From assembly GCA_000814665.1 (NCBI GenBank), contig JWIH01000019.1, positions 156,436 through 220,435 of the forward strand: DNA of 64,000 bases. Reading direction: 5' to 3'. Positions within the stretch are counted from its first letter, which is position 1, and each line of letters begins with the position of its first letter. The DNA comes from Pseudoalteromonas flavipulchra NCIMB 2033 = ATCC BAA-314 (GTDB lineage Bacteria > Pseudomonadota > Gammaproteobacteria > Enterobacterales > Alteromonadaceae). The notes under the pieces were generated by a model. That model searched no databases and was not told where the DNA came from. It saw only the letters and a program-made list of their open reading frames with translations. Shown here in pieces: positions 1 to 64,000 of this stretch. The position numbers were made by a program, and so were the translations under genes.

Positions 1-1
1 A

Positions 2-127
2 CTCAGTGGCAGCTTTAATCATGCCATGGTCGAAAAAGTGGGTTGTAATGCGTTTCTATCAAAATTCCAACCCGATTTATTGGTAACAGAGGTACAAAAT
101 CGGTTGAAGGACGTTTTGCAAAAATAA
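2..127 (+). CDS. CheV-like chemotaxis protein, C-terminal fragment
   Basis: Open frame entering from the left edge and ending at TAA (125-127); about 41 residues are visible. The segment reads LSGSFNHAMVEKVGCNAFLS and continues with SKFQPDLLVTEV. It resembles the end of the receiver domain of CheV, where a conserved S/T-G precedes a helix, then the K of the (V/L)xK(F/P) motif and the last amphipathic helix. CheV couples chemoreceptors to CheA, and its receiver domain is phosphorylated. The CheW half and the phospho-acceptor lie outside the window, so another response regulator is possible. A CheW-type gene lies 5.5 kb downstream, which fits a chemotaxis neighbourhood only loosely. Confidence 0.55.
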   Translation, partial: LSGSFNHAMVEKVGCNAFLSKFQPDLLVTEVQNRLKDVLQK

Positions 128-136
128 ATATAAACA

Positions 137-152
137 CTGTATAAAAAACCAG
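137..152 (+). promoter_or_regulatory. LexA (SOS) box of uvrD
   Basis: The 16-mer CTGTATAAAAAACCAG matches the LexA consensus CTGT-N8-ACAG at seven of the eight fixed positions. The one departure, CCAG for ACAG, is also found in the E. coli uvrD SOS box as I recall it. It sits about 120 bp upstream of the uvrD start, so uvrD is predicted to be DNA-damage inducible. Confidence 0.8.
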
Positions 153-272
153 TTTATGTTTCTTTATAAATCATAATGTTACCTTTACTCGGTTGGGTTT
201 GCTTTGCGATATGCTGGGATTTATGGCAACGACTCGGTATACTTGCCATCATTTGAGCAAATAGGCAAAGCA

Positions 273-2438
273 ATGGACGTATCAGAATTACTCGACGGCC
301 TCAACGACAAACAGCGCGATGCAGTCGCCGCACCTCTGCAAAACATGTTAGTGCTCGCAGGTGCGGGGTCAGGTAAAACACGAGTACTGGTTCATCGTAT
401 TGCTTGGCTTATGCAAGTTGAGCACGCCTCTGCATTTAGTATTTTCGCGGTAACCTTTACCAATAAGGCAGCCAAAGAAATGCGTGCTCGTGTTGAAGCG
501 ACGCTCAATGGCCCTGTTGGTGGCATGTGGATAGGTACTTTCCACGGCCTAGCCCACCGCATGTTACGCGCCCATCACCGTGAAGCTAAATTACCAGAAT
601 CATTTCAAATTCTAGATAGCGATGATCAGCAACGAATGATCCGCCGTTTGCTCAAAGCCATGAATATCGATGAGAAAAAGTGGCCACCTAAGCAGTTAAG
701 CTGGTACATCAGCGCGCGTAAAGACGAAGGATTAAGACCCAAAGATATTCAAGCATACGATGTCAACGAACAGCTGATGTTAAACGTGTATAGTGCATAC
801 CAAGATGCCTGTGATAGAGCCGGCCTTGTTGATTTTGCCGAGATCCTATTGCGCTGTTATGAGCTATTACAGCAACAACCTACCTTGCTACGTCACTATC
901 AGCAACGCTTCCGCCATATGCTAGTGGACGAGTTCCAAGATACCAACAGCATTCAATATTTGTGGCTACGCCTGCTTGCAGGTAGTGACAACAATATCAT
1001 GATCGTAGGGGATGACGACCAGAGTATTTACGGCTGGCGTGGTGCAAAAATAGAAAACATCAAACGTTTTCTGGACGACTTTAACGCCGAAACGATCCGA
1101 CTTGAACAAAATTATCGTTCTACTGCAACCATTCTAAAAGCATCCAATGCGCTCATTGAAAACAACGCTGAGCGAATGGGTAAAAGTCTCTGGACCGACG
1201 GTAACCAAGGCGAGCCGATCTCAATTTACGCCGCTTTTAATGAACTTGATGAAGCACGCTTTGTGGTTGGCAAAATTAAATCTTGGTTACAGGCTGGCAA
1301 TGCGCTCAGCGACAGCGCCGTACTCTACAGAAACAACGCACAGTCCCGGGTGTTAGAAGAAGCCTTACTTCAAGAAGGGCTAAAATACCGTATTTATGGC
1401 GGTATGCGCTTTTTCGAGCGTCAAGAGATTAAAGATGCCTTATCCTACCTGCGCATTATTAGTAATCGTAATGACGATGCGGCATTTGAGCGTGTGATAA
1501 ACACGCCTGCCCGTGGTATAGGTGATAAAACGTTAAGTCATATTCGCGACTGTGCGCGTCACGAATCACTCTCACTTTGGGATGCAGCCAAAGCCGTGCT
1601 TGCGCAAAAGCATTTAGCAGGAAGAGCTGCTACGGCGGTGACAAAATTTATTGAATTAGTCGAACAGCTCGACGAAAAAATTGCCGAGCTTGAACTGGCA
1701 CAACAAGCGCAGACAGCCATTGAACAGTCGGGTCTCATGGCAATGTATCAAGCTGAAAAAGGCGAAAAAGGCCGCGCTCGGGTGGAAAACTTGGAAGAAT
1801 TGATCAGTGCTTGTGGTCAGTATGAGCTGCCTATCGATGAAGATTTTACTTCACCATTACAAGGCTTTTTAGCCTATACCTCTTTGGAGGCAGGCGAAGG
1901 ACAGGCTGACGAGCACGAAGATGCGGTACAAATGATGACGCTGCACTCGGCCAAAGGTCTCGAGTTCCCATTGGTGTTTATGGTTGGGGTCGAAGAAGGC
2001 ATGTTCCCATCGCAACAAAGTAATGAAGAATCGGGCCGCTTGGAAGAAGAGCGCCGTTTGTGCTACGTCGGTATGACGCGTGCCATGGATAAGCTTTACA
2101 TTAGCCACGCAGAAAGTCGCCGCTTGTATGGTCAAGAAAAACATCACAGCCCTTCAAGGTTCTTACGTGAAATTCCTGAAGACTGCATGGAAGAAATTCG
2201 GATTAAAACGCAAATTTCTCGTCCGGCTAACTCGGGTCGATTCAGCCCATCAATCAGTCACGCGACCTTTGAAGATAGCGGCTTTAATTTAGGCCAGCGT
2301 GTCCTCCATGCCAAATTTGGTGCAGGCACAGTGCTTAACTATGAAGGAGCTGGAGCTCAATCACGCATCCAAGTTAGCTTTGATGATGTTGGTAGTAAGT
2401 GGTTAGTTACCGCCTATGCAAGACTTCAAGCACTCTAA
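273..2438 (+). CDS. uvrD: DNA helicase II UvrD
   Basis: Superfamily 1A 3'-5' helicase acting in nucleotide excision repair and mismatch repair. The frame is open from 204, but ATG 273 is chosen: the product then begins MDVSELLDGLNDKQRDAVAA, colinear with E. coli UvrD, and a GGCAAAG stretch lies upstream as ribosome site. That gives 721 aa, the normal family length. Visible motifs in order: Walker A AGAGSGKTR (motif I), TFTNKAAKEM (Ia), VDEFQDTN (II), GDDDQSIYGWRGA (III), EQNYRS (IV), TLHSAKGLEFP (V) and VGMTRA (VI). The C-terminal end carries the conserved GQRVLHAKFGAGTVL tail, a Tudor-like segment that binds RNA polymerase and UvrB in homologues. Its 3' end overlaps tmcA by 23 bp. The LexA box at 137-152 predicts SOS control. 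Confidence 0.97.
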   Translation: MDVSELLDGLNDKQRDAVAAPLQNMLVLAGAGSGKTRVLVHRIAWLMQVEHASAFSIFAVTFTNKAAKEMRARVEATLNGPVGGMWIGTFHGLAHRMLRAHHREAKLPESFQILDSDDQQRMIRRLLKAMNIDEKKWPPKQLSWYISARKDEGLRPKDIQAYDVNEQLMLNVYSAYQDACDRAGLVDFAEILLRCYELLQQQPTLLRHYQQRFRHMLVDEFQDTNSIQYLWLRLLAGSDNNIMIVGDDDQSIYGWRGAKIENIKRFLDDFNAETIRLEQNYRSTATILKASNALIENNAERMGKSLWTDGNQGEPISIYAAFNELDEARFVVGKIKSWLQAGNALSDSAVLYRNNAQSRVLEEALLQEGLKYRIYGGMRFFERQEIKDALSYLRIISNRNDDAAFERVINTPARGIGDKTLSHIRDCARHESLSLWDAAKAVLAQKHLAGRAATAVTKFIELVEQLDEKIAELELAQQAQTAIEQSGLMAMYQAEKGEKGRARVENLEELISACGQYELPIDEDFTSPLQGFLAYTSLEAGEGQADEHEDAVQMMTLHSAKGLEFPLVFMVGVEEGMFPSQQSNEESGRLEEERRLCYVGMTRAMDKLYISHAESRRLYGQEKHHSPSRFLREIPEDCMEEIRIKTQISRPANSGRFSPSISHATFEDSGFNLGQRVLHAKFGAGTVLNYEGAGAQSRIQVSFDDVGSKWLVTAYARLQAL

Positions 2439-4485
2439 TCTGCCGCTATTACGTTCTCAACTTGCCGATGCCCGCCATCGGCAACTCTTGCTTATCACGG
2501 GCAGCCAAGCTTGGTGTTACGCGCAGTGTCAGCAGCTACTAGCAAACTCAAACGATAAACTTATTCTAAGTAGCAGTAAGACATTAGAAAATGCCGTTTG
2601 GCCCGAGCATTTACACCAAATACTCGGACAAGAGTTTAGCAATCTAGTCTACGATGGCTTTAGCGGTATTGTGCCTAACAAAATCGCAGCTGCTGCGGGC
2701 ACGGTAAAGGCAGGCGGCTTACTGCTGTTGTTACTTCCCGAGGTAGATGAACTCGACCACTGGCTAGACCCTGCAATTACCCGCTGGTGCTCAGAGGGAC
2801 AAACGCCCAAACATAGCTACTTTTTAAAAAGGTGGCAACAACTCTGGCAGCAACAACCTCCTTGGCATATCAGTGAGCACTTTGGGGTTCAACTGCCCTT
2901 AGCGTATCTTGCTGCAAGTTCAGCGGTTTGTGGTATTGAGGAGCAACAAAACGTACTGACACAACTCTCCACAGCATTGGAAAACCAGCAAACACCTGTA
3001 TTACTAAGCGCTGACAGAGGCAGGGGAAAGAGTGCGCTATTAGGCTTCTTGGCATCAAAGCATCCTACGCAACAATTTGTTATTTGTAGCCGTCACCTTC
3101 ATGCTCTGCATAGTTGCTTTAGCATGCTTGCTCAAGCACTCAATACCGAGGTTGATGTAAAAACGAAGAAGCTGGCTAATCTCAGCTATGTGGCACCAGA
3201 TGCGTTACTACAACAAGCCTCTGCACTTGATAGCAATACGGTTATTTTGGTGGATGAGGCAGCCGCCCTGCCAGTTCCATTTTTAATACAAGTCGCTCAA
3301 CTTGGCTTTCGCTGCATTTTTTCCAGCACCTTAGTTGGTTATGAAGGTAATGGTAGAGGCTACACCTTACGGTTTAAACGCTACTTAGAATCACATTACC
3401 CAAGTTATCTTGATTTCACCTTATCGACTCCTATTCGTTACGCATCGAATGATCCACTGGAGCAGCAGATCAGGGATTTATTTGTACTCGAGTGTAAAGC
3501 AACATCACCCATACTCACTTCATCAACCACAATGCGTGCTATTTCCCAGAGTGAGTTGATAGAAAATAACTCGTTACTTGAGCAAGTTTTTTCACTGCTC
3601 GTATTAGCGCATTATCAAACCAGCGTGGATGATTTAAGGCAATTGTTAGATGCACCCGATCTGCATTTACGAGGTGCATTTTGCAATAACAAGCTAGTAG
3701 GAATTTGCCTTGCTGTCATCGAAGGCGGACTCGCTTCAGATCTCGCAGAAGATATTCTAGCAGGAAAGCGAAGACCCGCAGGCCATCTCATGGCGCAGCA
3801 GCTAACAACAAGCTTTGGTGATAGCCAGTTTGTCACCGAAAAAAGCGTAAGGATCGTTAGAATAGCCGTGCACCCAGATGTACAACAGCAAGGGATTGGC
3901 CGCCGCCTACTGGCGTTCTTTGAAACCACATTACCAGAAGATATCAGTTACATAGGAACCAGTTTTGGCCTTACAGCGCCATTGCTTTCGTTTTGGTCAC
4001 AACGTCACTATCAGCCAATGAAATTGGGGTTTAAGCAAGATAAGGCCAGTGGTGAGTATGCGCTTTTGATGTTCAAAAAAGTCCGAGGCGACATAGGCAA
4101 CACCTATACTCGAGTATTCAAACAAACTTTTTTCTATCAGTTACGCTCGCACTATCAACAGCTAGATACTGAGGTGGTGAGTGCGCTATTAGCGACCTTA
4201 CCCTTTGAACATATAACTAATGAGCAGCTGGATTATTTGCACTATTTACGTAACAGCAATCCGGTTGAGCAACAAGTATGTCCTTTTATATGGCAGCTGA
4301 TCACAACCGATCCTCGATTACTTAAAAACTTAACTAAAGTTTCCAAAGCATTAGTAATTCGTCTAATATTACAGCAACATTCGACCCAAGTCGTACTTAA
4401 TTTGCTTGGGTTATCTGGTAAAAAGGCCCTCACCACAACGCTAAGAGAGACAGTGCAGCAAGTATATGAGTATTTTCGGTGTTAA
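2416..4485 (+). CDS. tmcA: tRNA(Met) cytidine acetyltransferase TmcA
   Basis: Makes N4-acetylcytidine at the wobble position of elongator tRNA-Met, using acetyl-CoA and ATP/GTP. The 689 aa match the family size. The N-terminal DUF1726-like region is followed by an RNA-helicase-like module with Walker A SADRGRGKSALLG, the DEAA box VDEAAALPVP and SSTLVGYEGNGRG. Next come a GNAT domain with the acetyl-CoA loop VHPDVQQQGIGRRLL and a C-terminal tRNA-binding region. The start ATG lies inside the 3' end of uvrD (23-bp overlap) and its own end overlaps the next gene by 20 bp. The three genes are therefore probably translated from one transcript that begins at the SOS-controlled uvrD promoter, although an internal promoter cannot be excluded. 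Confidence 0.95.
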   Translation: MQDFKHSNLPLLRSQLADARHRQLLLITGSQAWCYAQCQQLLANSNDKLILSSSKTLENAVWPEHLHQILGQEFSNLVYDGFSGIVPNKIAAAAGTVKAGGLLLLLLPEVDELDHWLDPAITRWCSEGQTPKHSYFLKRWQQLWQQQPPWHISEHFGVQLPLAYLAASSAVCGIEEQQNVLTQLSTALENQQTPVLLSADRGRGKSALLGFLASKHPTQQFVICSRHLHALHSCFSMLAQALNTEVDVKTKKLANLSYVAPDALLQQASALDSNTVILVDEAAALPVPFLIQVAQLGFRCIFSSTLVGYEGNGRGYTLRFKRYLESHYPSYLDFTLSTPIRYASNDPLEQQIRDLFVLECKATSPILTSSTTMRAISQSELIENNSLLEQVFSLLVLAHYQTSVDDLRQLLDAPDLHLRGAFCNNKLVGICLAVIEGGLASDLAEDILAGKRRPAGHLMAQQLTTSFGDSQFVTEKSVRIVRIAVHPDVQQQGIGRRLLAFFETTLPEDISYIGTSFGLTAPLLSFWSQRHYQPMKLGFKQDKASGEYALLMFKKVRGDIGNTYTRVFKQTFFYQLRSHYQQLDTEVVSALLATLPFEHITNEQLDYLHYLRNSNPVEQQVCPFIWQLITTDPRLLKNLTKVSKALVIRLILQQHSTQVVLNLLGLSGKKALTTTLRETVQQVYEYFRC

Positions 4486-5563
4486 GTTTTTACTATTCGT
4501 TTTTGCTTCTGCTGTACTGAATTTTACAGTATCCGCTCAATCTGTGGTGAAAATTGGCATGTCTACTGCCCTTTCAGGGCCCGCAAAAGAGATCGGTCAA
4601 CAACTGAAAGCGGGTGCCGAACTACACTTTAACTTTTATAATCAGCACAAAGCGAATGGTGCAGCTGCGATTGAGTTGCAGGTATTGGATGATGGTTATG
4701 AGCCACACAAAACCGTAACCAATGCTCGTAAGCTGGTATACGAAAATAAGGTCGATGCATTGTTTGGCGTAATGGGCACCCCCACATCTTATGCCATAAA
4801 GCCGATTTTAGAGCACTCTAAGGTTCCCTTTCTTATGCCATATACTGGCGCTGAGTTTCTTCAAGAACCACATACATTTAACGTCTTCAATCTTCGCACT
4901 AGCTACAATAAAGAAGCACAAGATATCATCCGCTACTTTATCGATGAACAAAAGCTAAAGCGGGTGGGTTTACTCATTCAAGCCGATGAATTTGGTCTAA
5001 CCGTAGAAAAAAGCCTAACCAGAGCGCTTGCGGAACATGGATTAAAACCCGTTGTGGTAACGCGTTTTAGACGTAATACCGATGATATTGAACGAGCCCT
5101 TGAACAAGCACAGCAGTATAAAATAGAAGGCTTCGCGATGGTAGGCACTTACACGCCACTGTCTAAGTTTATTAATCGTGCGATGGAGGTTGGCCTTGAA
5201 ACACAATACGCAACGGTTTCATTTGCTTCCTCAAATGAGCTGTTTGCCAGACTCAAAGGCAAACCCAAAGTTTTAGTCACCGAAGTTGTACCCGACCCTG
5301 CGATTTGCAAGGGCAAGCTTTGTGATACTTTTCGCGAGGCAGTTCGCAATACCACACTTTCCCATAACGAACAGGTTTTTGAGGGCTATCTCAATGCCTA
5401 CTTATTGACGACTGCTATCCAGCAATGTGAGCTGCCCATTGATAGCGATTGTCTGCTAAACGCATTACAACAGGAGTTGGAGCATAACTCCGTTATTCGA
5501 GAGGTATTTATGCTCCAGCCAGCGCAAAAGAAATTGCCAGTTTACCGCTCCTTTTTCCAATAA
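4466..5563 (+). CDS. Periplasmic ligand-binding protein, LivK-like (Peripla_BP_6)
   Basis: A 365-aa secreted binding protein. A signal peptide (VKFLLFVFASAVLNFTVSAQS) is followed by VVKIGMSTALSGPAKEIGQQ, the typical start of branched-chain amino-acid/amide-binding proteins (type 1 periplasmic fold). Other family-like stretches are LQVLDDGYEPHKTVTNARKL and ALFGVMGTPTSYAIKPIL. No permease or ATPase gene is adjacent, so it may work as a sensory binding protein or with an unlinked partner; the ligand cannot be read from the sequence. Two Cys pairs near the C-terminus (CKGKLC and C...C around ELPIDSDC) may form disulfides. It overlaps tmcA by 20 bp. Confidence 0.8.
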   Translation: MSIFGVKFLLFVFASAVLNFTVSAQSVVKIGMSTALSGPAKEIGQQLKAGAELHFNFYNQHKANGAAAIELQVLDDGYEPHKTVTNARKLVYENKVDALFGVMGTPTSYAIKPILEHSKVPFLMPYTGAEFLQEPHTFNVFNLRTSYNKEAQDIIRYFIDEQKLKRVGLLIQADEFGLTVEKSLTRALAEHGLKPVVVTRFRRNTDDIERALEQAQQYKIEGFAMVGTYTPLSKFINRAMEVGLETQYATVSFASSNELFARLKGKPKVLVTEVVPDPAICKGKLCDTFREAVRNTTLSHNEQVFEGYLNAYLLTTAIQQCELPIDSDCLLNALQQELEHNSVIREVFMLQPAQKKLPVYRSFFQ

Positions 5564-5604
5564 TGTTCTATGCTTAGTTGATACTGACCATATGCGAGGC
5601 TAAC

Positions 5605-6453
5605 ATGGATTTAATTAACTTTCGCGTCGGGAAAAAAACAATATCACTGCAAATCCTCGATATTCTATTAACTGAACGCTACGAAGAAAATTTAACGGAT
5701 TTACCCAATGACAACCCCAGCTTTTTGGGTGTCAAAGATTACATGGGCGTACCGACCCCTATTTTTGATTTAGGGATCATATTGAACAAGCGCTCGTCCT
5801 ACGAAACCAATCAAGAATTGGTCAGCATGCTAAAGCAGCGAGAGCAAGATCATAAAGAATGGCTTGTCGCACTCGAAGCAAGCATTTTTAACGATGTCCC
5901 CTTCACTAAAGCCAAAGATCCAAAACAATGTGCTTTCGGGCAGTGGTATTACGGCTTCAAAACTGAAAATGACGACCTCAAAGCGCTTCTAAAACGCTTC
6001 GAAGAACCGCATGCAAAACTACATTCATTAGCAGATAAACTATTAGTGATGTGTGCACAGGGACACAAACAAGAGGCTATAGATACTCTCGCTCGCGAAA
6101 AGAGCACCACTTTTAATAAACTCATGCGATTATTTGAATCCGCTCGTGATCAGATCATGCTCGACCATAAACCTATTATCGTCTTTACCACTCAAGATGG
6201 CCAAAGTCCGCATATCGGTTTGCTTGTCGATAAAGTAGAAGATAACGTTCACTGTGATGAAAGCGATATTAAATCACTGCAGGAAATGACCAGTATTGGT
6301 TTTGAAATAGATGCGCAAACCAAAAAATTGATGAAAGGCTTGGTCAAGATGGGAAAACGCCACAGCGTATTGATTGACCCTAGCGCCATTTTCCGCCCTG
6401 AACATTTACAAAATTATGAGCCAGAAGAAACGGAAGAGTACGGCTTATTTTAG
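5605..6453 (+). CDS. CheW-like protein with an inserted CZB zinc-binding domain
   Basis: A 282-aa cytoplasmic signalling protein. ATG 5605 is chosen over the in-frame TTG at 5578 because an AGG ribosome site (GCGAGGC) precedes it and the CheW fold begins at DLINFRVGKK. Residues ~1-65 form the first half of a CheW domain (FLGVKDYMGVPTPIFDL). Residues ~75-175 are a chemoreceptor zinc-binding (CZB) domain with the ligand set H83 (QDHKEW), C109 (CAFGQW), H136 and H140 (PHAKLHSL). CheW then resumes (HIGLLVDKVEDNV ... HSVLIDPSAIF). CZB domains sense zinc or hypochlorous acid through the Zn-Cys pair, so this could be a metal- or oxidant-responsive coupling protein for CheA. Function is inferred from domain content; no receptor gene is adjacent. 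Confidence 0.85.
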   Translation: MDLINFRVGKKTISLQILDILLTERYEENLTDLPNDNPSFLGVKDYMGVPTPIFDLGIILNKRSSYETNQELVSMLKQREQDHKEWLVALEASIFNDVPFTKAKDPKQCAFGQWYYGFKTENDDLKALLKRFEEPHAKLHSLADKLLVMCAQGHKQEAIDTLAREKSTTFNKLMRLFESARDQIMLDHKPIIVFTTQDGQSPHIGLLVDKVEDNVHCDESDIKSLQEMTSIGFEIDAQTKKLMKGLVKMGKRHSVLIDPSAIFRPEHLQNYEPEETEEYGLF

Positions 6454-6472
6454 AGTTAGCAAATGGAGCACA

Positions 6473-6503
6473 AAAAAACGCCGCAAAAATTGCGGCGTTT
6501 TTT
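6473..6503. terminator. Bidirectional intrinsic terminator
   Basis: Perfect 8-bp stem CGCCGCAA / TTGCGGCG (6479-6486 and 6490-6497) with an AAA loop, an A-run on the left and six Ts on the right. It lies between the convergent CheW-CZB gene and typA and can stop transcription from both sides. Confidence 0.9.
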
Positions 6504-6559
6504 GTATTCTAAGTAACCTGTCTTCAAGATAAGTTGTTATCTCAAGTCCAGGTCAACTA

Positions 6560-8380
6560 TTATTTAGCTTGGCGGCTAGCGCGTTTACGCTCGCTTTCAG
6601 TCAATAATTTCTTACGAATACGGATGCTTTCAGGCGTTACTTCTACAAGCTCGTCGTCATCGATGAACTCAAGCGCTTGCTCTAAAGACATAACAACAGG
6701 TGGCACAAGGTTTTGTGCTTCATCAGTACCAGATGCACGTACGTTGGTTAACTGCTTACCTTTAAGCGCGTTTACCGTTAGGTCGTTATCACGGCTGTGA
6801 ATACCAATAACCATACCTTCGTACACTTCAACACCGTGACCGATAAATAGGCGACCACGCTCTTGTAGGTTAAATAGTGCGTTTGTTAGCGCTTTACCTG
6901 CTGCGTTAGCGATTAGTACACCGTTCTTACGCTGGCCGATGTTACCGCCTTTGTGTGGACCGTAATGTGAGAACGTGTGGTACATCAAACCAGAACCAGA
7001 CGTTAACGTCATAAATTCAGTTTGGAAACCAATTAAACCACGTGCAGGCATCATGAAGTCCATACGCACACGGCCTTTGCCGTCTGGAGACATGTCAGTC
7101 ATTTCTGCTTTACGCAAACCAAGCTGTTCCATGATAGAACCTTGGTGCTCGTCTTGACAGTCAATTGTTACTGTTTCGTACGGTTCTTCTAGCTGACCAT
7201 CAACATGGCGCAAGATTACTTCTGGACGAGATACAGCAATCTCGTAGCCTTCACGACGCATGTTCTCGATAAGAATACCTAAGTGAAGTTCACCACGACC
7301 AGATACACGGAAGCTATCAGGGTTATCCGTTTCTTCAACACGTAATGCAACGTTGTGCACAAGCTCAGCTTCTAGACGCTCAAGGATATTACGAGAAGTT
7401 ACGTATTTACCTTCTTGGCCTGAGAATGGCGACGTGTTTACAGAGAAAGTCATTGTTACTGTTGGTTCATCAACTGACAGTGGCGGTAATGCCTCAACAT
7501 TATTCTGACAACAGATAGTGTCAGAGATCTTCAGCTCACCAAGACCTGTGATTGCAATGATATCACCCGCCGTTGCTAGCTCAACTTCGTGACGGTCAAG
7601 ACCTAAGTAACCCAGTACTTGGCCAACTTTACCGTTACGCGTCTTACCATCAGCACCCACGATAGTCACTTGTTGGTTAGGTTTAACTGAACCACGTGTG
7701 ACACGGCCAACACCGATAACACCAACATATGAGTTGTAATCAAGCTGAGAAATTTGCATCTGGAACGGACCTTCAGGATCCGCGTTAGGCGCTTCAACTT
7801 CGTCTACGATAGCTTGGAACATTGGTTCCATGTTGTCAGACGGCTCATCTAGGTCAAGTGTTGCCCAGCCGTTGATTGCTGATGCGTAGATCACTTTAAA
7901 GTCTAGCTGTTCGTCAGTTGCACCTAAGTTATCAAATAGATCGAAAACTTGATCCATTACCCAATCAGGACGAGCGCCCGGCTTGTCGATTTTGTTGATT
8001 ACAACAATTGGTTTAAGACCCTGAGCAAACGCCTTTTGCGTTACGAAACGCGTTTGTGGCATCGGACCTTCTTGTGCATCAACTAGTAGTAATACTGAGT
8101 CAGCCATCGAAAGAACACGTTCTACTTCACCACCGAAATCGGCGTGTCCCGGAGTATCTACGATATTGATACGGTAGTCGTTCCACTTGATTGCGGTATT
8201 TTTTGCAAGGATGGTGATACCACGCTCTCTTTCAAGATCGTTTGAGTCCATCACTCGCTCTTCATTACCACCGCGCTGCTGTAGTGTACCTGATTGCTCA
8301 AGTAGCTTGTCTACAAGCGTTGTTTTACCGTGGTCTACGTGCGCGATAATCGCGATATTTCTTAACTTTTCGATGCTCAT
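6560..8380 (-). CDS. typA: Ribosome-associated GTPase TypA/BipA
   Basis: Translational GTPase of the EF-G/LepA family that binds the ribosome and helps 50S assembly and growth under stress or cold. The 606 aa match the family. The G1 loop HVDHGKTTL sits near residue 17, with RERGITI (switch I/G2), [12 protein letters not shown] (G3) and NKIDKPGA (G4). These are followed by the beta-barrel, EF-G-like domains and the BipA-specific C-terminal domain ([34 protein letters not shown]). It ends in [15 protein letters not shown]. Its ribosome site is weak (GAGTAATAAT). It is transcribed divergently from glnA, as in E. coli. Confidence 0.97.
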
Positions 8381-8784
8381 ATTATTACTCAGTGAAGTTG
8401 GCCCTCAGTGATCCTAGTCGATCTACGCAAAAATGCGCGTTGAGATTGCCCGATTGAGAATTAAAGGTCGCGTATTATCTACTATTAATGTGACAGATGA
8501 AAGTTTATCCAACATTTTTTTCAATAATCCTTATTGGTGCGCGCATAAATCAACAACCTAGTGTGGCTTTAGCACTACTTTTTAAGCTTTTGCAGAGGGT
8601 TTGTTATTCCCGCCATATATGTAAGAGTTTCAACGCCAAAAGAGGATTTTCATCTGTCGACAAATTTGATCCCTGTAACTTTGGGCTTTTTACTTCACAG
8701 ATCCAAAAGTAGTTTTTGCTTTATCTGTACTCTTAAACTATACCAATGCTCATTAAGCGAAAACGGCTATCACAGGGAATCGCT
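8381..8784. other. typA-glnA intergenic region, typA side
   Basis: About 400 bp without a convincing gene. It should carry the typA promoter and leader, but I cannot place a clear -35/-10 pair. Short open frames across 8497-8851 have no ribosome site and no recognisable product. The glnA-side control elements begin at 8785. Confidence 0.5.
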
Positions 8785-8801
8785 TGCACCAACATTGCGC
8801 A
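8785..8801 (+). promoter_or_regulatory. NtrC-binding site 1 upstream of glnA
   Basis: TGCACCAACATTGCGCA resembles the NtrC palindrome TGCACCA-N3-TGGTGCA, with an intact left half and a degenerate right half. Its centre is about 130 bp upstream of the start predicted from the sigma-54 promoter, an enhancer position like that in E. coli glnA. Confidence 0.75.
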
Positions 8802-8818
8802 CCATAATGAAACATTTA

Positions 8819-8835
8819 CGCACCAAGTTAGTGCA
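8819..8835 (+). promoter_or_regulatory. NtrC-binding site 2 upstream of glnA
   Basis: CGCACCAAGTTAGTGCA is a near-palindromic NtrC box (GCACcA ... aGTGC). It lies 34 bp, about three helical turns, from site 1, centred about 97 bp upstream of the predicted sigma-54 start. The paired spacing suits cooperative NtrC binding. Confidence 0.8.
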
Positions 8836-8897
8836 ACAAGCTAATCCCTAAATTTCCTGAAAGTTAAAAATCATTATTTATCAAAAACTTAAAAATA

Positions 8898-8914
8898 TGG
8901 CACAGATCAAGCTT
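8898..8914 (+). promoter_or_regulatory. Sigma-54 promoter of glnA
   Basis: TGGCACAGATCAAGCTT has the invariant GG (-24) and GC (-12) exactly 10 bases apart, matching the sigma-54 consensus and resembling E. coli glnAp2 (TGGCACAGAT...GCTT). The transcription start is predicted near 8924, giving a leader of about 50 nt before the glnA ATG. Confidence 0.9.
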
Positions 8915-8972
8915 ATCTGTGTGCAATTGCAGTACATTGCAGCAAAAAATAACCCAACGAGTCGGAGGACAC

Positions 8973-10379
8973 ATGTCACAATCGGTTTTAGATTTTATTA
9001 AAGAGCACGACGTAAAGTTTGTTGATTTACGTTTCACAGATACAAAAGGTAAAGAACAACACGTATCGATCCCACATCATCAAGCCGATGAAGACTTCTT
9101 TGAAGACGGCAAAATGTTTGACGGCTCATCTATCGCTGGTTGGAAAGGCATCAACGAATCTGACATGGTACTTATGCCTGATGCAGAAAGTGTAAAGCTA
9201 GACCCATTCGCAGAAGAAACAACGCTTATCGTTCGTTGTGACGTGGTTGAGCCAAACACACACCAAGGTTACGAGCGTGACCCACGTTCAGTAGCTAAAC
9301 GCGCTGAAGAGTTCATGCGTTCAACGGGTATTGCAGACACCGTATTATTCGGTCCAGAGCCAGAGTTCTTCTTGTTTGACGATGTTAAATTTAAAACTGA
9401 CATGTCTGGCTCTATGTACAAAATCGACGCTGAAGAAGCATCTTGGAACTCAGACAAACACTACGAAGGCGGCAACACAGGTCACCGTCCTGGCGTAAAA
9501 GGTGGTTACTTCCCAGTAGCACCGGTAGATTCGTCTAATGACTGGCGTGCAGCTACTTGTTTAGTACTTGAAGAAATGGGCCACGTTGTTGAAGCGCACC
9601 ATCACGAAGTAGCAACTGCTGGTCAAAATGAGATTGCGACTCGCTTTAATACTATGGTGACTAAAGCTGACGAAATCCAAGAGATGAAGTACGTTATCCA
9701 CAACATGGCTCACCTATACGGTAAGACAGCAACCTTTATGCCTAAGCCAATTGTTGGTGATAATGGTTCAGGTATGCACTGTCACCAATCACTTGCTAAA
9801 GACGGCAAGAACATCTTCGCAGGCGACAAGTACGGCGGTCTATCTGAAGAAGCGCTTTACTACATTGGTGGTATCATTAAGCATGCTAAAGCAATCAATG
9901 CATTCACTAACCCAGCAACAAACTCTTATAAGCGTCTAGTACCAGGGTTTGAAGCGCCAGTTATGCTTGCATATTCAGCACGTAACCGCTCAGCATCAAT
10001 CCGTATCCCGGTGATCCCATCAGAGAAAGGTCGTCGTATCGAAGTACGCTTCCCAGATCCTGCAGCTAACCCATACCTAGCTTTCGCAGCTCAGTTGATG
10101 GCTGGTCTTGACGGTATCCGCAATAAGATCCACCCTGGTGATGCAATGGATAAAGATTTATACGACCTACCAGCGGAAGAAGCAGCAGAAATCCCAACTG
10201 TTGCAGCATCACTTGATGAAGCGCTTGCTTCTCTAGATGCTGACCGTGAGTTCTTAACTCAAGGTGGCGTATTCACTGACGACCTAATCGATGCGTACAT
10301 CACACTTAAGTCGAAAGAAGTTGAAAAATTAAACATGACAACTCACCCAGTTGAGTTCGAAATGTACTACAGCGTTTAA
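8973..10379 (+). CDS. glnA: Glutamine synthetase, type I
   Basis: ATP-dependent synthesis of glutamine from glutamate and ammonium; forms a dodecamer. The frame is open from 8919, but ATG 8973 follows a strong GTCGGAGGACAC ribosome site and gives [18 protein letters not shown], as in enteric GlnA; length 468 aa. Visible: DGSSIAGW (residues ~50-60), the metal-ligand region [17 protein letters not shown], the Glu flap and [18 protein letters not shown]. The adenylylation loop [10 protein letters not shown] contains the Tyr equivalent to Tyr397, so GlnE-type control is expected. Transcription should depend on sigma-54 and NtrC through the elements at 8785-8914. glnA is separated from ntrBC by a DUF4124 gene and a convergent lipoprotein gene. 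Confidence 0.98.
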
Positions 10380-10395
10380 TCGCTAACCGACTACT

Positions 10396-10421
10396 AAGCT
10401 CAATACTGCCGTATTGAGCTT
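10396..10421 (+). other. Hairpin in the glnA 3' region
   Basis: Perfect 11-bp stem AAGCTCAATAC / GTATTGAGCTT around a TGCC loop, 17 bp after the glnA stop. No U-tract follows, so it is more likely an mRNA-stabilising hairpin than a terminator. Confidence 0.6.
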
Positions 10422-10475
10422 GTAGAGCCAAAACTCATTATGCGTTTCTGGCACTCTTAATCATATGTGTTCTCA

Positions 10476-10498
10476 AGCCCGTTGTTACGGGCTTTTTT
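10476..10498 (+). terminator. Intrinsic terminator of glnA
   Basis: Stem AGCCCGT / ACGGGCT with a TGTT loop followed by a run of Ts, about 100 bp after the glnA stop and about 100 bp before the next gene. This suggests glnA is a separate unit from ntrBC. Confidence 0.9.
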
Positions 10499-10594
10499 AA
10501 TGTAATTCAAAAACTTAAAGAAATTCGCCTTTATGTTGTCATTATGGGAATTATTCATTTGTAACTCGCAATTCCAAGTGCTCTATACTACAGT

Positions 10595-11152
10595 ATGAAC
10601 AGTAGTTTGCTCTGGAGATTTGTGGTGCGTCAGTGGTTTCTTATAATGTCGGTTAGCATGACGCTAGCCCTAACAAGCATTGATGCTGCAGCAGAGTCCA
10701 ATCCAAAAATCTATCGCTGGAAAGACAAAAACGGTCATTGGGTCTATTCGGATGTCCCACAACCTGGTTCGAAAGAAGTCAAACTCAACGCCAGCGCCTT
10801 AACCATGCCAAGTGTTGATACTAAAATTCTCGAGCAAATGGATACGACACCAACTATTCAATATACAGCTAAAATCACTTCCCCAGAGCATGAGCAAACA
10901 ATCCGTGATAATAGTGGTAGCGTATATGTGACAGGCACCATTGAGCCTAGATTTACCCAAGGTTTAAGCGTGCAACTCTTTCTCAATGGAACAGCCACAG
11001 GGCCAAAGCAAACCAATACTCAGTTTGCTTTGCGTGGCATTGATCGCGGCGAGCATTCTGTGGTTATGAAAGTGTTTAATCAAAAAGGTATGTTAGTCGC
11101 CCAAAGTGATGTTCATAAGTTCTTTTTGCACCGCAATACCGTAAATAATTAA
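10595..11152 (+). CDS. DUF4124 domain protein, exported
   Basis: A 185-aa protein with an N-terminal hydrophobic signal or anchor segment (FLIMSVSMTLALTSIDAAAES). A DUF4124 motif follows at residues ~38-57 (IYRWKDKNGHWVYSDVPQPG), the aromatic-rich IYRWxDxxGxxxYSD signature. The C-terminal part (GSVYVTGTIEPRFTQGLSVQL ... EHSVVMKVFNQKG) reads as a beta-sandwich. DUF4124 genes lie between glnA and ntrB in many gammaproteobacteria, as here; their role is not established. It is likely periplasmic or membrane-anchored. No sigma-54 site was seen directly upstream. Confidence 0.75.
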   Translation: MNSSLLWRFVVRQWFLIMSVSMTLALTSIDAAAESNPKIYRWKDKNGHWVYSDVPQPGSKEVKLNASALTMPSVDTKILEQMDTTPTIQYTAKITSPEHEQTIRDNSGSVYVTGTIEPRFTQGLSVQLFLNGTATGPKQTNTQFALRGIDRGEHSVVMKVFNQKGMLVAQSDVHKFFLHRNTVNN

Positions 11153-11163
11153 AGCGATATTGC

Positions 11164-11532
11164 TTACCTACACTGGCTTGCAACCAGTAGTTGCAAACAC
11201 ACCACGCTCATTTCCTCTGGTATTGAGAAAGCCAAATTCGACATTTCATTGTGTTCAATCCACAACCTTTGCTCACCAACTTGAACTTGATAGTAGACCT
11301 CAGCCTTTGTTCGCAATAAATATTTATCTCGCCAGTTAGATTGGACGACCCGCACCACACCTGTAAGGGTGGTTTTCTCGCCATTCGTAGCCCGATGTAA
11401 ATTAGCGGTTTGAGGAGGAAAGCAGTTAATCTGTTCGGTAACATACTTAGCGCTTTGAAAGTCACACCCGTTCATACAGAACATGACAAAAAGGCTCCCA
11501 CAAACACGAGCTAGATGTATTTTTTGACACAA
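11164..11532 (-). CDS. Hypothetical small lipoprotein
   Basis: A 122-aa frame convergent with the DUF4124 gene (11-bp gap). The N-terminus has a hydrophobic segment ending in FCMNGC at residues ~18-23, a plausible but non-ideal lipobox with Cys23 as the lipidated residue. The remainder (TTLTGVVRVVQSNWRDKYLLRT, YYQVQVGEQRLWIEHNEMSNL) could be a small OB- or beta-rich periplasmic domain. No family was recognised. A second frame in the same stretch (11208-11465) is poorer, lacking a signal or ribosome site. Coding status is likely but not certain. Confidence 0.5.
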   Translation of the reverse strand: MCQKIHLARVCGSLFVMFCMNGCDFQSAKYVTEQINCFPPQTANLHRATNGEKTTLTGVVRVVQSNWRDKYLLRTKAEVYYQVQVGEQRLWIEHNEMSNLAFSIPEEMSVVCLQLLVASQCR

Positions 11533-11667
11533 AGCATTAATAATCTCAGCACCTTAAAGTTGGCATGCTTTATTAATAACAAGTTTAGGATACGAGTTCG
11601 AAAACCCCTAGTTTCTGAGCTTAGGTAATAATTTACTTCAATGGATGCAAAGCTATGCTATTCTCAT

Positions 11668-11684
11668 TGCACCACATTGGTGCA
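11668..11684 (+). promoter_or_regulatory. NtrC box overlapping the ntrB start region
   Basis: TGCACCACATTGGTGCA is a perfect palindrome (TGCACCA-CAT-TGGTGCA), the best NtrC site in the window. It ends 12 bp before the ntrB ATG. A site this close to the start suits repression by NtrC, as at E. coli glnL, rather than enhancer activation. Confidence 0.88.
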
Positions 11685-11696
11685 CGGTGAACATAT

Positions 11697-12779
11697 ATGG
11701 ATCAACATAACTCGATTGACTTGGATAAAGTTTGGCAATCTCTCTCAACCGCGATTTTAGTGCTCGATCAAAATTTAATGATCCACTATGCCAATTACAG
11801 CAGTAGTGAACTACTGGGACTCAGCACAAAACGGCTTGTCGGACTGGCGATTGATAGTGTGTTTAATCATCATCATATAGACCTGCCACGGCTCTCTAAA
11901 TACGTGCTACAAGATGGCGTAGACTGCCAGCAACACAGGGTAGACGTGGTATTTGTAGATAATCGTGTTGCGACACTAAGTCTGCATGCCAGACGAGTTT
12001 ACCTTGCAGACAAGGCGTATATTTTAGTGGAATGTCGCCGTGTTGATGATGCCCTGCGTTATGACCAAGCATCCAATCAAATGCACCAATTTCAGGCAGC
12101 TCGAAACCTCATTCGCGGTCTTGCCCATGAAATAAAAAATCCACTTGGTGGGATCCGCGGTGCGGCGCAATTATTGCAGTACGAAACTGATCAACAAGAA
12201 CGGGAAGAATGTGCCACACTCATTATTGAGCAAGCAGATAGATTGCGCGAGTTGGTAGATAGGTTGCTTGGACCCAATCAGTTACCACAAAAAGAGCCGT
12301 GTAATATCCATCAGGCGTTAGAATCGGTGATTAAGTTAACCACCTTGGAGCGCGATGCCGATATCACCTTGGTAAAAGATTATGATCCCAGTATTCCGGC
12401 TATCGTGATAGATCAAGCCAAAATTCAGCAAGTTCTGCTGAATATGCTGCGCAATGCTCAACAAGCACTACAGCATGACGGTACGATCACCATCACAACG
12501 CGCATTAAACACCGTCTTCATCATGGTGAGCGACTATTGAAAAAAGCATTGCTCATCCGTATCAGCGACAACGGTCCGGGGATCGCCGATGAGGTAAAAG
12601 AGACATTGTTCTTTCCGATGATCACGAATAAAGAAGGAGGCTCTGGACTTGGGCTCTCTATCGCGCAAACTTTGGTAGAGCAACACCAAGGATTTATCGA
12701 ATGCGATAGTTGGCCAGGACACACTGAGTTCAGTATCTACCTTCCCTTTGACAACACCGAAACAGGAAACGTGCAATGA
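11697..12779 (+). CDS. glnL: Nitrogen-regulation sensor kinase/phosphatase NtrB (GlnL)
   Basis: Soluble histidine kinase/phosphatase that controls NtrC in response to PII. The 360 aa contain an N-terminal PAS domain (residues ~10-115, TAILVLDQNLMIHYANYSSSELLG) and a dimerisation/phospho-acceptor helix with His144 in RGLAHEIKNPLGG. The HATPase domain follows, with N box NMLRNAQQAL, G1 DNGPGIADEV, F box LFFPMITNKEGGSGLGL and G2. It overlaps ntrC by 4 bp (ATGA), so the two are translationally coupled. A perfect NtrC box lies directly upstream, which predicts autoregulation. Confidence 0.96.
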   Translation: MDQHNSIDLDKVWQSLSTAILVLDQNLMIHYANYSSSELLGLSTKRLVGLAIDSVFNHHHIDLPRLSKYVLQDGVDCQQHRVDVVFVDNRVATLSLHARRVYLADKAYILVECRRVDDALRYDQASNQMHQFQAARNLIRGLAHEIKNPLGGIRGAAQLLQYETDQQEREECATLIIEQADRLRELVDRLLGPNQLPQKEPCNIHQALESVIKLTTLERDADITLVKDYDPSIPAIVIDQAKIQQVLLNMLRNAQQALQHDGTITITTRIKHRLHHGERLLKKALLIRISDNGPGIADEVKETLFFPMITNKEGGSGLGLSIAQTLVEQHQGFIECDSWPGHTEFSIYLPFDNTETGNVQ

Positions 12780-14173
12780 AATCAGTTTGGTTAGTCGATG
12801 ATGACGCTTCAATCCGATTTGTTTTAGAAAAGGCATTAAAGCGAGCTGAGTTTGAAACCGAGAGCTTCGCCAGTGGTCAAGATGTATTGACGGCGCTTGA
12901 ATATGAGCAACCCGCAGTGCTGATCTCAGATGTACGTATGCCAGGTATCGATGGCATGGCCTTGTTAGATAAAATTGCAGGGCTCTACCCAAACCTGCCG
13001 GTGATCATTATGACCGCGCACTCGGACTTAGACTCTGCGGTCAACGCATTTAAAAAAGGGGCATTTGAATACCTCGCCAAACCTTTCGACTTAAACGAGG
13101 CCGTTTCCCTTGTGCAACGTGCATTTCGTGCAGGCCAGCAAACTAAAAAGCAAAAGCGCCAAAGTGAAAAAGCCAATAGCCCCGACATTATTGGTGAAGC
13201 CCCAGCGATGCAGGAAGTGTTCCGCGCCATCGGTAAACTTTCCGCTTCAAGCATGAGTGTATTGATTAACGGCGAATCAGGCACGGGTAAAGAGCTTGTG
13301 GCAGGCGCGCTGCACAATCACAGCCCGCGCAAAGACGCTTCTTTTATCGCGCTCAATATGGCCGCCATTCCCAAAGATCTCGTCGAGTCTGAGTTGTTCG
13401 GCCATGAAAAAGGCGCTTTTACTGGCGCTGACAGCATGCGCCGTGGCCGCTTTGAGCAAGCCGACGGTGGCACCTTATTTTTAGATGAAATCGGTGATAT
13501 GCCACTGGACGTACAAACTCGCCTATTGCGCGTACTCGCCGATGGTGAGTTTTATCGGGTCGGTGGCCACAACAGCGTGAAAGTCGACGTCCGTATTGTC
13601 GCGGCTACCCATCAAGACTTAGAGACACTGGTCAAGCAAGGTAAATTCCGTGAAGACTTGTTTCACCGCCTCAATGTCGTCAGGTTAAAACTACCAGCCT
13701 TACGTGAACGCCCTGAAGATATCGCCGCCCTGTGCGATCACTTTCTTGCAAAAAGCGCAAAGGAGCTAAAAGCCGAGCCAAAAATCATCTCCAAACATGC
13801 TCTGCAAAAAATGCAGGCGTATCATTGGCCTGGCAATGTTAGGCAACTGGAAAACACCTGCCGTTGGTTAACGGTAATGGCGCCGGGCGAACTTGTCACC
13901 CCTGCGGATCTTCCCGAAGAGCTAGAAAAACCACAACAGATTGACGCCTTAGAGCATGGCAATTGGCTGGACGCATTCCAAACTTGGTTAGACTCAGAGT
14001 TACGTAAAGGAAAAGACCATATTTGGCCCGATGTACAGGCACAATTAGAAACACGGCTGATCAAATCCGCACTCAATGCCTGCCATGGCCATAAACAAGA
14101 TGCGGCGTTAAAGATAGGTTGGGGACGCAATACGTTGACCAGAAAGCTAAAAGAGAGAAATATTCAAGATTAG
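12776..14173 (+). CDS. glnG: Nitrogen-regulation response regulator NtrC (GlnG)
   Basis: Sigma-54 activator of 465 aa. The receiver domain (residues 1-120) has the acidic cluster VDDD near residue 8, phospho-acceptor D52 in LISDVRMPGIDGM and a conserved K in LAKPFDL. The AAA+ domain carries Walker A GESGTGKE, the sigma-54-contacting GAFTGAD loop, Walker B GGTLFLDEIGDM and the arginine-finger region FREDLFHRLNVV. The C-terminal Fis-type HTH (SALNACHGHKQDAALKIGWGRNTLTRKL) binds the TGCACCA-type boxes seen upstream of glnA and glnL. A terminator hairpin follows the stop. Confidence 0.97.
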   Translation: MKSVWLVDDDASIRFVLEKALKRAEFETESFASGQDVLTALEYEQPAVLISDVRMPGIDGMALLDKIAGLYPNLPVIIMTAHSDLDSAVNAFKKGAFEYLAKPFDLNEAVSLVQRAFRAGQQTKKQKRQSEKANSPDIIGEAPAMQEVFRAIGKLSASSMSVLINGESGTGKELVAGALHNHSPRKDASFIALNMAAIPKDLVESELFGHEKGAFTGADSMRRGRFEQADGGTLFLDEIGDMPLDVQTRLLRVLADGEFYRVGGHNSVKVDVRIVAATHQDLETLVKQGKFREDLFHRLNVVRLKLPALRERPEDIAALCDHFLAKSAKELKAEPKIISKHALQKMQAYHWPGNVRQLENTCRWLTVMAPGELVTPADLPEELEKPQQIDALEHGNWLDAFQTWLDSELRKGKDHIWPDVQAQLETRLIKSALNACHGHKQDAALKIGWGRNTLTRKLKERNIQD

Positions 14174-14178
14174 ACGAC

Positions 14179-14206
14179 AAGCTGAGTATTATGACTCAGC
14201 TTTTCC
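14179..14206 (+). terminator. Intrinsic terminator of glnLG
   Basis: Stem AAGCTGAGT / ACTCAGCTT (14179-14187, 14194-14202) with an ATTATG loop and a short T-tract, directly after the ntrC stop. Confidence 0.75.
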
Positions 14207-14326
14207 CCCACTACTCCAGTTCCCAAAATGAATAATATCTGATTGAAAATCACACAAATAACCAGTAGCTTGGACTATGCCGTATCTTGTTACTCGGCAT
14301 AACTTACATTTTGTAAAGGAATCGCT

Positions 14327-14503
14327 ATGAAAATTACATTGAATAAAAAATCACTAAAACACCTATCTAACAGCAAGAAGCTAGCAAATGAGCTTACACC
14401 GCAAGCAGCTGGTGGTTATGATGTTACCTCACCACACAATAAAGGCTGTATCAGCTATCAGGGGATGACATGCCCTACTTCACCGTACGATCCCGCTTGC
14501 TAG
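14327..14503 (+). CDS. GG-leader peptide precursor, lanthipeptide/bacteriocin-like (peptide 1)
   Basis: A 58-codon gene with an AAAGGA ribosome site 7 bases before ATG. The N-terminal 30 residues are a Lys/Leu-rich leader (MKITLNKKSLKHL...) ending in ELTPQAAGG, a double-glycine cleavage signal. The 28-residue core starts YDVTSPHNKG and has Cys at 41, 49 and 58, four Ser and four Thr counted over leader end and core, and a C-terminal Cys. A second gene at 57803-58003 shares the leader pattern MK(I/L)TLxKKxLKxL and the identical LTPQAAGG but has an unrelated core. The leader type resembles those of GG-leader class I lanthipeptide precursors annotated in Pseudoalteromonas and Bacteroidota. No dehydratase, cyclase or C39-peptidase transporter is nearby, so modification, if any, would act in trans. 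Function unknown. Confidence 0.75.
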   Translation: MKITLNKKSLKHLSNSKKLANELTPQAAGGYDVTSPHNKGCISYQGMTCPTSPYDPAC

Positions 14504-14518
14504 AATGATTTAACTCAT

Positions 14519-14632
14519 GTCGCTTATCGTTATATACCAATCCACATAAATAGTTGGCGACATAATCAAGTAGATTGGTGTAAGCGACAATAAAAAATCA
14601 TTGCTCTAATCAAAAAAAGTCGCCACTATTTA
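14519..14632. repeat. Nested inverted-repeat element
   Basis: Three interleaved inverted repeats. GTCGCTTA (14519-14526) pairs with TAAGCGAC (14581-14588). ACCAATC (14536-14542) pairs with GATTGGT (14573-14579). TAAATAGTTGGCGAC (14547-14561) pairs with GTCGCCACTATTTA (14619-14632) with one unpaired base. The first two make one long stem-loop and the third an alternative fold. Probably a small dispersed palindromic repeat (REP/MITE-like); copies elsewhere cannot be judged from this window. Confidence 0.6.
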
Positions 14633-14663
14633 ATAAAGACAATGTACTAACTTATGTAAGCCT

Positions 14664-15125
14664 GTGAAACTGCTTGAAAATGTGCCACTGTTTAAACAAC
14701 TAGAGATCATCAATCGCTTAGCGTTTTTTAAAGAGTTTACGCTTGCCGAACGCCAAGTGTTACTCGAGTCTTTTGGTCACTTATATCTGGTGCAACAAGA
14801 GCGTCATGCCTTCAAACGCTTTGAAAAAGACAATCGCCTGTATATTGTATTAAGCGGTGAGTTTTTGATTTTTAAACAAGATGCGGCCCATGATTTAGGT
14901 AAAGTTGGTCCTGGAGAGTTTTTAGGTGAAGGTGCATTTATCACTAACCGAGAACGCAGCACTAGCGCACAAGCGTTAAAAGACAGCATCATCTTGGCAA
15001 TAACCCCAGATGCACTAACACGCTTGCCCAATGTGATCCGAGAAAAAATCAAAGATAAGCTCATTGAAGGTATGAGCCATCGCATTGCTAAGCTCAATGC
15101 ATTTATTGAAGGGCAAGAAACCTAA
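14664..15125 (+). CDS. Cyclic-nucleotide-binding-domain protein without a DNA-binding domain
   Basis: A 153-aa protein from a GTG start with a weak ribosome site. One CNMP-binding beta-roll (residues ~20-130) shows LFKQLEIINRLAFFKEFTLAERQVLLE, the glycine-rich turn of LYIVLSGEFLIFK, and VGPGEFLGEGAFI followed by RSTSAQAL, the phosphate-binding-cassette region. No helix-turn-helix or catalytic domain follows; the C-terminus is a short helix. It may be a cAMP/cGMP sensor or a stand-alone regulatory subunit. The partner is unknown and no functional link to its neighbours is evident. Confidence 0.75.
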   Translation: MKLLENVPLFKQLEIINRLAFFKEFTLAERQVLLESFGHLYLVQQERHAFKRFEKDNRLYIVLSGEFLIFKQDAAHDLGKVGPGEFLGEGAFITNRERSTSAQALKDSIILAITPDALTRLPNVIREKIKDKLIEGMSHRIAKLNAFIEGQET

Positions 15126-15131
15126 ATGAGC

Positions 15132-15153
15132 AGTGGGAGCCGTAGCTCCCACT
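15132..15153. terminator. Convergent terminator hairpin
   Basis: Stem AGTGGGAGC / GCTCCCACT with a CGTA loop followed by TTGTATT. It lies between the cNMP-binding gene and the convergent PLP-enzyme gene, whose stop codon is 6 bp away. Confidence 0.75.
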
Positions 15154-15158
15154 TTGTA

Positions 15159-16394
15159 TTATGCTAATAGTTCACTGAATGCATCAAACAAGCTATCTAG
15201 CTCTTCTATGGTGTTGTAATGCATACAACCGATGCGAACAACCCCACCTTTATCCATCACCCCTAGCTGCTCGCAAAGCCCTTGGGCGTAGAAGTTGCCA
15301 TCCCATACGCACATGTGCTTTTTACCTAAGAATTCCGACACGGTACGTGGCTCGATGCCATCAAATGTCAAAGCAAACGTTGGTGTACGCTCAGCGAGTC
15401 GCTCACATGACTCGATACCATAAAGTTTAATATGTTTAAACTCGGCTAAACGCGTTAAGAAGTGCTGGCTAAGCTGCATCTCATGCGCTTTTGTGCGTGC
15501 AAATGCCTCAATCAGTTTCTCACGGCGTGGGGTATCTGCACTCATCTCGCTAAGTGAAGCGATGTAGTCAATCGCCGCAACAACACCCGCTAGTCCTTCG
15601 AAACTCTGCGTACCAGTTTCCCAGCGGCCTGGGATAATGTCTTTTGCCGGCTCCACCTTATAAGGAGTAAAACCTTCTAAATGCTCACGCTTACCATACA
15701 CAATGCCCACGTGCGGACCAAAGAACTTATAAGCAGAGCACGCAAGGAAGTCGCAATCCAAACCTTGTACATCGATTAGCTCATGAGGTGCATAATGCAC
15801 AGCATCAACATATACCAATGCACCAACTTGGTGCGCAAGCTCCACAATGCGTTTGATATCGTTGATTGAGCCCGTTGTATTTGATGCATACGTCACCGCA
15901 ACTAACTTAGTCTTGGCATTTAGTAGTGATTCAAAATGCGCAAGATCAAGCGTGCAATCGGTTTCATTAATACGCACCGCATGCACCGTCGCACCTTTAT
16001 CTTCGGCGGCTTGACGCCATGAAGAAACGTTTGAATAATGATCGGCATTAGTCACAATGACTTCATCACCCGCTTGCCATTCGCGAGATAGCGCACGGCT
16101 AAAGCTAAAGGTTAGGCTGGTCATGTTGGCACCAAATACAATTTGATCTGCGCTTGGCGCATTGAGTAAGTCCGCAACCGCTTGGCGCGCTTCACTCATC
16201 AAACTGACGGTCTTATCGCTCGAGAAAAATGCCCCACCTAAGTTAGAGTTAAAATAACCAAGGTAAGCAGACATCGCGCTCAACACGGATTGCGGGACTT
16301 GAGAGCCACCCGGACCATCAAGGAAAATTGGCGCGGTTCCACCAATATTTTGCATAAGCGCAGGGAACTGACGACGCACTTGATTTAAATCCAT
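15159..16394 (-). CDS. Cysteine desulfurase-like class V aminotransferase (VC1184/TIGR01976 type)
   Basis: PLP enzyme of the aminotransferase class V fold, 411 aa. It starts MDLNQVRRQFPAL and contains IFLDGPGGSQVP, ANMTSLTFSFSRAL (PLP phosphate region), NADHYSNVSSW and VDAVHYAPHELIDVQ (the Asp/His that stack on PLP). The Schiff-base Lys is in CSAYKFFGPHVGIVYG. The mobile catalytic Cys loop of a true IscS/SufS is not evident, so desulfurase activity is doubtful; it is closer to the cysteine desulfurase-like subfamily of unknown substrate. The start lies 9 bp after the stop of the 2OG-Fe oxygenase gene. The two form an operon and probably act on the same amino acid. Confidence 0.85.
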   Translation of the reverse strand: MDLNQVRRQFPALMQNIGGTAPIFLDGPGGSQVPQSVLSAMSAYLGYFNSNLGGAFFSSDKTVSLMSEARQAVADLLNAPSADQIVFGANMTSLTFSFSRALSREWQAGDEVIVTNADHYSNVSSWRQAAEDKGATVHAVRINETDCTLDLAHFESLLNAKTKLVAVTYASNTTGSINDIKRIVELAHQVGALVYVDAVHYAPHELIDVQGLDCDFLACSAYKFFGPHVGIVYGKREHLEGFTPYKVEPAKDIIPGRWETGTQSFEGLAGVVAAIDYIASLSEMSADTPRREKLIEAFARTKAHEMQLSQHFLTRLAEFKHIKLYGIESCERLAERTPTFALTFDGIEPRTVSEFLGKKHMCVWDGNFYAQGLCEQLGVMDKGGVVRIGCMHYNTIEELDSLFDAFSELLA

Positions 16395-16403
16395 ACTACC
16401 CTC

Positions 16404-17036
16404 TTAGGCTGTAAATACGAAGCAGTCTAGATAACCAACTTGCTCGGCATCTAGCTTGTTCATTGGTGTTGCGTTATGCCACACTTCACGGTCATTTACG
16501 AGCGCAAATAAACCATCTTTGATTTCCATTTTGAAGCAAGGTTCGGCTTCTTTGTGCTCATATACCAATAGCTCGCCACCAGCGATATTTTCGTGAGAAA
16601 CACCACAAACACACACATGGTCAAAGCCATCTTGGTGCACACCTTCTGGCGCGGGAGGGGTATCGCTTTCAATCGCTAACATGCGAAACTGATGCACTTC
16701 TATGCTGGTATCGTCTGCAATTCCTGTCATGGCTTTGAATTCAGCAAGCATATGCTTAAAGCCATCGGTGTTTAACATGTCCAGCTCAAGGTTTTCGTAA
16801 ACACGCTCAATATTACCTTGGAAAGTATTAATTGAATCGTCTTGAACGAAAGCCTTAGTCGGCTGCAATGTCACTTCACCGCCAGTGAATTTAACCACAG
16901 AATAACGGCGCTTTCTGAATGCACCATCGGCATAAGGGTTATCTGGAAGTTGATTGAAAAAAGGCTTAACTGCGTCGATATGTGACTGCGGTAAAAAGCG
17001 TAGTTGTAATAAATTCTGGTTGTTTACTGTTGTCAT
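16404..17036 (-). CDS. 2OG-Fe(II) dioxygenase, PF10014 family (isoleucine hydroxylase-like)
   Basis: A 210-aa non-haem iron/2-oxoglutarate oxygenase. ATG 17036 is preferred to the in-frame ATG 17051 because GAGAGG lies just upstream of it. The iron facial triad is readable: HxD in EGVHQDGFDHVCV and the distal His in VNDREVWHNATPM. FRKRRYSVVKF near residue 40 and QFRMLA fit the PF10014 family, which includes L-isoleucine 4-hydroxylase (IDO). The substrate is probably a free amino acid. It is the first gene of a two-gene operon with the class V aminotransferase-like enzyme, suggesting hydroxylation followed by PLP-dependent turnover. Confidence 0.85.
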   Translation of the reverse strand: MTTVNNQNLLQLRFLPQSHIDAVKPFFNQLPDNPYADGAFRKRRYSVVKFTGGEVTLQPTKAFVQDDSINTFQGNIERVYENLELDMLNTDGFKHMLAEFKAMTGIADDTSIEVHQFRMLAIESDTPPAPEGVHQDGFDHVCVCGVSHENIAGGELLVYEHKEAEPCFKMEIKDGLFALVNDREVWHNATPMNKLDAEQVGYLDCFVFTA

Positions 17037-17232
17037 GATCCTCTCGCCCATTGATGAGAATTTGCCGACAATTCTAATAAAACCAGAGAAAATTACTGTT
17101 TAAAAAAACGGGATTTTAACAACTAAAACGCAATAAAAACCCACTTAAAACCACTTTAATGGATTACTTATCTAGATTTAAAATAATGCTTGATAACACC
17201 ATTTAAGATGAGCGTTTTATGTGCATAAAAAA

Positions 17233-17256
17233 AGCCAACATGCGCTGGCTTTTTTC
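17233..17256 (-). terminator. Intrinsic terminator of acnB
   Basis: Short stem AGCCA / TGGCT with GC pairs extending inwards, flanked by an A-run and a T-run (AAAAAA...TTTTTT). It is placed about 25 bp beyond the acnB stop codon and could work in both directions. Confidence 0.7.
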
Positions 17257-17281
17257 TTTCAATGAATTCTAGAGCGAGTAA

Positions 17282-19879
17282 TTAGACCGCTTGTTGAATG
17301 ATCACTGAGTCTGCCTTTTTAGTGTACTGAGGCATCTTGTGGAAGTTCAAGTAACGGTAAGTGTCCGCAGCCGTTGCATTGATCTTCTCTGCATACTCTT
17401 GATATTCAGCAGGCGTTGGTAGTTTACCAAGAATAGCAGCTACCGCTGCAAGCTCTGCTGATGCAAGGAATACGTTTGCACCTGTACCTAAACGGTTAGG
17501 GAAGTTACGAGTCGAGGTAGAAACAACCGTTGCTTTATCAGCAACACGTGCCTGGTTACCCATACATAGTGAACATCCTGGAGTTTCGATACGTGCACCT
17601 ACACGACCGTAAATACCGTAGTAACCTTCGTCGGTTAACTGATCGCGGTCCATCTTCGTTGGTGGAGCAACCCATAGTTGCGTTGGTAGACGACCACCGA
17701 AGTTATCCAGTAGTTTACCCGCTGCACGGAAGTGACCGATGTTAGTCATACAAGAACCAATGAATACTTCATCGATCTTCTCACCTGTTACCGCTGAAAG
17801 TAGACGTGCGTCATCAGGGTCATTCGGTGCACAAAGGATTGGCTCTTTGATATCAGCAAGATCAATCTCAATGGTATGCGCGTATTCTGCATCCGCGTCA
17901 GCAGTCATTAGCTCAGGGTTTGCTAACCACTCTTCCATCTTAGTGATACGACGCTCAATAGTACGTACATCACCATAGCCTTCAGAGATCATCCACTTAA
18001 GCATCACGATGTTAGAGTTTAGGTACTCTTCGATAGACGCTTGTGAAAGCTTAACGGTACAACCTGCCGCACTACGCTCTGCAGATGCGTCAGATAGTTC
18101 GAACGCTTGCTCAACCGTTAGGTGCTCAACACCTTCGATTTCAAGGATACGGCCAGAGAATTCGTTGATCTTACCTTTTTTCTCAACCGTCAATAGGCCT
18201 TGCTGGATTGCATAGTAAGGGATAGCGTGTACTAGGTCACGTAATGTGATACCCGGCTGCATTTCACCTTTAAAACGAACAAGGATTGACTCAGGCATAT
18301 CCAACGGCATTACACCCGTTGCAGCTGCGAATGCTACCGCTCCTGAACCTGCTGGGAATGAAATACCTAGTGGGAAACGAGTATGCGAGTCACCACCTGT
18401 ACCTACCGTATCAGGCAGTAGCATACGGTTTAGCCATGAGTGGATAACACCATCACCAGGGCGTAGCGATACACCGCCACGGTTCATGATGAAATCAGGA
18501 AGTGTGTGGTGTGTGTTTACATCGATTGGCTTAGGATAAGCTGAGGTATGACAGAATGACTGCATCGTAAGATCAGCAGAGAAGCCAAGACAAGCAAGGT
18601 CTTTAAGCTCATCACGCGTCATTGGACCCGTAGTATCCTGAGAACCTACCGTTGTCATTGTTGGCTCACAGTATTGACCTGGGCGTACACCTGTCATATT
18701 ACATGCTTTACCAACCATCTTCTGTGCAAGCGTAAAGCCTTTACCAGAATCAGCCACTAACTTAGGCTTACGGAAGATGTCTTCAGCTTCAAGACCAAGA
18801 GACGTACGAGCTTTGTCCGTAAGGCCACGACCAATGATCAGTGGAATACGGCCGCCTGCACGCACTTCATCTAGAATTACGTCTGATTTCAGTGAGAACG
18901 TTGAGATAACTTCGTCAGTGCCGTGACGCTTAACCACACCTTCGTAAGGGAAGATGTCGATTTGGTCGCCCATGTTTAGTTCGTCAACTGGAAGCTCAAT
19001 CGGTAGTGCACCAGAATCTTCCATGGTGTTGAAGAAGATAGGCGCAATCTTGCCACCCAGACACACACCACCAACGCGCTTGTTTGGTACGAATGGAATG
19101 TCATCACCCATGAACCAAAGTACAGAGTTAGTCGCAGATTTACGAGATGAGCCTGTACCAACAACGTCACCTACGTACGCTAGCGGTAAACCTTTACCAT
19201 TAAGCGCTTCAAGTTGTGCAATTGGACCTACTTCACCTGGCTTATCAGGGTTGATACCATCACGCTCGTTTTTAAGCATAGCCAGCGCGTGTAATGGGAT
19301 ATCAGGACGAGACCAAGCATCTGGTGCTGGAGACAAGTCGTCTGTATTTGTTTCGCCAGTTACTTTAAATACAGTCACTGAAATCTTGTCTGCGACGGCT
19401 GGTTTCTCAAGGAACCATTCTGCATTTGCCCATGACTCGATCACTTGCTTAGCAAACTCATTGCCCGCTTTTGCTTTTTCTTCTACATCGTAGAATGCGT
19501 CAAACATCAGTAGCGTGTGAGACAAACCTTTAGCAACGATTGGCGCGATAGCGGCATCGTCTAGTAGGTCGATCATCGGCGCGATGTTGTAACCACCAAG
19601 CATAGTGCCAAGTAGTTCAGCTGCATACTCTCTTGAAATGAGCGGTGATTCCGCTTCGCCTTTCGCTACTGCAGCCAAAAAGCCTGCTTTTACGTATGCG
19701 GCATCATCTACACCAGGCGGTACACGGTTGATAAATAGATCAACGATGAACTCTTCTTCACCTGCTGGTGGAGTTTTTAGTAATTCGATAAGGTCAGCAG
19801 TTTGCTGCGCGTCTAACGGCTTAGGCACGATACCTTGCGCGGCACGCTCTTCTACGTGTTTACGATATTCTTGAAGCAC
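17282..19879 (-). CDS. acnB: Bifunctional aconitate hydratase 2 / 2-methylisocitrate dehydratase AcnB
   Basis: TCA-cycle [4Fe-4S] enzyme interconverting citrate and isocitrate, which can also serve the methylcitrate cycle. The 865 aa match the AcnB family. It starts [21 protein letters not shown] (the HEAT-like domain unique to AcnB). A swivel domain follows, then [21 protein letters not shown] and [19 protein letters not shown]. Cluster-ligand Cys residues are in [11 protein letters not shown] and [11 protein letters not shown]. AcnB also acts as an mRNA-binding regulator when iron is scarce in E. coli. A Fur-like sequence lies 220 bp upstream (20101-20115). Confidence 0.98.
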
Positions 19880-20100
19880 AATATTGCCCTCTTGGTGACG
19901 TGGACAGACAAGTAAATGATCTGGCTGCGATTATTGATGCAATCGGCTGAACCATTCCCTTGACCATAAAATATAATGAACAATTATAAGGTCTTTGAGT
20001 ATAGATGAAAATCTTGCATGCGATACCTCGCCTTATAGTCACTATAAATACAATGAATAAGCATACCGAAACAAGTATATTTTGATGAATATTAGTCAAA

Positions 20101-20115
20101 CGAGAATCATTTTAA
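20101..20115 (+). promoter_or_regulatory. Possible Fur-like site in the acnB-ompA gap
   Basis: CGAGAATCATTTTAA resembles the 7-1-7 Fur motif TGATAATGATTATCA (about 11 of 15 matches). It is the only notable element in the 311-bp gap between acnB and the ompA-type gene besides the terminator at 20146-20171. It is 222 bp from the acnB start, so its role is uncertain. No gene was found in the gap. Confidence 0.3.
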
Positions 20116-20145
20116 TTTTGCGAAAAGGTATGCTTGGTGGGATCA

Positions 20146-20171
20146 AAAAAGGCTCCTGAAGGAGCCTTTTT
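20146..20171 (-). terminator. Intrinsic terminator of the OmpA-family gene
   Basis: Perfect 11-bp stem AAAAAGGCTCC / GGAGCCTTTTT with a TGAA tetraloop, 20 bp past the stop of the OmpA-family gene. It has T-runs on both sides and so can act bidirectionally. Confidence 0.93.
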
Positions 20172-20190
20172 GCATAAGCTAAGTTGAAAA

Positions 20191-21240
20191 TTAACGCTTA
20201 ACTTTTACTTTCTCTTTAGAAGAAACGTGCGCTTCTACACGACGGTTTTCCGCATGTGCTTTTAGCGTGTTTGCTGGGTTTTTCAAACGCTCTTCACCGT
20301 AACCAACCGTAGTAATACGCATTGAATCTACACCCATATCAACGAGTTTCTCAGCAACGTTTTTCGCGCGGCGCTCAGAAAGCTTTTGGTTGTAATCAGC
20401 ATCACCCACAGCTGACGCGTGACCTTCAATCACAACATCTGCATTTTTATGCTCTTTCAAGAACTTAGCAACCGCGTTGATATCATCAACATATTGCTGT
20501 GAGAAAGTTGCATCGTCATGCGGGAAGCGGACTAGCAGGCTTACTTTGTCTTCTTTAGTCTCGTACAAAGTACAGCCAGACGCATCAACGGCATCCGTCA
20601 TTGGTGTGTTAGCACATTTGTCTTCGCTATCCACAACACCATCTTTGTCACTGTCTTGCGGTGCTTCTGCAACTACAGGAGCTGGGGCTGGCGCAACCTC
20701 TTCCGATTTACCTGCGCTACCAAACGAGTAGTTGATACCGATTTTACCACCAACATCAGTAAAACCAGCTTCCAAGCCTTGGTAAACCGCCGCTTCTGCA
20801 TTTACGAACAAGTGATCGGTAAAGTAATGACGAACACCAGCACCTACGTTAGCAAAGGTGTTATCTGAGATCACATCTAGGTTCATCTTTTTGATACCCA
20901 CTAGACCGTAGAATGGACCACCATCAAAGTGATACAAGCCGTCGATACCGTAACGCTCGGCGTCCATTGAACCATTGCTGATACCACCAAGGTCGAAATC
21001 CATATCTGCATATTCGATACGACCACTCCAAAACTTGTCAAAGCGGTAGCCAATTTCAGCACCCCAGCCTGTAGAGTCTTCTACGTCTAGACCAGCCATA
21101 TCACGGTGATTCTGCCAATCAGCATCATAGTAATCACCAAACACACCAAGATATACACCTTCTGTAGGCTCAGTAGTGTTTGCATTTGCATTGGCTGTCA
21201 CTGCCATCGCAACTAGTAAGCTCAAAGTTTTAATTTTCAT
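20191..21240 (-). CDS. OmpA-family outer-membrane protein
   Basis: A 349-aa envelope protein from the second ATG of an ATGATG pair. The second ATG is chosen because the GGAAGG ribosome site is too close to the first. A signal peptide (KTLSLLVAMAVTANANA) precedes an eight-strand-type beta-barrel (residues ~25-185, GAEIGYRFDKFWSGRIEYADMD, ending GGKIGINYSFG). An Ala/Pro linker and one thrombospondin type-3 calcium loop (DSDKDGVVDSEDKC) follow. The C-terminal OmpA peptidoglycan-binding domain (residues ~235-345) shows VVIEGHASAVGDADYNQKLSERRAKNVAEKL. It links the outer membrane to the cell wall. It is monocistronic, with its own terminator. Confidence 0.9.
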   Translation of the reverse strand: MKIKTLSLLVAMAVTANANANTTEPTEGVYLGVFGDYYDADWQNHRDMAGLDVEDSTGWGAEIGYRFDKFWSGRIEYADMDFDLGGISNGSMDAERYGIDGLYHFDGGPFYGLVGIKKMNLDVISDNTFANVGAGVRHYFTDHLFVNAEAAVYQGLEAGFTDVGGKIGINYSFGSAGKSEEVAPAPAPVVAEAPQDSDKDGVVDSEDKCANTPMTDAVDASGCTLYETKEDKVSLLVRFPHDDATFSQQYVDDINAVAKFLKEHKNADVVIEGHASAVGDADYNQKLSERRAKNVAEKLVDMGVDSMRITTVGYGEERLKNPANTLKAHAENRRVEAHVSSKEKVKVKR

Positions 21241-21392
21241 CATTCCTTCCCATCTCTGTTAGTTTACGCATATGAGTATCGACTCGGATAGTCTATCAGA
21301 AAATGCGTCTACCGATTACGTTGCATAGATAATATTAGCTCGTCTATTAATGTTTACTTAACGTTACATAAGGAATTTTTGCTATTTATGAA

Positions 21393-23171
21393 TTAATTTT
21401 GATGACCAAATAGGATTTGATACAGGCCTTGTTCCTTTAACAAATCCTTATGTTCTCCATACTGGGACACTTCACCATCATCTAAAACATAAATTAAGTC
21501 GGCTTGTTTTATTGCGCTCAGTCGATGCGCAATAATCAAAGTCGTTCTATCAGCCAAAAACGCTTGCAAATTGCGATGAATTTTTGCCTCAGTCTCAATA
21601 TCAAGTGCCGAGGTTGCTTCATCCAACACCACCACTTTAGGATCGGCAACAACCATTCTAGCAATGGCTAACCTTTGTTTCTGTCCTCCGGACAGTTTAA
21701 TCCCGTTGCGACCAACTTGCGCATCTAATTTGTCGGCCAGAGCAAGTACGGTATCAGCTAGCTCTGCAACTCGGAGTGCCTGCCACAGTACTTGGTCAGA
21801 TACCTCTCGTCCCATTGCTAGATTTTCACGGATGCTGGTATTAAAGAGTATCGGCTGCTGCAATACGGTTACTATATTATCTCGCACTGCTTCGTAACCA
21901 ATTTGCTCTACTGGCGTGTCATTTATATGAATCTCGCCACTTTGCTTTTCATACAATCCCAAAAGCAATTGCACCAAAGTAGATTTACCACCTCCTGACA
22001 CCGCTACTAACGCTACTTTCTTCCCTGCTGGAATATGCAAAGATACCTGCTTGAGCACGGGTTGCTCTGCAACGTAAGCGAAGTCTATATTGGCAAATTT
22101 GATATCAACCTGAGATGAATCAAAGACGGTTTTCGTAGCGGGATATTGTGCTTCTGTCGCAAAATTAAAAACCTGATTTAACCTACTAAGCGCCGCCGAG
22201 GCACCATAGTACGCATATTGAATACCAAGAATTTCCTGTACAGGCCCCATCATGAACCAAAGGTAACCAAATACCGCAAATATCTGGCCGACCGTTAAAT
22301 CAGAAAACACCACCATAAACATAGCGACAGCACGGAAAAACTCGAACCCGACCAAAAACACGGTAAAGCTTAAGCGGTTAACGGCATCCGTTTTCCATTG
22401 TGACTGCACCGCGTAATGTTTGAGATCTTTGGCGGCTACTTTAACTTGTGCAAAGTAGTTACCCTCTCGACGAACGGCTTTTAGTTGAGAAATAGCATCT
22501 AGCGTCTCGACTAGTGAAGTTTGCAGTGCCTCAAATGCAGCATTCTCTTCCTTTTTCAGCTCTTTAACATGTTTGCCAAACTGCCGAGAAAAATAAATGA
22601 CCGCCGGATTGAGCAACAAGATCACCAGCCCCAACATCCAATCAATCCAAAGCAAAATCGCCGCAGTGCCAATGATTGTGAGTAAACCGATTAAAAAGCG
22701 TGACAAGGTTTGGCTGATAAATTTATCCAAGGTTTCTACATCGGTAATACAGCGAGAACTAATTGCTGCACCGCCTTGGCTTTCGTACTCCTTCAGTTGA
22801 ACTTTAGGTAAATGCGTAAGTAAGCGCTCACGGATTTGATAACTAATGTCCTGGCCAATAATAGTAAACTGGCGTGACTGCATCACCCCTAACACCAAAC
22901 TGGCCAAGCGCATGGTTATTACAGCCAACAAAATAACCACGATATAGCCACTGGGGCCATGCCATTGCTCGGGCAATACTGAGTTCATCCAAGCCACTGC
23001 TCTGCCTGGTTTGTCTAGTAAGACTTCATCGACCAGCAACGGCATCATCAAAGGGATAGGGACACTCACCAACGCGGCAAACAGGGCGATGATATGCGCC
23101 TTAATAAGTGGCCGTTTGTGTTCAAGGACTTTACGTTTAATTTCTTGCCAAGAAAGCTGCTGTTCTGCCAT
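21393..23171 (-). CDS. ABC exporter half-transporter (MsbA/HlyB-type)
   Basis: A 592-aa fused permease-ATPase. Residues ~20-310 have about six transmembrane helices (AHIIALFAALVSVPIPLMMPLL, YIVVILLAVITMRLASLVLGV, FLIGLLTIIGTAAILLW). The ATPase has Walker A VAVSGGGKSTL, Q-loop VLQQPILF, signature LSGGQKQRLAIARM, Walker B VVVLDEATSAL and H-loop IIAHRLSA. No N-terminal C39 peptidase domain is present, so it is not the maturase for GG-leader peptides. The substrate (lipid, drug or peptide) is unknown. It starts 1 bp after the selO stop, so tag-selO-ABC appear to be one operon. Confidence 0.88.
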   Translation of the reverse strand: MAEQQLSWQEIKRKVLEHKRPLIKAHIIALFAALVSVPIPLMMPLLVDEVLLDKPGRAVAWMNSVLPEQWHGPSGYIVVILLAVITMRLASLVLGVMQSRQFTIIGQDISYQIRERLLTHLPKVQLKEYESQGGAAISSRCITDVETLDKFISQTLSRFLIGLLTIIGTAAILLWIDWMLGLVILLLNPAVIYFSRQFGKHVKELKKEENAAFEALQTSLVETLDAISQLKAVRREGNYFAQVKVAAKDLKHYAVQSQWKTDAVNRLSFTVFLVGFEFFRAVAMFMVVFSDLTVGQIFAVFGYLWFMMGPVQEILGIQYAYYGASAALSRLNQVFNFATEAQYPATKTVFDSSQVDIKFANIDFAYVAEQPVLKQVSLHIPAGKKVALVAVSGGGKSTLVQLLLGLYEKQSGEIHINDTPVEQIGYEAVRDNIVTVLQQPILFNTSIRENLAMGREVSDQVLWQALRVAELADTVLALADKLDAQVGRNGIKLSGGQKQRLAIARMVVADPKVVVLDEATSALDIETEAKIHRNLQAFLADRTTLIIAHRLSAIKQADLIYVLDDGEVSQYGEHKDLLKEQGLYQILFGHQN

Positions 23172-24593
23172 TTAGGTTCCACAAAAAGTTTGATAGTGGG
23201 CCGGTGTAGACGCGCTGGTCCACGATTCAGGATAGTCTTTGTAATCATAGGGCGACGTCAACGCAGTTAGCCAATCCTCTAGCGTTTGACTCATGCCTTG
23301 ACGATTAAATAGTGCAATCTCAGCCTCCACCAACGCATTACGGGGGGTAAGTATCGGATTAGCTTGACTCATCAAGTTAGCCGCAACGTCATCAAGAGCA
23401 CGCCTTTGCGCCCATTGTCGCTGCCAGCTCTCCAACTCCGTTGGCACGGATAAAGCTTTGTTTGGATGACCAAGCAAGCTATTAGTTAGTGCCGCAAAGG
23501 TATTGGTAAAGTCTAGTTCGTGCTCCGTCATCAACTTGAGTAAGTCACTAAGTAGAATGTCGTCTGCGTCGCTCCATTCATCAATACCAAGCTTAGCCGC
23601 CCACATATCTTTATACTTGCGATTAAACGATTCAGAAAACTCCGCTAAAGTTTGACTAAATGCTTCAATTCCCGCTTGCTCATCTTGCCACAACACCAAT
23701 AAGGCCTCGGCAAGTCGAGCACAGTTCCAATTCATGATGTTTGGCTGGTTACCAAACGCATAACGGCCTTGGCGGTCGATAGAGCTAAACACGGCGTTAA
23801 AATCAAACTTTTCCATCATTGCACAAGGGCCAAAGTCTATCGTTTCGCCACTGAGCAAAATATTGTCGGTATTCATCACGCCATGAATAAAGCCTACCCG
23901 CATCCACTCGACGACTAAGTCAACCAACTGTTCACACACTTCACGAAACAATTCGAGTACATCCTGTTCGGACTTAACTTTAAATCCCTCAAATAATTGC
24001 TCGCCCAGCAAGTTAAGTAGGCTCCATAGCTCATCTTTATTTTGCTGAGTAGCCAGATATTGTAAGGTGCCGATGCGGATATGGCTTTTTGCCACACGAC
24101 ATACAACCGCGCTAGGTACTTCACCTTGACGATAAACATGGTGTCCAGTGGTTACAACAGCCAGGCATTCCGTAGTTGGAACACCCAAGCCAACCATAGC
24201 TTGGCTCATGATGAACTCACGTACCGCAGGTCCTAGCGCACAAAAACCATCACCGCCTCGAGAAAATCGCGTCGCTCCAGAGCCTTTCAAGTGCAGGTCG
24301 TATTGACGTCCGTCATCAAGTTTCACTCCACCAATTAAATGCGCTCGGCCATCACCAAGTAACGGGTTAAATTGCCCAAACTGATGACCACTGTAGGCTA
24401 AGCTCGTAGGCTCAATATTGTCTAAAGGGCGCTGACCACTTAACAGTTCAGCAAGCGCAGTGGTGTCGTATTTCTCTAGCTCAAGCTTAACTAGCAACTG
24501 CGTATTGGATAATAGTAATGTGGGCTGATTAAATCTTGCTGGTTGCTCCTTAAAGAGCAGAGCAGAGCCTTGATAAGGCTGAAAAAATACCAT
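23172..24593 (-). CDS. selO: Protein adenylyltransferase SelO (YdiU/UPF0061)
   Basis: Pseudokinase that transfers AMP from ATP to Ser/Thr/Tyr of target proteins in redox stress. ATG 24593 gives MVFFQPYQGSALLFKEQP (473 aa) after a GGAG ribosome site; the upstream in-frame ATG would overlap tag. Family motifs visible: YSGHQFGQFNPLLGDGRAHLIGG, DLHLKGSGATRFSRGGDGF (the flipped ATP-binding residues), VREFIMSQAM, HGVMNTDNILLSGETIDFGPCAMME and QPNIMNWNCARLAEALL. The C-terminal Cys (TFCGT end) fits the redox-switch Cys reported for SelO. It lies between tag and the ABC exporter with very short gaps. Confidence 0.95.
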   Translation of the reverse strand: MVFFQPYQGSALLFKEQPARFNQPTLLLSNTQLLVKLELEKYDTTALAELLSGQRPLDNIEPTSLAYSGHQFGQFNPLLGDGRAHLIGGVKLDDGRQYDLHLKGSGATRFSRGGDGFCALGPAVREFIMSQAMVGLGVPTTECLAVVTTGHHVYRQGEVPSAVVCRVAKSHIRIGTLQYLATQQNKDELWSLLNLLGEQLFEGFKVKSEQDVLELFREVCEQLVDLVVEWMRVGFIHGVMNTDNILLSGETIDFGPCAMMEKFDFNAVFSSIDRQGRYAFGNQPNIMNWNCARLAEALLVLWQDEQAGIEAFSQTLAEFSESFNRKYKDMWAAKLGIDEWSDADDILLSDLLKLMTEHELDFTNTFAALTNSLLGHPNKALSVPTELESWQRQWAQRRALDDVAANLMSQANPILTPRNALVEAEIALFNRQGMSQTLEDWLTALTSPYDYKDYPESWTSASTPAHYQTFCGT

Positions 24594-24609
24594 GCGGTCA
24601 TCTCCATTT

Positions 24610-25290
24610 TTAGCGAATATTGTCACCAACACTCATTGACACAATTTGGCTTAACTCTTGTAAGCTAAGCCCGCTATATTGACGCATTTCATTGAAAAAT
24701 TGCTGCGCCGCTTGCAGTGACTTCTGACTTTGCAAGCCACCATCAATGATCTCCTCGGCACGTAGTACCGTTTCGACATCTTTACTCAGTAAAAACGTAT
24801 CTTTACCTAACACACGAAGCGCGTAAGGGCCAGTATTCCCCCCAAGTCTCGAGCCATGCTTTTTCAAGTACAGCCACAAACCAACAATATTGTCTTCCGG
24901 CCAGTTTGCGACGAATTCACTAAAGCGGCCATGCTGTTGTTGCACTTCAAAAATCATATGGCAATTATCAGCGATACTTTTTACCTTTTTAGCATTACGA
25001 ATGATTCGTTCATCCTGACTACGTTGCTCGTACATTTCAGGAGACATCATTAACAACTTCTCGATTGAGAATTGCCAAAACACTTCTCTAAAGCCGTCCC
25101 ATTTATTATCAACCACCGCCCAATAAAACCCACTTTGAAATATCTTGCGCGTAAATTCTTCTAACCATTGATCATCACTTAATGCCAATAGCGATTCGGT
25201 ACTCAATGGTTGACTAAGCTTAGCTTTTAGCGCCGCCTCAGAGCCTTTACGCTCGGCAGCCCTATGATAAATTTTTTCGAATACTTTCAT
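24610..25290 (-). CDS. DNA-3-methyladenine glycosylase I family protein
   Basis: A 226-aa HhH-GPD-superfamily enzyme of the Tag branch, expected to remove 3-methyladenine. Visible features are FEKIYHRAAERKGSEAALKAKL near the N-terminus, then LEEFTRKIFQSGFYWAVVDNKWDGFREVFWQFS (the Tag-like substrate-pocket region), RIIRNAKKVKSIADNCHMI, and GGNTGPYALRVLGKDTFLLSKDV with the conserved Asp. The classical zinc-snap Cys/His set of Tag is not obvious, so it may be a diverged paralogue. It is first in a probable operon with selO and the ABC exporter. Confidence 0.8.
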   Translation of the reverse strand: MKVFEKIYHRAAERKGSEAALKAKLSQPLSTESLLALSDDQWLEEFTRKIFQSGFYWAVVDNKWDGFREVFWQFSIEKLLMMSPEMYEQRSQDERIIRNAKKVKSIADNCHMIFEVQQQHGRFSEFVANWPEDNIVGLWLYLKKHGSRLGGNTGPYALRVLGKDTFLLSKDVETVLRAEEIIDGGLQSQKSLQAAQQFFNEMRQYSGLSLQELSQIVSMSVGDNIR

Positions 25291-25384
25291 GCTCGTATAT
25301 ACGTCCGATTTGCATTCCCTACAGAGTAACTGATCTCGGGGTTGGATGTGAGGTTTTTAGCGCAAATTACCTTTGAATCGTAGG

Positions 25385-25411
25385 CTAAAAATACGCACCA
25401 TCTTATTGCAT
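25385..25411 (+). promoter_or_regulatory. Weak copy of the shared siderophore-promoter motif, entC
   Basis: CTAAAAATACGC then 9 bp then TTGCAT. It resembles, with extra bases, the CTAAA(A)CGC ... TTGCATAA element upstream of entE and the TonB receptor, in the same orientation relative to the gene. It is too degenerate to stand alone. Confidence 0.3.
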
Positions 25412-25417
25412 TTTTAC

Positions 25418-25441
25418 TAAATATTTACAGCCAAGCTTCGT
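25418..25441 (+). promoter_or_regulatory. PvdS-type ECF sigma promoter of entC
   Basis: TAAAT, a 16-bp spacer, then CGT: an exact match to the iron-starvation (IS) promoter recognised by PvdS in Pseudomonas. A C precedes TAAAT, as is usual for those promoters. It is oriented toward entC, 51 bp upstream of its ATG. The matching element upstream of entE and a PvdS-like sigma gene in the same locus support it. Confidence 0.7.
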
Positions 25442-25491
25442 CAACTAGGTATCTAAAATTGCGCCGCAGCGCTGGGAAATGAGGACAAACC

Positions 25492-26712
25492 ATGTTGAGT
25501 GAAATATCTGCTTTGCAATCCACCAATACAACGCTTGAGTCCATTGACTTATCACAACAAGCTTTTTTTGTTTCGGGCACACGGTGCTTCTTAACTCAAC
25601 GGCCACATCATAGGTTCACCACTCAGATAAAAGATCACGATGTATTAGTGAGCCAGTTAAAACGAGAGCTAGCAAAGTGCAGCAGCAATGATGCGATAGC
25701 ATTCGGTGTGCTACCATTTTGCAAAACTCAACAAGCTCAATTTATTGTAACTGAGCAAGCGCACCAATATGATAAAGAAACTTTCAAGCAATGGATAACC
25801 GCCAAAGGCACGCTTAAGCAGGACACTATGCCATCGCTTGAACGTATCTCGCATAGACAATCACAGCATCACTATGAGAGTGCGATACGTGAAGCCAAAA
25901 AGCTATTTGCCAATGAACAATTAGAAAAAATTGTTCTTGGCAAACAAGTAGACCTCTATTTTGATGCACCACTTTCACCGGAAACCATTCTGACAAATTT
26001 ATTAACCCAAAGCCCTAGCGGTTTTCACTTCTCTTTCCCAACGGAACAAAATTCCACCTTGATGGGCGTGAGTCCAGAATTACTCTTACGCAAACATGGG
26101 CAAGCGGTGCTCAGTAATCCCCTTGCAGGCTCAGCTAAACGTTCAAATGATAAGGCTATGGAGTTTAAACTCAAACAAGCATTAATGGCATCAAAGAAAG
26201 ATCGGTATGAACATGCTGTTGTATTGGTAGAAATGTCACAGGTTTTACAACCTTGGTGTCAAAAGCTTACCATACCCAGCTCGCCCTCATTGCTGAGCAC
26301 AGCAACGATGTGGCACTTGTCCACAGAGGTTGAAGGTCAACTCGCCGACGCTAACACTCATGTATTAGCACTAGCCAATCGTCTACACCCTACGCCTGCA
26401 CTATGCGGTAAACCGACTGCCGATGCCTATCCTTGGATCCACTCACTAGAGGGAGAAAGTCGTGACTTTTTCTCAGGGATCGTTGGTTGGTGTGACAAAC
26501 ATGGAAATGGTGAATGGGTGGTGGTTATCCGCAGTGGTGAGATAAGTGCGAATCATGCCAGACTATTTGCGGGAGCTGGTATTGTCGCAGCTTCTGATCC
26601 GACTGCTGAATGGCTAGAAACCGAAGCAAAACTTTCAACTATGCTAAATGCGCTTGAATCCAATCAGGCTTACCATCAACTTAGCCAAATCAAGATGCGC
26701 GCAACTGCTTAA
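25492..26712 (+). CDS. entC: Isochorismate synthase (EntC/DhbC/MxcD type)
   Basis: Converts chorismate to isochorismate, the first committed step to 2,3-dihydroxybenzoate. It has 406 aa with a good ribosome site (ATGAGGACAAACC). The chorismate-binding fold includes IREAKKLFANEQLEKIVLGKQVDL with the catalytic Lys, FHFSFPTEQNSTLMGVSPELLL, NPLAGSAKRS, RLHPTPALCGKPTADA and WVVVIRSGEISANHARLFAGAGIVAASDPTAEWLETEAKL with the Mg-binding Glu residues. It stands alone on the plus strand, away from the eight-gene minus-strand operon, but shares a PvdS-type promoter (25418-25441) with it. A terminator follows. Confidence 0.95.
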   Translation: MLSEISALQSTNTTLESIDLSQQAFFVSGTRCFLTQRPHHRFTTQIKDHDVLVSQLKRELAKCSSNDAIAFGVLPFCKTQQAQFIVTEQAHQYDKETFKQWITAKGTLKQDTMPSLERISHRQSQHHYESAIREAKKLFANEQLEKIVLGKQVDLYFDAPLSPETILTNLLTQSPSGFHFSFPTEQNSTLMGVSPELLLRKHGQAVLSNPLAGSAKRSNDKAMEFKLKQALMASKKDRYEHAVVLVEMSQVLQPWCQKLTIPSSPSLLSTATMWHLSTEVEGQLADANTHVLALANRLHPTPALCGKPTADAYPWIHSLEGESRDFFSGIVGWCDKHGNGEWVVVIRSGEISANHARLFAGAGIVAASDPTAEWLETEAKLSTMLNALESNQAYHQLSQIKMRATA

Positions 26713-26725
26713 CTGCAAAACGATA

Positions 26726-26754
26726 AAAATGCCCAGCATTTTACTGGGCATTTT
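26726..26754. terminator. Bidirectional terminator between entC and the TonB receptor
   Basis: Stem AAAATGCCCAG / CTGGGCATTTT with a 7-nt loop and T-rich flanks. It serves entC (stop 26712) and the convergent receptor gene (stop near 26815). Confidence 0.9.
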
Positions 26755-26814
26755 AATTTTCGGAATTAACTTACCTGCGGTATTACACGTTTATAACAGC
26801 AGGTGCTAACCCAG

Positions 26815-28959
26815 TTAAAACTGGTAAGATACACTTGCTTTAATGTTTCTTCCTGGTTCATAGTCCATTAAGAATAATTCACCAAATACTGGGTGAAAAG
26901 AAACCCCGTTTTTAGAAGATTGTGAAGAATAAAACTCATCAAACAAATTATCTACACCTAGACGAACATGCAAACTAGGTACTGATTCAGGCTGCCAGTG
27001 TGCGCTGATATTATGCACGGTGAAGCCATCTTTACTGTTGTCTAAATCGGCGCCATAGAGATCGGTACCTTGTGCCACATCATCAACAACCATAAAATCC
27101 CAATTCAGCGTCAAGTTATACGCCGTAATTTGGTAAGTAAAGTCAGCTGAAATAGTATCACCCTGCTCTCGCTCTAAACGCGCGCCATCTAACGAGGCAT
27201 ACTGTGTAAATGCATCAAGTTCACTCTCAGAGTTAGAGTAAGTTAACTGAAAAGAAAACGCATCAAGCGCAAAACCAGCATAAGCTTCAAACCCATCTAC
27301 AGTCATATCACCGACGTTGTCTTTCCACGTTTCACGAGGTGCACCGCCAGGTAATGCTGCATTATCAAAAATATAGTCGTCAATTTGCGTTCTGAATATC
27401 GTTGCGCCTAAACGGAGTGTCTTGTTGGTCCCAACTTCACCATCATAGGCAATCGAAAACTCGGTATTAATGCCCGTTTCCGCTTCAATGTCTTGATTGC
27501 GGTTATCACCTAAACCAGCACCAACAAATACCTCACTTATTTCTGGGCCTTTAAATAGCTCAGTCGAACTTAACTTCACCATTAAATTTTCATTAAATTG
27601 ATACTCAGCAGCCAATGATAAAGAAAATTCCGAATAATCATTGTTCACTGTGCCTGAATCTATATCGTAGCTATCGTGCCTAACACCAGGAATAACCGCC
27701 AAACCATTACCAAAATCAATTTTGTCCTGAATGAAAAAGGCTAGATTTTTCGCACTTTCTTCAGAGTGCTTTGAACCACCTGACGCAATAGCTAGATCGT
27801 ACTGAGTATCGTGCTTCACATAATCTGCGCCATAAGTGAAGGTATGCTCTTCTTCAGCAAAAAGCCCAGTTGCCAGTGTTTCACCAAGCAAATTTAGCCC
27901 CGTATTTTCAGCTTCACCCGTCACTTCTCCAGCGTACGCTTGGAACCTAGGAGAAGGAGACATAGACCAACCTGATTCGTCGCGATAAAGTTCACTGGTA
28001 TTGGAATATAAGCTCGCCTTTAATGAAGAGTTTTCGCCCCAGTTAAGATCATAGCTCAGCGTAATTGTGTCTCTTGTAAACTCTGTCGGCCATAACAAAG
28101 GGATCTGCAAGCTATTAGTAATAGCAACATCTGTCGCTAAGCCCATATCAGGGCGATAACTGTAGTCACCTTCATCTTTATAAGTCTCGAAACTCAGTGC
28201 AAGACGTTGGTTGTTATTAATATTCCAACCAAATTTAATTAGCGCATCAGAAACTTCACCTTCAAGACCTTTTACCTCACCATCAGTACCTGCAACGACT
28301 TCATCGTTTTGGTCTAAGATCTTGCCACCACCCACTTCGTAATTATCACGCTCAACATGGTTGTAATATGCAAGAAAGTCGACATCATCGGTCAACAAAC
28401 CAAAACCCGTTACCGAGTAATTATGCCCGGCATTGTCTGCAGCCCCTGCTGAAACACGAGCGGCAAAGCGATCGTCACCAGAAAGCAATTCACGTGCTTC
28501 TTTTGTTTCGAACCGCACTGAACCACCAAGACCGCCGTTAATTACTGAGTTAGTGCCCGTTTCAATATCTACTGACTTTAGAATATCAGCATGAATTTGA
28601 AGGTTACCCATGTGGTGGTACATGTAAGTATTTTGTGCTGCACCATCTATTGAAATTTTAAGATCTTTGTCATCCATACTACGGATAGTGATTCGCTGGT
28701 TCAGCGAGTGTGCACCACCGACATCAATGCCAGGAATAGAGCGCAGTAAATCAGAAATATGGTCTGCTTGTTTATCCGCAATTTCTTGTTCTTTTAAATA
28801 CAGTGCAGAAGTTTTTACCGCAGTTGACCAAACTTCTATTCTTTCTATTTTACCTGCATCACCTGAGTCAGCCAAAGCTGGTGCTGATAGTACCCCCGCG
28901 AGTGCTAAAGCGAGGGTTGAAGGGCGAAAGCCTAACTGCTTAGTGCGAGAAACCAACAT
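26815..28959 (-). CDS. TonB-dependent outer-membrane siderophore receptor
   Basis: A 714-aa ligand-gated porin. It has a signal peptide (STLALALAGVLSAPALADS), then a TonB-box-like KIERIEVWST stretch near residue 37 and the plug domain (ADHISDLLRSIPGIDVGGAHSLNQRITIRSM, GTNSVINGGLGGSVRFETKEA). A 22-strand-type barrel ends in YEPGRNIKASVSYQF with a terminal Phe. By context it should import the ferric catecholate made by this locus (MxcH equivalent). It is divergent from the AraC regulator. The 120-bp gap holds the 12-bp motif shared with the entE promoter and an imperfect palindrome around AATACGAATCACTCGTAAT. The ribosome site AAAGGATACT precedes ATG. Confidence 0.93.
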   Translation of the reverse strand: MLVSRTKQLGFRPSTLALALAGVLSAPALADSGDAGKIERIEVWSTAVKTSALYLKEQEIADKQADHISDLLRSIPGIDVGGAHSLNQRITIRSMDDKDLKISIDGAAQNTYMYHHMGNLQIHADILKSVDIETGTNSVINGGLGGSVRFETKEARELLSGDDRFAARVSAGAADNAGHNYSVTGFGLLTDDVDFLAYYNHVERDNYEVGGGKILDQNDEVVAGTDGEVKGLEGEVSDALIKFGWNINNNQRLALSFETYKDEGDYSYRPDMGLATDVAITNSLQIPLLWPTEFTRDTITLSYDLNWGENSSLKASLYSNTSELYRDESGWSMSPSPRFQAYAGEVTGEAENTGLNLLGETLATGLFAEEEHTFTYGADYVKHDTQYDLAIASGGSKHSEESAKNLAFFIQDKIDFGNGLAVIPGVRHDSYDIDSGTVNNDYSEFSLSLAAEYQFNENLMVKLSSTELFKGPEISEVFVGAGLGDNRNQDIEAETGINTEFSIAYDGEVGTNKTLRLGATIFRTQIDDYIFDNAALPGGAPRETWKDNVGDMTVDGFEAYAGFALDAFSFQLTYSNSESELDAFTQYASLDGARLEREQGDTISADFTYQITAYNLTLNWDFMVVDDVAQGTDLYGADLDNSKDGFTVHNISAHWQPESVPSLHVRLGVDNLFDEFYSSQSSKNGVSFHPVFGELFLMDYEPGRNIKASVSYQF

Positions 28960-29040
28960 AAGTATCCTTTAAATTTTGATGTTAATACGAATCACTCGTA
29001 ATATTGTACACTTTTACTTTTGTTGCATTTTGAATATTAG

Positions 29041-29078
29041 TTATGCAAAATCGTCAATCTATTATGCGTTTTAGAAAA
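29041..29078. promoter_or_regulatory. Candidate AraC-regulator operator (TonB receptor/araC gap)
   Basis: TTATGCAAAATC (29041-29052) followed after 13 bp by GCGTTTTAGAAAA (29066-29078). The same 12-mer, followed by GCGTTTAGAAAA, lies upstream of entE (42561-42590) in the same orientation relative to the minus-strand gene. It is positioned to control the receptor and to autoregulate the AraC gene. Confidence 0.55.
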
Positions 29079-29080
29079 TT

Positions 29081-30067
29081 GTGGCACTTACTATGGAAGG
29101 GAATATTTCCAACGCTGAGCTCAACAACAAGTTGTTATTGGCGAGTGGATTAAACTGCCGTATCAACGGCTTTGATATTGAGCAACTTATTGCGATTGGT
29201 CGACTCTCTTTTTTGCCATTGAGCGATGATCTTCAACTTCATACCTGTCAATGTATCGAGCAGCAGCAAACTAGCAGCTGTGCAGAATTGCAACCAAGTG
29301 TGAACATTACCGTATTGCTTAAAGGTGTTGTGGAATTTAGAGTTGCGAATAAATATTACCGTTTCAGCGCTGAAAACGCACCTCAGGCATTTGTCAACCT
29401 CATCACTCAGCCCGAGCCTTTCACTCGCTATCTGCAAAAACACCAAGAAGTAGAAAAGGTCACACTGAGCGTCAGTCCTCGATGGCTCGTTGCGAGACTG
29501 TCGCAGCAATATCAATCTCTATTTACCACCACGAAAGTGATTGAGTTACCGCTACAAACAAAAGCAATTTCGCTGTCACAACAACTGCTTCAAACCCCAA
29601 AACAACCAAGCTTAGCTGAACGTTTGGAGTGTGAAGGTGTTGTGATGCAATGGTTGAGCTGCTTTCTTCCTCACTTGATAGACAGTAGTAACCAGAGCCA
29701 CGTGATGTATAAACAGCCCTTTCACTCAGATATTGAGGTCAAAAAAAATAAGATCATCGATTTATTGTCGGAAGGAAAAAGTGTTGAGCAGGTCGCATTA
29801 GAGCTTGCTATGAGCTTAAGCAGCTTACAGCGTTTCTTTAAACGCAGCTTTAACACAACACCAAAACAGTACGTTAAACAAAGCAAGCTCAATAAGGCAC
29901 GACATGCGTTGTTAGTTGAAGGCTTGTCGATTGGAGAAGCTGCATACTTGGCACATTATGACCATGTTGCCAACTTTATTGCTGCATTCAAAAAGCAATT
30001 CGGTGTCACTCCGATGCAGTTTGTAAAAGCGCATCGCAGCGACACTCTGGGAGCAACTTCAGGTTAA
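29081..30067 (+). CDS. AraC-family transcriptional regulator (PchR-like, siderophore locus)
   Basis: A 328-aa regulator. A variable N-terminal half (residues ~1-215) is followed by a C-terminal AraC double helix-turn-helix (residues ~225-320). That region contains IIDLLSEGKSVEQVALELAMSLSSLQRFFKRSFNTTPKQYVKQSKLNKARHAL (first HTH) and GLSIGEAAYLAHYDHVANFIAAFKKQFGVTPMQF (second HTH), broken here only by residue positions. The start is uncertain: GTG 29081 or ATG 29093, neither with a clear ribosome site. Divergence from the TonB receptor is the usual PchR/YbtA arrangement, in which the regulator senses the intracellular ferric siderophore. It probably activates the receptor and biosynthesis operon through the shared motif. 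Confidence 0.88.
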   Translation: MALTMEGNISNAELNNKLLLASGLNCRINGFDIEQLIAIGRLSFLPLSDDLQLHTCQCIEQQQTSSCAELQPSVNITVLLKGVVEFRVANKYYRFSAENAPQAFVNLITQPEPFTRYLQKHQEVEKVTLSVSPRWLVARLSQQYQSLFTTTKVIELPLQTKAISLSQQLLQTPKQPSLAERLECEGVVMQWLSCFLPHLIDSSNQSHVMYKQPFHSDIEVKKNKIIDLLSEGKSVEQVALELAMSLSSLQRFFKRSFNTTPKQYVKQSKLNKARHALLVEGLSIGEAAYLAHYDHVANFIAAFKKQFGVTPMQFVKAHRSDTLGATSG

Positions 30068-30098
30068 AGTAACTAGTCGAGTTGCTTTAACCATGTTT
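30062..30098. terminator. Convergent terminator overlapping two stop codons
   Basis: Stem GGTTAAAG-T-AACT / AGTT-G-CTTTAACC with an AGTCG loop (30062-30092), then ATGTTTTTT. It contains the stop codons of the AraC gene (TAA at 30065) and of the MFS gene (complement of 30073-30075), a very compact convergent end. Confidence 0.75.
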
Positions 30099-31248
30099 TT
30101 TGATTTAATAGATAAATCCCTGCCACCAAGACTGCAACTGAAGCGATAGTCATTGCTAGATAAATAAAGAATAACTGAAACCCTAGACTGGCTATCATCG
30201 GTTCAAACAACACAGGGCTAATAAATTGCCCGGTAAAGTAACAGGTTGTCATAATCCCCATCGCTTTTCCTCGCATCGGTGGCGGAACAAATTCGAATAG
30301 CCAAACTACAAGGTTTGGTCGAATAAGGCCAAGACCCGCGCCGATTACAAAGCTAGCGCAAACAATGCTACTAAAAGTATTTACAAAACCAAGTAACGAA
30401 AATCCAGTTGCAACAATAAGCCAGCCAACTAAATGTGCTTGCTTAATATTCAAGTACTGTCTAACACGACCATAACCCATAGAGACGCATGACATCGCGA
30501 ATAAAAAGCCCGCTATTACTAAGCCTATAGTGCTGGCTGATGCTTGCTGAGCAGACAAATAAAAAGGCAAATGAATCGTTAATCCATACAGTACAATAAT
30601 TTCTACCAGTGCTAGTGTACAGCACAGCAAAAAGGTTCGGTTCATCCAACTACTTGGTAGTGATTGAGTTTGTGGTGGCAGGCTAACTGGCGGCACCTTT
30701 ACCCAAAGCCATACCCCTGGTAGTACCAAAAGTGCGAGTGAGTAAATAGCAAAAACCCAAGTCCAATGCTGCTCTGCTAAAAAGCCTGCAAGCGCCAAGA
30801 ATAGTACGCCACCAAAGCCACCAAAGGCAGCTTGCAATCCCATAAACTGAGAAAACTTGGGCCCTTCGAAGTATCGTCCTGCGATCGTTGTGCCACTCAC
30901 CATAATAAAGGCAACAGCGACTCCCATCATCGCTCGACTACCAAGGATCAGCCACAACGAATCCTGCCAGTAATAGCCTAGTCCACCACTAAGTACGAAC
31001 AATATTAGTGCGTTCACTAGTAATTTTTGACTATTCCATTTGTCGACTAAACTCCCTGCAATTGGCGCACAAAGTGCTATTACGAGACCAGGTAATGCTA
31101 AGGTCATTTTGGTCCAAAATGCGGCATGTTCAATACCTGAGAAAGCCACTGTCATCGCTGGTAATGCTGGCGCTAGAGTCGCACTAGCAAGCACCGTCAT
31201 GGTACTTGCTAACAGCAAAAACCAAGTCGCTAATCGCGTTTGATTCAT
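30073..31248 (-). CDS. MFS transporter, probable siderophore exporter
   Basis: A 391-aa, 12-helix major-facilitator protein of the DHA1 drug/proton antiporter type. It has an N-terminal helix LATWFLLLASTMTVLASATLA, then the motif-A-like loop GSLVDKWNSQKLLV after helix 2 and GSRAMMGVAVAFIMVSGTTIAGRYF around helices 4-5. The last gene of the entE-to-MFS operon, it overlaps mxcM by 4 bp (ATGA). Context suggests export of the apo-siderophore (EntS-like role), although uptake of a siderophore is also possible for MFS proteins in such clusters. Confidence 0.85.
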   Translation of the reverse strand: MNQTRLATWFLLLASTMTVLASATLAPALPAMTVAFSGIEHAAFWTKMTLALPGLVIALCAPIAGSLVDKWNSQKLLVNALILFVLSGGLGYYWQDSLWLILGSRAMMGVAVAFIMVSGTTIAGRYFEGPKFSQFMGLQAAFGGFGGVLFLALAGFLAEQHWTWVFAIYSLALLVLPGVWLWVKVPPVSLPPQTQSLPSSWMNRTFLLCCTLALVEIIVLYGLTIHLPFYLSAQQASASTIGLVIAGFLFAMSCVSMGYGRVRQYLNIKQAHLVGWLIVATGFSLLGFVNTFSSIVCASFVIGAGLGLIRPNLVVWLFEFVPPPMRGKAMGIMTTCYFTGQFISPVLFEPMIASLGFQLFFIYLAMTIASVAVLVAGIYLLNQKTWLKQLD

Positions 31249-32777
31249 GCTGGACCTCCAATACGCTTGCGAGCGCTCGCCACCGCTTTAAGATAATCCT
31301 CAAAAAGCTCATGCTCATCAAACCGAGTGCTACGCCCTGCTTTCACCACTAAATCACCAGCCACCATTACCGAATCTACATCAAGACTTGACCCTGTAAC
31401 AATAAAAGTTCTCAGTGGATGACCAGAAAGCTTGTATCGATAGTCATCATTGTTCACTAACACTAAATCTGCCTGCTTACCCACTTCAATCGAGCCAATT
31501 TGTTGCTCCCACCCCAACGCTTTTGCTGCATATAAAGACGCTGTTTTTAAGGCTAAGGTAGGTGGGCAGGCGGTATTACAATTTTGTGCTTCGTTGTGCC
31601 CAAGGTGTGCCCCCCGCATGGCTTCACACATACCACCAATAAACGAGATATCGCCATCGGTACTGCTAGAAACCCATACACCATCTTTTAAAAAACGCCC
31701 TATCTGCCCAGTTTCACTGATTGTTGCCTCACCAAGCATGCCGTAGTGCGCTGGTGAATGGCAGATATTAACACCCGTTTCAATAAGGCGTTGATACTCA
31801 TCCTCGCTTGCATAAGCTGTGTGCACAGCTAATAGCTTGTCAGTAAGTAATCCCATGGCATCAAAGCGCGCGATAGGCGAGCGACCAAATACGCGTTCAA
31901 CTTCAGCACGTTCATTTTTTAGCGGCGCTAGGTGTGTGGCATAGGGTACTTGGTATTGCTGGGCGATACTAGCCAGTGCTTCTAGCTGTTTGTCAGAACT
32001 ACCAAAAGCCCCCATCACGGAAGGCATCGCCCCCACAAGCCCTGAGCTATGATTATCCCAAGTTTCGATAAGTGATAGCCAATCCGCTGTTTGTAGCTCG
32101 GTATCAGCGATGATAGTGGGTGTCGACTTATGCGCTTCCAGCATTATATCCGATCCCCAACGACTCACCCTTAACCGCATACCTAAATCAATCGCAGCAA
32201 GCGCCATTGCGTCAGCTTTATTTGCCGAACCAACATCCCCCAGCGCAGTTGTACCCGAACGCAGTTGCGTCCACATACTCCAACGGGCGATGGCTAGACC
32301 TTCCTCTAGCGTCAACTTATCTCCCACAGTGGAGATAAAGCCAAACATGGAACCTAGTGCTTGAATATTGCCACCATTTGAATACGCAGTGGCCTCTAAG
32401 TGGGTGTCATCAGGTGACTCAGCATTTGGCGCGACAAAACTTTCATGCCAATGAGGATTTATAAGCCCTGGCAGCATTAACTTACCTTGACCATCAATCC
32501 GTTGATCGAAGTTACTAGGTTGTTCTCCATCCTCACCCAGCGCTTCAATATGTTTGCCGTGAACAAGTAACCAACCTTTTGGGTAAACAGTATCTCTTGT
32601 GTCTGCAGTGTAGATAAAAACATTATCAATTAGCGTGCGCAGTGCATTGTTCTGCGGCTTGTTACAAACCGCTTTTAAGTTTTCAAGTTCACCAACCTGA
32701 GCACTACCAAATGCAGCACTTCCTGAAGCGCCAGCAAGTGCTGCAAAGCGCTGTGTCGACAAGCAAGAACAAACCAT
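31245..32777 (-). CDS. mxcM: Amidohydrolase-superfamily imidazoline-forming enzyme, MxcM-like
   Basis: A 510-aa TRZ/ATZ-type amidohydrolase. Metal-site motifs: HxH in LPGLINPHWHESF near residue 115, YATHLAPL, AVHTAYASEDEY, CHSPAHYG and SSTDGDIS. A C-terminal beta-sandwich returns in IEVGKQADLVLVNND. The first ~45 residues are an extension that is Ala/Gly/Ser-rich with three Cys. In the pseudochelin pathway an amidohydrolase of this type (MxcM) does not hydrolyse but condenses the aminoethyl-amide of myxochelin B into a 4,5-dihydroimidazole. The position directly after the MxcL-type aminotransferase (1-bp overlap, TAATG) in a catechol NRPS operon points to that role. Function is assigned from context and family, not from residues alone. 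Confidence 0.82.
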   Translation of the reverse strand: MVCSCLSTQRFAALAGASGSAAFGSAQVGELENLKAVCNKPQNNALRTLIDNVFIYTADTRDTVYPKGWLLVHGKHIEALGEDGEQPSNFDQRIDGQGKLMLPGLINPHWHESFVAPNAESPDDTHLEATAYSNGGNIQALGSMFGFISTVGDKLTLEEGLAIARWSMWTQLRSGTTALGDVGSANKADAMALAAIDLGMRLRVSRWGSDIMLEAHKSTPTIIADTELQTADWLSLIETWDNHSSGLVGAMPSVMGAFGSSDKQLEALASIAQQYQVPYATHLAPLKNERAEVERVFGRSPIARFDAMGLLTDKLLAVHTAYASEDEYQRLIETGVNICHSPAHYGMLGEATISETGQIGRFLKDGVWVSSSTDGDISFIGGMCEAMRGAHLGHNEAQNCNTACPPTLALKTASLYAAKALGWEQQIGSIEVGKQADLVLVNNDDYRYKLSGHPLRTFIVTGSSLDVDSVMVAGDLVVKAGRSTRFDEHELFEDYLKAVASARKRIGGPA

Positions 32778-34030
32778 TAGCTGGCATCCTGAGGATCAAA
32801 AAGGCCTGCTTCTTTCATCGCTATTAGTGATGCCTTAACTGCGGCTATTGTTTCGTTGATATGCGCTTCAGTATGTGCGCCACAAATAAAATTCACTTCA
32901 CGGCGCATAAGCACACCACGTTTTGCCATTTCAGCTAGAAAAGGTACTGCAAACTTTACGTGCTCTTGCGGATCTTTGGCAAATAAGAACATCGGAATAG
33001 GGTCATAACCAACTACTTTGAGTGGCACACCTAACTGCAGTGAAACCTGATTAACCTCTGCTTTTAAAATTGCGCCAAGTCTTGCTATATGCTGAGTGAA
33101 TTCAGTGCGTTGATATTCCTTTAATACAGCATCACACACTGCTAGCGAGAGCATTTCGCCACCAAAAGTAGTCGATACTTGCAGCTCATTGATCCGCGAC
33201 ATCAACTCACGCTTGCCTGCCACAGCAGATAAAGGCATCCCCGCCGCAATACCCTTAGACAAGGTCACTAAATCAGCCTGAATACCGAAGTATTCTTGCG
33301 CACCGCCGGGTGCTAATCTAAAGCCAGTTACCACTTCATCAAACACCAAGATCACACCGTGTTCACTGCAAGTATTTCGTAACTGTTCTAGGAATGGTCT
33401 TTCTAAGACGCGATTATATGGAACCGATAGCAACACCACCGCAAGTTCATCTTTTCTTGCAATGATCTTTTCAATGATTTTTGGTTCATCTGCAGGAGTA
33501 AATAATGGCATGCGATGAGTTAACCCAGCAATAACAGCCGGTACCCCGGGTGTGTCAAACATGTACTGATCATGCCAACCGTTATAACCTACCGTCATAA
33601 TTTCATCTCGACCTGTCACGTGACGGGCGAGTCTTACCGCTGCAGAGTTAGCATCTGCACCCGTTTTAAAAAAGCGAACTTGTTCGGCATTTGGGATCAC
33701 TTCAATTAAGGTTTTCGCCGTCTGCACTTCGATAGGTGTAGGCAACGAATGAATAATGCCGTTGTGCAAGTGCTCTGTAATTGTATTGACAACAACAGGG
33801 TGATTGTGACCTAAAGTATTGGCCGCTAAACCACAAATAAAGTCGATATATTGATTACCATCAACATCGGTGACAATGGCTCCCTCTCCCTTGCTCAGAT
33901 AAACCGGGAAAGCCCCTGGTGCAAATTGCTCTGGCTTTTTCATCATTGATTGAGTAAAACCCGCGATCACTTGTTCACCTTCGGTTTGAAGTTGCTGAGA
34001 TTGTGTCAAAGAAAGTGTTTGATTATTCAT
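32777..34030 (-). CDS. mxcL: Class III aminotransferase, MxcL-like (glutamate-1-semialdehyde aminomutase fold)
   Basis: A 417-aa PLP enzyme. It contains YLSKGEGAIVTDVDGNQYIDFICGLAANTLGHNHP (substrate-entry region), FFKTGADANSAAVRLARHVTGRDEI (PLP-phosphate loop), GYNGWHDQYM, LVFDEVVTGFRLAPGG with the PLP-pairing Asp, and the Schiff-base Lys in LVTLSKGIAAGMPLSAVAG. In myxochelin biosynthesis the homologous MxcL aminates the aldehyde released by the reductase domain of MxcG to give myxochelin B. The same enzyme set is present here, so the substrate is inferred to be that aldehyde. It sits 14 bp downstream of entA in the operon. Confidence 0.88.
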   Translation of the reverse strand: MNNQTLSLTQSQQLQTEGEQVIAGFTQSMMKKPEQFAPGAFPVYLSKGEGAIVTDVDGNQYIDFICGLAANTLGHNHPVVVNTITEHLHNGIIHSLPTPIEVQTAKTLIEVIPNAEQVRFFKTGADANSAAVRLARHVTGRDEIMTVGYNGWHDQYMFDTPGVPAVIAGLTHRMPLFTPADEPKIIEKIIARKDELAVVLLSVPYNRVLERPFLEQLRNTCSEHGVILVFDEVVTGFRLAPGGAQEYFGIQADLVTLSKGIAAGMPLSAVAGKRELMSRINELQVSTTFGGEMLSLAVCDAVLKEYQRTEFTQHIARLGAILKAEVNQVSLQLGVPLKVVGYDPIPMFLFAKDPQEHVKFAVPFLAEMAKRGVLMRREVNFICGAHTEAHINETIAAVKASLIAMKEAGLFDPQDAS

Positions 34031-34044
34031 ATATTCCTCGAAAA

Positions 34045-34818
34045 TTAATGTCCTAGTGTCGCCCCACCATCAACCAACAGATTAGCCATGGTGATGTGTC
34101 GAGCTTGGTCACTGAGTAAAAACAAAATACTGTTTGCGATATCCGTCGCTGAGGCGATACGACCTAGTGGAATACCTAATTTGAATTGCGTTAAATCGCC
34201 TTGAATGGTTTGCTCAGCACCATTTTCATCGCGCCATAGCTGCTGCTGCATTTGAGTGTCGGTAGACCCCGGCGCAACTAGGTTACACCGAATGTTAAAC
34301 GGTGCGACTTCTAGGGCTAGCGTTTTAATCATCGCACTCAAGGCCGCCTTTGAAGCGCAATAACTGCCCATATTCACTCTAGGTGTGCTAGCTGCATTAC
34401 TGCTCACAGCAACGATGGCACCACGCTTTCTTATCCGCATCTTATTCGCCACCGCCTGACATAAATAAAATGGCCCATGGCAATTTACGGCAAACGTATC
34501 AAGCCACTGGGCATCGCTTTGTTCTAGCAGCGTTCCCATGTGCAAAATACCAGCGACACTGGCAACATACTCTATTGCACCGAGCTGGATTTCAATTTCC
34601 TCAACTACGGTTTGCACAAGGTTTTTGTTCGTAACATCAAGATGGATTTGGAAGTGATTAGCCGTTACTTCTTGGAGTTGACTCGCGGCAGTAGCAATAT
34701 CTGCCGCAACTACAATCGCTCCGCGTGCTAATAGTTGCTCGACCAGTGCTTTACCTATGCCCTGATAAGCTCCCGTCACCAACGCGATACGCCCTGTAAA
34801 TTCACATTCATTGGACAT
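34045..34818 (-). CDS. entA: 2,3-dihydro-2,3-dihydroxybenzoate dehydrogenase (EntA/DhbA/MxcC)
   Basis: A 257-aa short-chain dehydrogenase giving 2,3-dihydroxybenzoate, with NAD as coenzyme. The Rossmann motif TGAYQGIGKAL lies near residue 16 and ADIATAASQL at the coenzyme-discriminating strand. VASVAGILHMG, VAVSSNAASTPRVNMGSYCASKAAL (catalytic Ser, Tyr and Lys in S-Y-x3-K) and NLVAPGSTDTQM follow, as in EntA. It is immediately adjacent to the siderophore-interacting-protein gene (0-bp gap) within the eight-gene operon. Confidence 0.93.
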   Translation of the reverse strand: MSNECEFTGRIALVTGAYQGIGKALVEQLLARGAIVVAADIATAASQLQEVTANHFQIHLDVTNKNLVQTVVEEIEIQLGAIEYVASVAGILHMGTLLEQSDAQWLDTFAVNCHGPFYLCQAVANKMRIRKRGAIVAVSSNAASTPRVNMGSYCASKAALSAMIKTLALEVAPFNIRCNLVAPGSTDTQMQQQLWRDENGAEQTIQGDLTQFKLGIPLGRIASATDIANSILFLLSDQARHITMANLLVDGGATLGH

Positions 34819-35640
34819 CTAGTACACCTCATCCATGATTTCATGTCGGCGTTCATGATAGGTTTCTTCATCCTGACCGCGACGCCAATATGGAATGGCA
34901 TACAGTTGTTTTTTTGATAACCCAAAATCTTGAATAAGCCGCTTACGACACGCCAGTACTGCACCATTTTCGCCAGCAATAAAAGCACTGATAGAAGTCA
35001 CACCTGAGGGTATTGCAACATTTGCAATTGCTCTTGCAAGTTGTTCACAGTCACCACTTTGACGCAGCAACCAATGAATATTGACACCTGATGGTGCAGT
35101 AATAGTATGCTTATCATCTAATGAATCTATTTCAATAAAGACTTCAGCTCGTCGCTCTGCCTCAAACCCCTCGAGCAGCGCGCTAATCGCCGGAACAGCT
35201 GTAAGGTCGCCTGCAAGCACGTGCCAATCCGCATCCGCTAGCAATGGATCTGGCCCACCGGGCCCTGCAACCCCAAGTTCAGCGCCAACGTCGGCATTGA
35301 CCGCCCAGCCAGATGCTGGACTGTGGGAACCGTGCACTACAAAATCAATATCCAATTCATTGCTGTCTGGTCGATAAGCTCGCACCGTGTAAGCCCTTGT
35401 CACCGGGCGATCCGTCGGCCAAACAATTTTACCGCTATCATCACGTGTTGGGAGTGATAATGTGCCGGTTGTTCTATTTGCGAAGAATAGCTTGATATGC
35501 GCACCATCATAACCGCTTGGGAAGCCATGTAACGCTTCCCCAGAAACGGTGATCCTCAACAAGTGTGGCGTGATATAGCGCTTAGCTACACAAAATACAC
35601 GGCGAGGACCGCTAGGTGGAACTGGTTGTCGCTGCTTCAT
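34819..35640 (-). CDS. Siderophore-interacting protein (NAD(P)H ferric-siderophore reductase, ViuB/MxcB type)
   Basis: A 273-aa FAD-binding protein that releases iron from the imported catecholate by reduction. The FAD_binding_9 domain (residues ~15-135) shows HLLRITVSGEALHGFPSGYDGAHIKLFF and the RxYT-type flavin motif in VTRAYTVRAYRPDSNELDIDFVVHG, then GVAGPGGPDPLLADADWHVLAGDLTAVPA. The SIP C-terminal domain ends FGLSKKQLYAIPYWRRGQDEETYHERRHE, the typical YWRRG ending. Its start overlaps the mxcG stop (ATGA, 4 bp). Confidence 0.92.
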   Translation of the reverse strand: MKQRQPVPPSGPRRVFCVAKRYITPHLLRITVSGEALHGFPSGYDGAHIKLFFANRTTGTLSLPTRDDSGKIVWPTDRPVTRAYTVRAYRPDSNELDIDFVVHGSHSPASGWAVNADVGAELGVAGPGGPDPLLADADWHVLAGDLTAVPAISALLEGFEAERRAEVFIEIDSLDDKHTITAPSGVNIHWLLRQSGDCEQLARAIANVAIPSGVTSISAFIAGENGAVLACRKRLIQDFGLSKKQLYAIPYWRRGQDEETYHERRHEIMDEVY

Positions 35641-38600
35641 GACAACTCCTCTTTCGATTCAGAAAATTTAGCCTGTAATGTCTGCAGTCGTTTATACGCT
35701 TCAGGATGGTGTTCAATTTTTAGCAAGTTGCTGGTAAAGGCATAAATGAGGTAGCGCGCTAAGTCGGCCTTTACAAAAGACTGCAAACTCGCATCGTGTT
35801 GGAGACTTGCTGAGATAAAACTCTGATTGCTCGCAACCAATGTCGTCGCTTTTTGTGATTGCTGCGGCTGACTTGTAAAGAAACTTGCAATCGCTAGGTC
35901 TTCTTCATCTTGTGACTGTTCAAGAACAGCCAACCAGCTCAACAAAGATTCCACTTTGAAAACAAAACCAAAATCGATAAGCCATTGATACAATTCCGGT
36001 AACGACACTAAAGTTTGCGGTGTCACGTTAAAGACAGCCGCAGTAGTAGGCGTTAAAGTTTGTGCGCTGACAAATTTGGCAACTCTATCTACAGGCGTCC
36101 ACGGTTCAGACACAGCAAGCTCAGGCAAACGATGAAACTTAAGTCCAGAGCGCAAGATGCGCCATACCAAGTCATTGTGGTTAATATAGCCACTTTGTTT
36201 GGCCCCCGTAACTCGTGCTAAGCGATATACTTGTGCTGCTACCCCCTGCTGGATCGCAATTTCAACCATCGCTTCCGCAACCCATTTTGATTGCTGATAA
36301 CCATCGTGAAGGCCACTATGATAAGGAATAAACGCCTCATCAAGAGGCTCTCCGGACTGTGGTGCAACCGCAATAGTCGAGACGTGATTAAATGGCAAAC
36401 TAAAATATTTCGCGAACATCAATAATTCCGCTGTCGCATCTGTATTTGCCACTTTTAAGCTACTGTAATCACGTAACACAGAGGTATGCGCTGCATTGTG
36501 TAATATTCGAGTCACGCGCATGCCCAGCTGTTGATAGTCAGCGTCACTCAACCCAAGTTGTGACGCGGCAATATCTCCAAGTAACAGCGTTACCCGAGAA
36601 CTATCTATTTCACCAAGGTTTTGCACGTCGAAGGCTTGCTGTAACCGTTCGAACCCATGCTCTATGTTATTAGCTCTTACACTACAAATTACACTTAGAT
36701 CCGGCTTCGCAAGTAAATGCGCCAGTAACTGCGCACCAACAAATCCCGTTGCACCGGTCAGCAACACCGTTTCCTCACTAGTTTCAGTTAGTGTATGCGG
36801 TTGAACCTGCAACAGCTTATCTCTAAATTGAGCAAGGTCTGCTTTTATCGTTGTCGCGATATCCGTGTTCGTCTTGTGTGCTAATTCATCACCAAGCTGA
36901 AGTGCATTACACAAGTCGACGAGTTTAGGATGCGCAAATAAAAATGCGACATTCACCGTTTTATTAAGTAGTTGTGTTAGCCGCCCTGCAACTTGAATAC
37001 ATTGGAGTGACTGCCCCCCAATGCTGAAAAAGTTATCAGCTAACCGGACATTACTCACGCCCAGAACTTCCCGCCAAACGGCAGCTATCTGTGTTTCAAA
37101 GTCACTCATAACCTCAGCGTCACAGGCGGTATTTTGCTGCTCAGATAATCGCTTGCGATCGATTTTATTGGCCGGTGTTTTAGGTAAAGCTTCATATTGA
37201 TAAAGCTGTGCAGGTAACATTGGAGCAGGTAACTGCTCACTCAGCACTGTGCGTAAATCATTTAACGCCCATGCGGTGGTACTCACTATATGCGCCGCCA
37301 AAGCAGTTGCACTACCTTGCGCATTCTTAACCACAGTCACCGCGGCTTCAAGAATGGCAGGAACACTCAATAGCACAGCTTCAATCTCACCAATTTCAAT
37401 CCGGTAGCCACTGATTTTTAACTGGGCATCGACGCGGCCAAGATATTCAAGTTGCCCACTTTTATGCATCCGCACAATGTCTCCGGTACGGTAAGCCGCT
37501 ATGCTCCGCATAGCTTGCGGATCCCAAAATGAAACAAACGCAGCAGCAGTTTGCTCGGTCAGACCCAAATAACCGCTCGATAAACCCACGCCCGTAAGCC
37601 AGAGCTCTCCGCGCTCGCCAAATTTTGCTATCTGGCCTTTTTCACGCATTACCACAGCACCGCGTCCGGGTAAGGGCAAACCAATTAAGCTTGGATTTGT
37701 TGCTTTACTGAGATCAATGGCAGTCGCAACGACTGTAGCTTCCGTTGGGCCGTAAGTGTTAAGTAAACGTACAGACTGTTTAAACTGCTCACGCCACGCT
37801 TCTACACGCTGACGATTAACCGCCTCTCCACCTATAATGATGGTATGAATTGACACAGGAAGCATACGGCGAGTCGCGCACAGGTGTCGACAAAGCTCAT
37901 GCCAGTAAGCGGTAGGTAAATCGAGTATAGTAATATGTTGGTTTTCTAGTTCGGCAAGAAAATCCTCAAAAGACTCCAACATGGCGTCATTACGCAGTAT
38001 CAACGTCGCACCGGCCGTCAAAGTAACAAAGACTTCTTCAATACAGGTATCAAAATGAAAGGGCGCAAACTGTAATACTCTATCTTGAGTGCCTACTTGG
38101 TAGGCCAGACGTGCGCCACTAACAAAACCTGCCAATGCGTCGTGGCTTATCTGCACCCCTTTAGGCTTACCCGTGGAACCTGAGGTATAGATTAAATAGG
38201 CTTGTTCTAGTAAAGGAAGTATTGATGGGGTGGCAGCCAACGCTTCAAGCTGGGCATTTGCAAGTTCGCTTGCAATATTAAGCTGTGTAACGCCAGCATC
38301 GCGGATCTCAGCTAACCCTTCACTACTATCATCCACCAATGCTAGGCATGGCTTAGCATCAGCGATAATACTACGATTACGCGCAGAAGGAGCATCGCTA
38401 TCAATAAAGACGAAGCGGTGCTGCGCAGCAAATACGGCCCACATTGCAATCACTGTATATTGGCTACGAGGCAGTGCGAGTAATACGGTACCATCAGCGA
38501 CGGAAGCATTGACTCTAAGGCGGTTTGCTAACCATAGCACTTTCTGTACTAACCGCTCATAGCTAATAGCATGTCCATCTATCACCTGAACCGCTATTGA

Positions 38601-39968
38601 TTTAGGCGACTTCCTTGATAACTCCAACAAACAACTAAGTACGTCACTCTGCTCCACAGGCGCCGGAGTCTCGCTTATCGCAAAGTCCCGATTGGTAACG
38701 CGTAATGGCATTTGCAAGTCCACAGCAACAGTATGGAGAAACTGCAACGTTTCACTTTGTATACTCAACAACTCAGCTTTACTATAGCCACTTTGGTTAC
38801 CTTCAATCTCGAAACGAATACTGCCGTCCATTTGCTTGATAAAAATAAATGCAATGTCCTCAACAGGCCCAGCAGACACAGTATGACTTGTCACCGCTTC
38901 ACCTTGGCAGGTTTCATGACGTTCAAAAGGTAAAATATTAACAACTGCACCAAACAATCTTGTTGGCAATTGCAAGATCGCAGCTTCAGCTTTTAAATCT
39001 TCATAACGATATCGAAAATGCCTTCTAGCTTGACGCAATTGCTCACTGACCTGACGGATTAAACCTTCAAAATTATCAACAAGCACAAAGTCCACTGGAA
39101 CCGGTACAATATTCATATGCATGCAGGGCGTATTCGCGGCTTTTGATGCCATACGATTGGCAACAGGCATGCCCATGATCGTTTTCGCCACCCCAGTGCG
39201 TTGATAAACAATAGCGCTAACCGCGGTTAGTAATAGTTCAGACCAGTTGGCGTCGACCGAATTGGCTCGAGCCTCTAATTGATTGAGCACGGTTGCTGAT
39301 AATTGCGTCGTAACCTTTTCCTTGTCCGCCTCTGTATTTAACACTTGTGTTGTCAGGGCTGCGGCATTATCCAGACCTTGCAGCTGCTGTTGCCAATACA
39401 GCCTATCCTGCTGATACCACTTGCTTTGACGGTACTGACTATCTTCAGTGATGACAGCTTGATATTGAGTTTCATCAGCCGTAACTTGAGCCCCCTCATA
39501 GGCCTGAATCACTCGATTAGAAACCAGCGCAAAACTAAAGCCATCCATCGCAATATGATGCGCACCAAGTGCCCAATAGTAGTGGTTAGTGGCAAGTCGG
39601 ATTAACACATGACGATATAAGTCGCCATTGGCTAAGTCATAAGGCTGAGTTTGCCACTTTATCAAAAGCTGCTGTGCTGCAAACGCTGCATCATCGCTTT
39701 CTGACAAGTCGATATAGTCGCCCAACTTTGCCACTCGCTCAGCTTCACTGAGTAATTGAGTTGTCGGCACGCCTTGATGTTCTATAAAGCGTACATTGAT
39801 TGCCGTTGTACTTTGTAGCACTCTTGAAGCAGTTAACAGCCAATCTTCAGCATTTATTGGCACGTTTAACTCAACATACTCAGCAGTGTTATAGCGCGTA
39901 CTAGTAGGCTGTTTTGCCTGCCCAAGCCAAATCCCAAGTTGCGCAGCGGTTAAAGGCCAATTACTCAT
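35637..39968 (-). CDS. mxcG: Non-ribosomal peptide synthetase MxcG-like: C-A-T-reductase
   Basis: A 1443-aa single-module NRPS. Condensation domain (~1-430) with [12 protein letters not shown]. Adenylation domain (~450-960) with [31 protein letters not shown] and the A10 Lys in [11 protein letters not shown]. By-eye alignment of the specificity pocket gives D-T-E-D-I-G-T-V-V-(K); its two extra acidic residues fit a basic substrate such as lysine. The carrier domain has [13 protein letters not shown] (phosphopantetheine Ser). The terminal thioester-reductase domain (~1090-1400) has [12 protein letters not shown] and [11 protein letters not shown]. This architecture equals MxcG of myxochelin assembly, which joins two dihydroxybenzoyl groups to lysine and releases the product as aldehyde or alcohol. 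It overlaps both neighbours by 4 bp. Confidence 0.93.
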
Positions 39969-40849
39969 GCAGGTTCCATCGCCAGCGGTGCTTTGCCCAC
40001 TAGAATTTCATACCACTCATTAAGTGTGGTGCTTTCTGCAAGTTCAGCTAGCGTAATATCGATGCCTTGCGCCCGCCACTGATCAATCAATGTCATTACG
40101 CGAATGGAATCTAATCCGAGATAGAGTAAATTTTCTTCGGGATCAACCTCTTCAACATCAATGCAAAGCAATGCTGCAATCGCCTCCTGCATCGAGCCCA
40201 AAGATAACTTCTGTTGTGTATTTTGTGGTGTGCACGCAGCGATAACCTCGTCCAACAACTGCACCTGCCCACAACGAGACGAAACATACTCCATCGCATG
40301 GAGATGTTCTGCTTCACTAAAATCTGCGACAGCATCCGCAACAACGAATGCTTTTATGTCATACATAAAGGCGTCTAATGCCGTAGATAAGATACCGATA
40401 TGGGCATAAATCCCACAGATAATAAGCTGGTCTCGACCTTGTGCCTGCATATCCTCAAGTAGGGTACTACGTTTAAATGCGCTGTAACGCCACTTGGTAT
40501 AAACCTTATCATCGGCAGTTGGAGCAAGTGCAGGTAAAATGCTTGTGTCTTGCTCAGTCAGGCCAGTTCCCCAAAAATCGGTTAGCAGCGCTCTATCTTT
40601 CGGATCTTGATTTGCAGGCTGTGCAGTATACACAACTGGGACACCAGCAGCTTTGGCTGCCACGATTAAACTATTAATTTGTTGGATCAAAGACCGCATC
40701 GGTGCTTGCGTTGTATCATAGAAATTCACAAAATAAGATTGCATATCGTGAACCAATAGCACCGCTTTACTCGGGTTAATTTGCCACTCAGTGCGATTTT
40801 CTGGGCGGCTTGATGGTAATGGATATGAAGAAATACGTGGGATTGCCAT
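39965..40849 (-). CDS. entB: Isochorismatase / aryl carrier protein (EntB/DhbB/MxcF)
   Basis: A 294-aa bifunctional protein. The N-terminal isochorismatase domain (residues ~1-210) shows [19 protein letters not shown] (catalytic Asp), [39 protein letters not shown] (catalytic Lys) and [17 protein letters not shown]. The C-terminal aryl-carrier domain has [21 protein letters not shown], with the phosphopantetheine Ser in LDSIR. It splits isochorismate to the dihydrodiol and carries the activated dihydroxybenzoate to MxcG. It starts 20 bp after the entE stop and overlaps mxcG by 4 bp. Confidence 0.95.
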
Positions 40850-40868
40850 GAGTTTATCCTATTGAGTA

Positions 40869-42521
40869 TTATGCAGTTTGTGATGAGGTAAGTAGATTAG
40901 CGATATGCTCACGCAACGCGCGTTTATCGATCTTTCCAACTTTCGTTTTTGGTAGTGACGCAATAAATTCAAAGCGGTCAGGATACTTGTAATCAGCGAG
41001 CCCACGACCTCGAACAAAGCGATTGAGCATTGCCCTTGTGAGTGGTTGGCCAAGATCTTCTCGCGGCACGACAAATGCGCATATACGCTCACCCAGCAGA
41101 GGATCTGGCATTGCAACAACTGCACAATCATGAACCGCAGGATGTGCCAATACTTGGTTCTCGACTTCTTCTGCTGCGACCTTTTCGCCACCTTTATTGA
41201 TTTGATCCTTATCGCGGCCCTCAACAATTATGTCGCCCGATGCAGTTTGTTTAACCACATCACCACTACAGTAAAAACCATCTTCAGTAAATGCAGCTAA
41301 GTTATGAAGTTCAGCGTTTAAATAACCACGAAATGTATAAGGTCCTTTAGTCGTTAATAACCCAGCCTCTCCTTGAGGTACTGGTTGATTATTCTCGTCG
41401 ACGATACGGATTTCGTCAGCTGCACTCATTGGTCGACCTTGTGTATGATGTCGCGTCCATTCGTCATCATCGAGACGGGTATAGTTGACAAGCCCTTCCG
41501 CCATGCCAAATACCTGCTGCAACGTCACAACAAGCTCTTTTTCCATTCTGGCAGCGAGGGTGGCACTGAGCTTAGCTCCACCGACTTGGAGCACAGTCAA
41601 CGAGCTTAGGTCATAGTGTTGTCGCTCTCGAGAATCGAGCCACAACGAAACCGCAGGGGGAACCAAAGCAGCCCAATTTGGTTTATGGGCCTCGATCAGC
41701 CTAAAACAGCTGCTTGGTGAGGGATCTGGAGCACAGATCACTGTACCACCAGCGTAAAACACTCCCAATGCGCCGGGTGAACTAAGCGGAAAATTGTGTG
41801 CGGCAGGTAGAGCGCAAAGGTATCGCGTTTGTTTATTCCATTGACACACTTCGACACTTTGGCGAACACTATAGTAATAATCATTGTGGGTACGAGGGAT
41901 CAACTTAGGTGTACCTGTGCTTCCCCCCGACAATTGAAAGAATGCCACATTGTCCGCTTGATGCTTACGAAAAGGCAGAGAATCAAAATGCTCAAAGCAT
42001 GCAGAAGCATGCAGCTTTTCACCAAGCTCTTTCGCCCAAGTACTTTGACCACGCAGCAGCACATACTGTAGCTGCGGTGTACACGCTTTTAACTGTTCAA
42101 AGAATTGACTATCACCAAACAGAGAATGCTTTGTGTCCGCAATAATCAACTTTGGCTGCAGAGCAGCTGCGTAATGTGTTAACTCGACTTGGTTATGATT
42201 CATCAAAGCATTAACAGGTAACACCGCCAGCTTTTGTAAAGCAAAAAATACCACATAGAATTCGTAACAATTAGGCAATTGCACAATCGCGGTGTCACCG
42301 GCACAAAGTCCTTGCGCAGCCAAATAACTCGCCAGTCTCGTCGCCTCTTTTTCCAAGCATGCATAGGACTTCTCGATATCGTTATCGATAACGGCAATTT
42401 GAGTCGGATTTTCTTGTACTTGACGCTCTAAGATCTGACTTAACTCTTCATCTATCCAATATCCAAGATTGCGATATCGCTCTGCATCCTCAACAGGCCA
42501 ACTAACACAACTTTTTAACAT
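40869..42521 (-). CDS. entE: 2,3-dihydroxybenzoate-AMP ligase (EntE/DhbE/MxcE)
   Basis: A 550-aa stand-alone adenylating enzyme and first gene of the eight-gene operon entE-entB-mxcG-SIP-entA-mxcL-mxcM-MFS. Motifs: FFQLSGGSTGTPKLIPRTHNDYYYS (P-loop), CALPAAHNFPLSSPGALGVFYAGG (the aryl-acid family HNF motif), QVFGMAEGLVNYTRLDD, YCSGDVVKQT, GRDKDQINKGGEKVAAEEVE and the A10 Lys in PKTKVGKIDKR. It activates dihydroxybenzoate and loads it on the EntB carrier domain. Upstream lie a PvdS-type promoter, a Fur box and the shared AraC motif. Confidence 0.96.
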   Translation of the reverse strand: MLKSCVSWPVEDAERYRNLGYWIDEELSQILERQVQENPTQIAVIDNDIEKSYACLEKEATRLASYLAAQGLCAGDTAIVQLPNCYEFYVVFFALQKLAVLPVNALMNHNQVELTHYAAALQPKLIIADTKHSLFGDSQFFEQLKACTPQLQYVLLRGQSTWAKELGEKLHASACFEHFDSLPFRKHQADNVAFFQLSGGSTGTPKLIPRTHNDYYYSVRQSVEVCQWNKQTRYLCALPAAHNFPLSSPGALGVFYAGGTVICAPDPSPSSCFRLIEAHKPNWAALVPPAVSLWLDSRERQHYDLSSLTVLQVGGAKLSATLAARMEKELVVTLQQVFGMAEGLVNYTRLDDDEWTRHHTQGRPMSAADEIRIVDENNQPVPQGEAGLLTTKGPYTFRGYLNAELHNLAAFTEDGFYCSGDVVKQTASGDIIVEGRDKDQINKGGEKVAAEEVENQVLAHPAVHDCAVVAMPDPLLGERICAFVVPREDLGQPLTRAMLNRFVRGRGLADYKYPDRFEFIASLPKTKVGKIDKRALREHIANLLTSSQTA

Positions 42522-42560
42522 AAATACGACCTTATGAAATTTCCTATGTGGGTTATTTCG

Positions 42561-42590
42561 TTATGCAAAATCCATTCGGCGTTTAGAAAA
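42561..42590. promoter_or_regulatory. Candidate AraC-regulator operator upstream of entE
   Basis: TTATGCAAAATC (42561-42572), then 6 bp, then GCGTTTAGAAAA (42579-42590). The 12-mer is identical and the second block nearly identical to the element at 29041-29078 in front of the TonB receptor. It is 40-70 bp from the entE ATG. Confidence 0.55.
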
Positions 42591-42673
42591 AATAATGAAA
42601 TTAAAAATACTATTTAATTATCAAGATATTAAAACCAAACACCGAGAGCCAATTTGCCACTAGCCCCCTAATG

Positions 42674-42697
42674 ACGATTGCCCCTAAGATTAATTTA
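42674..42697 (-). promoter_or_regulatory. PvdS-type ECF sigma promoter of the entE operon
   Basis: On the minus strand, TAAAT, exactly 16 bp, then CGT, preceded by C as at entC. This equals the Pseudomonas iron-starvation promoter consensus. It is oriented toward entE, 153 bp from its ATG, and lies just downstream of the Fur-like box at 42705-42719. Confidence 0.7.
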
Positions 42698-42704
42698 GAA
42701 AAAT

Positions 42705-42719
42705 TTAAAATAATTCTCA
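42705..42719 (-). promoter_or_regulatory. Fur box, entE side
   Basis: Minus-strand TGAGAATTATTTTAA matches the 7-1-7 Fur motif TGATAATGATTATCA at about 11 of 15 positions. It sits directly upstream of the PvdS-type entE promoter in the 349-bp gap between entE and the sigma-factor gene. Confidence 0.55.
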
Positions 42720-42798
42720 TAACTGTTCATATTTTTACCTGCGCACCTTTTGATGACACAAACGTTACAAATAAGTAAATTAAAATTCGATTTAGCTA

Positions 42799-42828
42799 TT
42801 GACAAAAACCCGATAAAAAACTTAGGAT
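42799..42828 (+). promoter_or_regulatory. Sigma-70 promoter of the PvdS-like sigma gene
   Basis: TTGACA (perfect -35, 42799-42804), an 18-bp spacer and TAGGAT (42823-42828). The Fur box at 42834-42848 covers the predicted start, so iron-loaded Fur would block it. Confidence 0.6.
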
Positions 42829-42833
42829 CTAAT

Positions 42834-42848
42834 TGAGAATTATTTTCA
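42834..42848 (+). promoter_or_regulatory. Fur box of the PvdS-like sigma gene
   Basis: TGAGAATTATTTTCA matches the 7-1-7 Fur consensus TGATAATGATTATCA at 12 of 15 positions and is nearly palindromic. It lies at the predicted transcription start, 23 bp before the ATG. Confidence 0.8.
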
Positions 42849-42870
42849 TTATTAATCGTAGAGGGATAAA

Positions 42871-43404
42871 ATGGCAGCAGTGTTGCGCTCAGATAATACG
42901 GTAGATGTTCGTCGTTGGGCCGATATAATTGAAGTACAAAGGGAGAAATTGACTGCATATTTAACCTCAATTCTTCACTGCCAATACCTCGCAGAAGACG
43001 CTTTACAGGAAACGTATATTCGTCTGTCAAAAATGCCTGATGAACAAGAGCAAGCCATTAGCAATCATGTGGCTTACTGCTATCAAACAGCAAGAAATAT
43101 CGCAATTGATATGGTAAGGAAAAAATCAAAGGAAAGCTGGGTTAGCTTAGACAGCGCACTGCCAGGACAATACACTGATAAGCAAGTCAGTGCTGAAGAA
43201 ACCTTAATTGAGCAAAATCTAGATGGTCGTATGATGCAAGCGGTAAGCTCTCTATCAAAACGCCACCAGAACATTCTAAGCCTGTATAAACGTGGTGATT
43301 ACAAGCAGAAGGATATTGCCAAAATATGTGCAATTTCACCGACGTTAGTGAATTTTATAATTCAAGAAGTGATTATTACGTGTCAAACCGTATTAGCACA
43401 CTAA
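42871..43404 (+). CDS. PvdS-like ECF iron-starvation sigma factor
   Basis: A 177-aa ECF sigma factor of the FecI/PvdS group. Region 2 (residues ~25-95) has YLAEDALQETYIRLSKM and CYQTARNIAIDMVRKKSKE. Region 4 (~125-175) has LSKRHQNILSLYKRGDYKQKDIAKICAISPTLVNFII. The QKDIAK...SPTLVNF recognition helix closely resembles that of Pseudomonas PvdS as I recall it, which predicts recognition of the same TAAAT -35 element. No FecR/FpvR anti-sigma gene is adjacent. It is divergent from entE behind a Fur box and sigma-70 promoter, so it should appear in iron limitation and drive entC and the entE operon through the two IS-type promoters. The 3' end overlaps terB by 4 bp. Confidence 0.9.
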   Translation: MAAVLRSDNTVDVRRWADIIEVQREKLTAYLTSILHCQYLAEDALQETYIRLSKMPDEQEQAISNHVAYCYQTARNIAIDMVRKKSKESWVSLDSALPGQYTDKQVSAEETLIEQNLDGRMMQAVSSLSKRHQNILSLYKRGDYKQKDIAKICAISPTLVNFIIQEVIITCQTVLAH

Positions 43405-43850
43405 GTATCTAAACCAGCTTGAACGCGTAATTTGGCAGCAATGAAATCAGGGTGAGCAACATAAAACAGCCCGGCTATTTTCCTAATGATATGGTCTTCA
43501 TGGCTGTCGAGTTCGCCATCAGCATAAGCAACGTGCCACAATAACTCAATGATCTCGATGCGCTCAATGTCGCTAGTGTGATTATTCACTTGCTTGGCAA
43601 AAGAATACATATCTACCGCCTGTTCCACCAATTGCTGTGCTTGCGTTATCAGTGCACTCACTTGTGGTTCAGGCAATTCACAACGTGTTTTAAGTAGCTC
43701 CGCAATTTTATCGAACTCCGACTGCTGTAGTTTGCCGTCCGCTCGCATCACTTCAACCAGTAATGCAGCAAGCGCGGTATTAAAGTCGATTTCTTGTTTC
43801 GGTGACGACTCCTGCAAGCTTTGAAATAGTTTTTTAAGTTGGTTAAGCAA
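43401..43850 (-). CDS. TerB-family protein
   Basis: A 149-aa all-helical protein. TerB-domain features are FNTALAALLVEVMRADGKLQQSEFDKIAELL in the first half and ELLWHVAYADGELDSHEDHIIRKIAGLFYV in the second, i.e. two ADGxLxxxE acidic metal-binding repeats. TerB-like proteins bind calcium or other metals and occur in membrane-stress and tellurite-resistance systems. This stand-alone copy is a housekeeping type of unknown role. It is convergent with the sigma-factor gene, sharing the CTAA stop overlap. Confidence 0.85.
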   Translation of the reverse strand: MLNQLKKLFQSLQESSPKQEIDFNTALAALLVEVMRADGKLQQSEFDKIAELLKTRCELPEPQVSALITQAQQLVEQAVDMYSFAKQVNNHTSDIERIEIIELLWHVAYADGELDSHEDHIIRKIAGLFYVAHPDFIAAKLRVQAGLDT

Positions 43851-43904
43851 GTGGCTAATCTCCCATGTGATATACTGTAAATGTAGCAGACTAAAAGGAC
43901 AGTT

Positions 43905-44279
43905 ATGCGTAAGTTATCATTGAGACTAAATTCATTAAAGCTAAGTTCCCTAGTCGTAGGTGCAACACTGCTCTCGGCGTGCCAATATACACCGGTTCCA
44001 CGAGGAGAACCTGAAAAGCTCTATGACTTTGACCATAAAGTACATTATGAGCAAACCACGTATAACGATGACCACTTTCGACTGGCAATTAAGCCAGATA
44101 GTTATGCGCATTTTAGGCAACAAAGCGTATTTTTGCTGCGCCATGCCAAACGCTTATGCCAAGGCAGTAACCCACAATTGACATTACTTGGTGGCGTCCA
44201 AGGCTTTGATAAAATGCCATTAGAGCCAAGACCTTACCAGAATGACTTAACAGTAGACGTAAAATGTGTGGCCAAATAG
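43905..44279 (+). CDS. Hypothetical lipoprotein
   Basis: A 124-aa protein with a signal sequence ending in the lipobox LLSAC (residues ~22-26; Cys26 lipidated) after LSSLVVGAT. The mature part is basic and His/Tyr-rich (YDFDHKVHYEQTTYNDDHFRLAIKPDSYAHFRQQ) with two further Cys (LCQG, VKCVAK), possibly one disulfide. No family was recognised. The stop codon lies inside the loop of its terminator hairpin. Confidence 0.75.
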   Translation: MRKLSLRLNSLKLSSLVVGATLLSACQYTPVPRGEPEKLYDFDHKVHYEQTTYNDDHFRLAIKPDSYAHFRQQSVFLLRHAKRLCQGSNPQLTLLGGVQGFDKMPLEPRPYQNDLTVDVKCVAK

Positions 44280-44291
44280 CCACACATTTTT
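44261..44291 (+). terminator. Terminator of the lipoprotein gene
   Basis: Stem AAAATGTGTGGC / GCCACACATTTT with a CAAATA loop and a trailing T. The lipoprotein stop codon TAG is at the loop/stem edge. Confidence 0.85.
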
Positions 44292-44339
44292 GTTAGCGCT
44301 ATAAATATTTTTCAGTAACCCGCTCTAGGTTTAGTCTTT

Positions 44340-44501
44340 ATACCAGTTGTATTAAGTAAATGATCTATTTTGAAGCGGGGAAATAGTTTTAGTAGCTAGG
44401 CAAAAATTTTGCTATTTAGTTATTCTAAATGAGAAATTTTTAACGAAGCTAATATGCTATTTCACCCTTCAAATTGATTAGAGAATTAATTCAATTGGTA
44501 T
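44340..44501. repeat. 162-bp MITE-like palindromic repeat
   Basis: Terminal inverted repeats ATACCAGTTGTATTAA (left) and, on the other strand, ATACCAATTGAATTAA (right). Further inner matches are TTTTGAAGCGGGGAAATAG against TTTGAAGGGTGAAATAG, with AT-rich arms meeting around GGCAAAAATTTTGC. It has no coding capacity. It fills the gap between the lipoprotein terminator and the secreted-protein gene, and its right end supplies that gene's final codons and stop. A non-autonomous insertion element is the simplest reading; copy number in the genome cannot be seen here. Confidence 0.75.
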
Positions 44502-45084
44502 CGTATCCCCAAGGTGCTGCTGGTGCGGTTACCGGTTTTGTTAAATCAAAGTCCACTCGGAACTCTCGCCCTTCACGCACTAAACGATAGGTAAACTGCT
44601 CTGGATAGATATACATCTGCCATGTATTTCCGACTGACTGTGGGATCCCTTGCTGGACAAATAACTGTTTTGAGTATTCATCAGCCGGGAACGACTGCAC
44701 GGTATTAAATCCCGCATCTAGGGTATGACCACCATACATAGTAGAAACATCGTCGCTGCCATCTTCATGACGGTGATCGTGCTTTAAGCTCAAACCACTC
44801 CCTGTTTTGGTGATGATCCAAGTTCTTGAAGCATCTTTTCCTACATGAAATGGGACTTGAAGCTCAGCGTCACCACATTTACGAACGTGCATCACAAGAC
44901 GCGCATCGCTAAAACTGCTTGGACCTTGATTATCCACCGTTACTTTACCTTCGTAGGCTTTGCCACAGTGCGCTTTAATAGCGTCAAAAAATGCATCATG
45001 GCTTGGGATGGAAACCAGCGGGGCAGGACGCGCGAAGGCTGCGCAGCTCAAGGTTGCGAGTAGCGCTAAAGTTAATTTTTTCAT
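44491..45084 (-). CDS. Hypothetical secreted protein, 3' end formed by an inserted repeat
   Basis: A 197-aa exported protein from ATG 45084 (AGGTGTC ribosome site; the in-frame GTG 45093 is less likely). The signal peptide MKKLTLALLATLSCAAFARP is followed by a soluble domain with CGKAYEGKVTVDNQG, MHVRKCGDAELQVPFHVGKDASRTWI, a His-rich loop LKHDHRHEDGSDD and ERF-like YRLVREGREFRVDFDL. Related hypothetical proteins occur in marine gammaproteobacteria, but no named family was recognised. Two Cys may form a disulfide. The last codons ACC AAT and stop TGA are part of the repeat's ATACCAATTGA end, so the original C-terminus may have been different. Confidence 0.75.
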   Translation of the reverse strand: MKKLTLALLATLSCAAFARPAPLVSIPSHDAFFDAIKAHCGKAYEGKVTVDNQGPSSFSDARLVMHVRKCGDAELQVPFHVGKDASRTWIITKTGSGLSLKHDHRHEDGSDDVSTMYGGHTLDAGFNTVQSFPADEYSKQLFVQQGIPQSVGNTWQMYIYPEQFTYRLVREGREFRVDFDLTKPVTAPAAPWGYDTN

Positions 45085-45105
45085 TGGAGACACCTAAAAC
45101 AAATA

Positions 45106-45133
45106 AAGCCAGAGCTTAATCAGCTTCTGGCTT
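45106..45133 (-). terminator. Terminator hairpin of the leu operon
   Basis: Stem AAGCCAGA / TCTGGCTT with a 12-nt loop, 39 bp beyond the leuD stop on the minus strand. It is followed there by TATTTGTTTT, a modest T-tract. Confidence 0.65.
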
Positions 45134-45171
45134 GGTGGCAAAATTATTCGACCAAATTGAGTAAACCGCTA

Positions 45172-45771
45172 TTATTGCCAAGGTCTTATCGTAGCAAGCT
45201 GCTGCTCAAAGGCATCAATTTGGGCATTCAATAATTCGGTCTCACCGATAAAGTCAAGACCACTCAAGAGGCGTGCTTTGATGTCTTCTCGCACCTCAAA
45301 GTCAATTGGTGCAGTACCCGCTCCGCTTATCTGCTGCGCTTCTAGGTCAATACTCAAATGCACTTGTGGTTGTTGCTCACATGCGTCGAAGAGCGTATCT
45401 AACGTGCTGGCTGGTAACGCAATGCAAAGCATTTGGTTATTACCACAATTGTTAAAAAAGATATCGGCAAAGCTCTCGGCTAAGATCACGGTAAAACCAT
45501 ATTGTTTTAGTGCCCAAGGAGCATGCTCACGAGACGAGCCACAACCAAAGTTGTCACGCGTTAACAAGATTGACGCGCCCTGATATTGTCGATAGTTAAG
45601 CACAAAGTTCGGATCTGGCTGGCCATCTTCAAGATAGCGCCAATCATAAAACAGCGCTTTATCAAATCCATCGCGGCTGGTTGAAGTTAAAAACTGCTTG
45701 GGAATAATTTGGTCTGTATCAACATTGTTTTTGTCTAGTGGCGCAACTAGGCCCTGATGAAACACGCTCAT
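45172..45771 (-). CDS. leuD: 3-isopropylmalate dehydratase small subunit
   Basis: A 199-aa swivel-domain subunit that pairs with LeuC to isomerise 2- to 3-isopropylmalate in leucine synthesis. It contains [45 protein letters not shown] (substrate-recognition loop) and [20 protein letters not shown]. It overlaps leuC by 4 bp. Last gene of leuABCD. Confidence 0.97.
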
Positions 45772-47171
45772 GACGCCTCTCCTCGAATATCAGTAAAGTG
45801 ACCTGCAATTGCCGCTGCGGCAGCCATTGCTGGACTCACCAAATGCGTACGACCACCTCGCCCTTGGCGCCCTTCAAAGTTCCGGTTTGAGGTCGATGCA
45901 CAGCGTTTTTCTGCGCCAAGACGATCATCGTTCATCGCCAAGCACATAGAGCAGCCCGGTTCACGCCACTCAAATCCCGCAGCTTTGAAAATATCGGCTA
46001 AGCCTTCTTGTTCGGCTTGTTGTTTTACTAATCCAGATCCCGGGACGATTAGCGCTTCAACGCCTGCCGCTACGTGCTTGCCCACCACCACTTGTGCCGC
46101 GGCACGCAAATCTTCAATGCGGCTATTGGTGCAAGAGCCAATAAATACGGTGTCAACTTTGGCATCACTTAGCCTTTGCCCTGCTGTGAGGCCCATATAT
46201 TTCAGCGCGCTGCGCATCGCATCCGCTTTGACTAAATTAGGTTCATCGTCAGGGTTAGGTACTAAGTCATTAATACCAATGACTTGCTCTGGACTGGTCC
46301 CCCAGGTTACTTGAGGTTGTACACTGTCAGCATCCAGCTCCACGATACGATCAAATTCAGCATCCGGATCGCTATGCAAGGTTTGCCAATAGCGCACCGC
46401 AGCATCAAAGTCTTCGCCTTGAGGTGCAAATGGGCGACCACGTAAATACGCAAAGGTTTTCTCGTCAGGTGCGATCAAGCCAGCTTTCGCCCCCATTTCA
46501 ATACTCATATTACAGAGCGTCATCCGCGCTTCCATCGACAGCGCTTCGATCCCCGTCCCACAAAACTCAGCCACATAGCCAGTGCCACCAGCTGTGCCTA
46601 ATTGCCCAATCACAGCGAGGATCAAGTCTTTTGCAGTCACGGTCGGACGCAAGACGCCATTCACCTGAATTTTTAACGATTTGGCTTTTTTCTGCTGTAA
46701 TGTTTGCGTGGCCAGCACATGTTCAACCTCTGATGTACCAATACCGTGAGCCAGCGCACCAAATGCACCATGCGTTGAGGTATGGCTATCGCCACATACA
46801 ATCGTTGTACCTGGCAAAGTGATCCCTTGCTCAGGTCCCATTACGTGCACTATGCCTTGGTTAATCGAATTTAAATCGTAAAGTACAATGCCGAACTCTT
46901 CACAGTTTTGTGCCAACGCTTGTAGCTGGTTTTTGCTCACCTCACTGGCAGCATCAATCGAACGGCTCTTGGTCGAGACATTATGATCCATTGTCGCAAA
47001 GGTTTTTTCTGGACATCTTACCGGACGATTCTGCTCTCTTAAGCCCGCAAATGCCTGCGGTGAAGTGACTTCGTGTACTAGATGACGGTCAATGTACAAG
47101 AGATCGGTTTGCTCGTTTAATTTAGCAACCACATGGGATTGCCAAATTTTATCGTATAATGTTTTTGCCAC
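45768..47171 (-). CDS. leuC: 3-isopropylmalate dehydratase large subunit
   Basis: A 467-aa [4Fe-4S] aconitase-family subunit. It contains [68 protein letters not shown] and GTSPEQV. Cluster Cys residues are in [13 protein letters not shown] and [14 protein letters not shown]. It sits 15 bp after leuB and overlaps leuD by 4 bp. Confidence 0.98.
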
Positions 47172-47186
47172 TTGCTCTTACCTTTA

Positions 47187-49807
<2,621 letters not shown>

Positions 49808-49823
49808 ACCCTTATCCTCAGCC

Positions 49824-49848
49824 AAAAAAAACCCCGCAAGTGCGGGGT
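49824..49848 (-). terminator. leu operon attenuator terminator
   Basis: Perfect 8-bp stem ACCCCGCA / TGCGGGGT (49831-49838, 49841-49848) followed on the minus strand by seven Ts, 17 bp before the leuA ATG. Its upstream arm, extended to ACACCCC (49844-49850), is also exactly complementary to GGGGTGT at the end of the leader-peptide gene (49882-49888). That gives the alternative antiterminator. Confidence 0.9.
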
Positions 49849-49879
49849 GTCTACAGTAAATGTCGCTCAATTCGCGCAA

Positions 49880-49948
49880 TTACACCCCACCCCTCTGGTT
49901 TACCAGTAGGAGGTTAAGAAGGAGTGAAATACGCGCAGTCATTTTCAT
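49880..49948 (-). CDS. leuL: leu operon leader peptide
   Basis: A 22-codon reading frame between the leu promoter and the attenuator. It contains the run LLLNLLLV (six Leu codons, five of them not CTG, plus Ile and Val) and stops (TAA 49880-49882) inside the region that can pair with the terminator arm. Stalling on Leu codons would free the antiterminator, and smooth translation would let the terminator form. The second in-frame ATG (49942) is an alternative start. The ribosome site is weak. Confidence 0.88.
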   Translation of the reverse strand: MKMTARISLLLNLLLVNQRGGV

Positions 49949-49981
49949 TGAGCTAAGTGTTCCTGTTGATGAATTGGTTAT

Positions 49982-50011
49982 GTTTTAACATGCTTCAAAA
50001 GCGACAATCAA
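49982..50011 (-). promoter_or_regulatory. Predicted leu promoter
   Basis: On the minus strand TTGATT (50006-50011), an 18-bp spacer and TAAAAC (49982-49987), about 35 bp upstream of the leader-peptide start. It is the best sigma-70-like pair in the 235-bp gap between leuL and fabR; the rest of the gap is AT-rich and shows nothing else. Confidence 0.4.
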
Positions 50012-50183
50012 GCATAAATTATCCCAAAAATAGAGTTTAAACCTCAATTTATTGGTAATTTAAATTAAAAAAATGCCAACTTTAGAAAATATATTTCAAG
50101 AATAGGAGTGAACACAGATAGGATATGAAGTGAGCAGGGTAATTTTGAATTTTAATTACCAATAAAAAAATAGCCAATTTAGA

Positions 50184-50807
50184 CTATTTTTTTATTGGTT
50201 CTGGATGTTTTGCATAACCAGAGGCACCTTTTGCGATATACCGCAACTGCCACTTCAAACGCTCGGTCAGTTCAGCGCGCTGAGGAGGGTCTTGATCCAA
50301 AGCCTCAGCACCAGAGCTAAATACTAAGGTGACCATTGCTTCAGCTTGCATGTGGGCGTGATGAGTATCTACTCCCGTTTCTGTTTCAAGGTAATGAGCA
50401 AGCTCTAAGATAAAATGTTTGATTTCTCTAGCCACGGCGGCACGAAACGCAGGCGAAGTACCCGAACGTTCACGCAGTAATAAACGAAATTGGTTGCTCG
50501 ACTGCTCAATAAATTCCATAAAGGTGTGCACAGAAGTATTGATCACGCTACCACCTTTAGCGATGCGACGCCTTGCTTGGCGCATTAATTGTCGCAAGGT
50601 TAAACCCGCTTCATCTACCATAGTCAGCCCGAGCTCGTTCATATCCTTAAAATGACGATAAAACGAAGTAGGTGCGATACCCGCCTCTCGTGCGACTTCA
50701 CGCAGGCTTAAATTCGAGAAACTATGCTCAGCACTTAGTTGATTAAATGCCGCTTCGATAAGCGCTTGACGGGTCTTCTGTTTTTGTTGGGCGCGTACAC
50801 CAGCCAT
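50184..50807 (-). CDS. fabR: TetR-family unsaturated fatty-acid repressor FabR
   Basis: A 207-aa repressor that responds to the ratio of unsaturated to saturated acyl chains. ATG 50807 ([20 protein letters not shown]) follows GGGGAAAG; the frame is open further upstream but that start is unsupported. The N-terminal HTH is [32 protein letters not shown]. The ligand-binding half includes [23 protein letters not shown], typical of FabR. It is divergent from a desaturase gene across a perfect 18-bp palindrome, as in E. coli-type FabR regulation. Confidence 0.93.
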
Positions 50808-50890
50808 GGACTTTCCCCAATTCGCTTCGAAAAATAAGAACAATAAACCGCAGTCTAAACCTTGACGCAGCAAGAATGAAATACTATTTT

Positions 50891-50908
50891 AGCGTACAGT
50901 TGTACGCT
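50891..50908. promoter_or_regulatory. FabR operator
   Basis: Perfect palindrome AGCGTACA-GT-TGTACGCT between fabR and the desaturase gene, 25 bp before the desaturase ATG. It matches the FabR half-site AGCGTACA. Confidence 0.85.
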
Positions 50909-50932
50909 GAAATTAGATTTTGAGATTAATTG

Positions 50933-52060
50933 ATGAAAAAACCACCCATTTTATGGACCAATGTGCTGTTCTTTAGCTTATCGTTTTTAGCTGCGATCAC
51001 TTTGGTGCCTTGGTATGGCTTTGAATACGGCTATACCACCAGCCATTGGGTAGCTTTTGTTGCCTGTATGTTTTACGCCGGTCTGTCGATCACCGCTGGG
51101 TATCACCGCTTATGGGCACATAAAGCCTATGACGCCCATCCTGTGATTCAAGTTATTTTTGCGTTGGGTGGCGCATTCGCGTTACAAAACAGTATATTAC
51201 ATTGGAGTAGCGATCACCGTGTGCACCACGGCCAAGTCGACGACCCAGTAAAAGATCCGTACGCCGCAACACGAGGCTTCTGGTATAGCCATATCGGTTG
51301 GATGCTGAGAGATTATCAAGGCGAGACTTACGGTGATTATAATAACGCCAGAGACTTACAACGTAACCCTATCGTGATGTGGCAACACAAGCACTATATG
51401 AAATTGGTGTTACTTACGAATATCGGCATCCCGTTAGTGCTAGGTTTATTACTCGGTAATGTGTTTGGCATGTTGTTACTTGCGGGTGTACTCAGACTCG
51501 TACTCAGTCAACATTTTACTTTCTTTATCAATTCACTGGCGCACATTTGGGGTAGTCGTCCTTATACCGAAAAAAATACCGCGCGAGACAATGGTTTGCT
51601 AGCTTTATTCACTTATGGTGAAGGCTACCATAACTTTCATCATATTTTTGCCAGCGACTACCGTAATGGCATTCGCTGGTATCACTATGACCCAACTAAA
51701 TGGCTGATCCGTACTTTTGCAGCACTAGGCCTTGCCAGTAAGCTAAAACGCACTCCGGTTGAACGCATTGAAAAAGCCAAGGCGGAGACCTTGTTGAATA
51801 AGACTAAAGTCAGTCTCGCAAAATTGCCTTTGGCGCAAGATAAGCTTACATTGTTACAACAAGAGTATGATTTACTTCTTAAAAAGCTTCAAAACTACTG
51901 TACTGTGCAAAAACAGGTACTCGAAGCGAAGAAAGAAGCAGTACTTGCACAGTGCGAACATTCCGCACTGATGCAACAATATAAAGAGCTAGAACAAGCT
52001 TGGGAAAGCCAAAAACAAGCTTGGATTGCACTAAATTCGAGGCTACTGAAAACGGCATAA
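50933..52060 (+). CDS. Acyl-CoA/acyl-lipid delta-9 desaturase (DesA-like)
   Basis: A 375-aa integral membrane di-iron desaturase; ATG 50933 (TTG 50930 is also in frame). Three His boxes are visible: HRLWAH (residues ~60), HRVHHGQ (~97) and HNFHH (~238) within YGEGYHNFHHIF. There are four hydrophobic membrane segments (LWTNVLFFSLSFLAAITLVPW, IGIPLVLGLLLGNVFGMLLL and others). The last ~100 residues are a long charged coiled-coil-like tail (KLTLLQQEYDLLLKKLQNY), unusual in length. It introduces double bonds into membrane fatty acids and is probably repressed by FabR through 50891-50908. Confidence 0.9.
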   Translation: MKKPPILWTNVLFFSLSFLAAITLVPWYGFEYGYTTSHWVAFVACMFYAGLSITAGYHRLWAHKAYDAHPVIQVIFALGGAFALQNSILHWSSDHRVHHGQVDDPVKDPYAATRGFWYSHIGWMLRDYQGETYGDYNNARDLQRNPIVMWQHKHYMKLVLLTNIGIPLVLGLLLGNVFGMLLLAGVLRLVLSQHFTFFINSLAHIWGSRPYTEKNTARDNGLLALFTYGEGYHNFHHIFASDYRNGIRWYHYDPTKWLIRTFAALGLASKLKRTPVERIEKAKAETLLNKTKVSLAKLPLAQDKLTLLQQEYDLLLKKLQNYCTVQKQVLEAKKEAVLAQCEHSALMQQYKELEQAWESQKQAWIALNSRLLKTA

Positions 52061-52095
52061 TGTTCAGCGGCCTCAATAACTAAAGGGGTGAGGCC

Positions 52096-53532
52096 GTGAG
52101 CAAAAAAGCTGCAGAAAAAACCGGAACTGTTCCACAATCCTATCAATACGATGCCATTATTATAGGCACCGGACCTGGCGGCGAAGGCGCCGCAATGAAC
52201 CTCTCTAAAAGTGGTAAAAAAGTCGCGGTTATCGAACGCCAGCATGCGGTTGGCGGTGGCTGCGTTCACTGGGGCACCATTCCCTCAAAAGCGCTTCGCC
52301 ATTCTGTCAGTCGTTTAATTGAGTATAAAGCGAATCCACTTTACCGTTTTACTGAGCGCCCGCAGCGCCATACCTTTCAAGATATTTTGCACCATGCCAG
52401 TGATGTGATCTCAAAACAGTCAACATTGCGTTCTAGCTTTTATGGTCGTAACCGCATTCACTTATTTCAAGGCGATGCCAGCTTTGTTGACGCGCATACA
52501 GTACAAGTCATTCACCAAGATGGTTCGCAAGAGCTACTCACCGCTAAAACCATTGTAATAGCCACAGGCTCGCGTCCATACCGCCCACCAGGCGTTGATT
52601 TTAACCACCCTCGAGTCTACGACAGCGACACTATTTTAAGCCTTGAGCATAATCCTCAGCGCGTATTGATATACGGCGCGGGGGTCATAGGCTGTGAATA
52701 TGCCTCAATCTTTAAAGGACTTGGCGCAAAGGTAGACCTCATCAACACCCGCGACCGCTTATTGGCCTTTATGGATGCCGAGATCTCTGACGCACTCAGT
52801 TACCATTTTTGGAATAATGGTATTGTTATTCGCCATAACGAAGAGTTTGCGAAAGTAGAGACCCATGACAAAGGGGTTATTGTGCATCTACAGTCTGGCA
52901 AGAAAGTACGTGCTGACTGTATTTTATGGGCCAATGGCCGCTCCGGTAATACCGAAACACTCAACCTTGCAAGCGTAGGCCTAAAGGCTGATAGCCGTGG
53001 CCAGCTTAAAGTCAACGAACACTATCAAACTGAAGTGGACAACATTTTCGCAGTAGGAGATGTGATTGGCTATCCCAGCCTAGCCAGTGCGGCGTTCGAT
53101 CAAGGGCGTATTGCGGCCAATGCAATTGTGCATGGTGCCTGTGATGATCGTTTGATCACCGATATCCCAACCGGCATTTACACCATTCCAGAAATGAGCT
53201 CTGTTGGTAAAACAGAGCAAGAACTCACCGCTGCGCGCATTCCCTATGAGGTGGGCCGTGCCCAGTTTAAACATTTGGCTCGTGCACAGATCACAGGCAC
53301 TGAAGTCGGTAGCTTGAAAATTTTGTTCCATGCAGAAACCAAAGAGATATTAGGTATTCACTGCTTTGGTGAACGTGCATCCGAGATCATCCATATCGGC
53401 CAAGCCATTATGGAACAAAAAGGAACGGGTAATAATATCGAGTACTTTATCAATACTACCTTTAACTATCCAACAATGGCCGAAGCCTATCGCGTTGCAG
53501 CATTAAACGGCATTAATCGTCTGCTGGATTAG
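52096..53532 (+). CDS. sthA: Soluble pyridine nucleotide transhydrogenase
   Basis: A 478-aa flavoprotein that transfers hydride between NADPH and NAD. GTG start with a GGGGTGAGGCC ribosome site. FAD motif [48 protein letters not shown] has the single Cys typical of SthA, where the redox disulfide of the related lipoamide dehydrogenases is missing. The NAD motif is [20 protein letters not shown] and the second FAD motif [23 protein letters not shown]. The C-terminal dimer domain ends [17 protein letters not shown]. It lies 35 bp after the desaturase and may share its transcript. Confidence 0.97.
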
Positions 53533-53551
53533 CGCATCGTATGGCATGAAT

Positions 53552-53578
53552 AAGCGTGACACCTTGAGCGTCACGCTT
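53552..53578. terminator. Convergent hairpin after sthA
   Basis: Stem AAGCGTGAC / GTCACGCTT with a 9-nt loop. It lies between sthA and the convergent porin gene, with short AT-rich flanks and no long T-run. Confidence 0.65.
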
Positions 53579-53582
53579 ATTG

Positions 53583-54824
53583 TTATAAATTAAAACGATA
53601 CTCCGCGCTGAGTCGCCACACATTATCGCTTTGCTTAGGTTTACCGTTAAAAGCCTCGCGGTTTGCAACTGTGGTTGTCAGCCTCAAAAACTCACCGCCC
53701 ACCAGCCAATTGCTATTAATTCGATACTTCACTGTAGCGGTCAGTGCATAGCCATCACTTTGGTTTGGGTCGAACTGCCAATCATCTTTATCGATGACTT
53801 TGAACTGCTCCCCCCGCATGGAAAAGCGCCACTCATCGCGCTGATGTGTGAGTAGCAAAAACCAACTATTAAAGTCATTATCGACGCCGCGATTGACTCC
53901 CATGGCGGTATTACCCAGCATGCCTTGTGCAAGTATATGCGTCTGCGGGGTTAACTTGTAACGCCAAGCTGCACTAATAAATTTAGTGTCCCACGCATAC
54001 TGCCCAGTTCGGTAATTGATCTTACTTGGATCGCCATTATTATCGTACCAATAGACATTGATCTCACTGCGGTTTGAAAAGTCGCGATGATACCCAACAT
54101 AATAACCAAATCGGCCATCAACTTCAGAAAACGGTTCAACATGCTGTGCTTGATGTTGTAGCTGCGGTGTGTTCAACGACTCTACCGCGGCAAAGGAGAG
54201 GCTTTCGTTAAACACCGACTGCCTATCATTCACGGTAAAGCCTCGCCATGCGAGTAAAGTGCCAGCCGGATCATTCCCCTTAAAAACACCAAACACACCT
54301 TTGAATCCCTGACCTCGGCTACGACGCGTTTGCGGCTGCTCAATCGCGACTTCGCCTCCAAATACCCGCACTTCCTCACCTATCCAAGCGTTGATAGCCG
54401 AATACTGGTATGTATAGGGTGACGACCAACCAATATCTGGGTTCTCAATAGAAAACTTCGGATAAAAGCCACCAGCTCGCATAATAAAACGGCGACCATT
54501 TTTGGGTAGTGTTCGATATTGCAAATACAGTTCTGTAAAGCCGAGCTTGTCATCTGGGTCTGGCACATACTGTGTTACCCCGTGCAAAGACCAAGCGCTA
54601 GCAAAATCTACACGCCAATCAATAGCGCCTCGACTAAGCGTAATATCTGGCTCCCCTTTCCCAAAACGCGCAACGCCCCATCCAGGTTGATACCAAGCTT
54701 TACGATTATCATCATGCTGCCAGGTCGTTTGCAGTTGCCCTTGTCCAGAAATCTCAACGGCACCTGCTTGCCCTATGGCGAATAATGCCAAAGCGGCGCT
54801 TAGCTTAGTAATCATCGAAGCCAT
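53583..54824 (-). CDS. Outer-membrane beta-barrel (porin-like) protein
   Basis: A 413-aa protein from ATG 54824 (or 54815). The signal peptide MITKLSAALALFAIGQAGAVE is followed by alternating amphipathic strands (GQGQLQTTWQHDDNRKAW, FTELYLQYRTLPKNGRRFIMRAGGF, WRLSAEYRFNL) ending in a hydrophobic residue, as in outer-membrane barrels. No named porin family was recognised. The gene begins inside the 3' end of the upstream cupredoxin-like gene (20-bp overlap), so the two are co-translated and may work together in the envelope. Confidence 0.72.
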   Translation of the reverse strand: MASMITKLSAALALFAIGQAGAVEISGQGQLQTTWQHDDNRKAWYQPGWGVARFGKGEPDITLSRGAIDWRVDFASAWSLHGVTQYVPDPDDKLGFTELYLQYRTLPKNGRRFIMRAGGFYPKFSIENPDIGWSSPYTYQYSAINAWIGEEVRVFGGEVAIEQPQTRRSRGQGFKGVFGVFKGNDPAGTLLAWRGFTVNDRQSVFNESLSFAAVESLNTPQLQHQAQHVEPFSEVDGRFGYYVGYHRDFSNRSEINVYWYDNNGDPSKINYRTGQYAWDTKFISAAWRYKLTPQTHILAQGMLGNTAMGVNRGVDNDFNSWFLLLTHQRDEWRFSMRGEQFKVIDKDDWQFDPNQSDGYALTATVKYRINSNWLVGGEFLRLTTTVANREAFNGKPKQSDNVWRLSAEYRFNL

Positions 54825-55452
54825 CGGAGAAATCCTGAAGTGGAGCAACCAGTGTTTGCTTAATTTGATAGGTAATTGCTTGAGTGTTATTCACGATGGA
54901 GAGCGGATGCTGTTCTATTTTGTCTATATTTTCGAATCTTTCATGCCATACATTCAGCTTTAGTGCGCTGGCTTGCTGAGCACCTAGGTCGATTGATACT
55001 TTGCCGCTGCTATCCGTTACCGCAAATAATGGGCTATCTACAACCACGATATAACCCAGCATCCAATCATGAATATTGCAGCCAAGCTCAACCACACCGG
55101 TTTGATCAAATAATACTTGTTTCGGGTCATCGCGATACAACTTAAGCTCGAATGGCTTTGCAGCAGAGAACGAATAGACGTGATGGAGAATGGGATCTAA
55201 ATTTGGAAACGAGACTTGTGTGCCAGCTTGCACCATCAAAATATGGGGCACAAACGCTTTATCCTTTTGCTCCATTTTATAATCTAGCGTCGTTCTTTTG
55301 TTATCAAAGCCATCTCCTTGCAACCACACCGCGGCATTCGCGAGTGGCTGTTTATCAGCATCGACAATTTGCACTTCAAGGGCATTGACTAGACCGGCTT
55401 GTAGCATTGCGATCACAACAGCAATACGCCCAAAAATTGTTAGGTTTAGCAT
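54805..55452 (-). CDS. Exported cupredoxin-like protein (methylamine-utilisation/plastocyanin type)
   Basis: A 215-aa periplasmic protein with signal peptide (GRIAVVIAMLQAGLVNALE). A carboxypeptidase-regulatory-like start (VQIVDADKQPLANAAVWLQG) is followed by a cupredoxin-type fold: QAGTQVSFPNLDPILHHVYSFS and VVELGCNIHDWMLGYIVVVDSP, which supply the His, Cys, His and Met ligands expected of a type 1 copper site (HH...C-x-x-H-x-x-M). Proteins of this kind carry electrons in the periplasm. It overlaps the porin-like gene by 20 bp. The electron donor and acceptor are unknown. Confidence 0.82.
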   Translation of the reverse strand: MLNLTIFGRIAVVIAMLQAGLVNALEVQIVDADKQPLANAAVWLQGDGFDNKRTTLDYKMEQKDKAFVPHILMVQAGTQVSFPNLDPILHHVYSFSAAKPFELKLYRDDPKQVLFDQTGVVELGCNIHDWMLGYIVVVDSPLFAVTDSSGKVSIDLGAQQASALKLNVWHERFENIDKIEQHPLSIVNNTQAITYQIKQTLVAPLQDFSDGFDDY

Positions 55453-55644
55453 AAGCAGTTCAACCTATCCTTATTATTTTTCTTAGCTTGTCTACACTAG
55501 ACCGAGCGGAATAATTATTACATTCATCGCATTTACAGCATGAATACGTATGCAACTTTTACGTGAACGTTAGCATACAACAGTAAGCTTAGCTTATGTG
55601 CAAAAGAACACGAATTTTCGTGCCGACAACAAAAAGGAAAAACT

Positions 55645-57687
55645 ATGCGCCCCATGTCACTTTCCCTGATCGGATTAAGCTTGTTTACGACTACGAGCTT
55701 TGCCGCATCTTTAGCTGTGAGTTCGCCAGATGGCAAAATCACTTTTACCTTGAGTGATGATAATAGCCAGCCGACCTACCATGTCAGCTTTAACGACAAA
55801 ACCATTATTCAACCGTCTAAACTTGGTTTTGATTTCGCAACAGCAGCATCGATGCGCGATGGCTTAAGTATCACCACACATCAGCGTAATAGCGTCGATA
55901 GCAGTTGGCAACAGCCTTGGGGCGAAGCCCGAGTGATCCAAGATAAGCACAATGAGCTTGCTGTCACCTTTGCTAAGCAGACAGACAAGTCGCCGCAATA
56001 TACTGTACGTGTAAAAGTATTTGATGACGGTGTCGGCTTTCGCTATGAGGTTGCTCAAAATCAAGCGCTTTATATCACCAGAGAATTAACCGAATTCGCC
56101 TTTGCACAAAGTGATAAAAGTACCGCGTGGTGGATCCCTGCTCGTGGCTGGAATCGCTATGAATATGTATACAACACCACACCACTGCACGATGCCCCAC
56201 ATGTGCACACCCCGTTTACCTTAAAGAATCAAGACGGGGTTCATATCAGTGTGCATGAAGCGGCCCTAATTGACTATGCGGGTATGACCTTAAACCAGCG
56301 TCGCCCGGGAACATTTGTTGCTGATCTAACACCTTGGTCAGATGGCGTTGCAGTAAAAACCAATGGTAAGTTCAATACACCTTGGCGCACCCTGCAAATA
56401 GGCGATGAAGCCACCGACTTGTTGAACTCTCACCTTATTTTAAACCTCAACGAACCAAATAAACTCGGTGATGTATCTTGGGTTGAGCCGGGTAAATACA
56501 TCGGCATTTGGTGGGGCATGCACATCAACAAAAATACCTGGGGCAGCGGCGAGAAGCATGGAGCGACTACGGCGCGTACTAAAGAATATTTGAGCTTTGC
56601 CGCTGACCATGGCTTTGATGGCGTGTTGGTTGAAGGGTGGAACATCGGCTGGGATGGCGACTGGTTCTTCAACGGTGATGTCTTTAGCTTTACCGACGCC
56701 TATGCTGACTTTAATATTGATGAAATAGCCAAGCACGGAGAAAAAGTAGGTGCACGCTTAATAGGTCATCACGAGACGTCTGGTAACGTCAGCAACTATC
56801 GCAATCAAATGGAGGCGGCCTTCGCACTCTACGAAAAAGCAGGCGTTCGCCAAGTTAAAACCGGTTACGTAGCCGATGGCGGCAACATCAAACGCATTGA
56901 TGCCAAGGGCAATGCCAGATTCGAATGGCACGACGGTCAATTTATGGCAAATGAGTACTTAGACAACGTCAAACTCGCGGCTAAACACAAGATCAGTATT
57001 AACACGCATGAACCAATCAAAGATACCGGCCTGCGTCGTACCTATCCAAACTGGATTGCGAGAGAAGGGGCTAGAGGGCAAGAGTTCAACGCATGGGGCA
57101 CGCCACCAAATCCACCAGAGCATGTACCAATGCTTGCCTTTACCCGCATGTTAGCAGGCCCAATGGACTTTACTCCGGGTATTTTTGACATGGGCTTCAA
57201 CGGCCTTGGCGATAAAACCAACCGCCCACAAACCACCCTCGCCAAACAATTAGCGCTCTATGTTGTGCTTTATAGCCCAATTCAAATGGCGGCCGATTTG
57301 CCAGAGAACTACCTCGCTAAGCCAGATGCTTTTCAATTTATTAAAGACGTACCCACCGACTGGGAACACAGTATCGCACTTGCAGGAGAAGTGGGTGACT
57401 ATGTTGTCTTTGCCAGAAAGGAGCGCAAGCATAAACAATATAGTGGTAACGATTGGTTCTTGGGCGCAGTAACTGATGAGGAAGCGAGAGAAATTCCTAT
57501 TACTTTAGATTTCCTTGAGTCAGGTAAAACCTTTGAAGCGCAAATTTACGCGGACGGTAATAAAGCCGAATGGAAACAAAACCCGTATGAAATGAATATT
57601 TACCGCAAAAAGGTAACAAGTGCCGACAAGCTGACATTAAAACTGGCTGCCGGCGGCGGCGTTGCTATTCGTTTTAAAGCGCTTTAA
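55645..57687 (+). CDS. Glycoside hydrolase family 97 (SusB-like alpha-glucosidase/galactosidase)
   Basis: A 680-aa secreted enzyme with signal peptide (LSLIGLSLFTTTSFAAS). The N-terminal beta-sandwich begins LAVSSPDGKITFTLSDDNSQPTYHVSFNDK. The (beta/alpha)8 catalytic barrel contains GKYIGIWWGMH, FDGVLVEGWNIGWDGDWFFN, VKTGYVADGGNIKR, SINTHEPIKDTGLRRTYPNWIAREGARGQEFNAW and AGPMDFTPGIFDM. The last two blocks closely follow SusB. The conserved Glu in the HEP and AREGARGQE stretches suggests the inverting alpha-glucosidase branch (GH97a), although the subgroup is not certain. No neighbouring SusCD pair is present, and the gene appears to be monocistronic. Confidence 0.93.
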   Translation: MRPMSLSLIGLSLFTTTSFAASLAVSSPDGKITFTLSDDNSQPTYHVSFNDKTIIQPSKLGFDFATAASMRDGLSITTHQRNSVDSSWQQPWGEARVIQDKHNELAVTFAKQTDKSPQYTVRVKVFDDGVGFRYEVAQNQALYITRELTEFAFAQSDKSTAWWIPARGWNRYEYVYNTTPLHDAPHVHTPFTLKNQDGVHISVHEAALIDYAGMTLNQRRPGTFVADLTPWSDGVAVKTNGKFNTPWRTLQIGDEATDLLNSHLILNLNEPNKLGDVSWVEPGKYIGIWWGMHINKNTWGSGEKHGATTARTKEYLSFAADHGFDGVLVEGWNIGWDGDWFFNGDVFSFTDAYADFNIDEIAKHGEKVGARLIGHHETSGNVSNYRNQMEAAFALYEKAGVRQVKTGYVADGGNIKRIDAKGNARFEWHDGQFMANEYLDNVKLAAKHKISINTHEPIKDTGLRRTYPNWIAREGARGQEFNAWGTPPNPPEHVPMLAFTRMLAGPMDFTPGIFDMGFNGLGDKTNRPQTTLAKQLALYVVLYSPIQMAADLPENYLAKPDAFQFIKDVPTDWEHSIALAGEVGDYVVFARKERKHKQYSGNDWFLGAVTDEEAREIPITLDFLESGKTFEAQIYADGNKAEWKQNPYEMNIYRKKVTSADKLTLKLAAGGGVAIRFKAL

Positions 57688-57693
57688 ACATAA

Positions 57694-57722
57694 GGTGGCT
57701 ACCCAGCAGCTGGGTAGTCACC
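57694..57722 (+). terminator. Hairpin after the GH97 gene
   Basis: Stem GGTG-G-CTACCCAG / CTGGGTAG-T-CACC with a CAG loop, 7 bp past the GH97 stop. It is strong but without a T-tract, so it may be a 3' stabiliser or a Rho-assisted end. Confidence 0.5.
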
Positions 57723-57802
57723 GCTTTGGGCTGTACATTTAGCAAACTATACAGTAGGGTAAAATAGTCTATTAAGACATTCTTATTTCAAAGGAAAATA
57801 AT

Positions 57803-58003
57803 ATGAAACTTACCCTAGCAAAGAAAAAACTAAAACAATTAGACTATCAACAAAGTCAACTTGCCGTAAAACTCACACCGCAAGCAGCCGGTGGTAGAGG
57901 ACCAGAAACCGGCGTTATGTGCGAAACGACTAATAACGATTACTGGTGTCAACGTCCAAGTTCACCGGCTGTTACCTGCAGCGTAATGGAGCGCTGTTTA
58001 TAA
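57803..58003 (+). CDS. GG-leader peptide precursor, lanthipeptide/bacteriocin-like (peptide 2)
   Basis: A 66-aa gene with ribosome site AAGGAAAA before ATG. The leader of 31 residues (MKLTLAKKKLKQL...) ends in KLTPQAAGG, identical over LTPQAAGG to the peptide gene at 14327-14503. The 35-residue core starts RGPETGVMCE and has four Cys (VMCE, YWCQ, VTCS, ERCL), several Ser/Thr and a penultimate Cys. The core is unrelated to that of peptide 1, so the leader is the conserved part, as expected for precursors handled by a common exporter or modifying enzyme. Neither is encoded nearby. The flanking genes (GH97 and chitinase) give no hint of function. Confidence 0.78.
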   Translation: MKLTLAKKKLKQLDYQQSQLAVKLTPQAAGGRGPETGVMCETTNNDYWCQRPSSPAVTCSVMERCL

Positions 58004-58128
58004 GCATTTCCCACCATATATAGGCTAGATATTATAAAAATATGTAGTTAGCCTATTTCTCAGTCAAACTCTCTATATGCTCAACAGCCAGCTTTCACTC
58101 GCCGCCGAGCTGAGTTATAAGTAATAGT

Positions 58129-59541
58129 TTACTGACATTGATAGCTTGGTGTTACACCATTAGCAACTTCCCATTTCGCCGTTAATAGCGACGCAGGGCC
58201 ATTACTGTCATGGGATAGCTCCCAATTCATAATGCCACCGGCATTGAGCTTAGCGTACTGCGTTTTTGCGCGGATCGTCGGGATACCATTGTAGTAGCTG
58301 CTACCATCACTATCGCGACAGGCATTGGCAGGGTTCTCTTGTAGTAAGGTGCGATACGCTTTCCAAGTAGGTCTTGCATAAAATGGTACGCCTAATACGG
58401 TTTTTTCTTTACTGAGCCCACGACCTTGCCAGTAAGCTATTGAGTCTTTGGCGTATTGCATAGAAGCATGATCAGTATTGTTCGCGTCGTACGCCATCAA
58501 ATTTAAAAAGTCGATATCTTGGAATACAGATTCCAACACGCCACCACCGGTATAGCCAAGCGCCACCACAGCTGCCGTCAAGAATTTACCTCTGGCGCGT
58601 AACTCAACGCTTAGTTCCTTCATCAGTAATGCATAGTTATTTGCCGAAGCACCGGGATCTGGATATTCCCAATCCATATCAACGCCATCTAGATTATGCT
58701 GCTCTACAAACGCAATGACCTCTTGCACGAAACGGGCTCTGCCTTGCTGTGAACTAGCGAATGTCTCAAATGCACTATCGTCGCCCCCGTTCCAGCCACC
58801 AATCGCGATCCCCACTTTCACATTGTTGGCATGAGCCGAATTTACTAGCGCTGTCATTTTGCTTAAATTTTCAAGCGGTCTCAGTGTGCCATCTGCATTG
58901 GGTAGTAAAAATGAGTAATTGATATGGGTGAGTTTATCAAACTGAATATCACTCACGGCTCCCTGCCAACTTGGGAAATAGCCGACAATTTTAAAATTAG
59001 GATCGCCAGGAGGAACCTCGTCAGACACGACACTGAAGTTCACCGCACTCGATACACCTCGTGCCCCAGACACATCAGTTGCATAGACAGTTAATGCGCG
59101 ATTACCTAGTCCTTGCGCTTGCCACATCACCTCATAAGGTACACTGTTGTCAGAGGCGACAAGCGTGCCATCGAGATAGAATTCAACACTATCGATTGCC
59201 GTGTTTTGCGGATGGCTTACCGCCGCCGCTAGGCTAACTGATGAACCCACTAACACTCGTGCGTTACTGCTTGGAGAGGTGACCGAAACTAAAGGCACAG
59301 GCGTTACCGGATCACAACTGCCATTGGCCTCCCAGACATCATAAGTATTGGAGTTTTGCGCTGGGTTTTGGTTTTGTGTCCACCATTTCGCGGTGTATTT
59401 AGCTGACTGATAGGTGACCGCGTCGCCACCTGTATATACCTGCTGTGATTGCCATTGTGTTAAGTTGCTACAGTCAACCGCCAGTGCAACTTCCATCGCG
59501 CCCAAGAGCGGAAGTGCAATTAATAAATTTGTATATTTCAT
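58129..59541 (-). CDS. Secreted GH18 chitinase with chitin-binding and Ig-like domains
   Basis: A 470-aa secreted enzyme. The signal peptide (LLIALPLLGAMEVALAVD) is followed by a CBM5/12-type chitin-binding module at residues ~23-76 (DCSNLTQWQSQQVYTGGDAVTYQSAKYTAKWWTQNQNP split over aromatic positions). An Ig-like domain (~84-172, SVEFYLDGTLVASDNSVPYEV, the Big_17 type) comes next. The GH18 barrel has FKIVGYFPSWQG, KVGIAIGGWNGG, the DxxDxDxE motif in LDGVDMDWEYPDPG (catalytic Glu), LNLMAYDANN and GGIMNWELSHD. It degrades chitin outside the cell and would release N-acetylglucosamine. Monocistronic. Confidence 0.95.
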   Translation of the reverse strand: MKYTNLLIALPLLGAMEVALAVDCSNLTQWQSQQVYTGGDAVTYQSAKYTAKWWTQNQNPAQNSNTYDVWEANGSCDPVTPVPLVSVTSPSSNARVLVGSSVSLAAAVSHPQNTAIDSVEFYLDGTLVASDNSVPYEVMWQAQGLGNRALTVYATDVSGARGVSSAVNFSVVSDEVPPGDPNFKIVGYFPSWQGAVSDIQFDKLTHINYSFLLPNADGTLRPLENLSKMTALVNSAHANNVKVGIAIGGWNGGDDSAFETFASSQQGRARFVQEVIAFVEQHNLDGVDMDWEYPDPGASANNYALLMKELSVELRARGKFLTAAVVALGYTGGGVLESVFQDIDFLNLMAYDANNTDHASMQYAKDSIAYWQGRGLSKEKTVLGVPFYARPTWKAYRTLLQENPANACRDSDGSSYYNGIPTIRAKTQYAKLNAGGIMNWELSHDSNGPASLLTAKWEVANGVTPSYQCQ

Positions 59542-59723
59542 TACCTTTTTCCATGTTGTATGTCGGCTAAAGCAAGTCGTGCCGAGTTTAAATAAATGTT
59601 AACTTGCGATTCTTAGCCTACCAGCATGGACAAATTTCGTACAACGCAACTCACTACGACCTTAGTCTAATGAAAATAGAAAATACTTCTCCTCTTTACG
59701 CCATTTATTCATCCGTGATTATG

Positions 59724-59939
59724 CTAGTTTATAAAATCTCCATACGATGATTTTTCTAACCAAGCTTTAAGCTGTGCCAGTAGCGGTGCATTTTGTTGCT
59801 CTCTCGCCACCGGCTTTTCTTGCAGGCTCACGGCCTTTGTTGCGTTTTCAACTCGGTATAGCTTTTGAGTATGATTAAGCATCCAACCTGCTTTTCCGGT
59901 TTTACCCCTTAGCCTGCATATCTGCGACTGCTTTCTCAC
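59724..59939 (-). pseudogene. IS66 transposase (TnpC) C-terminal remnant
   Basis: A 71-codon frame whose later part, MLNHTQKLYRVENATKAV ... NAPLLAQLKAWLEKS, matches the segment of IS66 TnpC in which a helical QKLYxVE stretch precedes a conserved PxLxxLKAWL. Family TnpC proteins are about 500 aa, so more than four-fifths is missing. It is a fragment of a decayed insertion sequence, not a functional gene. Confidence 0.65.
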
Positions 59940-59975
59940 GTGTGACCAACAACCAACAAAGGCGGCTGTTGCTTG

Positions 59976-60117
59976 CTACGCACGCAACTTAGTACGCTGA
60001 TTATAAAATGTCTTGGCGTTGATCTCGTGCTGCAGGAGAAATTCGGTGACGGATAGTGTGCTTTCTGCTTGTAGCTCTATTAGCAGCTGCTCTGCTTGAC
60101 GGTTTTGGTTTAGGCAT
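59976..60117 (-). pseudogene. IS66 accessory gene tnpA remnant, frameshifted
   Basis: From ATG 60117 the first codons read MPKP. After a four-T/A run at 60103-60106 the frame shifts by one, and the continuation NRQAEQLLIELQAEST / LSVTEFLLQHEINAKTFY / NQRTKLRA matches IS66 TnpA (the EFxxQHxxxxxTFYxxR motif). It stops after about 46 codons. A candidate IS66-type end, GTAAGC on the minus strand (60185-60197), is 3 bp from the hydroxylase stop. With the TnpC remnant downstream it marks an IS66 copy that has lost tnpB and most of tnpC. Confidence 0.6.
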
Positions 60118-60199
60118 TGTAAGCTCCAAATTGAGATTAGAGCGTTACTTTATGAGCCTGAAGCTTCAGCACTGGGTGTGGTTTGGGTGATGCTTACTT

Positions 60200-61222
60200 C
60201 TATATTATCCTTTGTTTAAGAAAAACACTGCCTTTCTTTAAACTAGTCAACTCTTTTTTAATATTGACACGTTTTAACCATCGATCATTACCGTCATACA
60301 AGGCATTAAAGCTGCACCGGCCATGTAATATTCTGTAATTATCGACAAAGGCAATATCGCCCGCCTTAAGTGCTAGTCCAAAAGTATTAACCTCTAGGTT
60401 GTCACAAAGGGAGTTAAGAGCACTGGCATACTCACCTTGAGCTTCATCCATAAAATAGCGATCAAGTCTGAGGAATGGTCTGCTCTTATCACCAAAGAAA
60501 GGAGCAAACTTGATCCCTTTGCTCATTTCTTCGTTAACTTTTTCTCGGGCTGCCTGTATTTCACCGTCATCAAAAAGACCGTTGTTATATTTTTCTAAAT
60601 GTGAGTTATCAGGACGAATGATATATTCCTGATGAAACAACAACTCCCTATGCTCAGCCGAAAGTGCATCCAACTTAGGTTTTGAGAAGGTCGTATTTAT
60701 TTCTTTAGGATTACGAATACACATTAATCCGATAAAATCAGCTCTATGTTCATGAAAGGCATCTTCTATATGCAAAGTAATGACTTCGTCAGATCCTGAG
60801 CTGATCTGTTCCTGCTCATGTCCCTTTATCGGAAAAATATCATGAACAAACCTGCCATCTTGCTGAGTTGCCCAACCAAAAACATCCCCAATCGCAGCGC
60901 TTAATAAACAAAAAAGAAAGCACTCTTTTTTAGTCGAGACGTTAGGGTTGGTTTCAAGATCTAGGGGGGTGAGTCCTACCTTTTCCTGATCAATGGGAAA
61001 GCCGGAAATTACAAAAATCTCCTCACCTGTCCTTTGCTTAAAAGGGATTAATGCTTCCAGCACCCTTCCCGGCAATTTTGTCGCCAACTGCTGTGATTGC
61101 TCAAGAAATCTCGGGTCGCTTTCATTCTCATATAAATTTTCAATTTGATAAAGCAAGGTCTCAATAGTATCTATTTCACTACTTGTTAAAGTCACAACTT
61201 TAACCATTTCTTCTTTGTACAT
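60200..61222 (-). CDS. Fe(II)/2-oxoglutarate amino-acid beta-hydroxylase (VioC/AsnO-like)
   Basis: A 340-aa clavaminate-synthase-like oxygenase. The iron HxE motif is in ITLHIEDAFHEHRADFIGLMCIRNP near residue 150, the distal His in FVDNYRILHGRCSF near residue 305, and the 2OG-binding Arg in DRWLKRVNI. FLRLDRYFMD and DAFHEHRAD fit the VioC/AsnO/KtzP group, which hydroxylates the beta-carbon of Arg, Asn or other residues for non-ribosomal peptides. It lies 4 bp downstream of an NRPS gene, so it should supply or modify a beta-hydroxy amino acid in that product. The substrate cannot be fixed from sequence. Confidence 0.88.
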   Translation of the reverse strand: MYKEEMVKVVTLTSSEIDTIETLLYQIENLYENESDPRFLEQSQQLATKLPGRVLEALIPFKQRTGEEIFVISGFPIDQEKVGLTPLDLETNPNVSTKKECFLFCLLSAAIGDVFGWATQQDGRFVHDIFPIKGHEQEQISSGSDEVITLHIEDAFHEHRADFIGLMCIRNPKEINTTFSKPKLDALSAEHRELLFHQEYIIRPDNSHLEKYNNGLFDDGEIQAAREKVNEEMSKGIKFAPFFGDKSRPFLRLDRYFMDEAQGEYASALNSLCDNLEVNTFGLALKAGDIAFVDNYRILHGRCSFNALYDGNDRWLKRVNIKKELTSLKKGSVFLKQRII

Positions 61223-61226
61223 ATTA

Positions 61227-64000
61227 TTAATCCATTATTCCAAGTTTGTCAGCTACAAATACATCGGCTAAATCAACCAGGTTTTCTAAAGCTTCGATAT
61301 ACAACTCCATCAGCAAATCAATCTTCTGGACATCGATTAATCCATCCCAGTAATTCACTTCAGAAATAGCTTTTGAACCATCAACATTTACAGAAGTAAA
61401 AAAATCTATAGCATGATGAAATTTGTCACTTGCGTACTCGACATTTACATGATTCCTTTTATGATTCTTATCACCCATTTTGGAATGGTGAAATTGTACA
61501 TAATTAAAACATGCGTATGCACTTCTATCTCTGATACTGTTTAAAGGAAACAAGGCATTGCCATTGCTCTCAACATCAATTAACTTCGTTTGCAATAACT
61601 CCAAGGCAGGCAAAAGTTCTTCTTTCCCCATAGCGCAGTGCATAGGTACAAAATTCCAAAACAACCCTAATGCATGTACAGGATCAGATAGTCTTTCCGA
61701 GCGGCCTGAGGTAACGACATCTATGGTGATGAGATTTTGCTTTAACAAAGCGCTTAAGGCTTTGTAATAAGAGAATAAGAACAGAGTTTTGAGCTGTTTG
61801 TTATAAGCTTGCGCGAAAGATTTTAGTTTACTGAATAATGGACTATCGATAACTAAGCGTTTCGAGCAATAGACCAGAGGCTCTCTCCCAAATGTTACTC
61901 TAGGCATAGTTTCGGCTTGTTCATGTTGACCTCGCCAAAACTCTTGCTTCGCTTTTGATTGTGACGCTTCGACCTCCAGAGCCACACGCTCTTTGAAAAC
62001 GTTGACAGCAGCATGCTGTAGTTGCAGCTTGTCACCGGTTTTTACCCTTTCATAACACTCAAACATCTCATTGATAAAACTGACAAAGCCCCAGCCATCA
62101 TCAATCGCATGATGTGTTGAAATTAAGAACTTCCAGTCACTGTTACTCACTTTAAAGAGCCGATAGCGTACCATCAAACCTTTACCGTCAAAGGTGTAAG
62201 GACGTTTAGCATCTTCGACAATAAAGTCATTCAAAAACGCTTTATGCTCATCTTGATTTTTTGATGTTAAATCGAATTTTTCGAGGGGAAGTTCGACATC
62301 ACGATGAACAAATTGTAGGTATTGCCTACTATCTTCACAATAGCTAAAAGTAGTTCTTAATATTGGATGCTTCTGCATCAGAAACGTCAATGAGATTGCA
62401 AGCGCCTCAGGGTTAAACTCAGGATCACTAAAAGAAAAAAGCTGCTGGGGGGCATATACGCCACCATATTTTACCCCTTCAATATGCTTCTCTATCATCA
62501 AAGACTGCATTTGCGTAGCTGGATAAACATCTTCTATCTCTGATGGGCAATCTGCCAGATAGTCCGATATTTTTCCTAACAGAGCAAGTGGCGCCGCATC
62601 GCCCTTTTTCCCCCGATCAGTCACATACGTTTGCAGGTGTTGCGCAAGTCCGCCAACGGTTTGATGGCGGAAAACATCTTGGGCACTAAAATGCATATCC
62701 ACTTTGGCCGCGGCATGCACTAATTGCACGACCCTCATGGAATCCCCCCCTAAGCTAAAGAAGTTATCCGTGATACCAAGCTCTTCAAGCCCCAACACTT
62801 CTTGCCAGATCCGGCATAAGGTTTTTTCTGTCTCTGTACTTGGTGCGACATGCTCATCTCTTAATAATATATTCTCCGGCGCCGGCAGCGCCTTACGGTC
62901 AACTGTGCCGTTGGCCGTCAACGGAAAAGACTCCAACACCACAAAGGCCGAAGGCACCATATAATCCGGCAGCCCCGCCCGCATATGCTCGGCAAGCGCC
63001 GCCAGCGAGCAGCTTTGCCCTGGTTCGAATAATAAATACCCCACCAGCCGTTTGTGCTGCCCCTCGTCCTGCCGCGCTAACACTAGCGCCGCTTTTACCG
63101 CTTCCAGTGCCAACAATCTGCCTTCGACTTCTTTTACCTCAACCCTGAAGCCACGGATTTTTACCTGCTCATCATCCCTGCCGACAAAATGTAGACTGCC
63201 GTCCGCCCGCCGCACCGCCTGATCGCCGGTGCGGTATAAACCTTGCCCCACTTCCTCTGTAAAAGGATGTGCCAAAAACTTCTCTGCCGTTAACCCCGCA
63301 CGTCCGGCATAACCTAATGCCAGTCCTTTACCGCCAACGCACAATTCCCCTGCAACACCATAAGGCTGCAATTGTTGTTGCTCGTTAAGCACATACAACC
63401 CGGTATTGGCCAGCGGCTGCCCCACTGGCACCGTGTCCACATCCGCTAACACCAGCTCCGTGGCACGGCAGTAACTGGCATCTATCACCGATTCTGTCTG
63501 TCCGTAAAGGTTAAAACATTCTGTATTTTCCCCGATAACCCTTTTTAAACGCCGCAGATCCCGTCCGTACCAGGCCTCACAGCCCACTGAAATATACGCC
63601 ATCGCATCCAGCTTTTGCCCGCTTTCAAGCAAATAATCCGTCAAAGCGCGGATCACCGCCGGAACAAAGTCGCCATAGGTGATCTCCCGGCTTTGGATCA
63701 TCTGATACAGCTTATCCGGCGAAAGTAGTACCTCTTTCGGGCAAATCTCCAGCCGTCCGCCGCAGCCGAGGGCTTTCATCATATCGCCAAGCAGGATATC
63801 GACTGACAGTCCCGCCATTTGTAATACCACAGGCGGACGCTTTTCCAAGTCAAACACCCGGTTCCAGCCATCCTGGCGCACAAGCATCGCCTGATGCTGC
63901 ACCATGATCCCCTTAGGTTGCCCGGTAGAGCCCGAGGTATAGATAACATACGCCAGGTGACGGGGCGCCAGTCCCAGCGAAGATACCGGCAGGTTATCCG
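61227..64000 (-). CDS. Non-ribosomal peptide synthetase, 3' part: A-T-C(terminal)
   Basis: The reading frame enters from the right edge (5' end missing). The visible order is adenylation domain (from [14 protein letters not shown] beyond the first visible Met, through NLYGQTESVIDAS, YRTGDQAV and the A10 Lys in LTANGTVDRKALP). A carrier domain with DNFFSLGGDSMRV follows, then a C-terminal condensation domain with HHAIDDGWGFV. No thioesterase or reductase follows, so release is by the terminal condensation domain or by a partner protein. By-eye pocket reading D-I-G-D-I-V-L-I-D-(K) has acidic residues suiting a basic substrate (Orn/Arg/Lys-like), which agrees with the VioC-like hydroxylase downstream. 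Base composition changes near 62870. Confidence 0.92.
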   Translation of the reverse strand, partial: DNLPVSSLGLAPRHLAYVIYTSGSTGQPKGIMVQHQAMLVRQDGWNRVFDLEKRPPVVLQMAGLSVDILLGDMMKALGCGGRLEICPKEVLLSPDKLYQMIQSREITYGDFVPAVIRALTDYLLESGQKLDAMAYISVGCEAWYGRDLRRLKRVIGENTECFNLYGQTESVIDASYCRATELVLADVDTVPVGQPLANTGLYVLNEQQQLQPYGVAGELCVGGKGLALGYAGRAGLTAEKFLAHPFTEEVGQGLYRTGDQAVRRADGSLHFVGRDDEQVKIRGFRVEVKEVEGRLLALEAVKAALVLARQDEGQHKRLVGYLLFEPGQSCSLAALAEHMRAGLPDYMVPSAFVVLESFPLTANGTVDRKALPAPENILLRDEHVAPSTETEKTLCRIWQEVLGLEELGITDNFFSLGGDSMRVVQLVHAAAKVDMHFSAQDVFRHQTVGGLAQHLQTYVTDRGKKGDAAPLALLGKISDYLADCPSEIEDVYPATQMQSLMIEKHIEGVKYGGVYAPQQLFSFSDPEFNPEALAISLTFLMQKHPILRTTFSYCEDSRQYLQFVHRDVELPLEKFDLTSKNQDEHKAFLNDFIVEDAKRPYTFDGKGLMVRYRLFKVSNSDWKFLISTHHAIDDGWGFVSFINEMFECYERVKTGDKLQLQHAAVNVFKERVALEVEASQSKAKQEFWRGQHEQAETMPRVTFGREPLVYCSKRLVIDSPLFSKLKSFAQAYNKQLKTLFLFSYYKALSALLKQNLITIDVVTSGRSERLSDPVHALGLFWNFVPMHCAMGKEELLPALELLQTKLIDVESNGNALFPLNSIRDRSAYACFNYVQFHHSKMGDKNHKRNHVNVEYASDKFHHAIDFFTSVNVDGSKAISEVNYWDGLIDVQKIDLLMELYIEALENLVDLADVFVADKLGIMD

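Follow-up and report, generated by a model that had tools for sequence, protein, structure and literature searches.

An apparently Fur-gated iron-starvation sigma factor with matching promoters very probably switches on catechol iron-scavenging genes in Pseudoalteromonas

We analysed a 64-kb window (G000:C11:156436-220435) of a 5.45-Mb Pseudoalteromonas genome. The window contains a dihydroxybenzoate (DHB)-NRPS cluster composed of entC, a TonB-dependent receptor gene, an AraC-type regulator gene, and eight minus-strand genes. Profile matches identified entC, for isochorismate synthase (25492..26712, plus strand), and the receptor gene (26815..28959, minus strand), and the AraC-type gene (29081..30067, plus strand) matched Pfam HTH_18 and HTH_AraC. 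The eight remaining genes form a predicted operon (30073..42521, minus strand) that runs from the entE start at 42521 to an MFS exporter gene at 30073, in the order entE, entB, NRPS-reductase, siderophore-interacting protein, entA, aminotransferase, amidohydrolase, and MFS exporter. These genes are tightly packed, either overlapping or separated by gaps of no more than about 20 bases. Since an NRPS with a reductase domain, an aminotransferase, and an amidohydrolase fit the biosynthesis of myxochelin and pseudochelin, the product of the cluster is putatively a pseudochelin/myxochelin-type compound. Pseudochelin A is described as a myxochelin derivative from Pseudoalteromonas piscicida in which an amidohydrolase forms an extra ring (PMC10296737). 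In the nearest relative (G045), entE was matched in pieces that lie in different frames (L032 16541-18188), which could reflect a broken gene or a sequencing error.

Divergent from entE lies a gene for an ECF sigma factor of 177 aa (42871..43404, plus strand), identified by Pfam and by alignment. The protein contains sigma regions 2 and 4 only, which is the ECF architecture, with Sigma70_r2 above its Pfam cut-off (37 bits) and Sigma70_r4_2 just below (24.2 bits against 25.7). Its best NCBIfam match was NF005448, at 84 bits and well below the cut-off of 190 for that family. A sigma-70-type promoter, TTGACA-N18-TAGGAT (42799..42828, plus strand; hexamers at 42799-42804 and 42823-42828), precedes the gene, and both halves are invariant in eight genomes. 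A Fur-like box follows the -10 of this promoter (42835..42853, plus strand) and agrees with the consensus at 14 of 19 positions, a score that was matched in 4 of 200 shuffles. The preliminary description had reported both the promoter and a Fur box, and both are present, but the overlap that it described with the promoter hexamers is not: the box starts 6 bases past the -10 and spans the likely start site instead. Across the genus, 29 of 37 sigma orthologs have a Fur-like match of at least 14/19 within 200 bases upstream, and the other 8 fall below that score. With this candidate box, a sequence match at its own promoter, the sigma gene is apparently under Fur control.

Both DHB transcription units are preceded by an exact copy of TAAAT-N16-CGT(C), located at 25418..25441 (plus strand) before entC and at 42674..42697 (minus strand) before the entE operon. 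As had been described, each copy is preceded by a C and faces its gene. The pattern is identical to the published box of the Pseudomonas sigma factor PvdS, TAAAT-N16-CGT, as given in PMC2235872, so the same promoter type occurs here at siderophore genes. An earlier argument had treated such 8-base matches in the upstream DNA as improbable by chance, but number alone does not set them apart. With a spacer of 16 or 17 bases, the pattern has 4 matches within the window compared with 5.15 expected, and genome-wide it has 214 + 238 matches compared with 351 + 359 for a reversed control. Because these counts are below the expectation and the control, they are unremarkable and are no evidence in themselves. 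The evidence for the boxes is their position and conservation.

The longer form, TAAAT-N16-CGTC, has 42 sites in the genome, all of which we checked by a mechanical ORF test (at least 60 codons). Five lie between ORFs, including the sites before entC and entE. One of the others is 212 bases before an ORF of more than 400 codons (L076), another has an oppositely oriented next ORF (L079), and the third runs into the beginning of the following ORF (L088). A borderline sixth site, coding only through a 63-codon ORF, is 20 bases before the next ORF (L129). We give these four sites no weight as further targets. A separate feature of the entE leader is a terminator-like hairpin just after the box (42644-42668, minus strand), with 10 pairs and a T-rich tail; one was found compared with 0.2 in shuffles, and it is perhaps an attenuator.

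Conservation sets the boxes apart from the surrounding DNA. In eight genomes, the sigma gene and entE are transcribed divergently, and an alignment of the gaps between them with short coding edges, in which two pairs are near-identical, had 487 columns, of which 339 were ungapped and 73 invariant. Outside the gene edges, the only invariant runs of at least three bases were the sigma promoter (TTAGATCCTA and TGTCAA, its -10 and -35 reversed) and both box halves (TAAATT and CGTC), which is thus kept in 8/8 gaps. Invariant runs at the gene edges were CCA (sigma coding edge), CAT (sigma start), and the entE start. The box before entC was kept in 7/7 pseudochelin-type loci with entC found, window included; at the eighth (L035), there was no entC match within the 20 kb examined. 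Spacing is also strict. Between the ORFs (at least 100 aa) of the eight pseudochelin-type loci, which amounts to 9.8 kb of intergenic DNA out of 161 kb, TAAAT-Nk-CGTC occurred 19 times at k=16 and never at the 14 other values of k between 10 and 24. In 22 other loci, there were 14 occurrences at k=16 compared with 6 over all other k. Both sets include related sequences, and these counts are therefore not independent.

Sigma factor and box also occur together across the genus. We searched 108 genomes and found sigma orthologs at E <= 1e-17 in 44; looser matches raise the total to 72. Matches to entE at E <= 1e-120 were present in 42 genomes, 38 of them close (E <= 4.9e-169, with the match in G045 split). 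All 38 close-entE genomes, which are related and hence not independent, contained both a sigma ortholog (E <= 1.1e-42) and TAAAT-N16-CGTC, either upstream of entE (8 genomes) or upstream of entC-entE (30 genomes). By locus, these were L140-L169 (30/30), L170-L175 (6/6), L133 of G044, and L032 of G045. The letters of the spacer vary between lineages, while its length is constant. Relatives that keep the sigma gene without the motifs had been named as a point to check, and none occurred among these 38 genomes.

Outside the 38 were G014, G070, G006, and G018. The first two serve as a sigma-less control, limited to two genomes with a more distant entE (47-49%): both have a DHB cluster, no sigma ortholog, and no box upstream of entC (2/2), and the one TAAAT-N16-CGTC in G070 lies inside the entA coding sequence. 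In G006, the entE-like match was 42%, the best sigma match had an E of 3.3e-5, and there was no box in the 10 kb examined. G018 does have the sigma gene, together with an entE-like match (39% identical) within a 1,021-codon frame; this frame is preceded, at a distance of about 410 bases, by a TAAAT-N16-CGT that lacks the final C. Six of the 44 sigma-bearing genomes are without a close entE (G018, G035, G046, G060, G075, and G103).

This distribution bears on which sigma factor would read the boxes. The source genome has at least six other ECF-like matches to NF005448, and a FecI-type paralog among them could be the reader, with the neighboring sigma factor a bystander. However, it is the ortholog of the window sigma factor that the box at DHB operons accompanies in 38/38 genomes. 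G014 and G070, without a box before entC, have only weak FecI-like matches (E 5.8e-9 and 3.5e-9), and the paralog that we aligned (L185) differs in the recognition region. We therefore regard reading by a paralog as extremely improbable, and favor the sigma factor encoded beside entE.

DHB genes are usually regarded as directly Fur-regulated. Under that usual arrangement, entC and entE would have ordinary sigma-70 promoters under direct Fur control, with the TAAAT-N16-CGT matches being incidental; many partial Fur matches are also to be expected from AT-rich DNA. A second Fur-like box had in fact been proposed upstream of the entE promoter, but it scores 12/19, and 115 of 300 Markov shuffles did as well or better. 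No Fur match rose above shuffles before entE in any of the eight gaps (24 to 247 of 300 shuffles reached the score) or before entC in seven loci (52 to 230 of 300). There was no sigma-70 candidate before entC, and the only one on the entE strand (42877-42848) is inside the sigma gene's own promoter region. Incidental matches would also leave the conserved box and spacing unaccounted for. Taken together, these results make direct Fur control of the two units very unlikely, compared with initiation by the neighboring sigma factor at the boxes.

The preliminary description tied this sigma system to myxochelin/pseudochelin loci, where its elements are indeed present, but it is not peculiar to them: elsewhere in the genus it is predicted to serve TonB receptors and DHB-NRPS clusters of a second kind as well. 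The box preceded one TonB-receptor family (receptor match E <= 1e-150) in 13/13 genomes, all of which also had a sigma ortholog. In the 13th (L197, box at 793), the upstream flank is shortened, with the distance to the gene unchanged. In five genomes, the box preceded an MbtH-size ORF, confirmed as MbtH by Pfam in one, and no MbtH gene was seen among the window proteins scanned. Relatives of the Burkholderia sigma factors OrbS and MbaS are often encoded beside MbtH genes according to PMC8908255, and the present sigma factor has a comparable MbtH/NRPS neighborhood, through MbtH-size ORFs in relatives and through the NRPS operon in the window.

Other potential targets were less clear. The AraC-type gene is preceded by a decayed box, TGAAT-N16-CGTC (29031..29055, plus strand). 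Of six genomes aligned, four keep CTAAAT intact at this position; the source genome and G045 have TGAAT. Since the whole gap between the receptor and AraC-type genes (28960-29080) is conserved throughout in the six genomes, with a mean column identity of 79%, this box is weak evidence. The gap also contains TTAATACGAATCACTCGCAAT, a possible operator for Fur or AraC. At 17 non-pseudochelin sigma loci, the 1.5 kb preceding the sigma gene had an exact box in 2, a box with one mismatch in 3, and no box in 12; in most of the genomes concerned, the box is present at an entC-entE locus elsewhere. We considered a large regulon and rejected it. The mean count of CTAAAT-N16-CGTC was about 10 in the 11 ortholog-bearing genomes examined and about 9 in the 5 that lack the ortholog, which is no clear difference, and because genome-wide counts are not raised, the regulon appears to be local and looks small.

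Several features of this system resemble iron-starvation sigma factors described elsewhere. PvdS is likewise an ECF sigma factor encoded at a siderophore locus, with a Fur box at its gene and the TAAAT-N16-CGT promoter (PMC2235872). It differs in being held by the anti-sigma factor FpvR and in serving pyoverdine, whereas here no dedicated anti-sigma factor was seen and the putative targets are DHB catecholate genes. OrbS and MbaS (ornibactin and malleobactin) are similar in being Fur-controlled and having no adjacent anti-sigma gene, and the OrbS regulon is confined to the siderophore cluster, as PMC8908255 presents them; their targets are hydroxamate-type rather than catecholate. AsbI of Aeromonas salmonicida (acinetobactin) is also encoded in a siderophore cluster by a gene with a Fur box and no adjacent anti-sigma gene, but it is reported to be needed for the genes that encode the FstB receptor and the AsuF-J exporter (PMC10253897), whereas the targets proposed here are promoters of DHB biosynthesis. 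AcsS of Pseudomonas syringae B728a is an ECF sigma factor in the achromobactin cluster that regulates its biosynthesis (PMC3329529), although achromobactin is a citrate siderophore. Judged by these features, the sigma factor in the window is a PvdS/OrbS-type iron-starvation ECF sigma factor (old ECF09, now ECF243), here predicted to be wired to catecholate pathways. The regulatory logic is already known, while the wiring and the taxon are apparently new; we found no description in the open-licence literature of such a sigma factor, either in Pseudoalteromonas or at loci for myxochelin or pseudochelin.

The absence of an adjacent anti-sigma gene, noted at the outset, was borne out: the neighbors of the sigma gene are entE and a TerB-family gene. 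This is the arrangement given for ECF09 in PMC8908255, and no FecR gene stands beside the sigma gene at this locus, as it would in FecI/FecR cell-surface signaling. A distant membrane anti-sigma factor, FecR- or FpvR-like, could additionally hold the sigma factor until a ferric-siderophore signal arrives, as for PvdS. Such separation has a precedent in Pseudomonas fluorescens SBW25, where fpvR and fpvI are not neighbors (PMC2235872), and the source genome has two FecR genes. However, each of these is paired with its own sigma gene on another contig (C17 and C21, with the window sigma gene on C11), and the clusters of OrbS and MbaS also have no adjacent anti-sigma gene, with no evidence for one reported in PMC8908255. 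We consider a distant anti-sigma factor improbable, and favor control by Fur with no dedicated anti-sigma factor required.

We conclude that a Fur-gated iron-starvation sigma cascade is highly likely to control entC and the entE operon, and that matching promoters of this sigma factor very probably switch on the catechol iron-scavenging genes. As long as iron is present, Fur would block the sigma gene's sigma-70 promoter. Once iron is exhausted, the sigma factor would be made, bind core RNA polymerase, and initiate at the TAAAT-N16-CGT(C) promoters. Since boxes precede both units, entC and the entE operon would be induced together, and with them DHB supply, catecholate siderophore assembly, and export. 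The genomes show the sequence elements, that these are conserved, and that they occur together; from this we infer Fur binding, contact between sigma factor and promoter, and iron-dependent transcription. A single sigma lineage would then serve both kinds of DHB-NRPS cluster, along with TonB receptors, across Pseudoalteromonas. This would extend PvdS/OrbS-type iron-starvation control to DHB catecholate biosynthesis and to a genus of which a large part has sigma orthologs. It also predicts which genes are co-induced for making pseudochelin-type compounds, and offers CTAAAT-N16-CGTC as a sharp promoter signature for spotting siderophore genes in the genus.

The C-terminus of the sigma factor differs from that of OrbS, in which four C-terminal cysteines sense Fe(II) (PMC9023288). 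The window sigma factor has one cysteine (C171) after the helix-turn-helix, plus a terminal histidine (codon 43399-43401), instead of a four-cysteine cluster. In an alignment of 37 of the 44 genus orthologs, Cys37 in region 2 is kept in 37/37 and the Cys171 position in 36/37. The tail after Cys171 varies in length, and 35/37 orthologs end in a histidine directly before the stop. We considered whether a convergent stop-codon overlap causes this histidine and rejected it as a general cause, because both codons are used (CAC 21, CAT 14) and the downstream sequence varies. The terminal histidine is possibly a metal ligand or a C-terminal degron. A more far-reaching reading, which we consider unlikely, is that the protein is an iron sensor of a new layout, in which Cys37, Cys171, and the C-terminal histidine bind Fe(II) and block binding to core polymerase without an anti-sigma factor. 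If such an on-board sensor were real, it would form a two-tier iron switch together with Fur, as one swappable module carried with catecholate clusters.

The recognition region contains SPTLVNF in 37/37 aligned genus sequences, similar to the recognition helix of PvdS, which we take to be of the SPTLVNF type. The same residues occur in two sigma factors from other genera, one of Methylosinus, encoded next to hydroxylase and PvdF genes, and one of Azospirillum, encoded next to TonB receptors; an Azotobacter relative beside an MbtH-NRPS locus has SPTTVHY instead. On plasmid pOB3b3 of Methylosinus trichosporium OB3b (L183), divergent CTAAAC-N16-CGTC sites at 12483 (minus strand) and 12685 (plus strand) point toward a hydroxylase gene and a PvdF-type gene, and a related sigma factor is encoded nearby.

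Within the genus, the sigma factor appears to have a history distinct from that of its chromosomal surroundings. Proteins of the downstream flank (g43 and g43b) share 94.6-100% identity with their counterparts in G018, G075, G044, G083, G071, and G072, and on the opposite side g4 is 97-98% identical in G075 and G018. The sigma factors of genomes sharing near-identical flanks with the source genome are only about 50% identical. In a tree of the genus sigma factors, two other relatives, and plasmid-borne relatives, which carries long-branch warnings for its outer rows, the pseudochelin-type sigma factors of eight genomes form one clade with 100/100 support. Near-identical flanks, low sigma identity, and a single clade together suggest that the sigma variant goes with the cluster. 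The pseudochelin-type variant thus appears to travel with its cluster, providing an example of a sigma factor inherited with the cluster that it appears to serve. In G018, G075, and G046 (L056, L049, and L057), a sigma gene of the other kind occupies this slot in the chromosome, where no siderophore cluster adjoins it, and may be a relic or a regulator of other targets.
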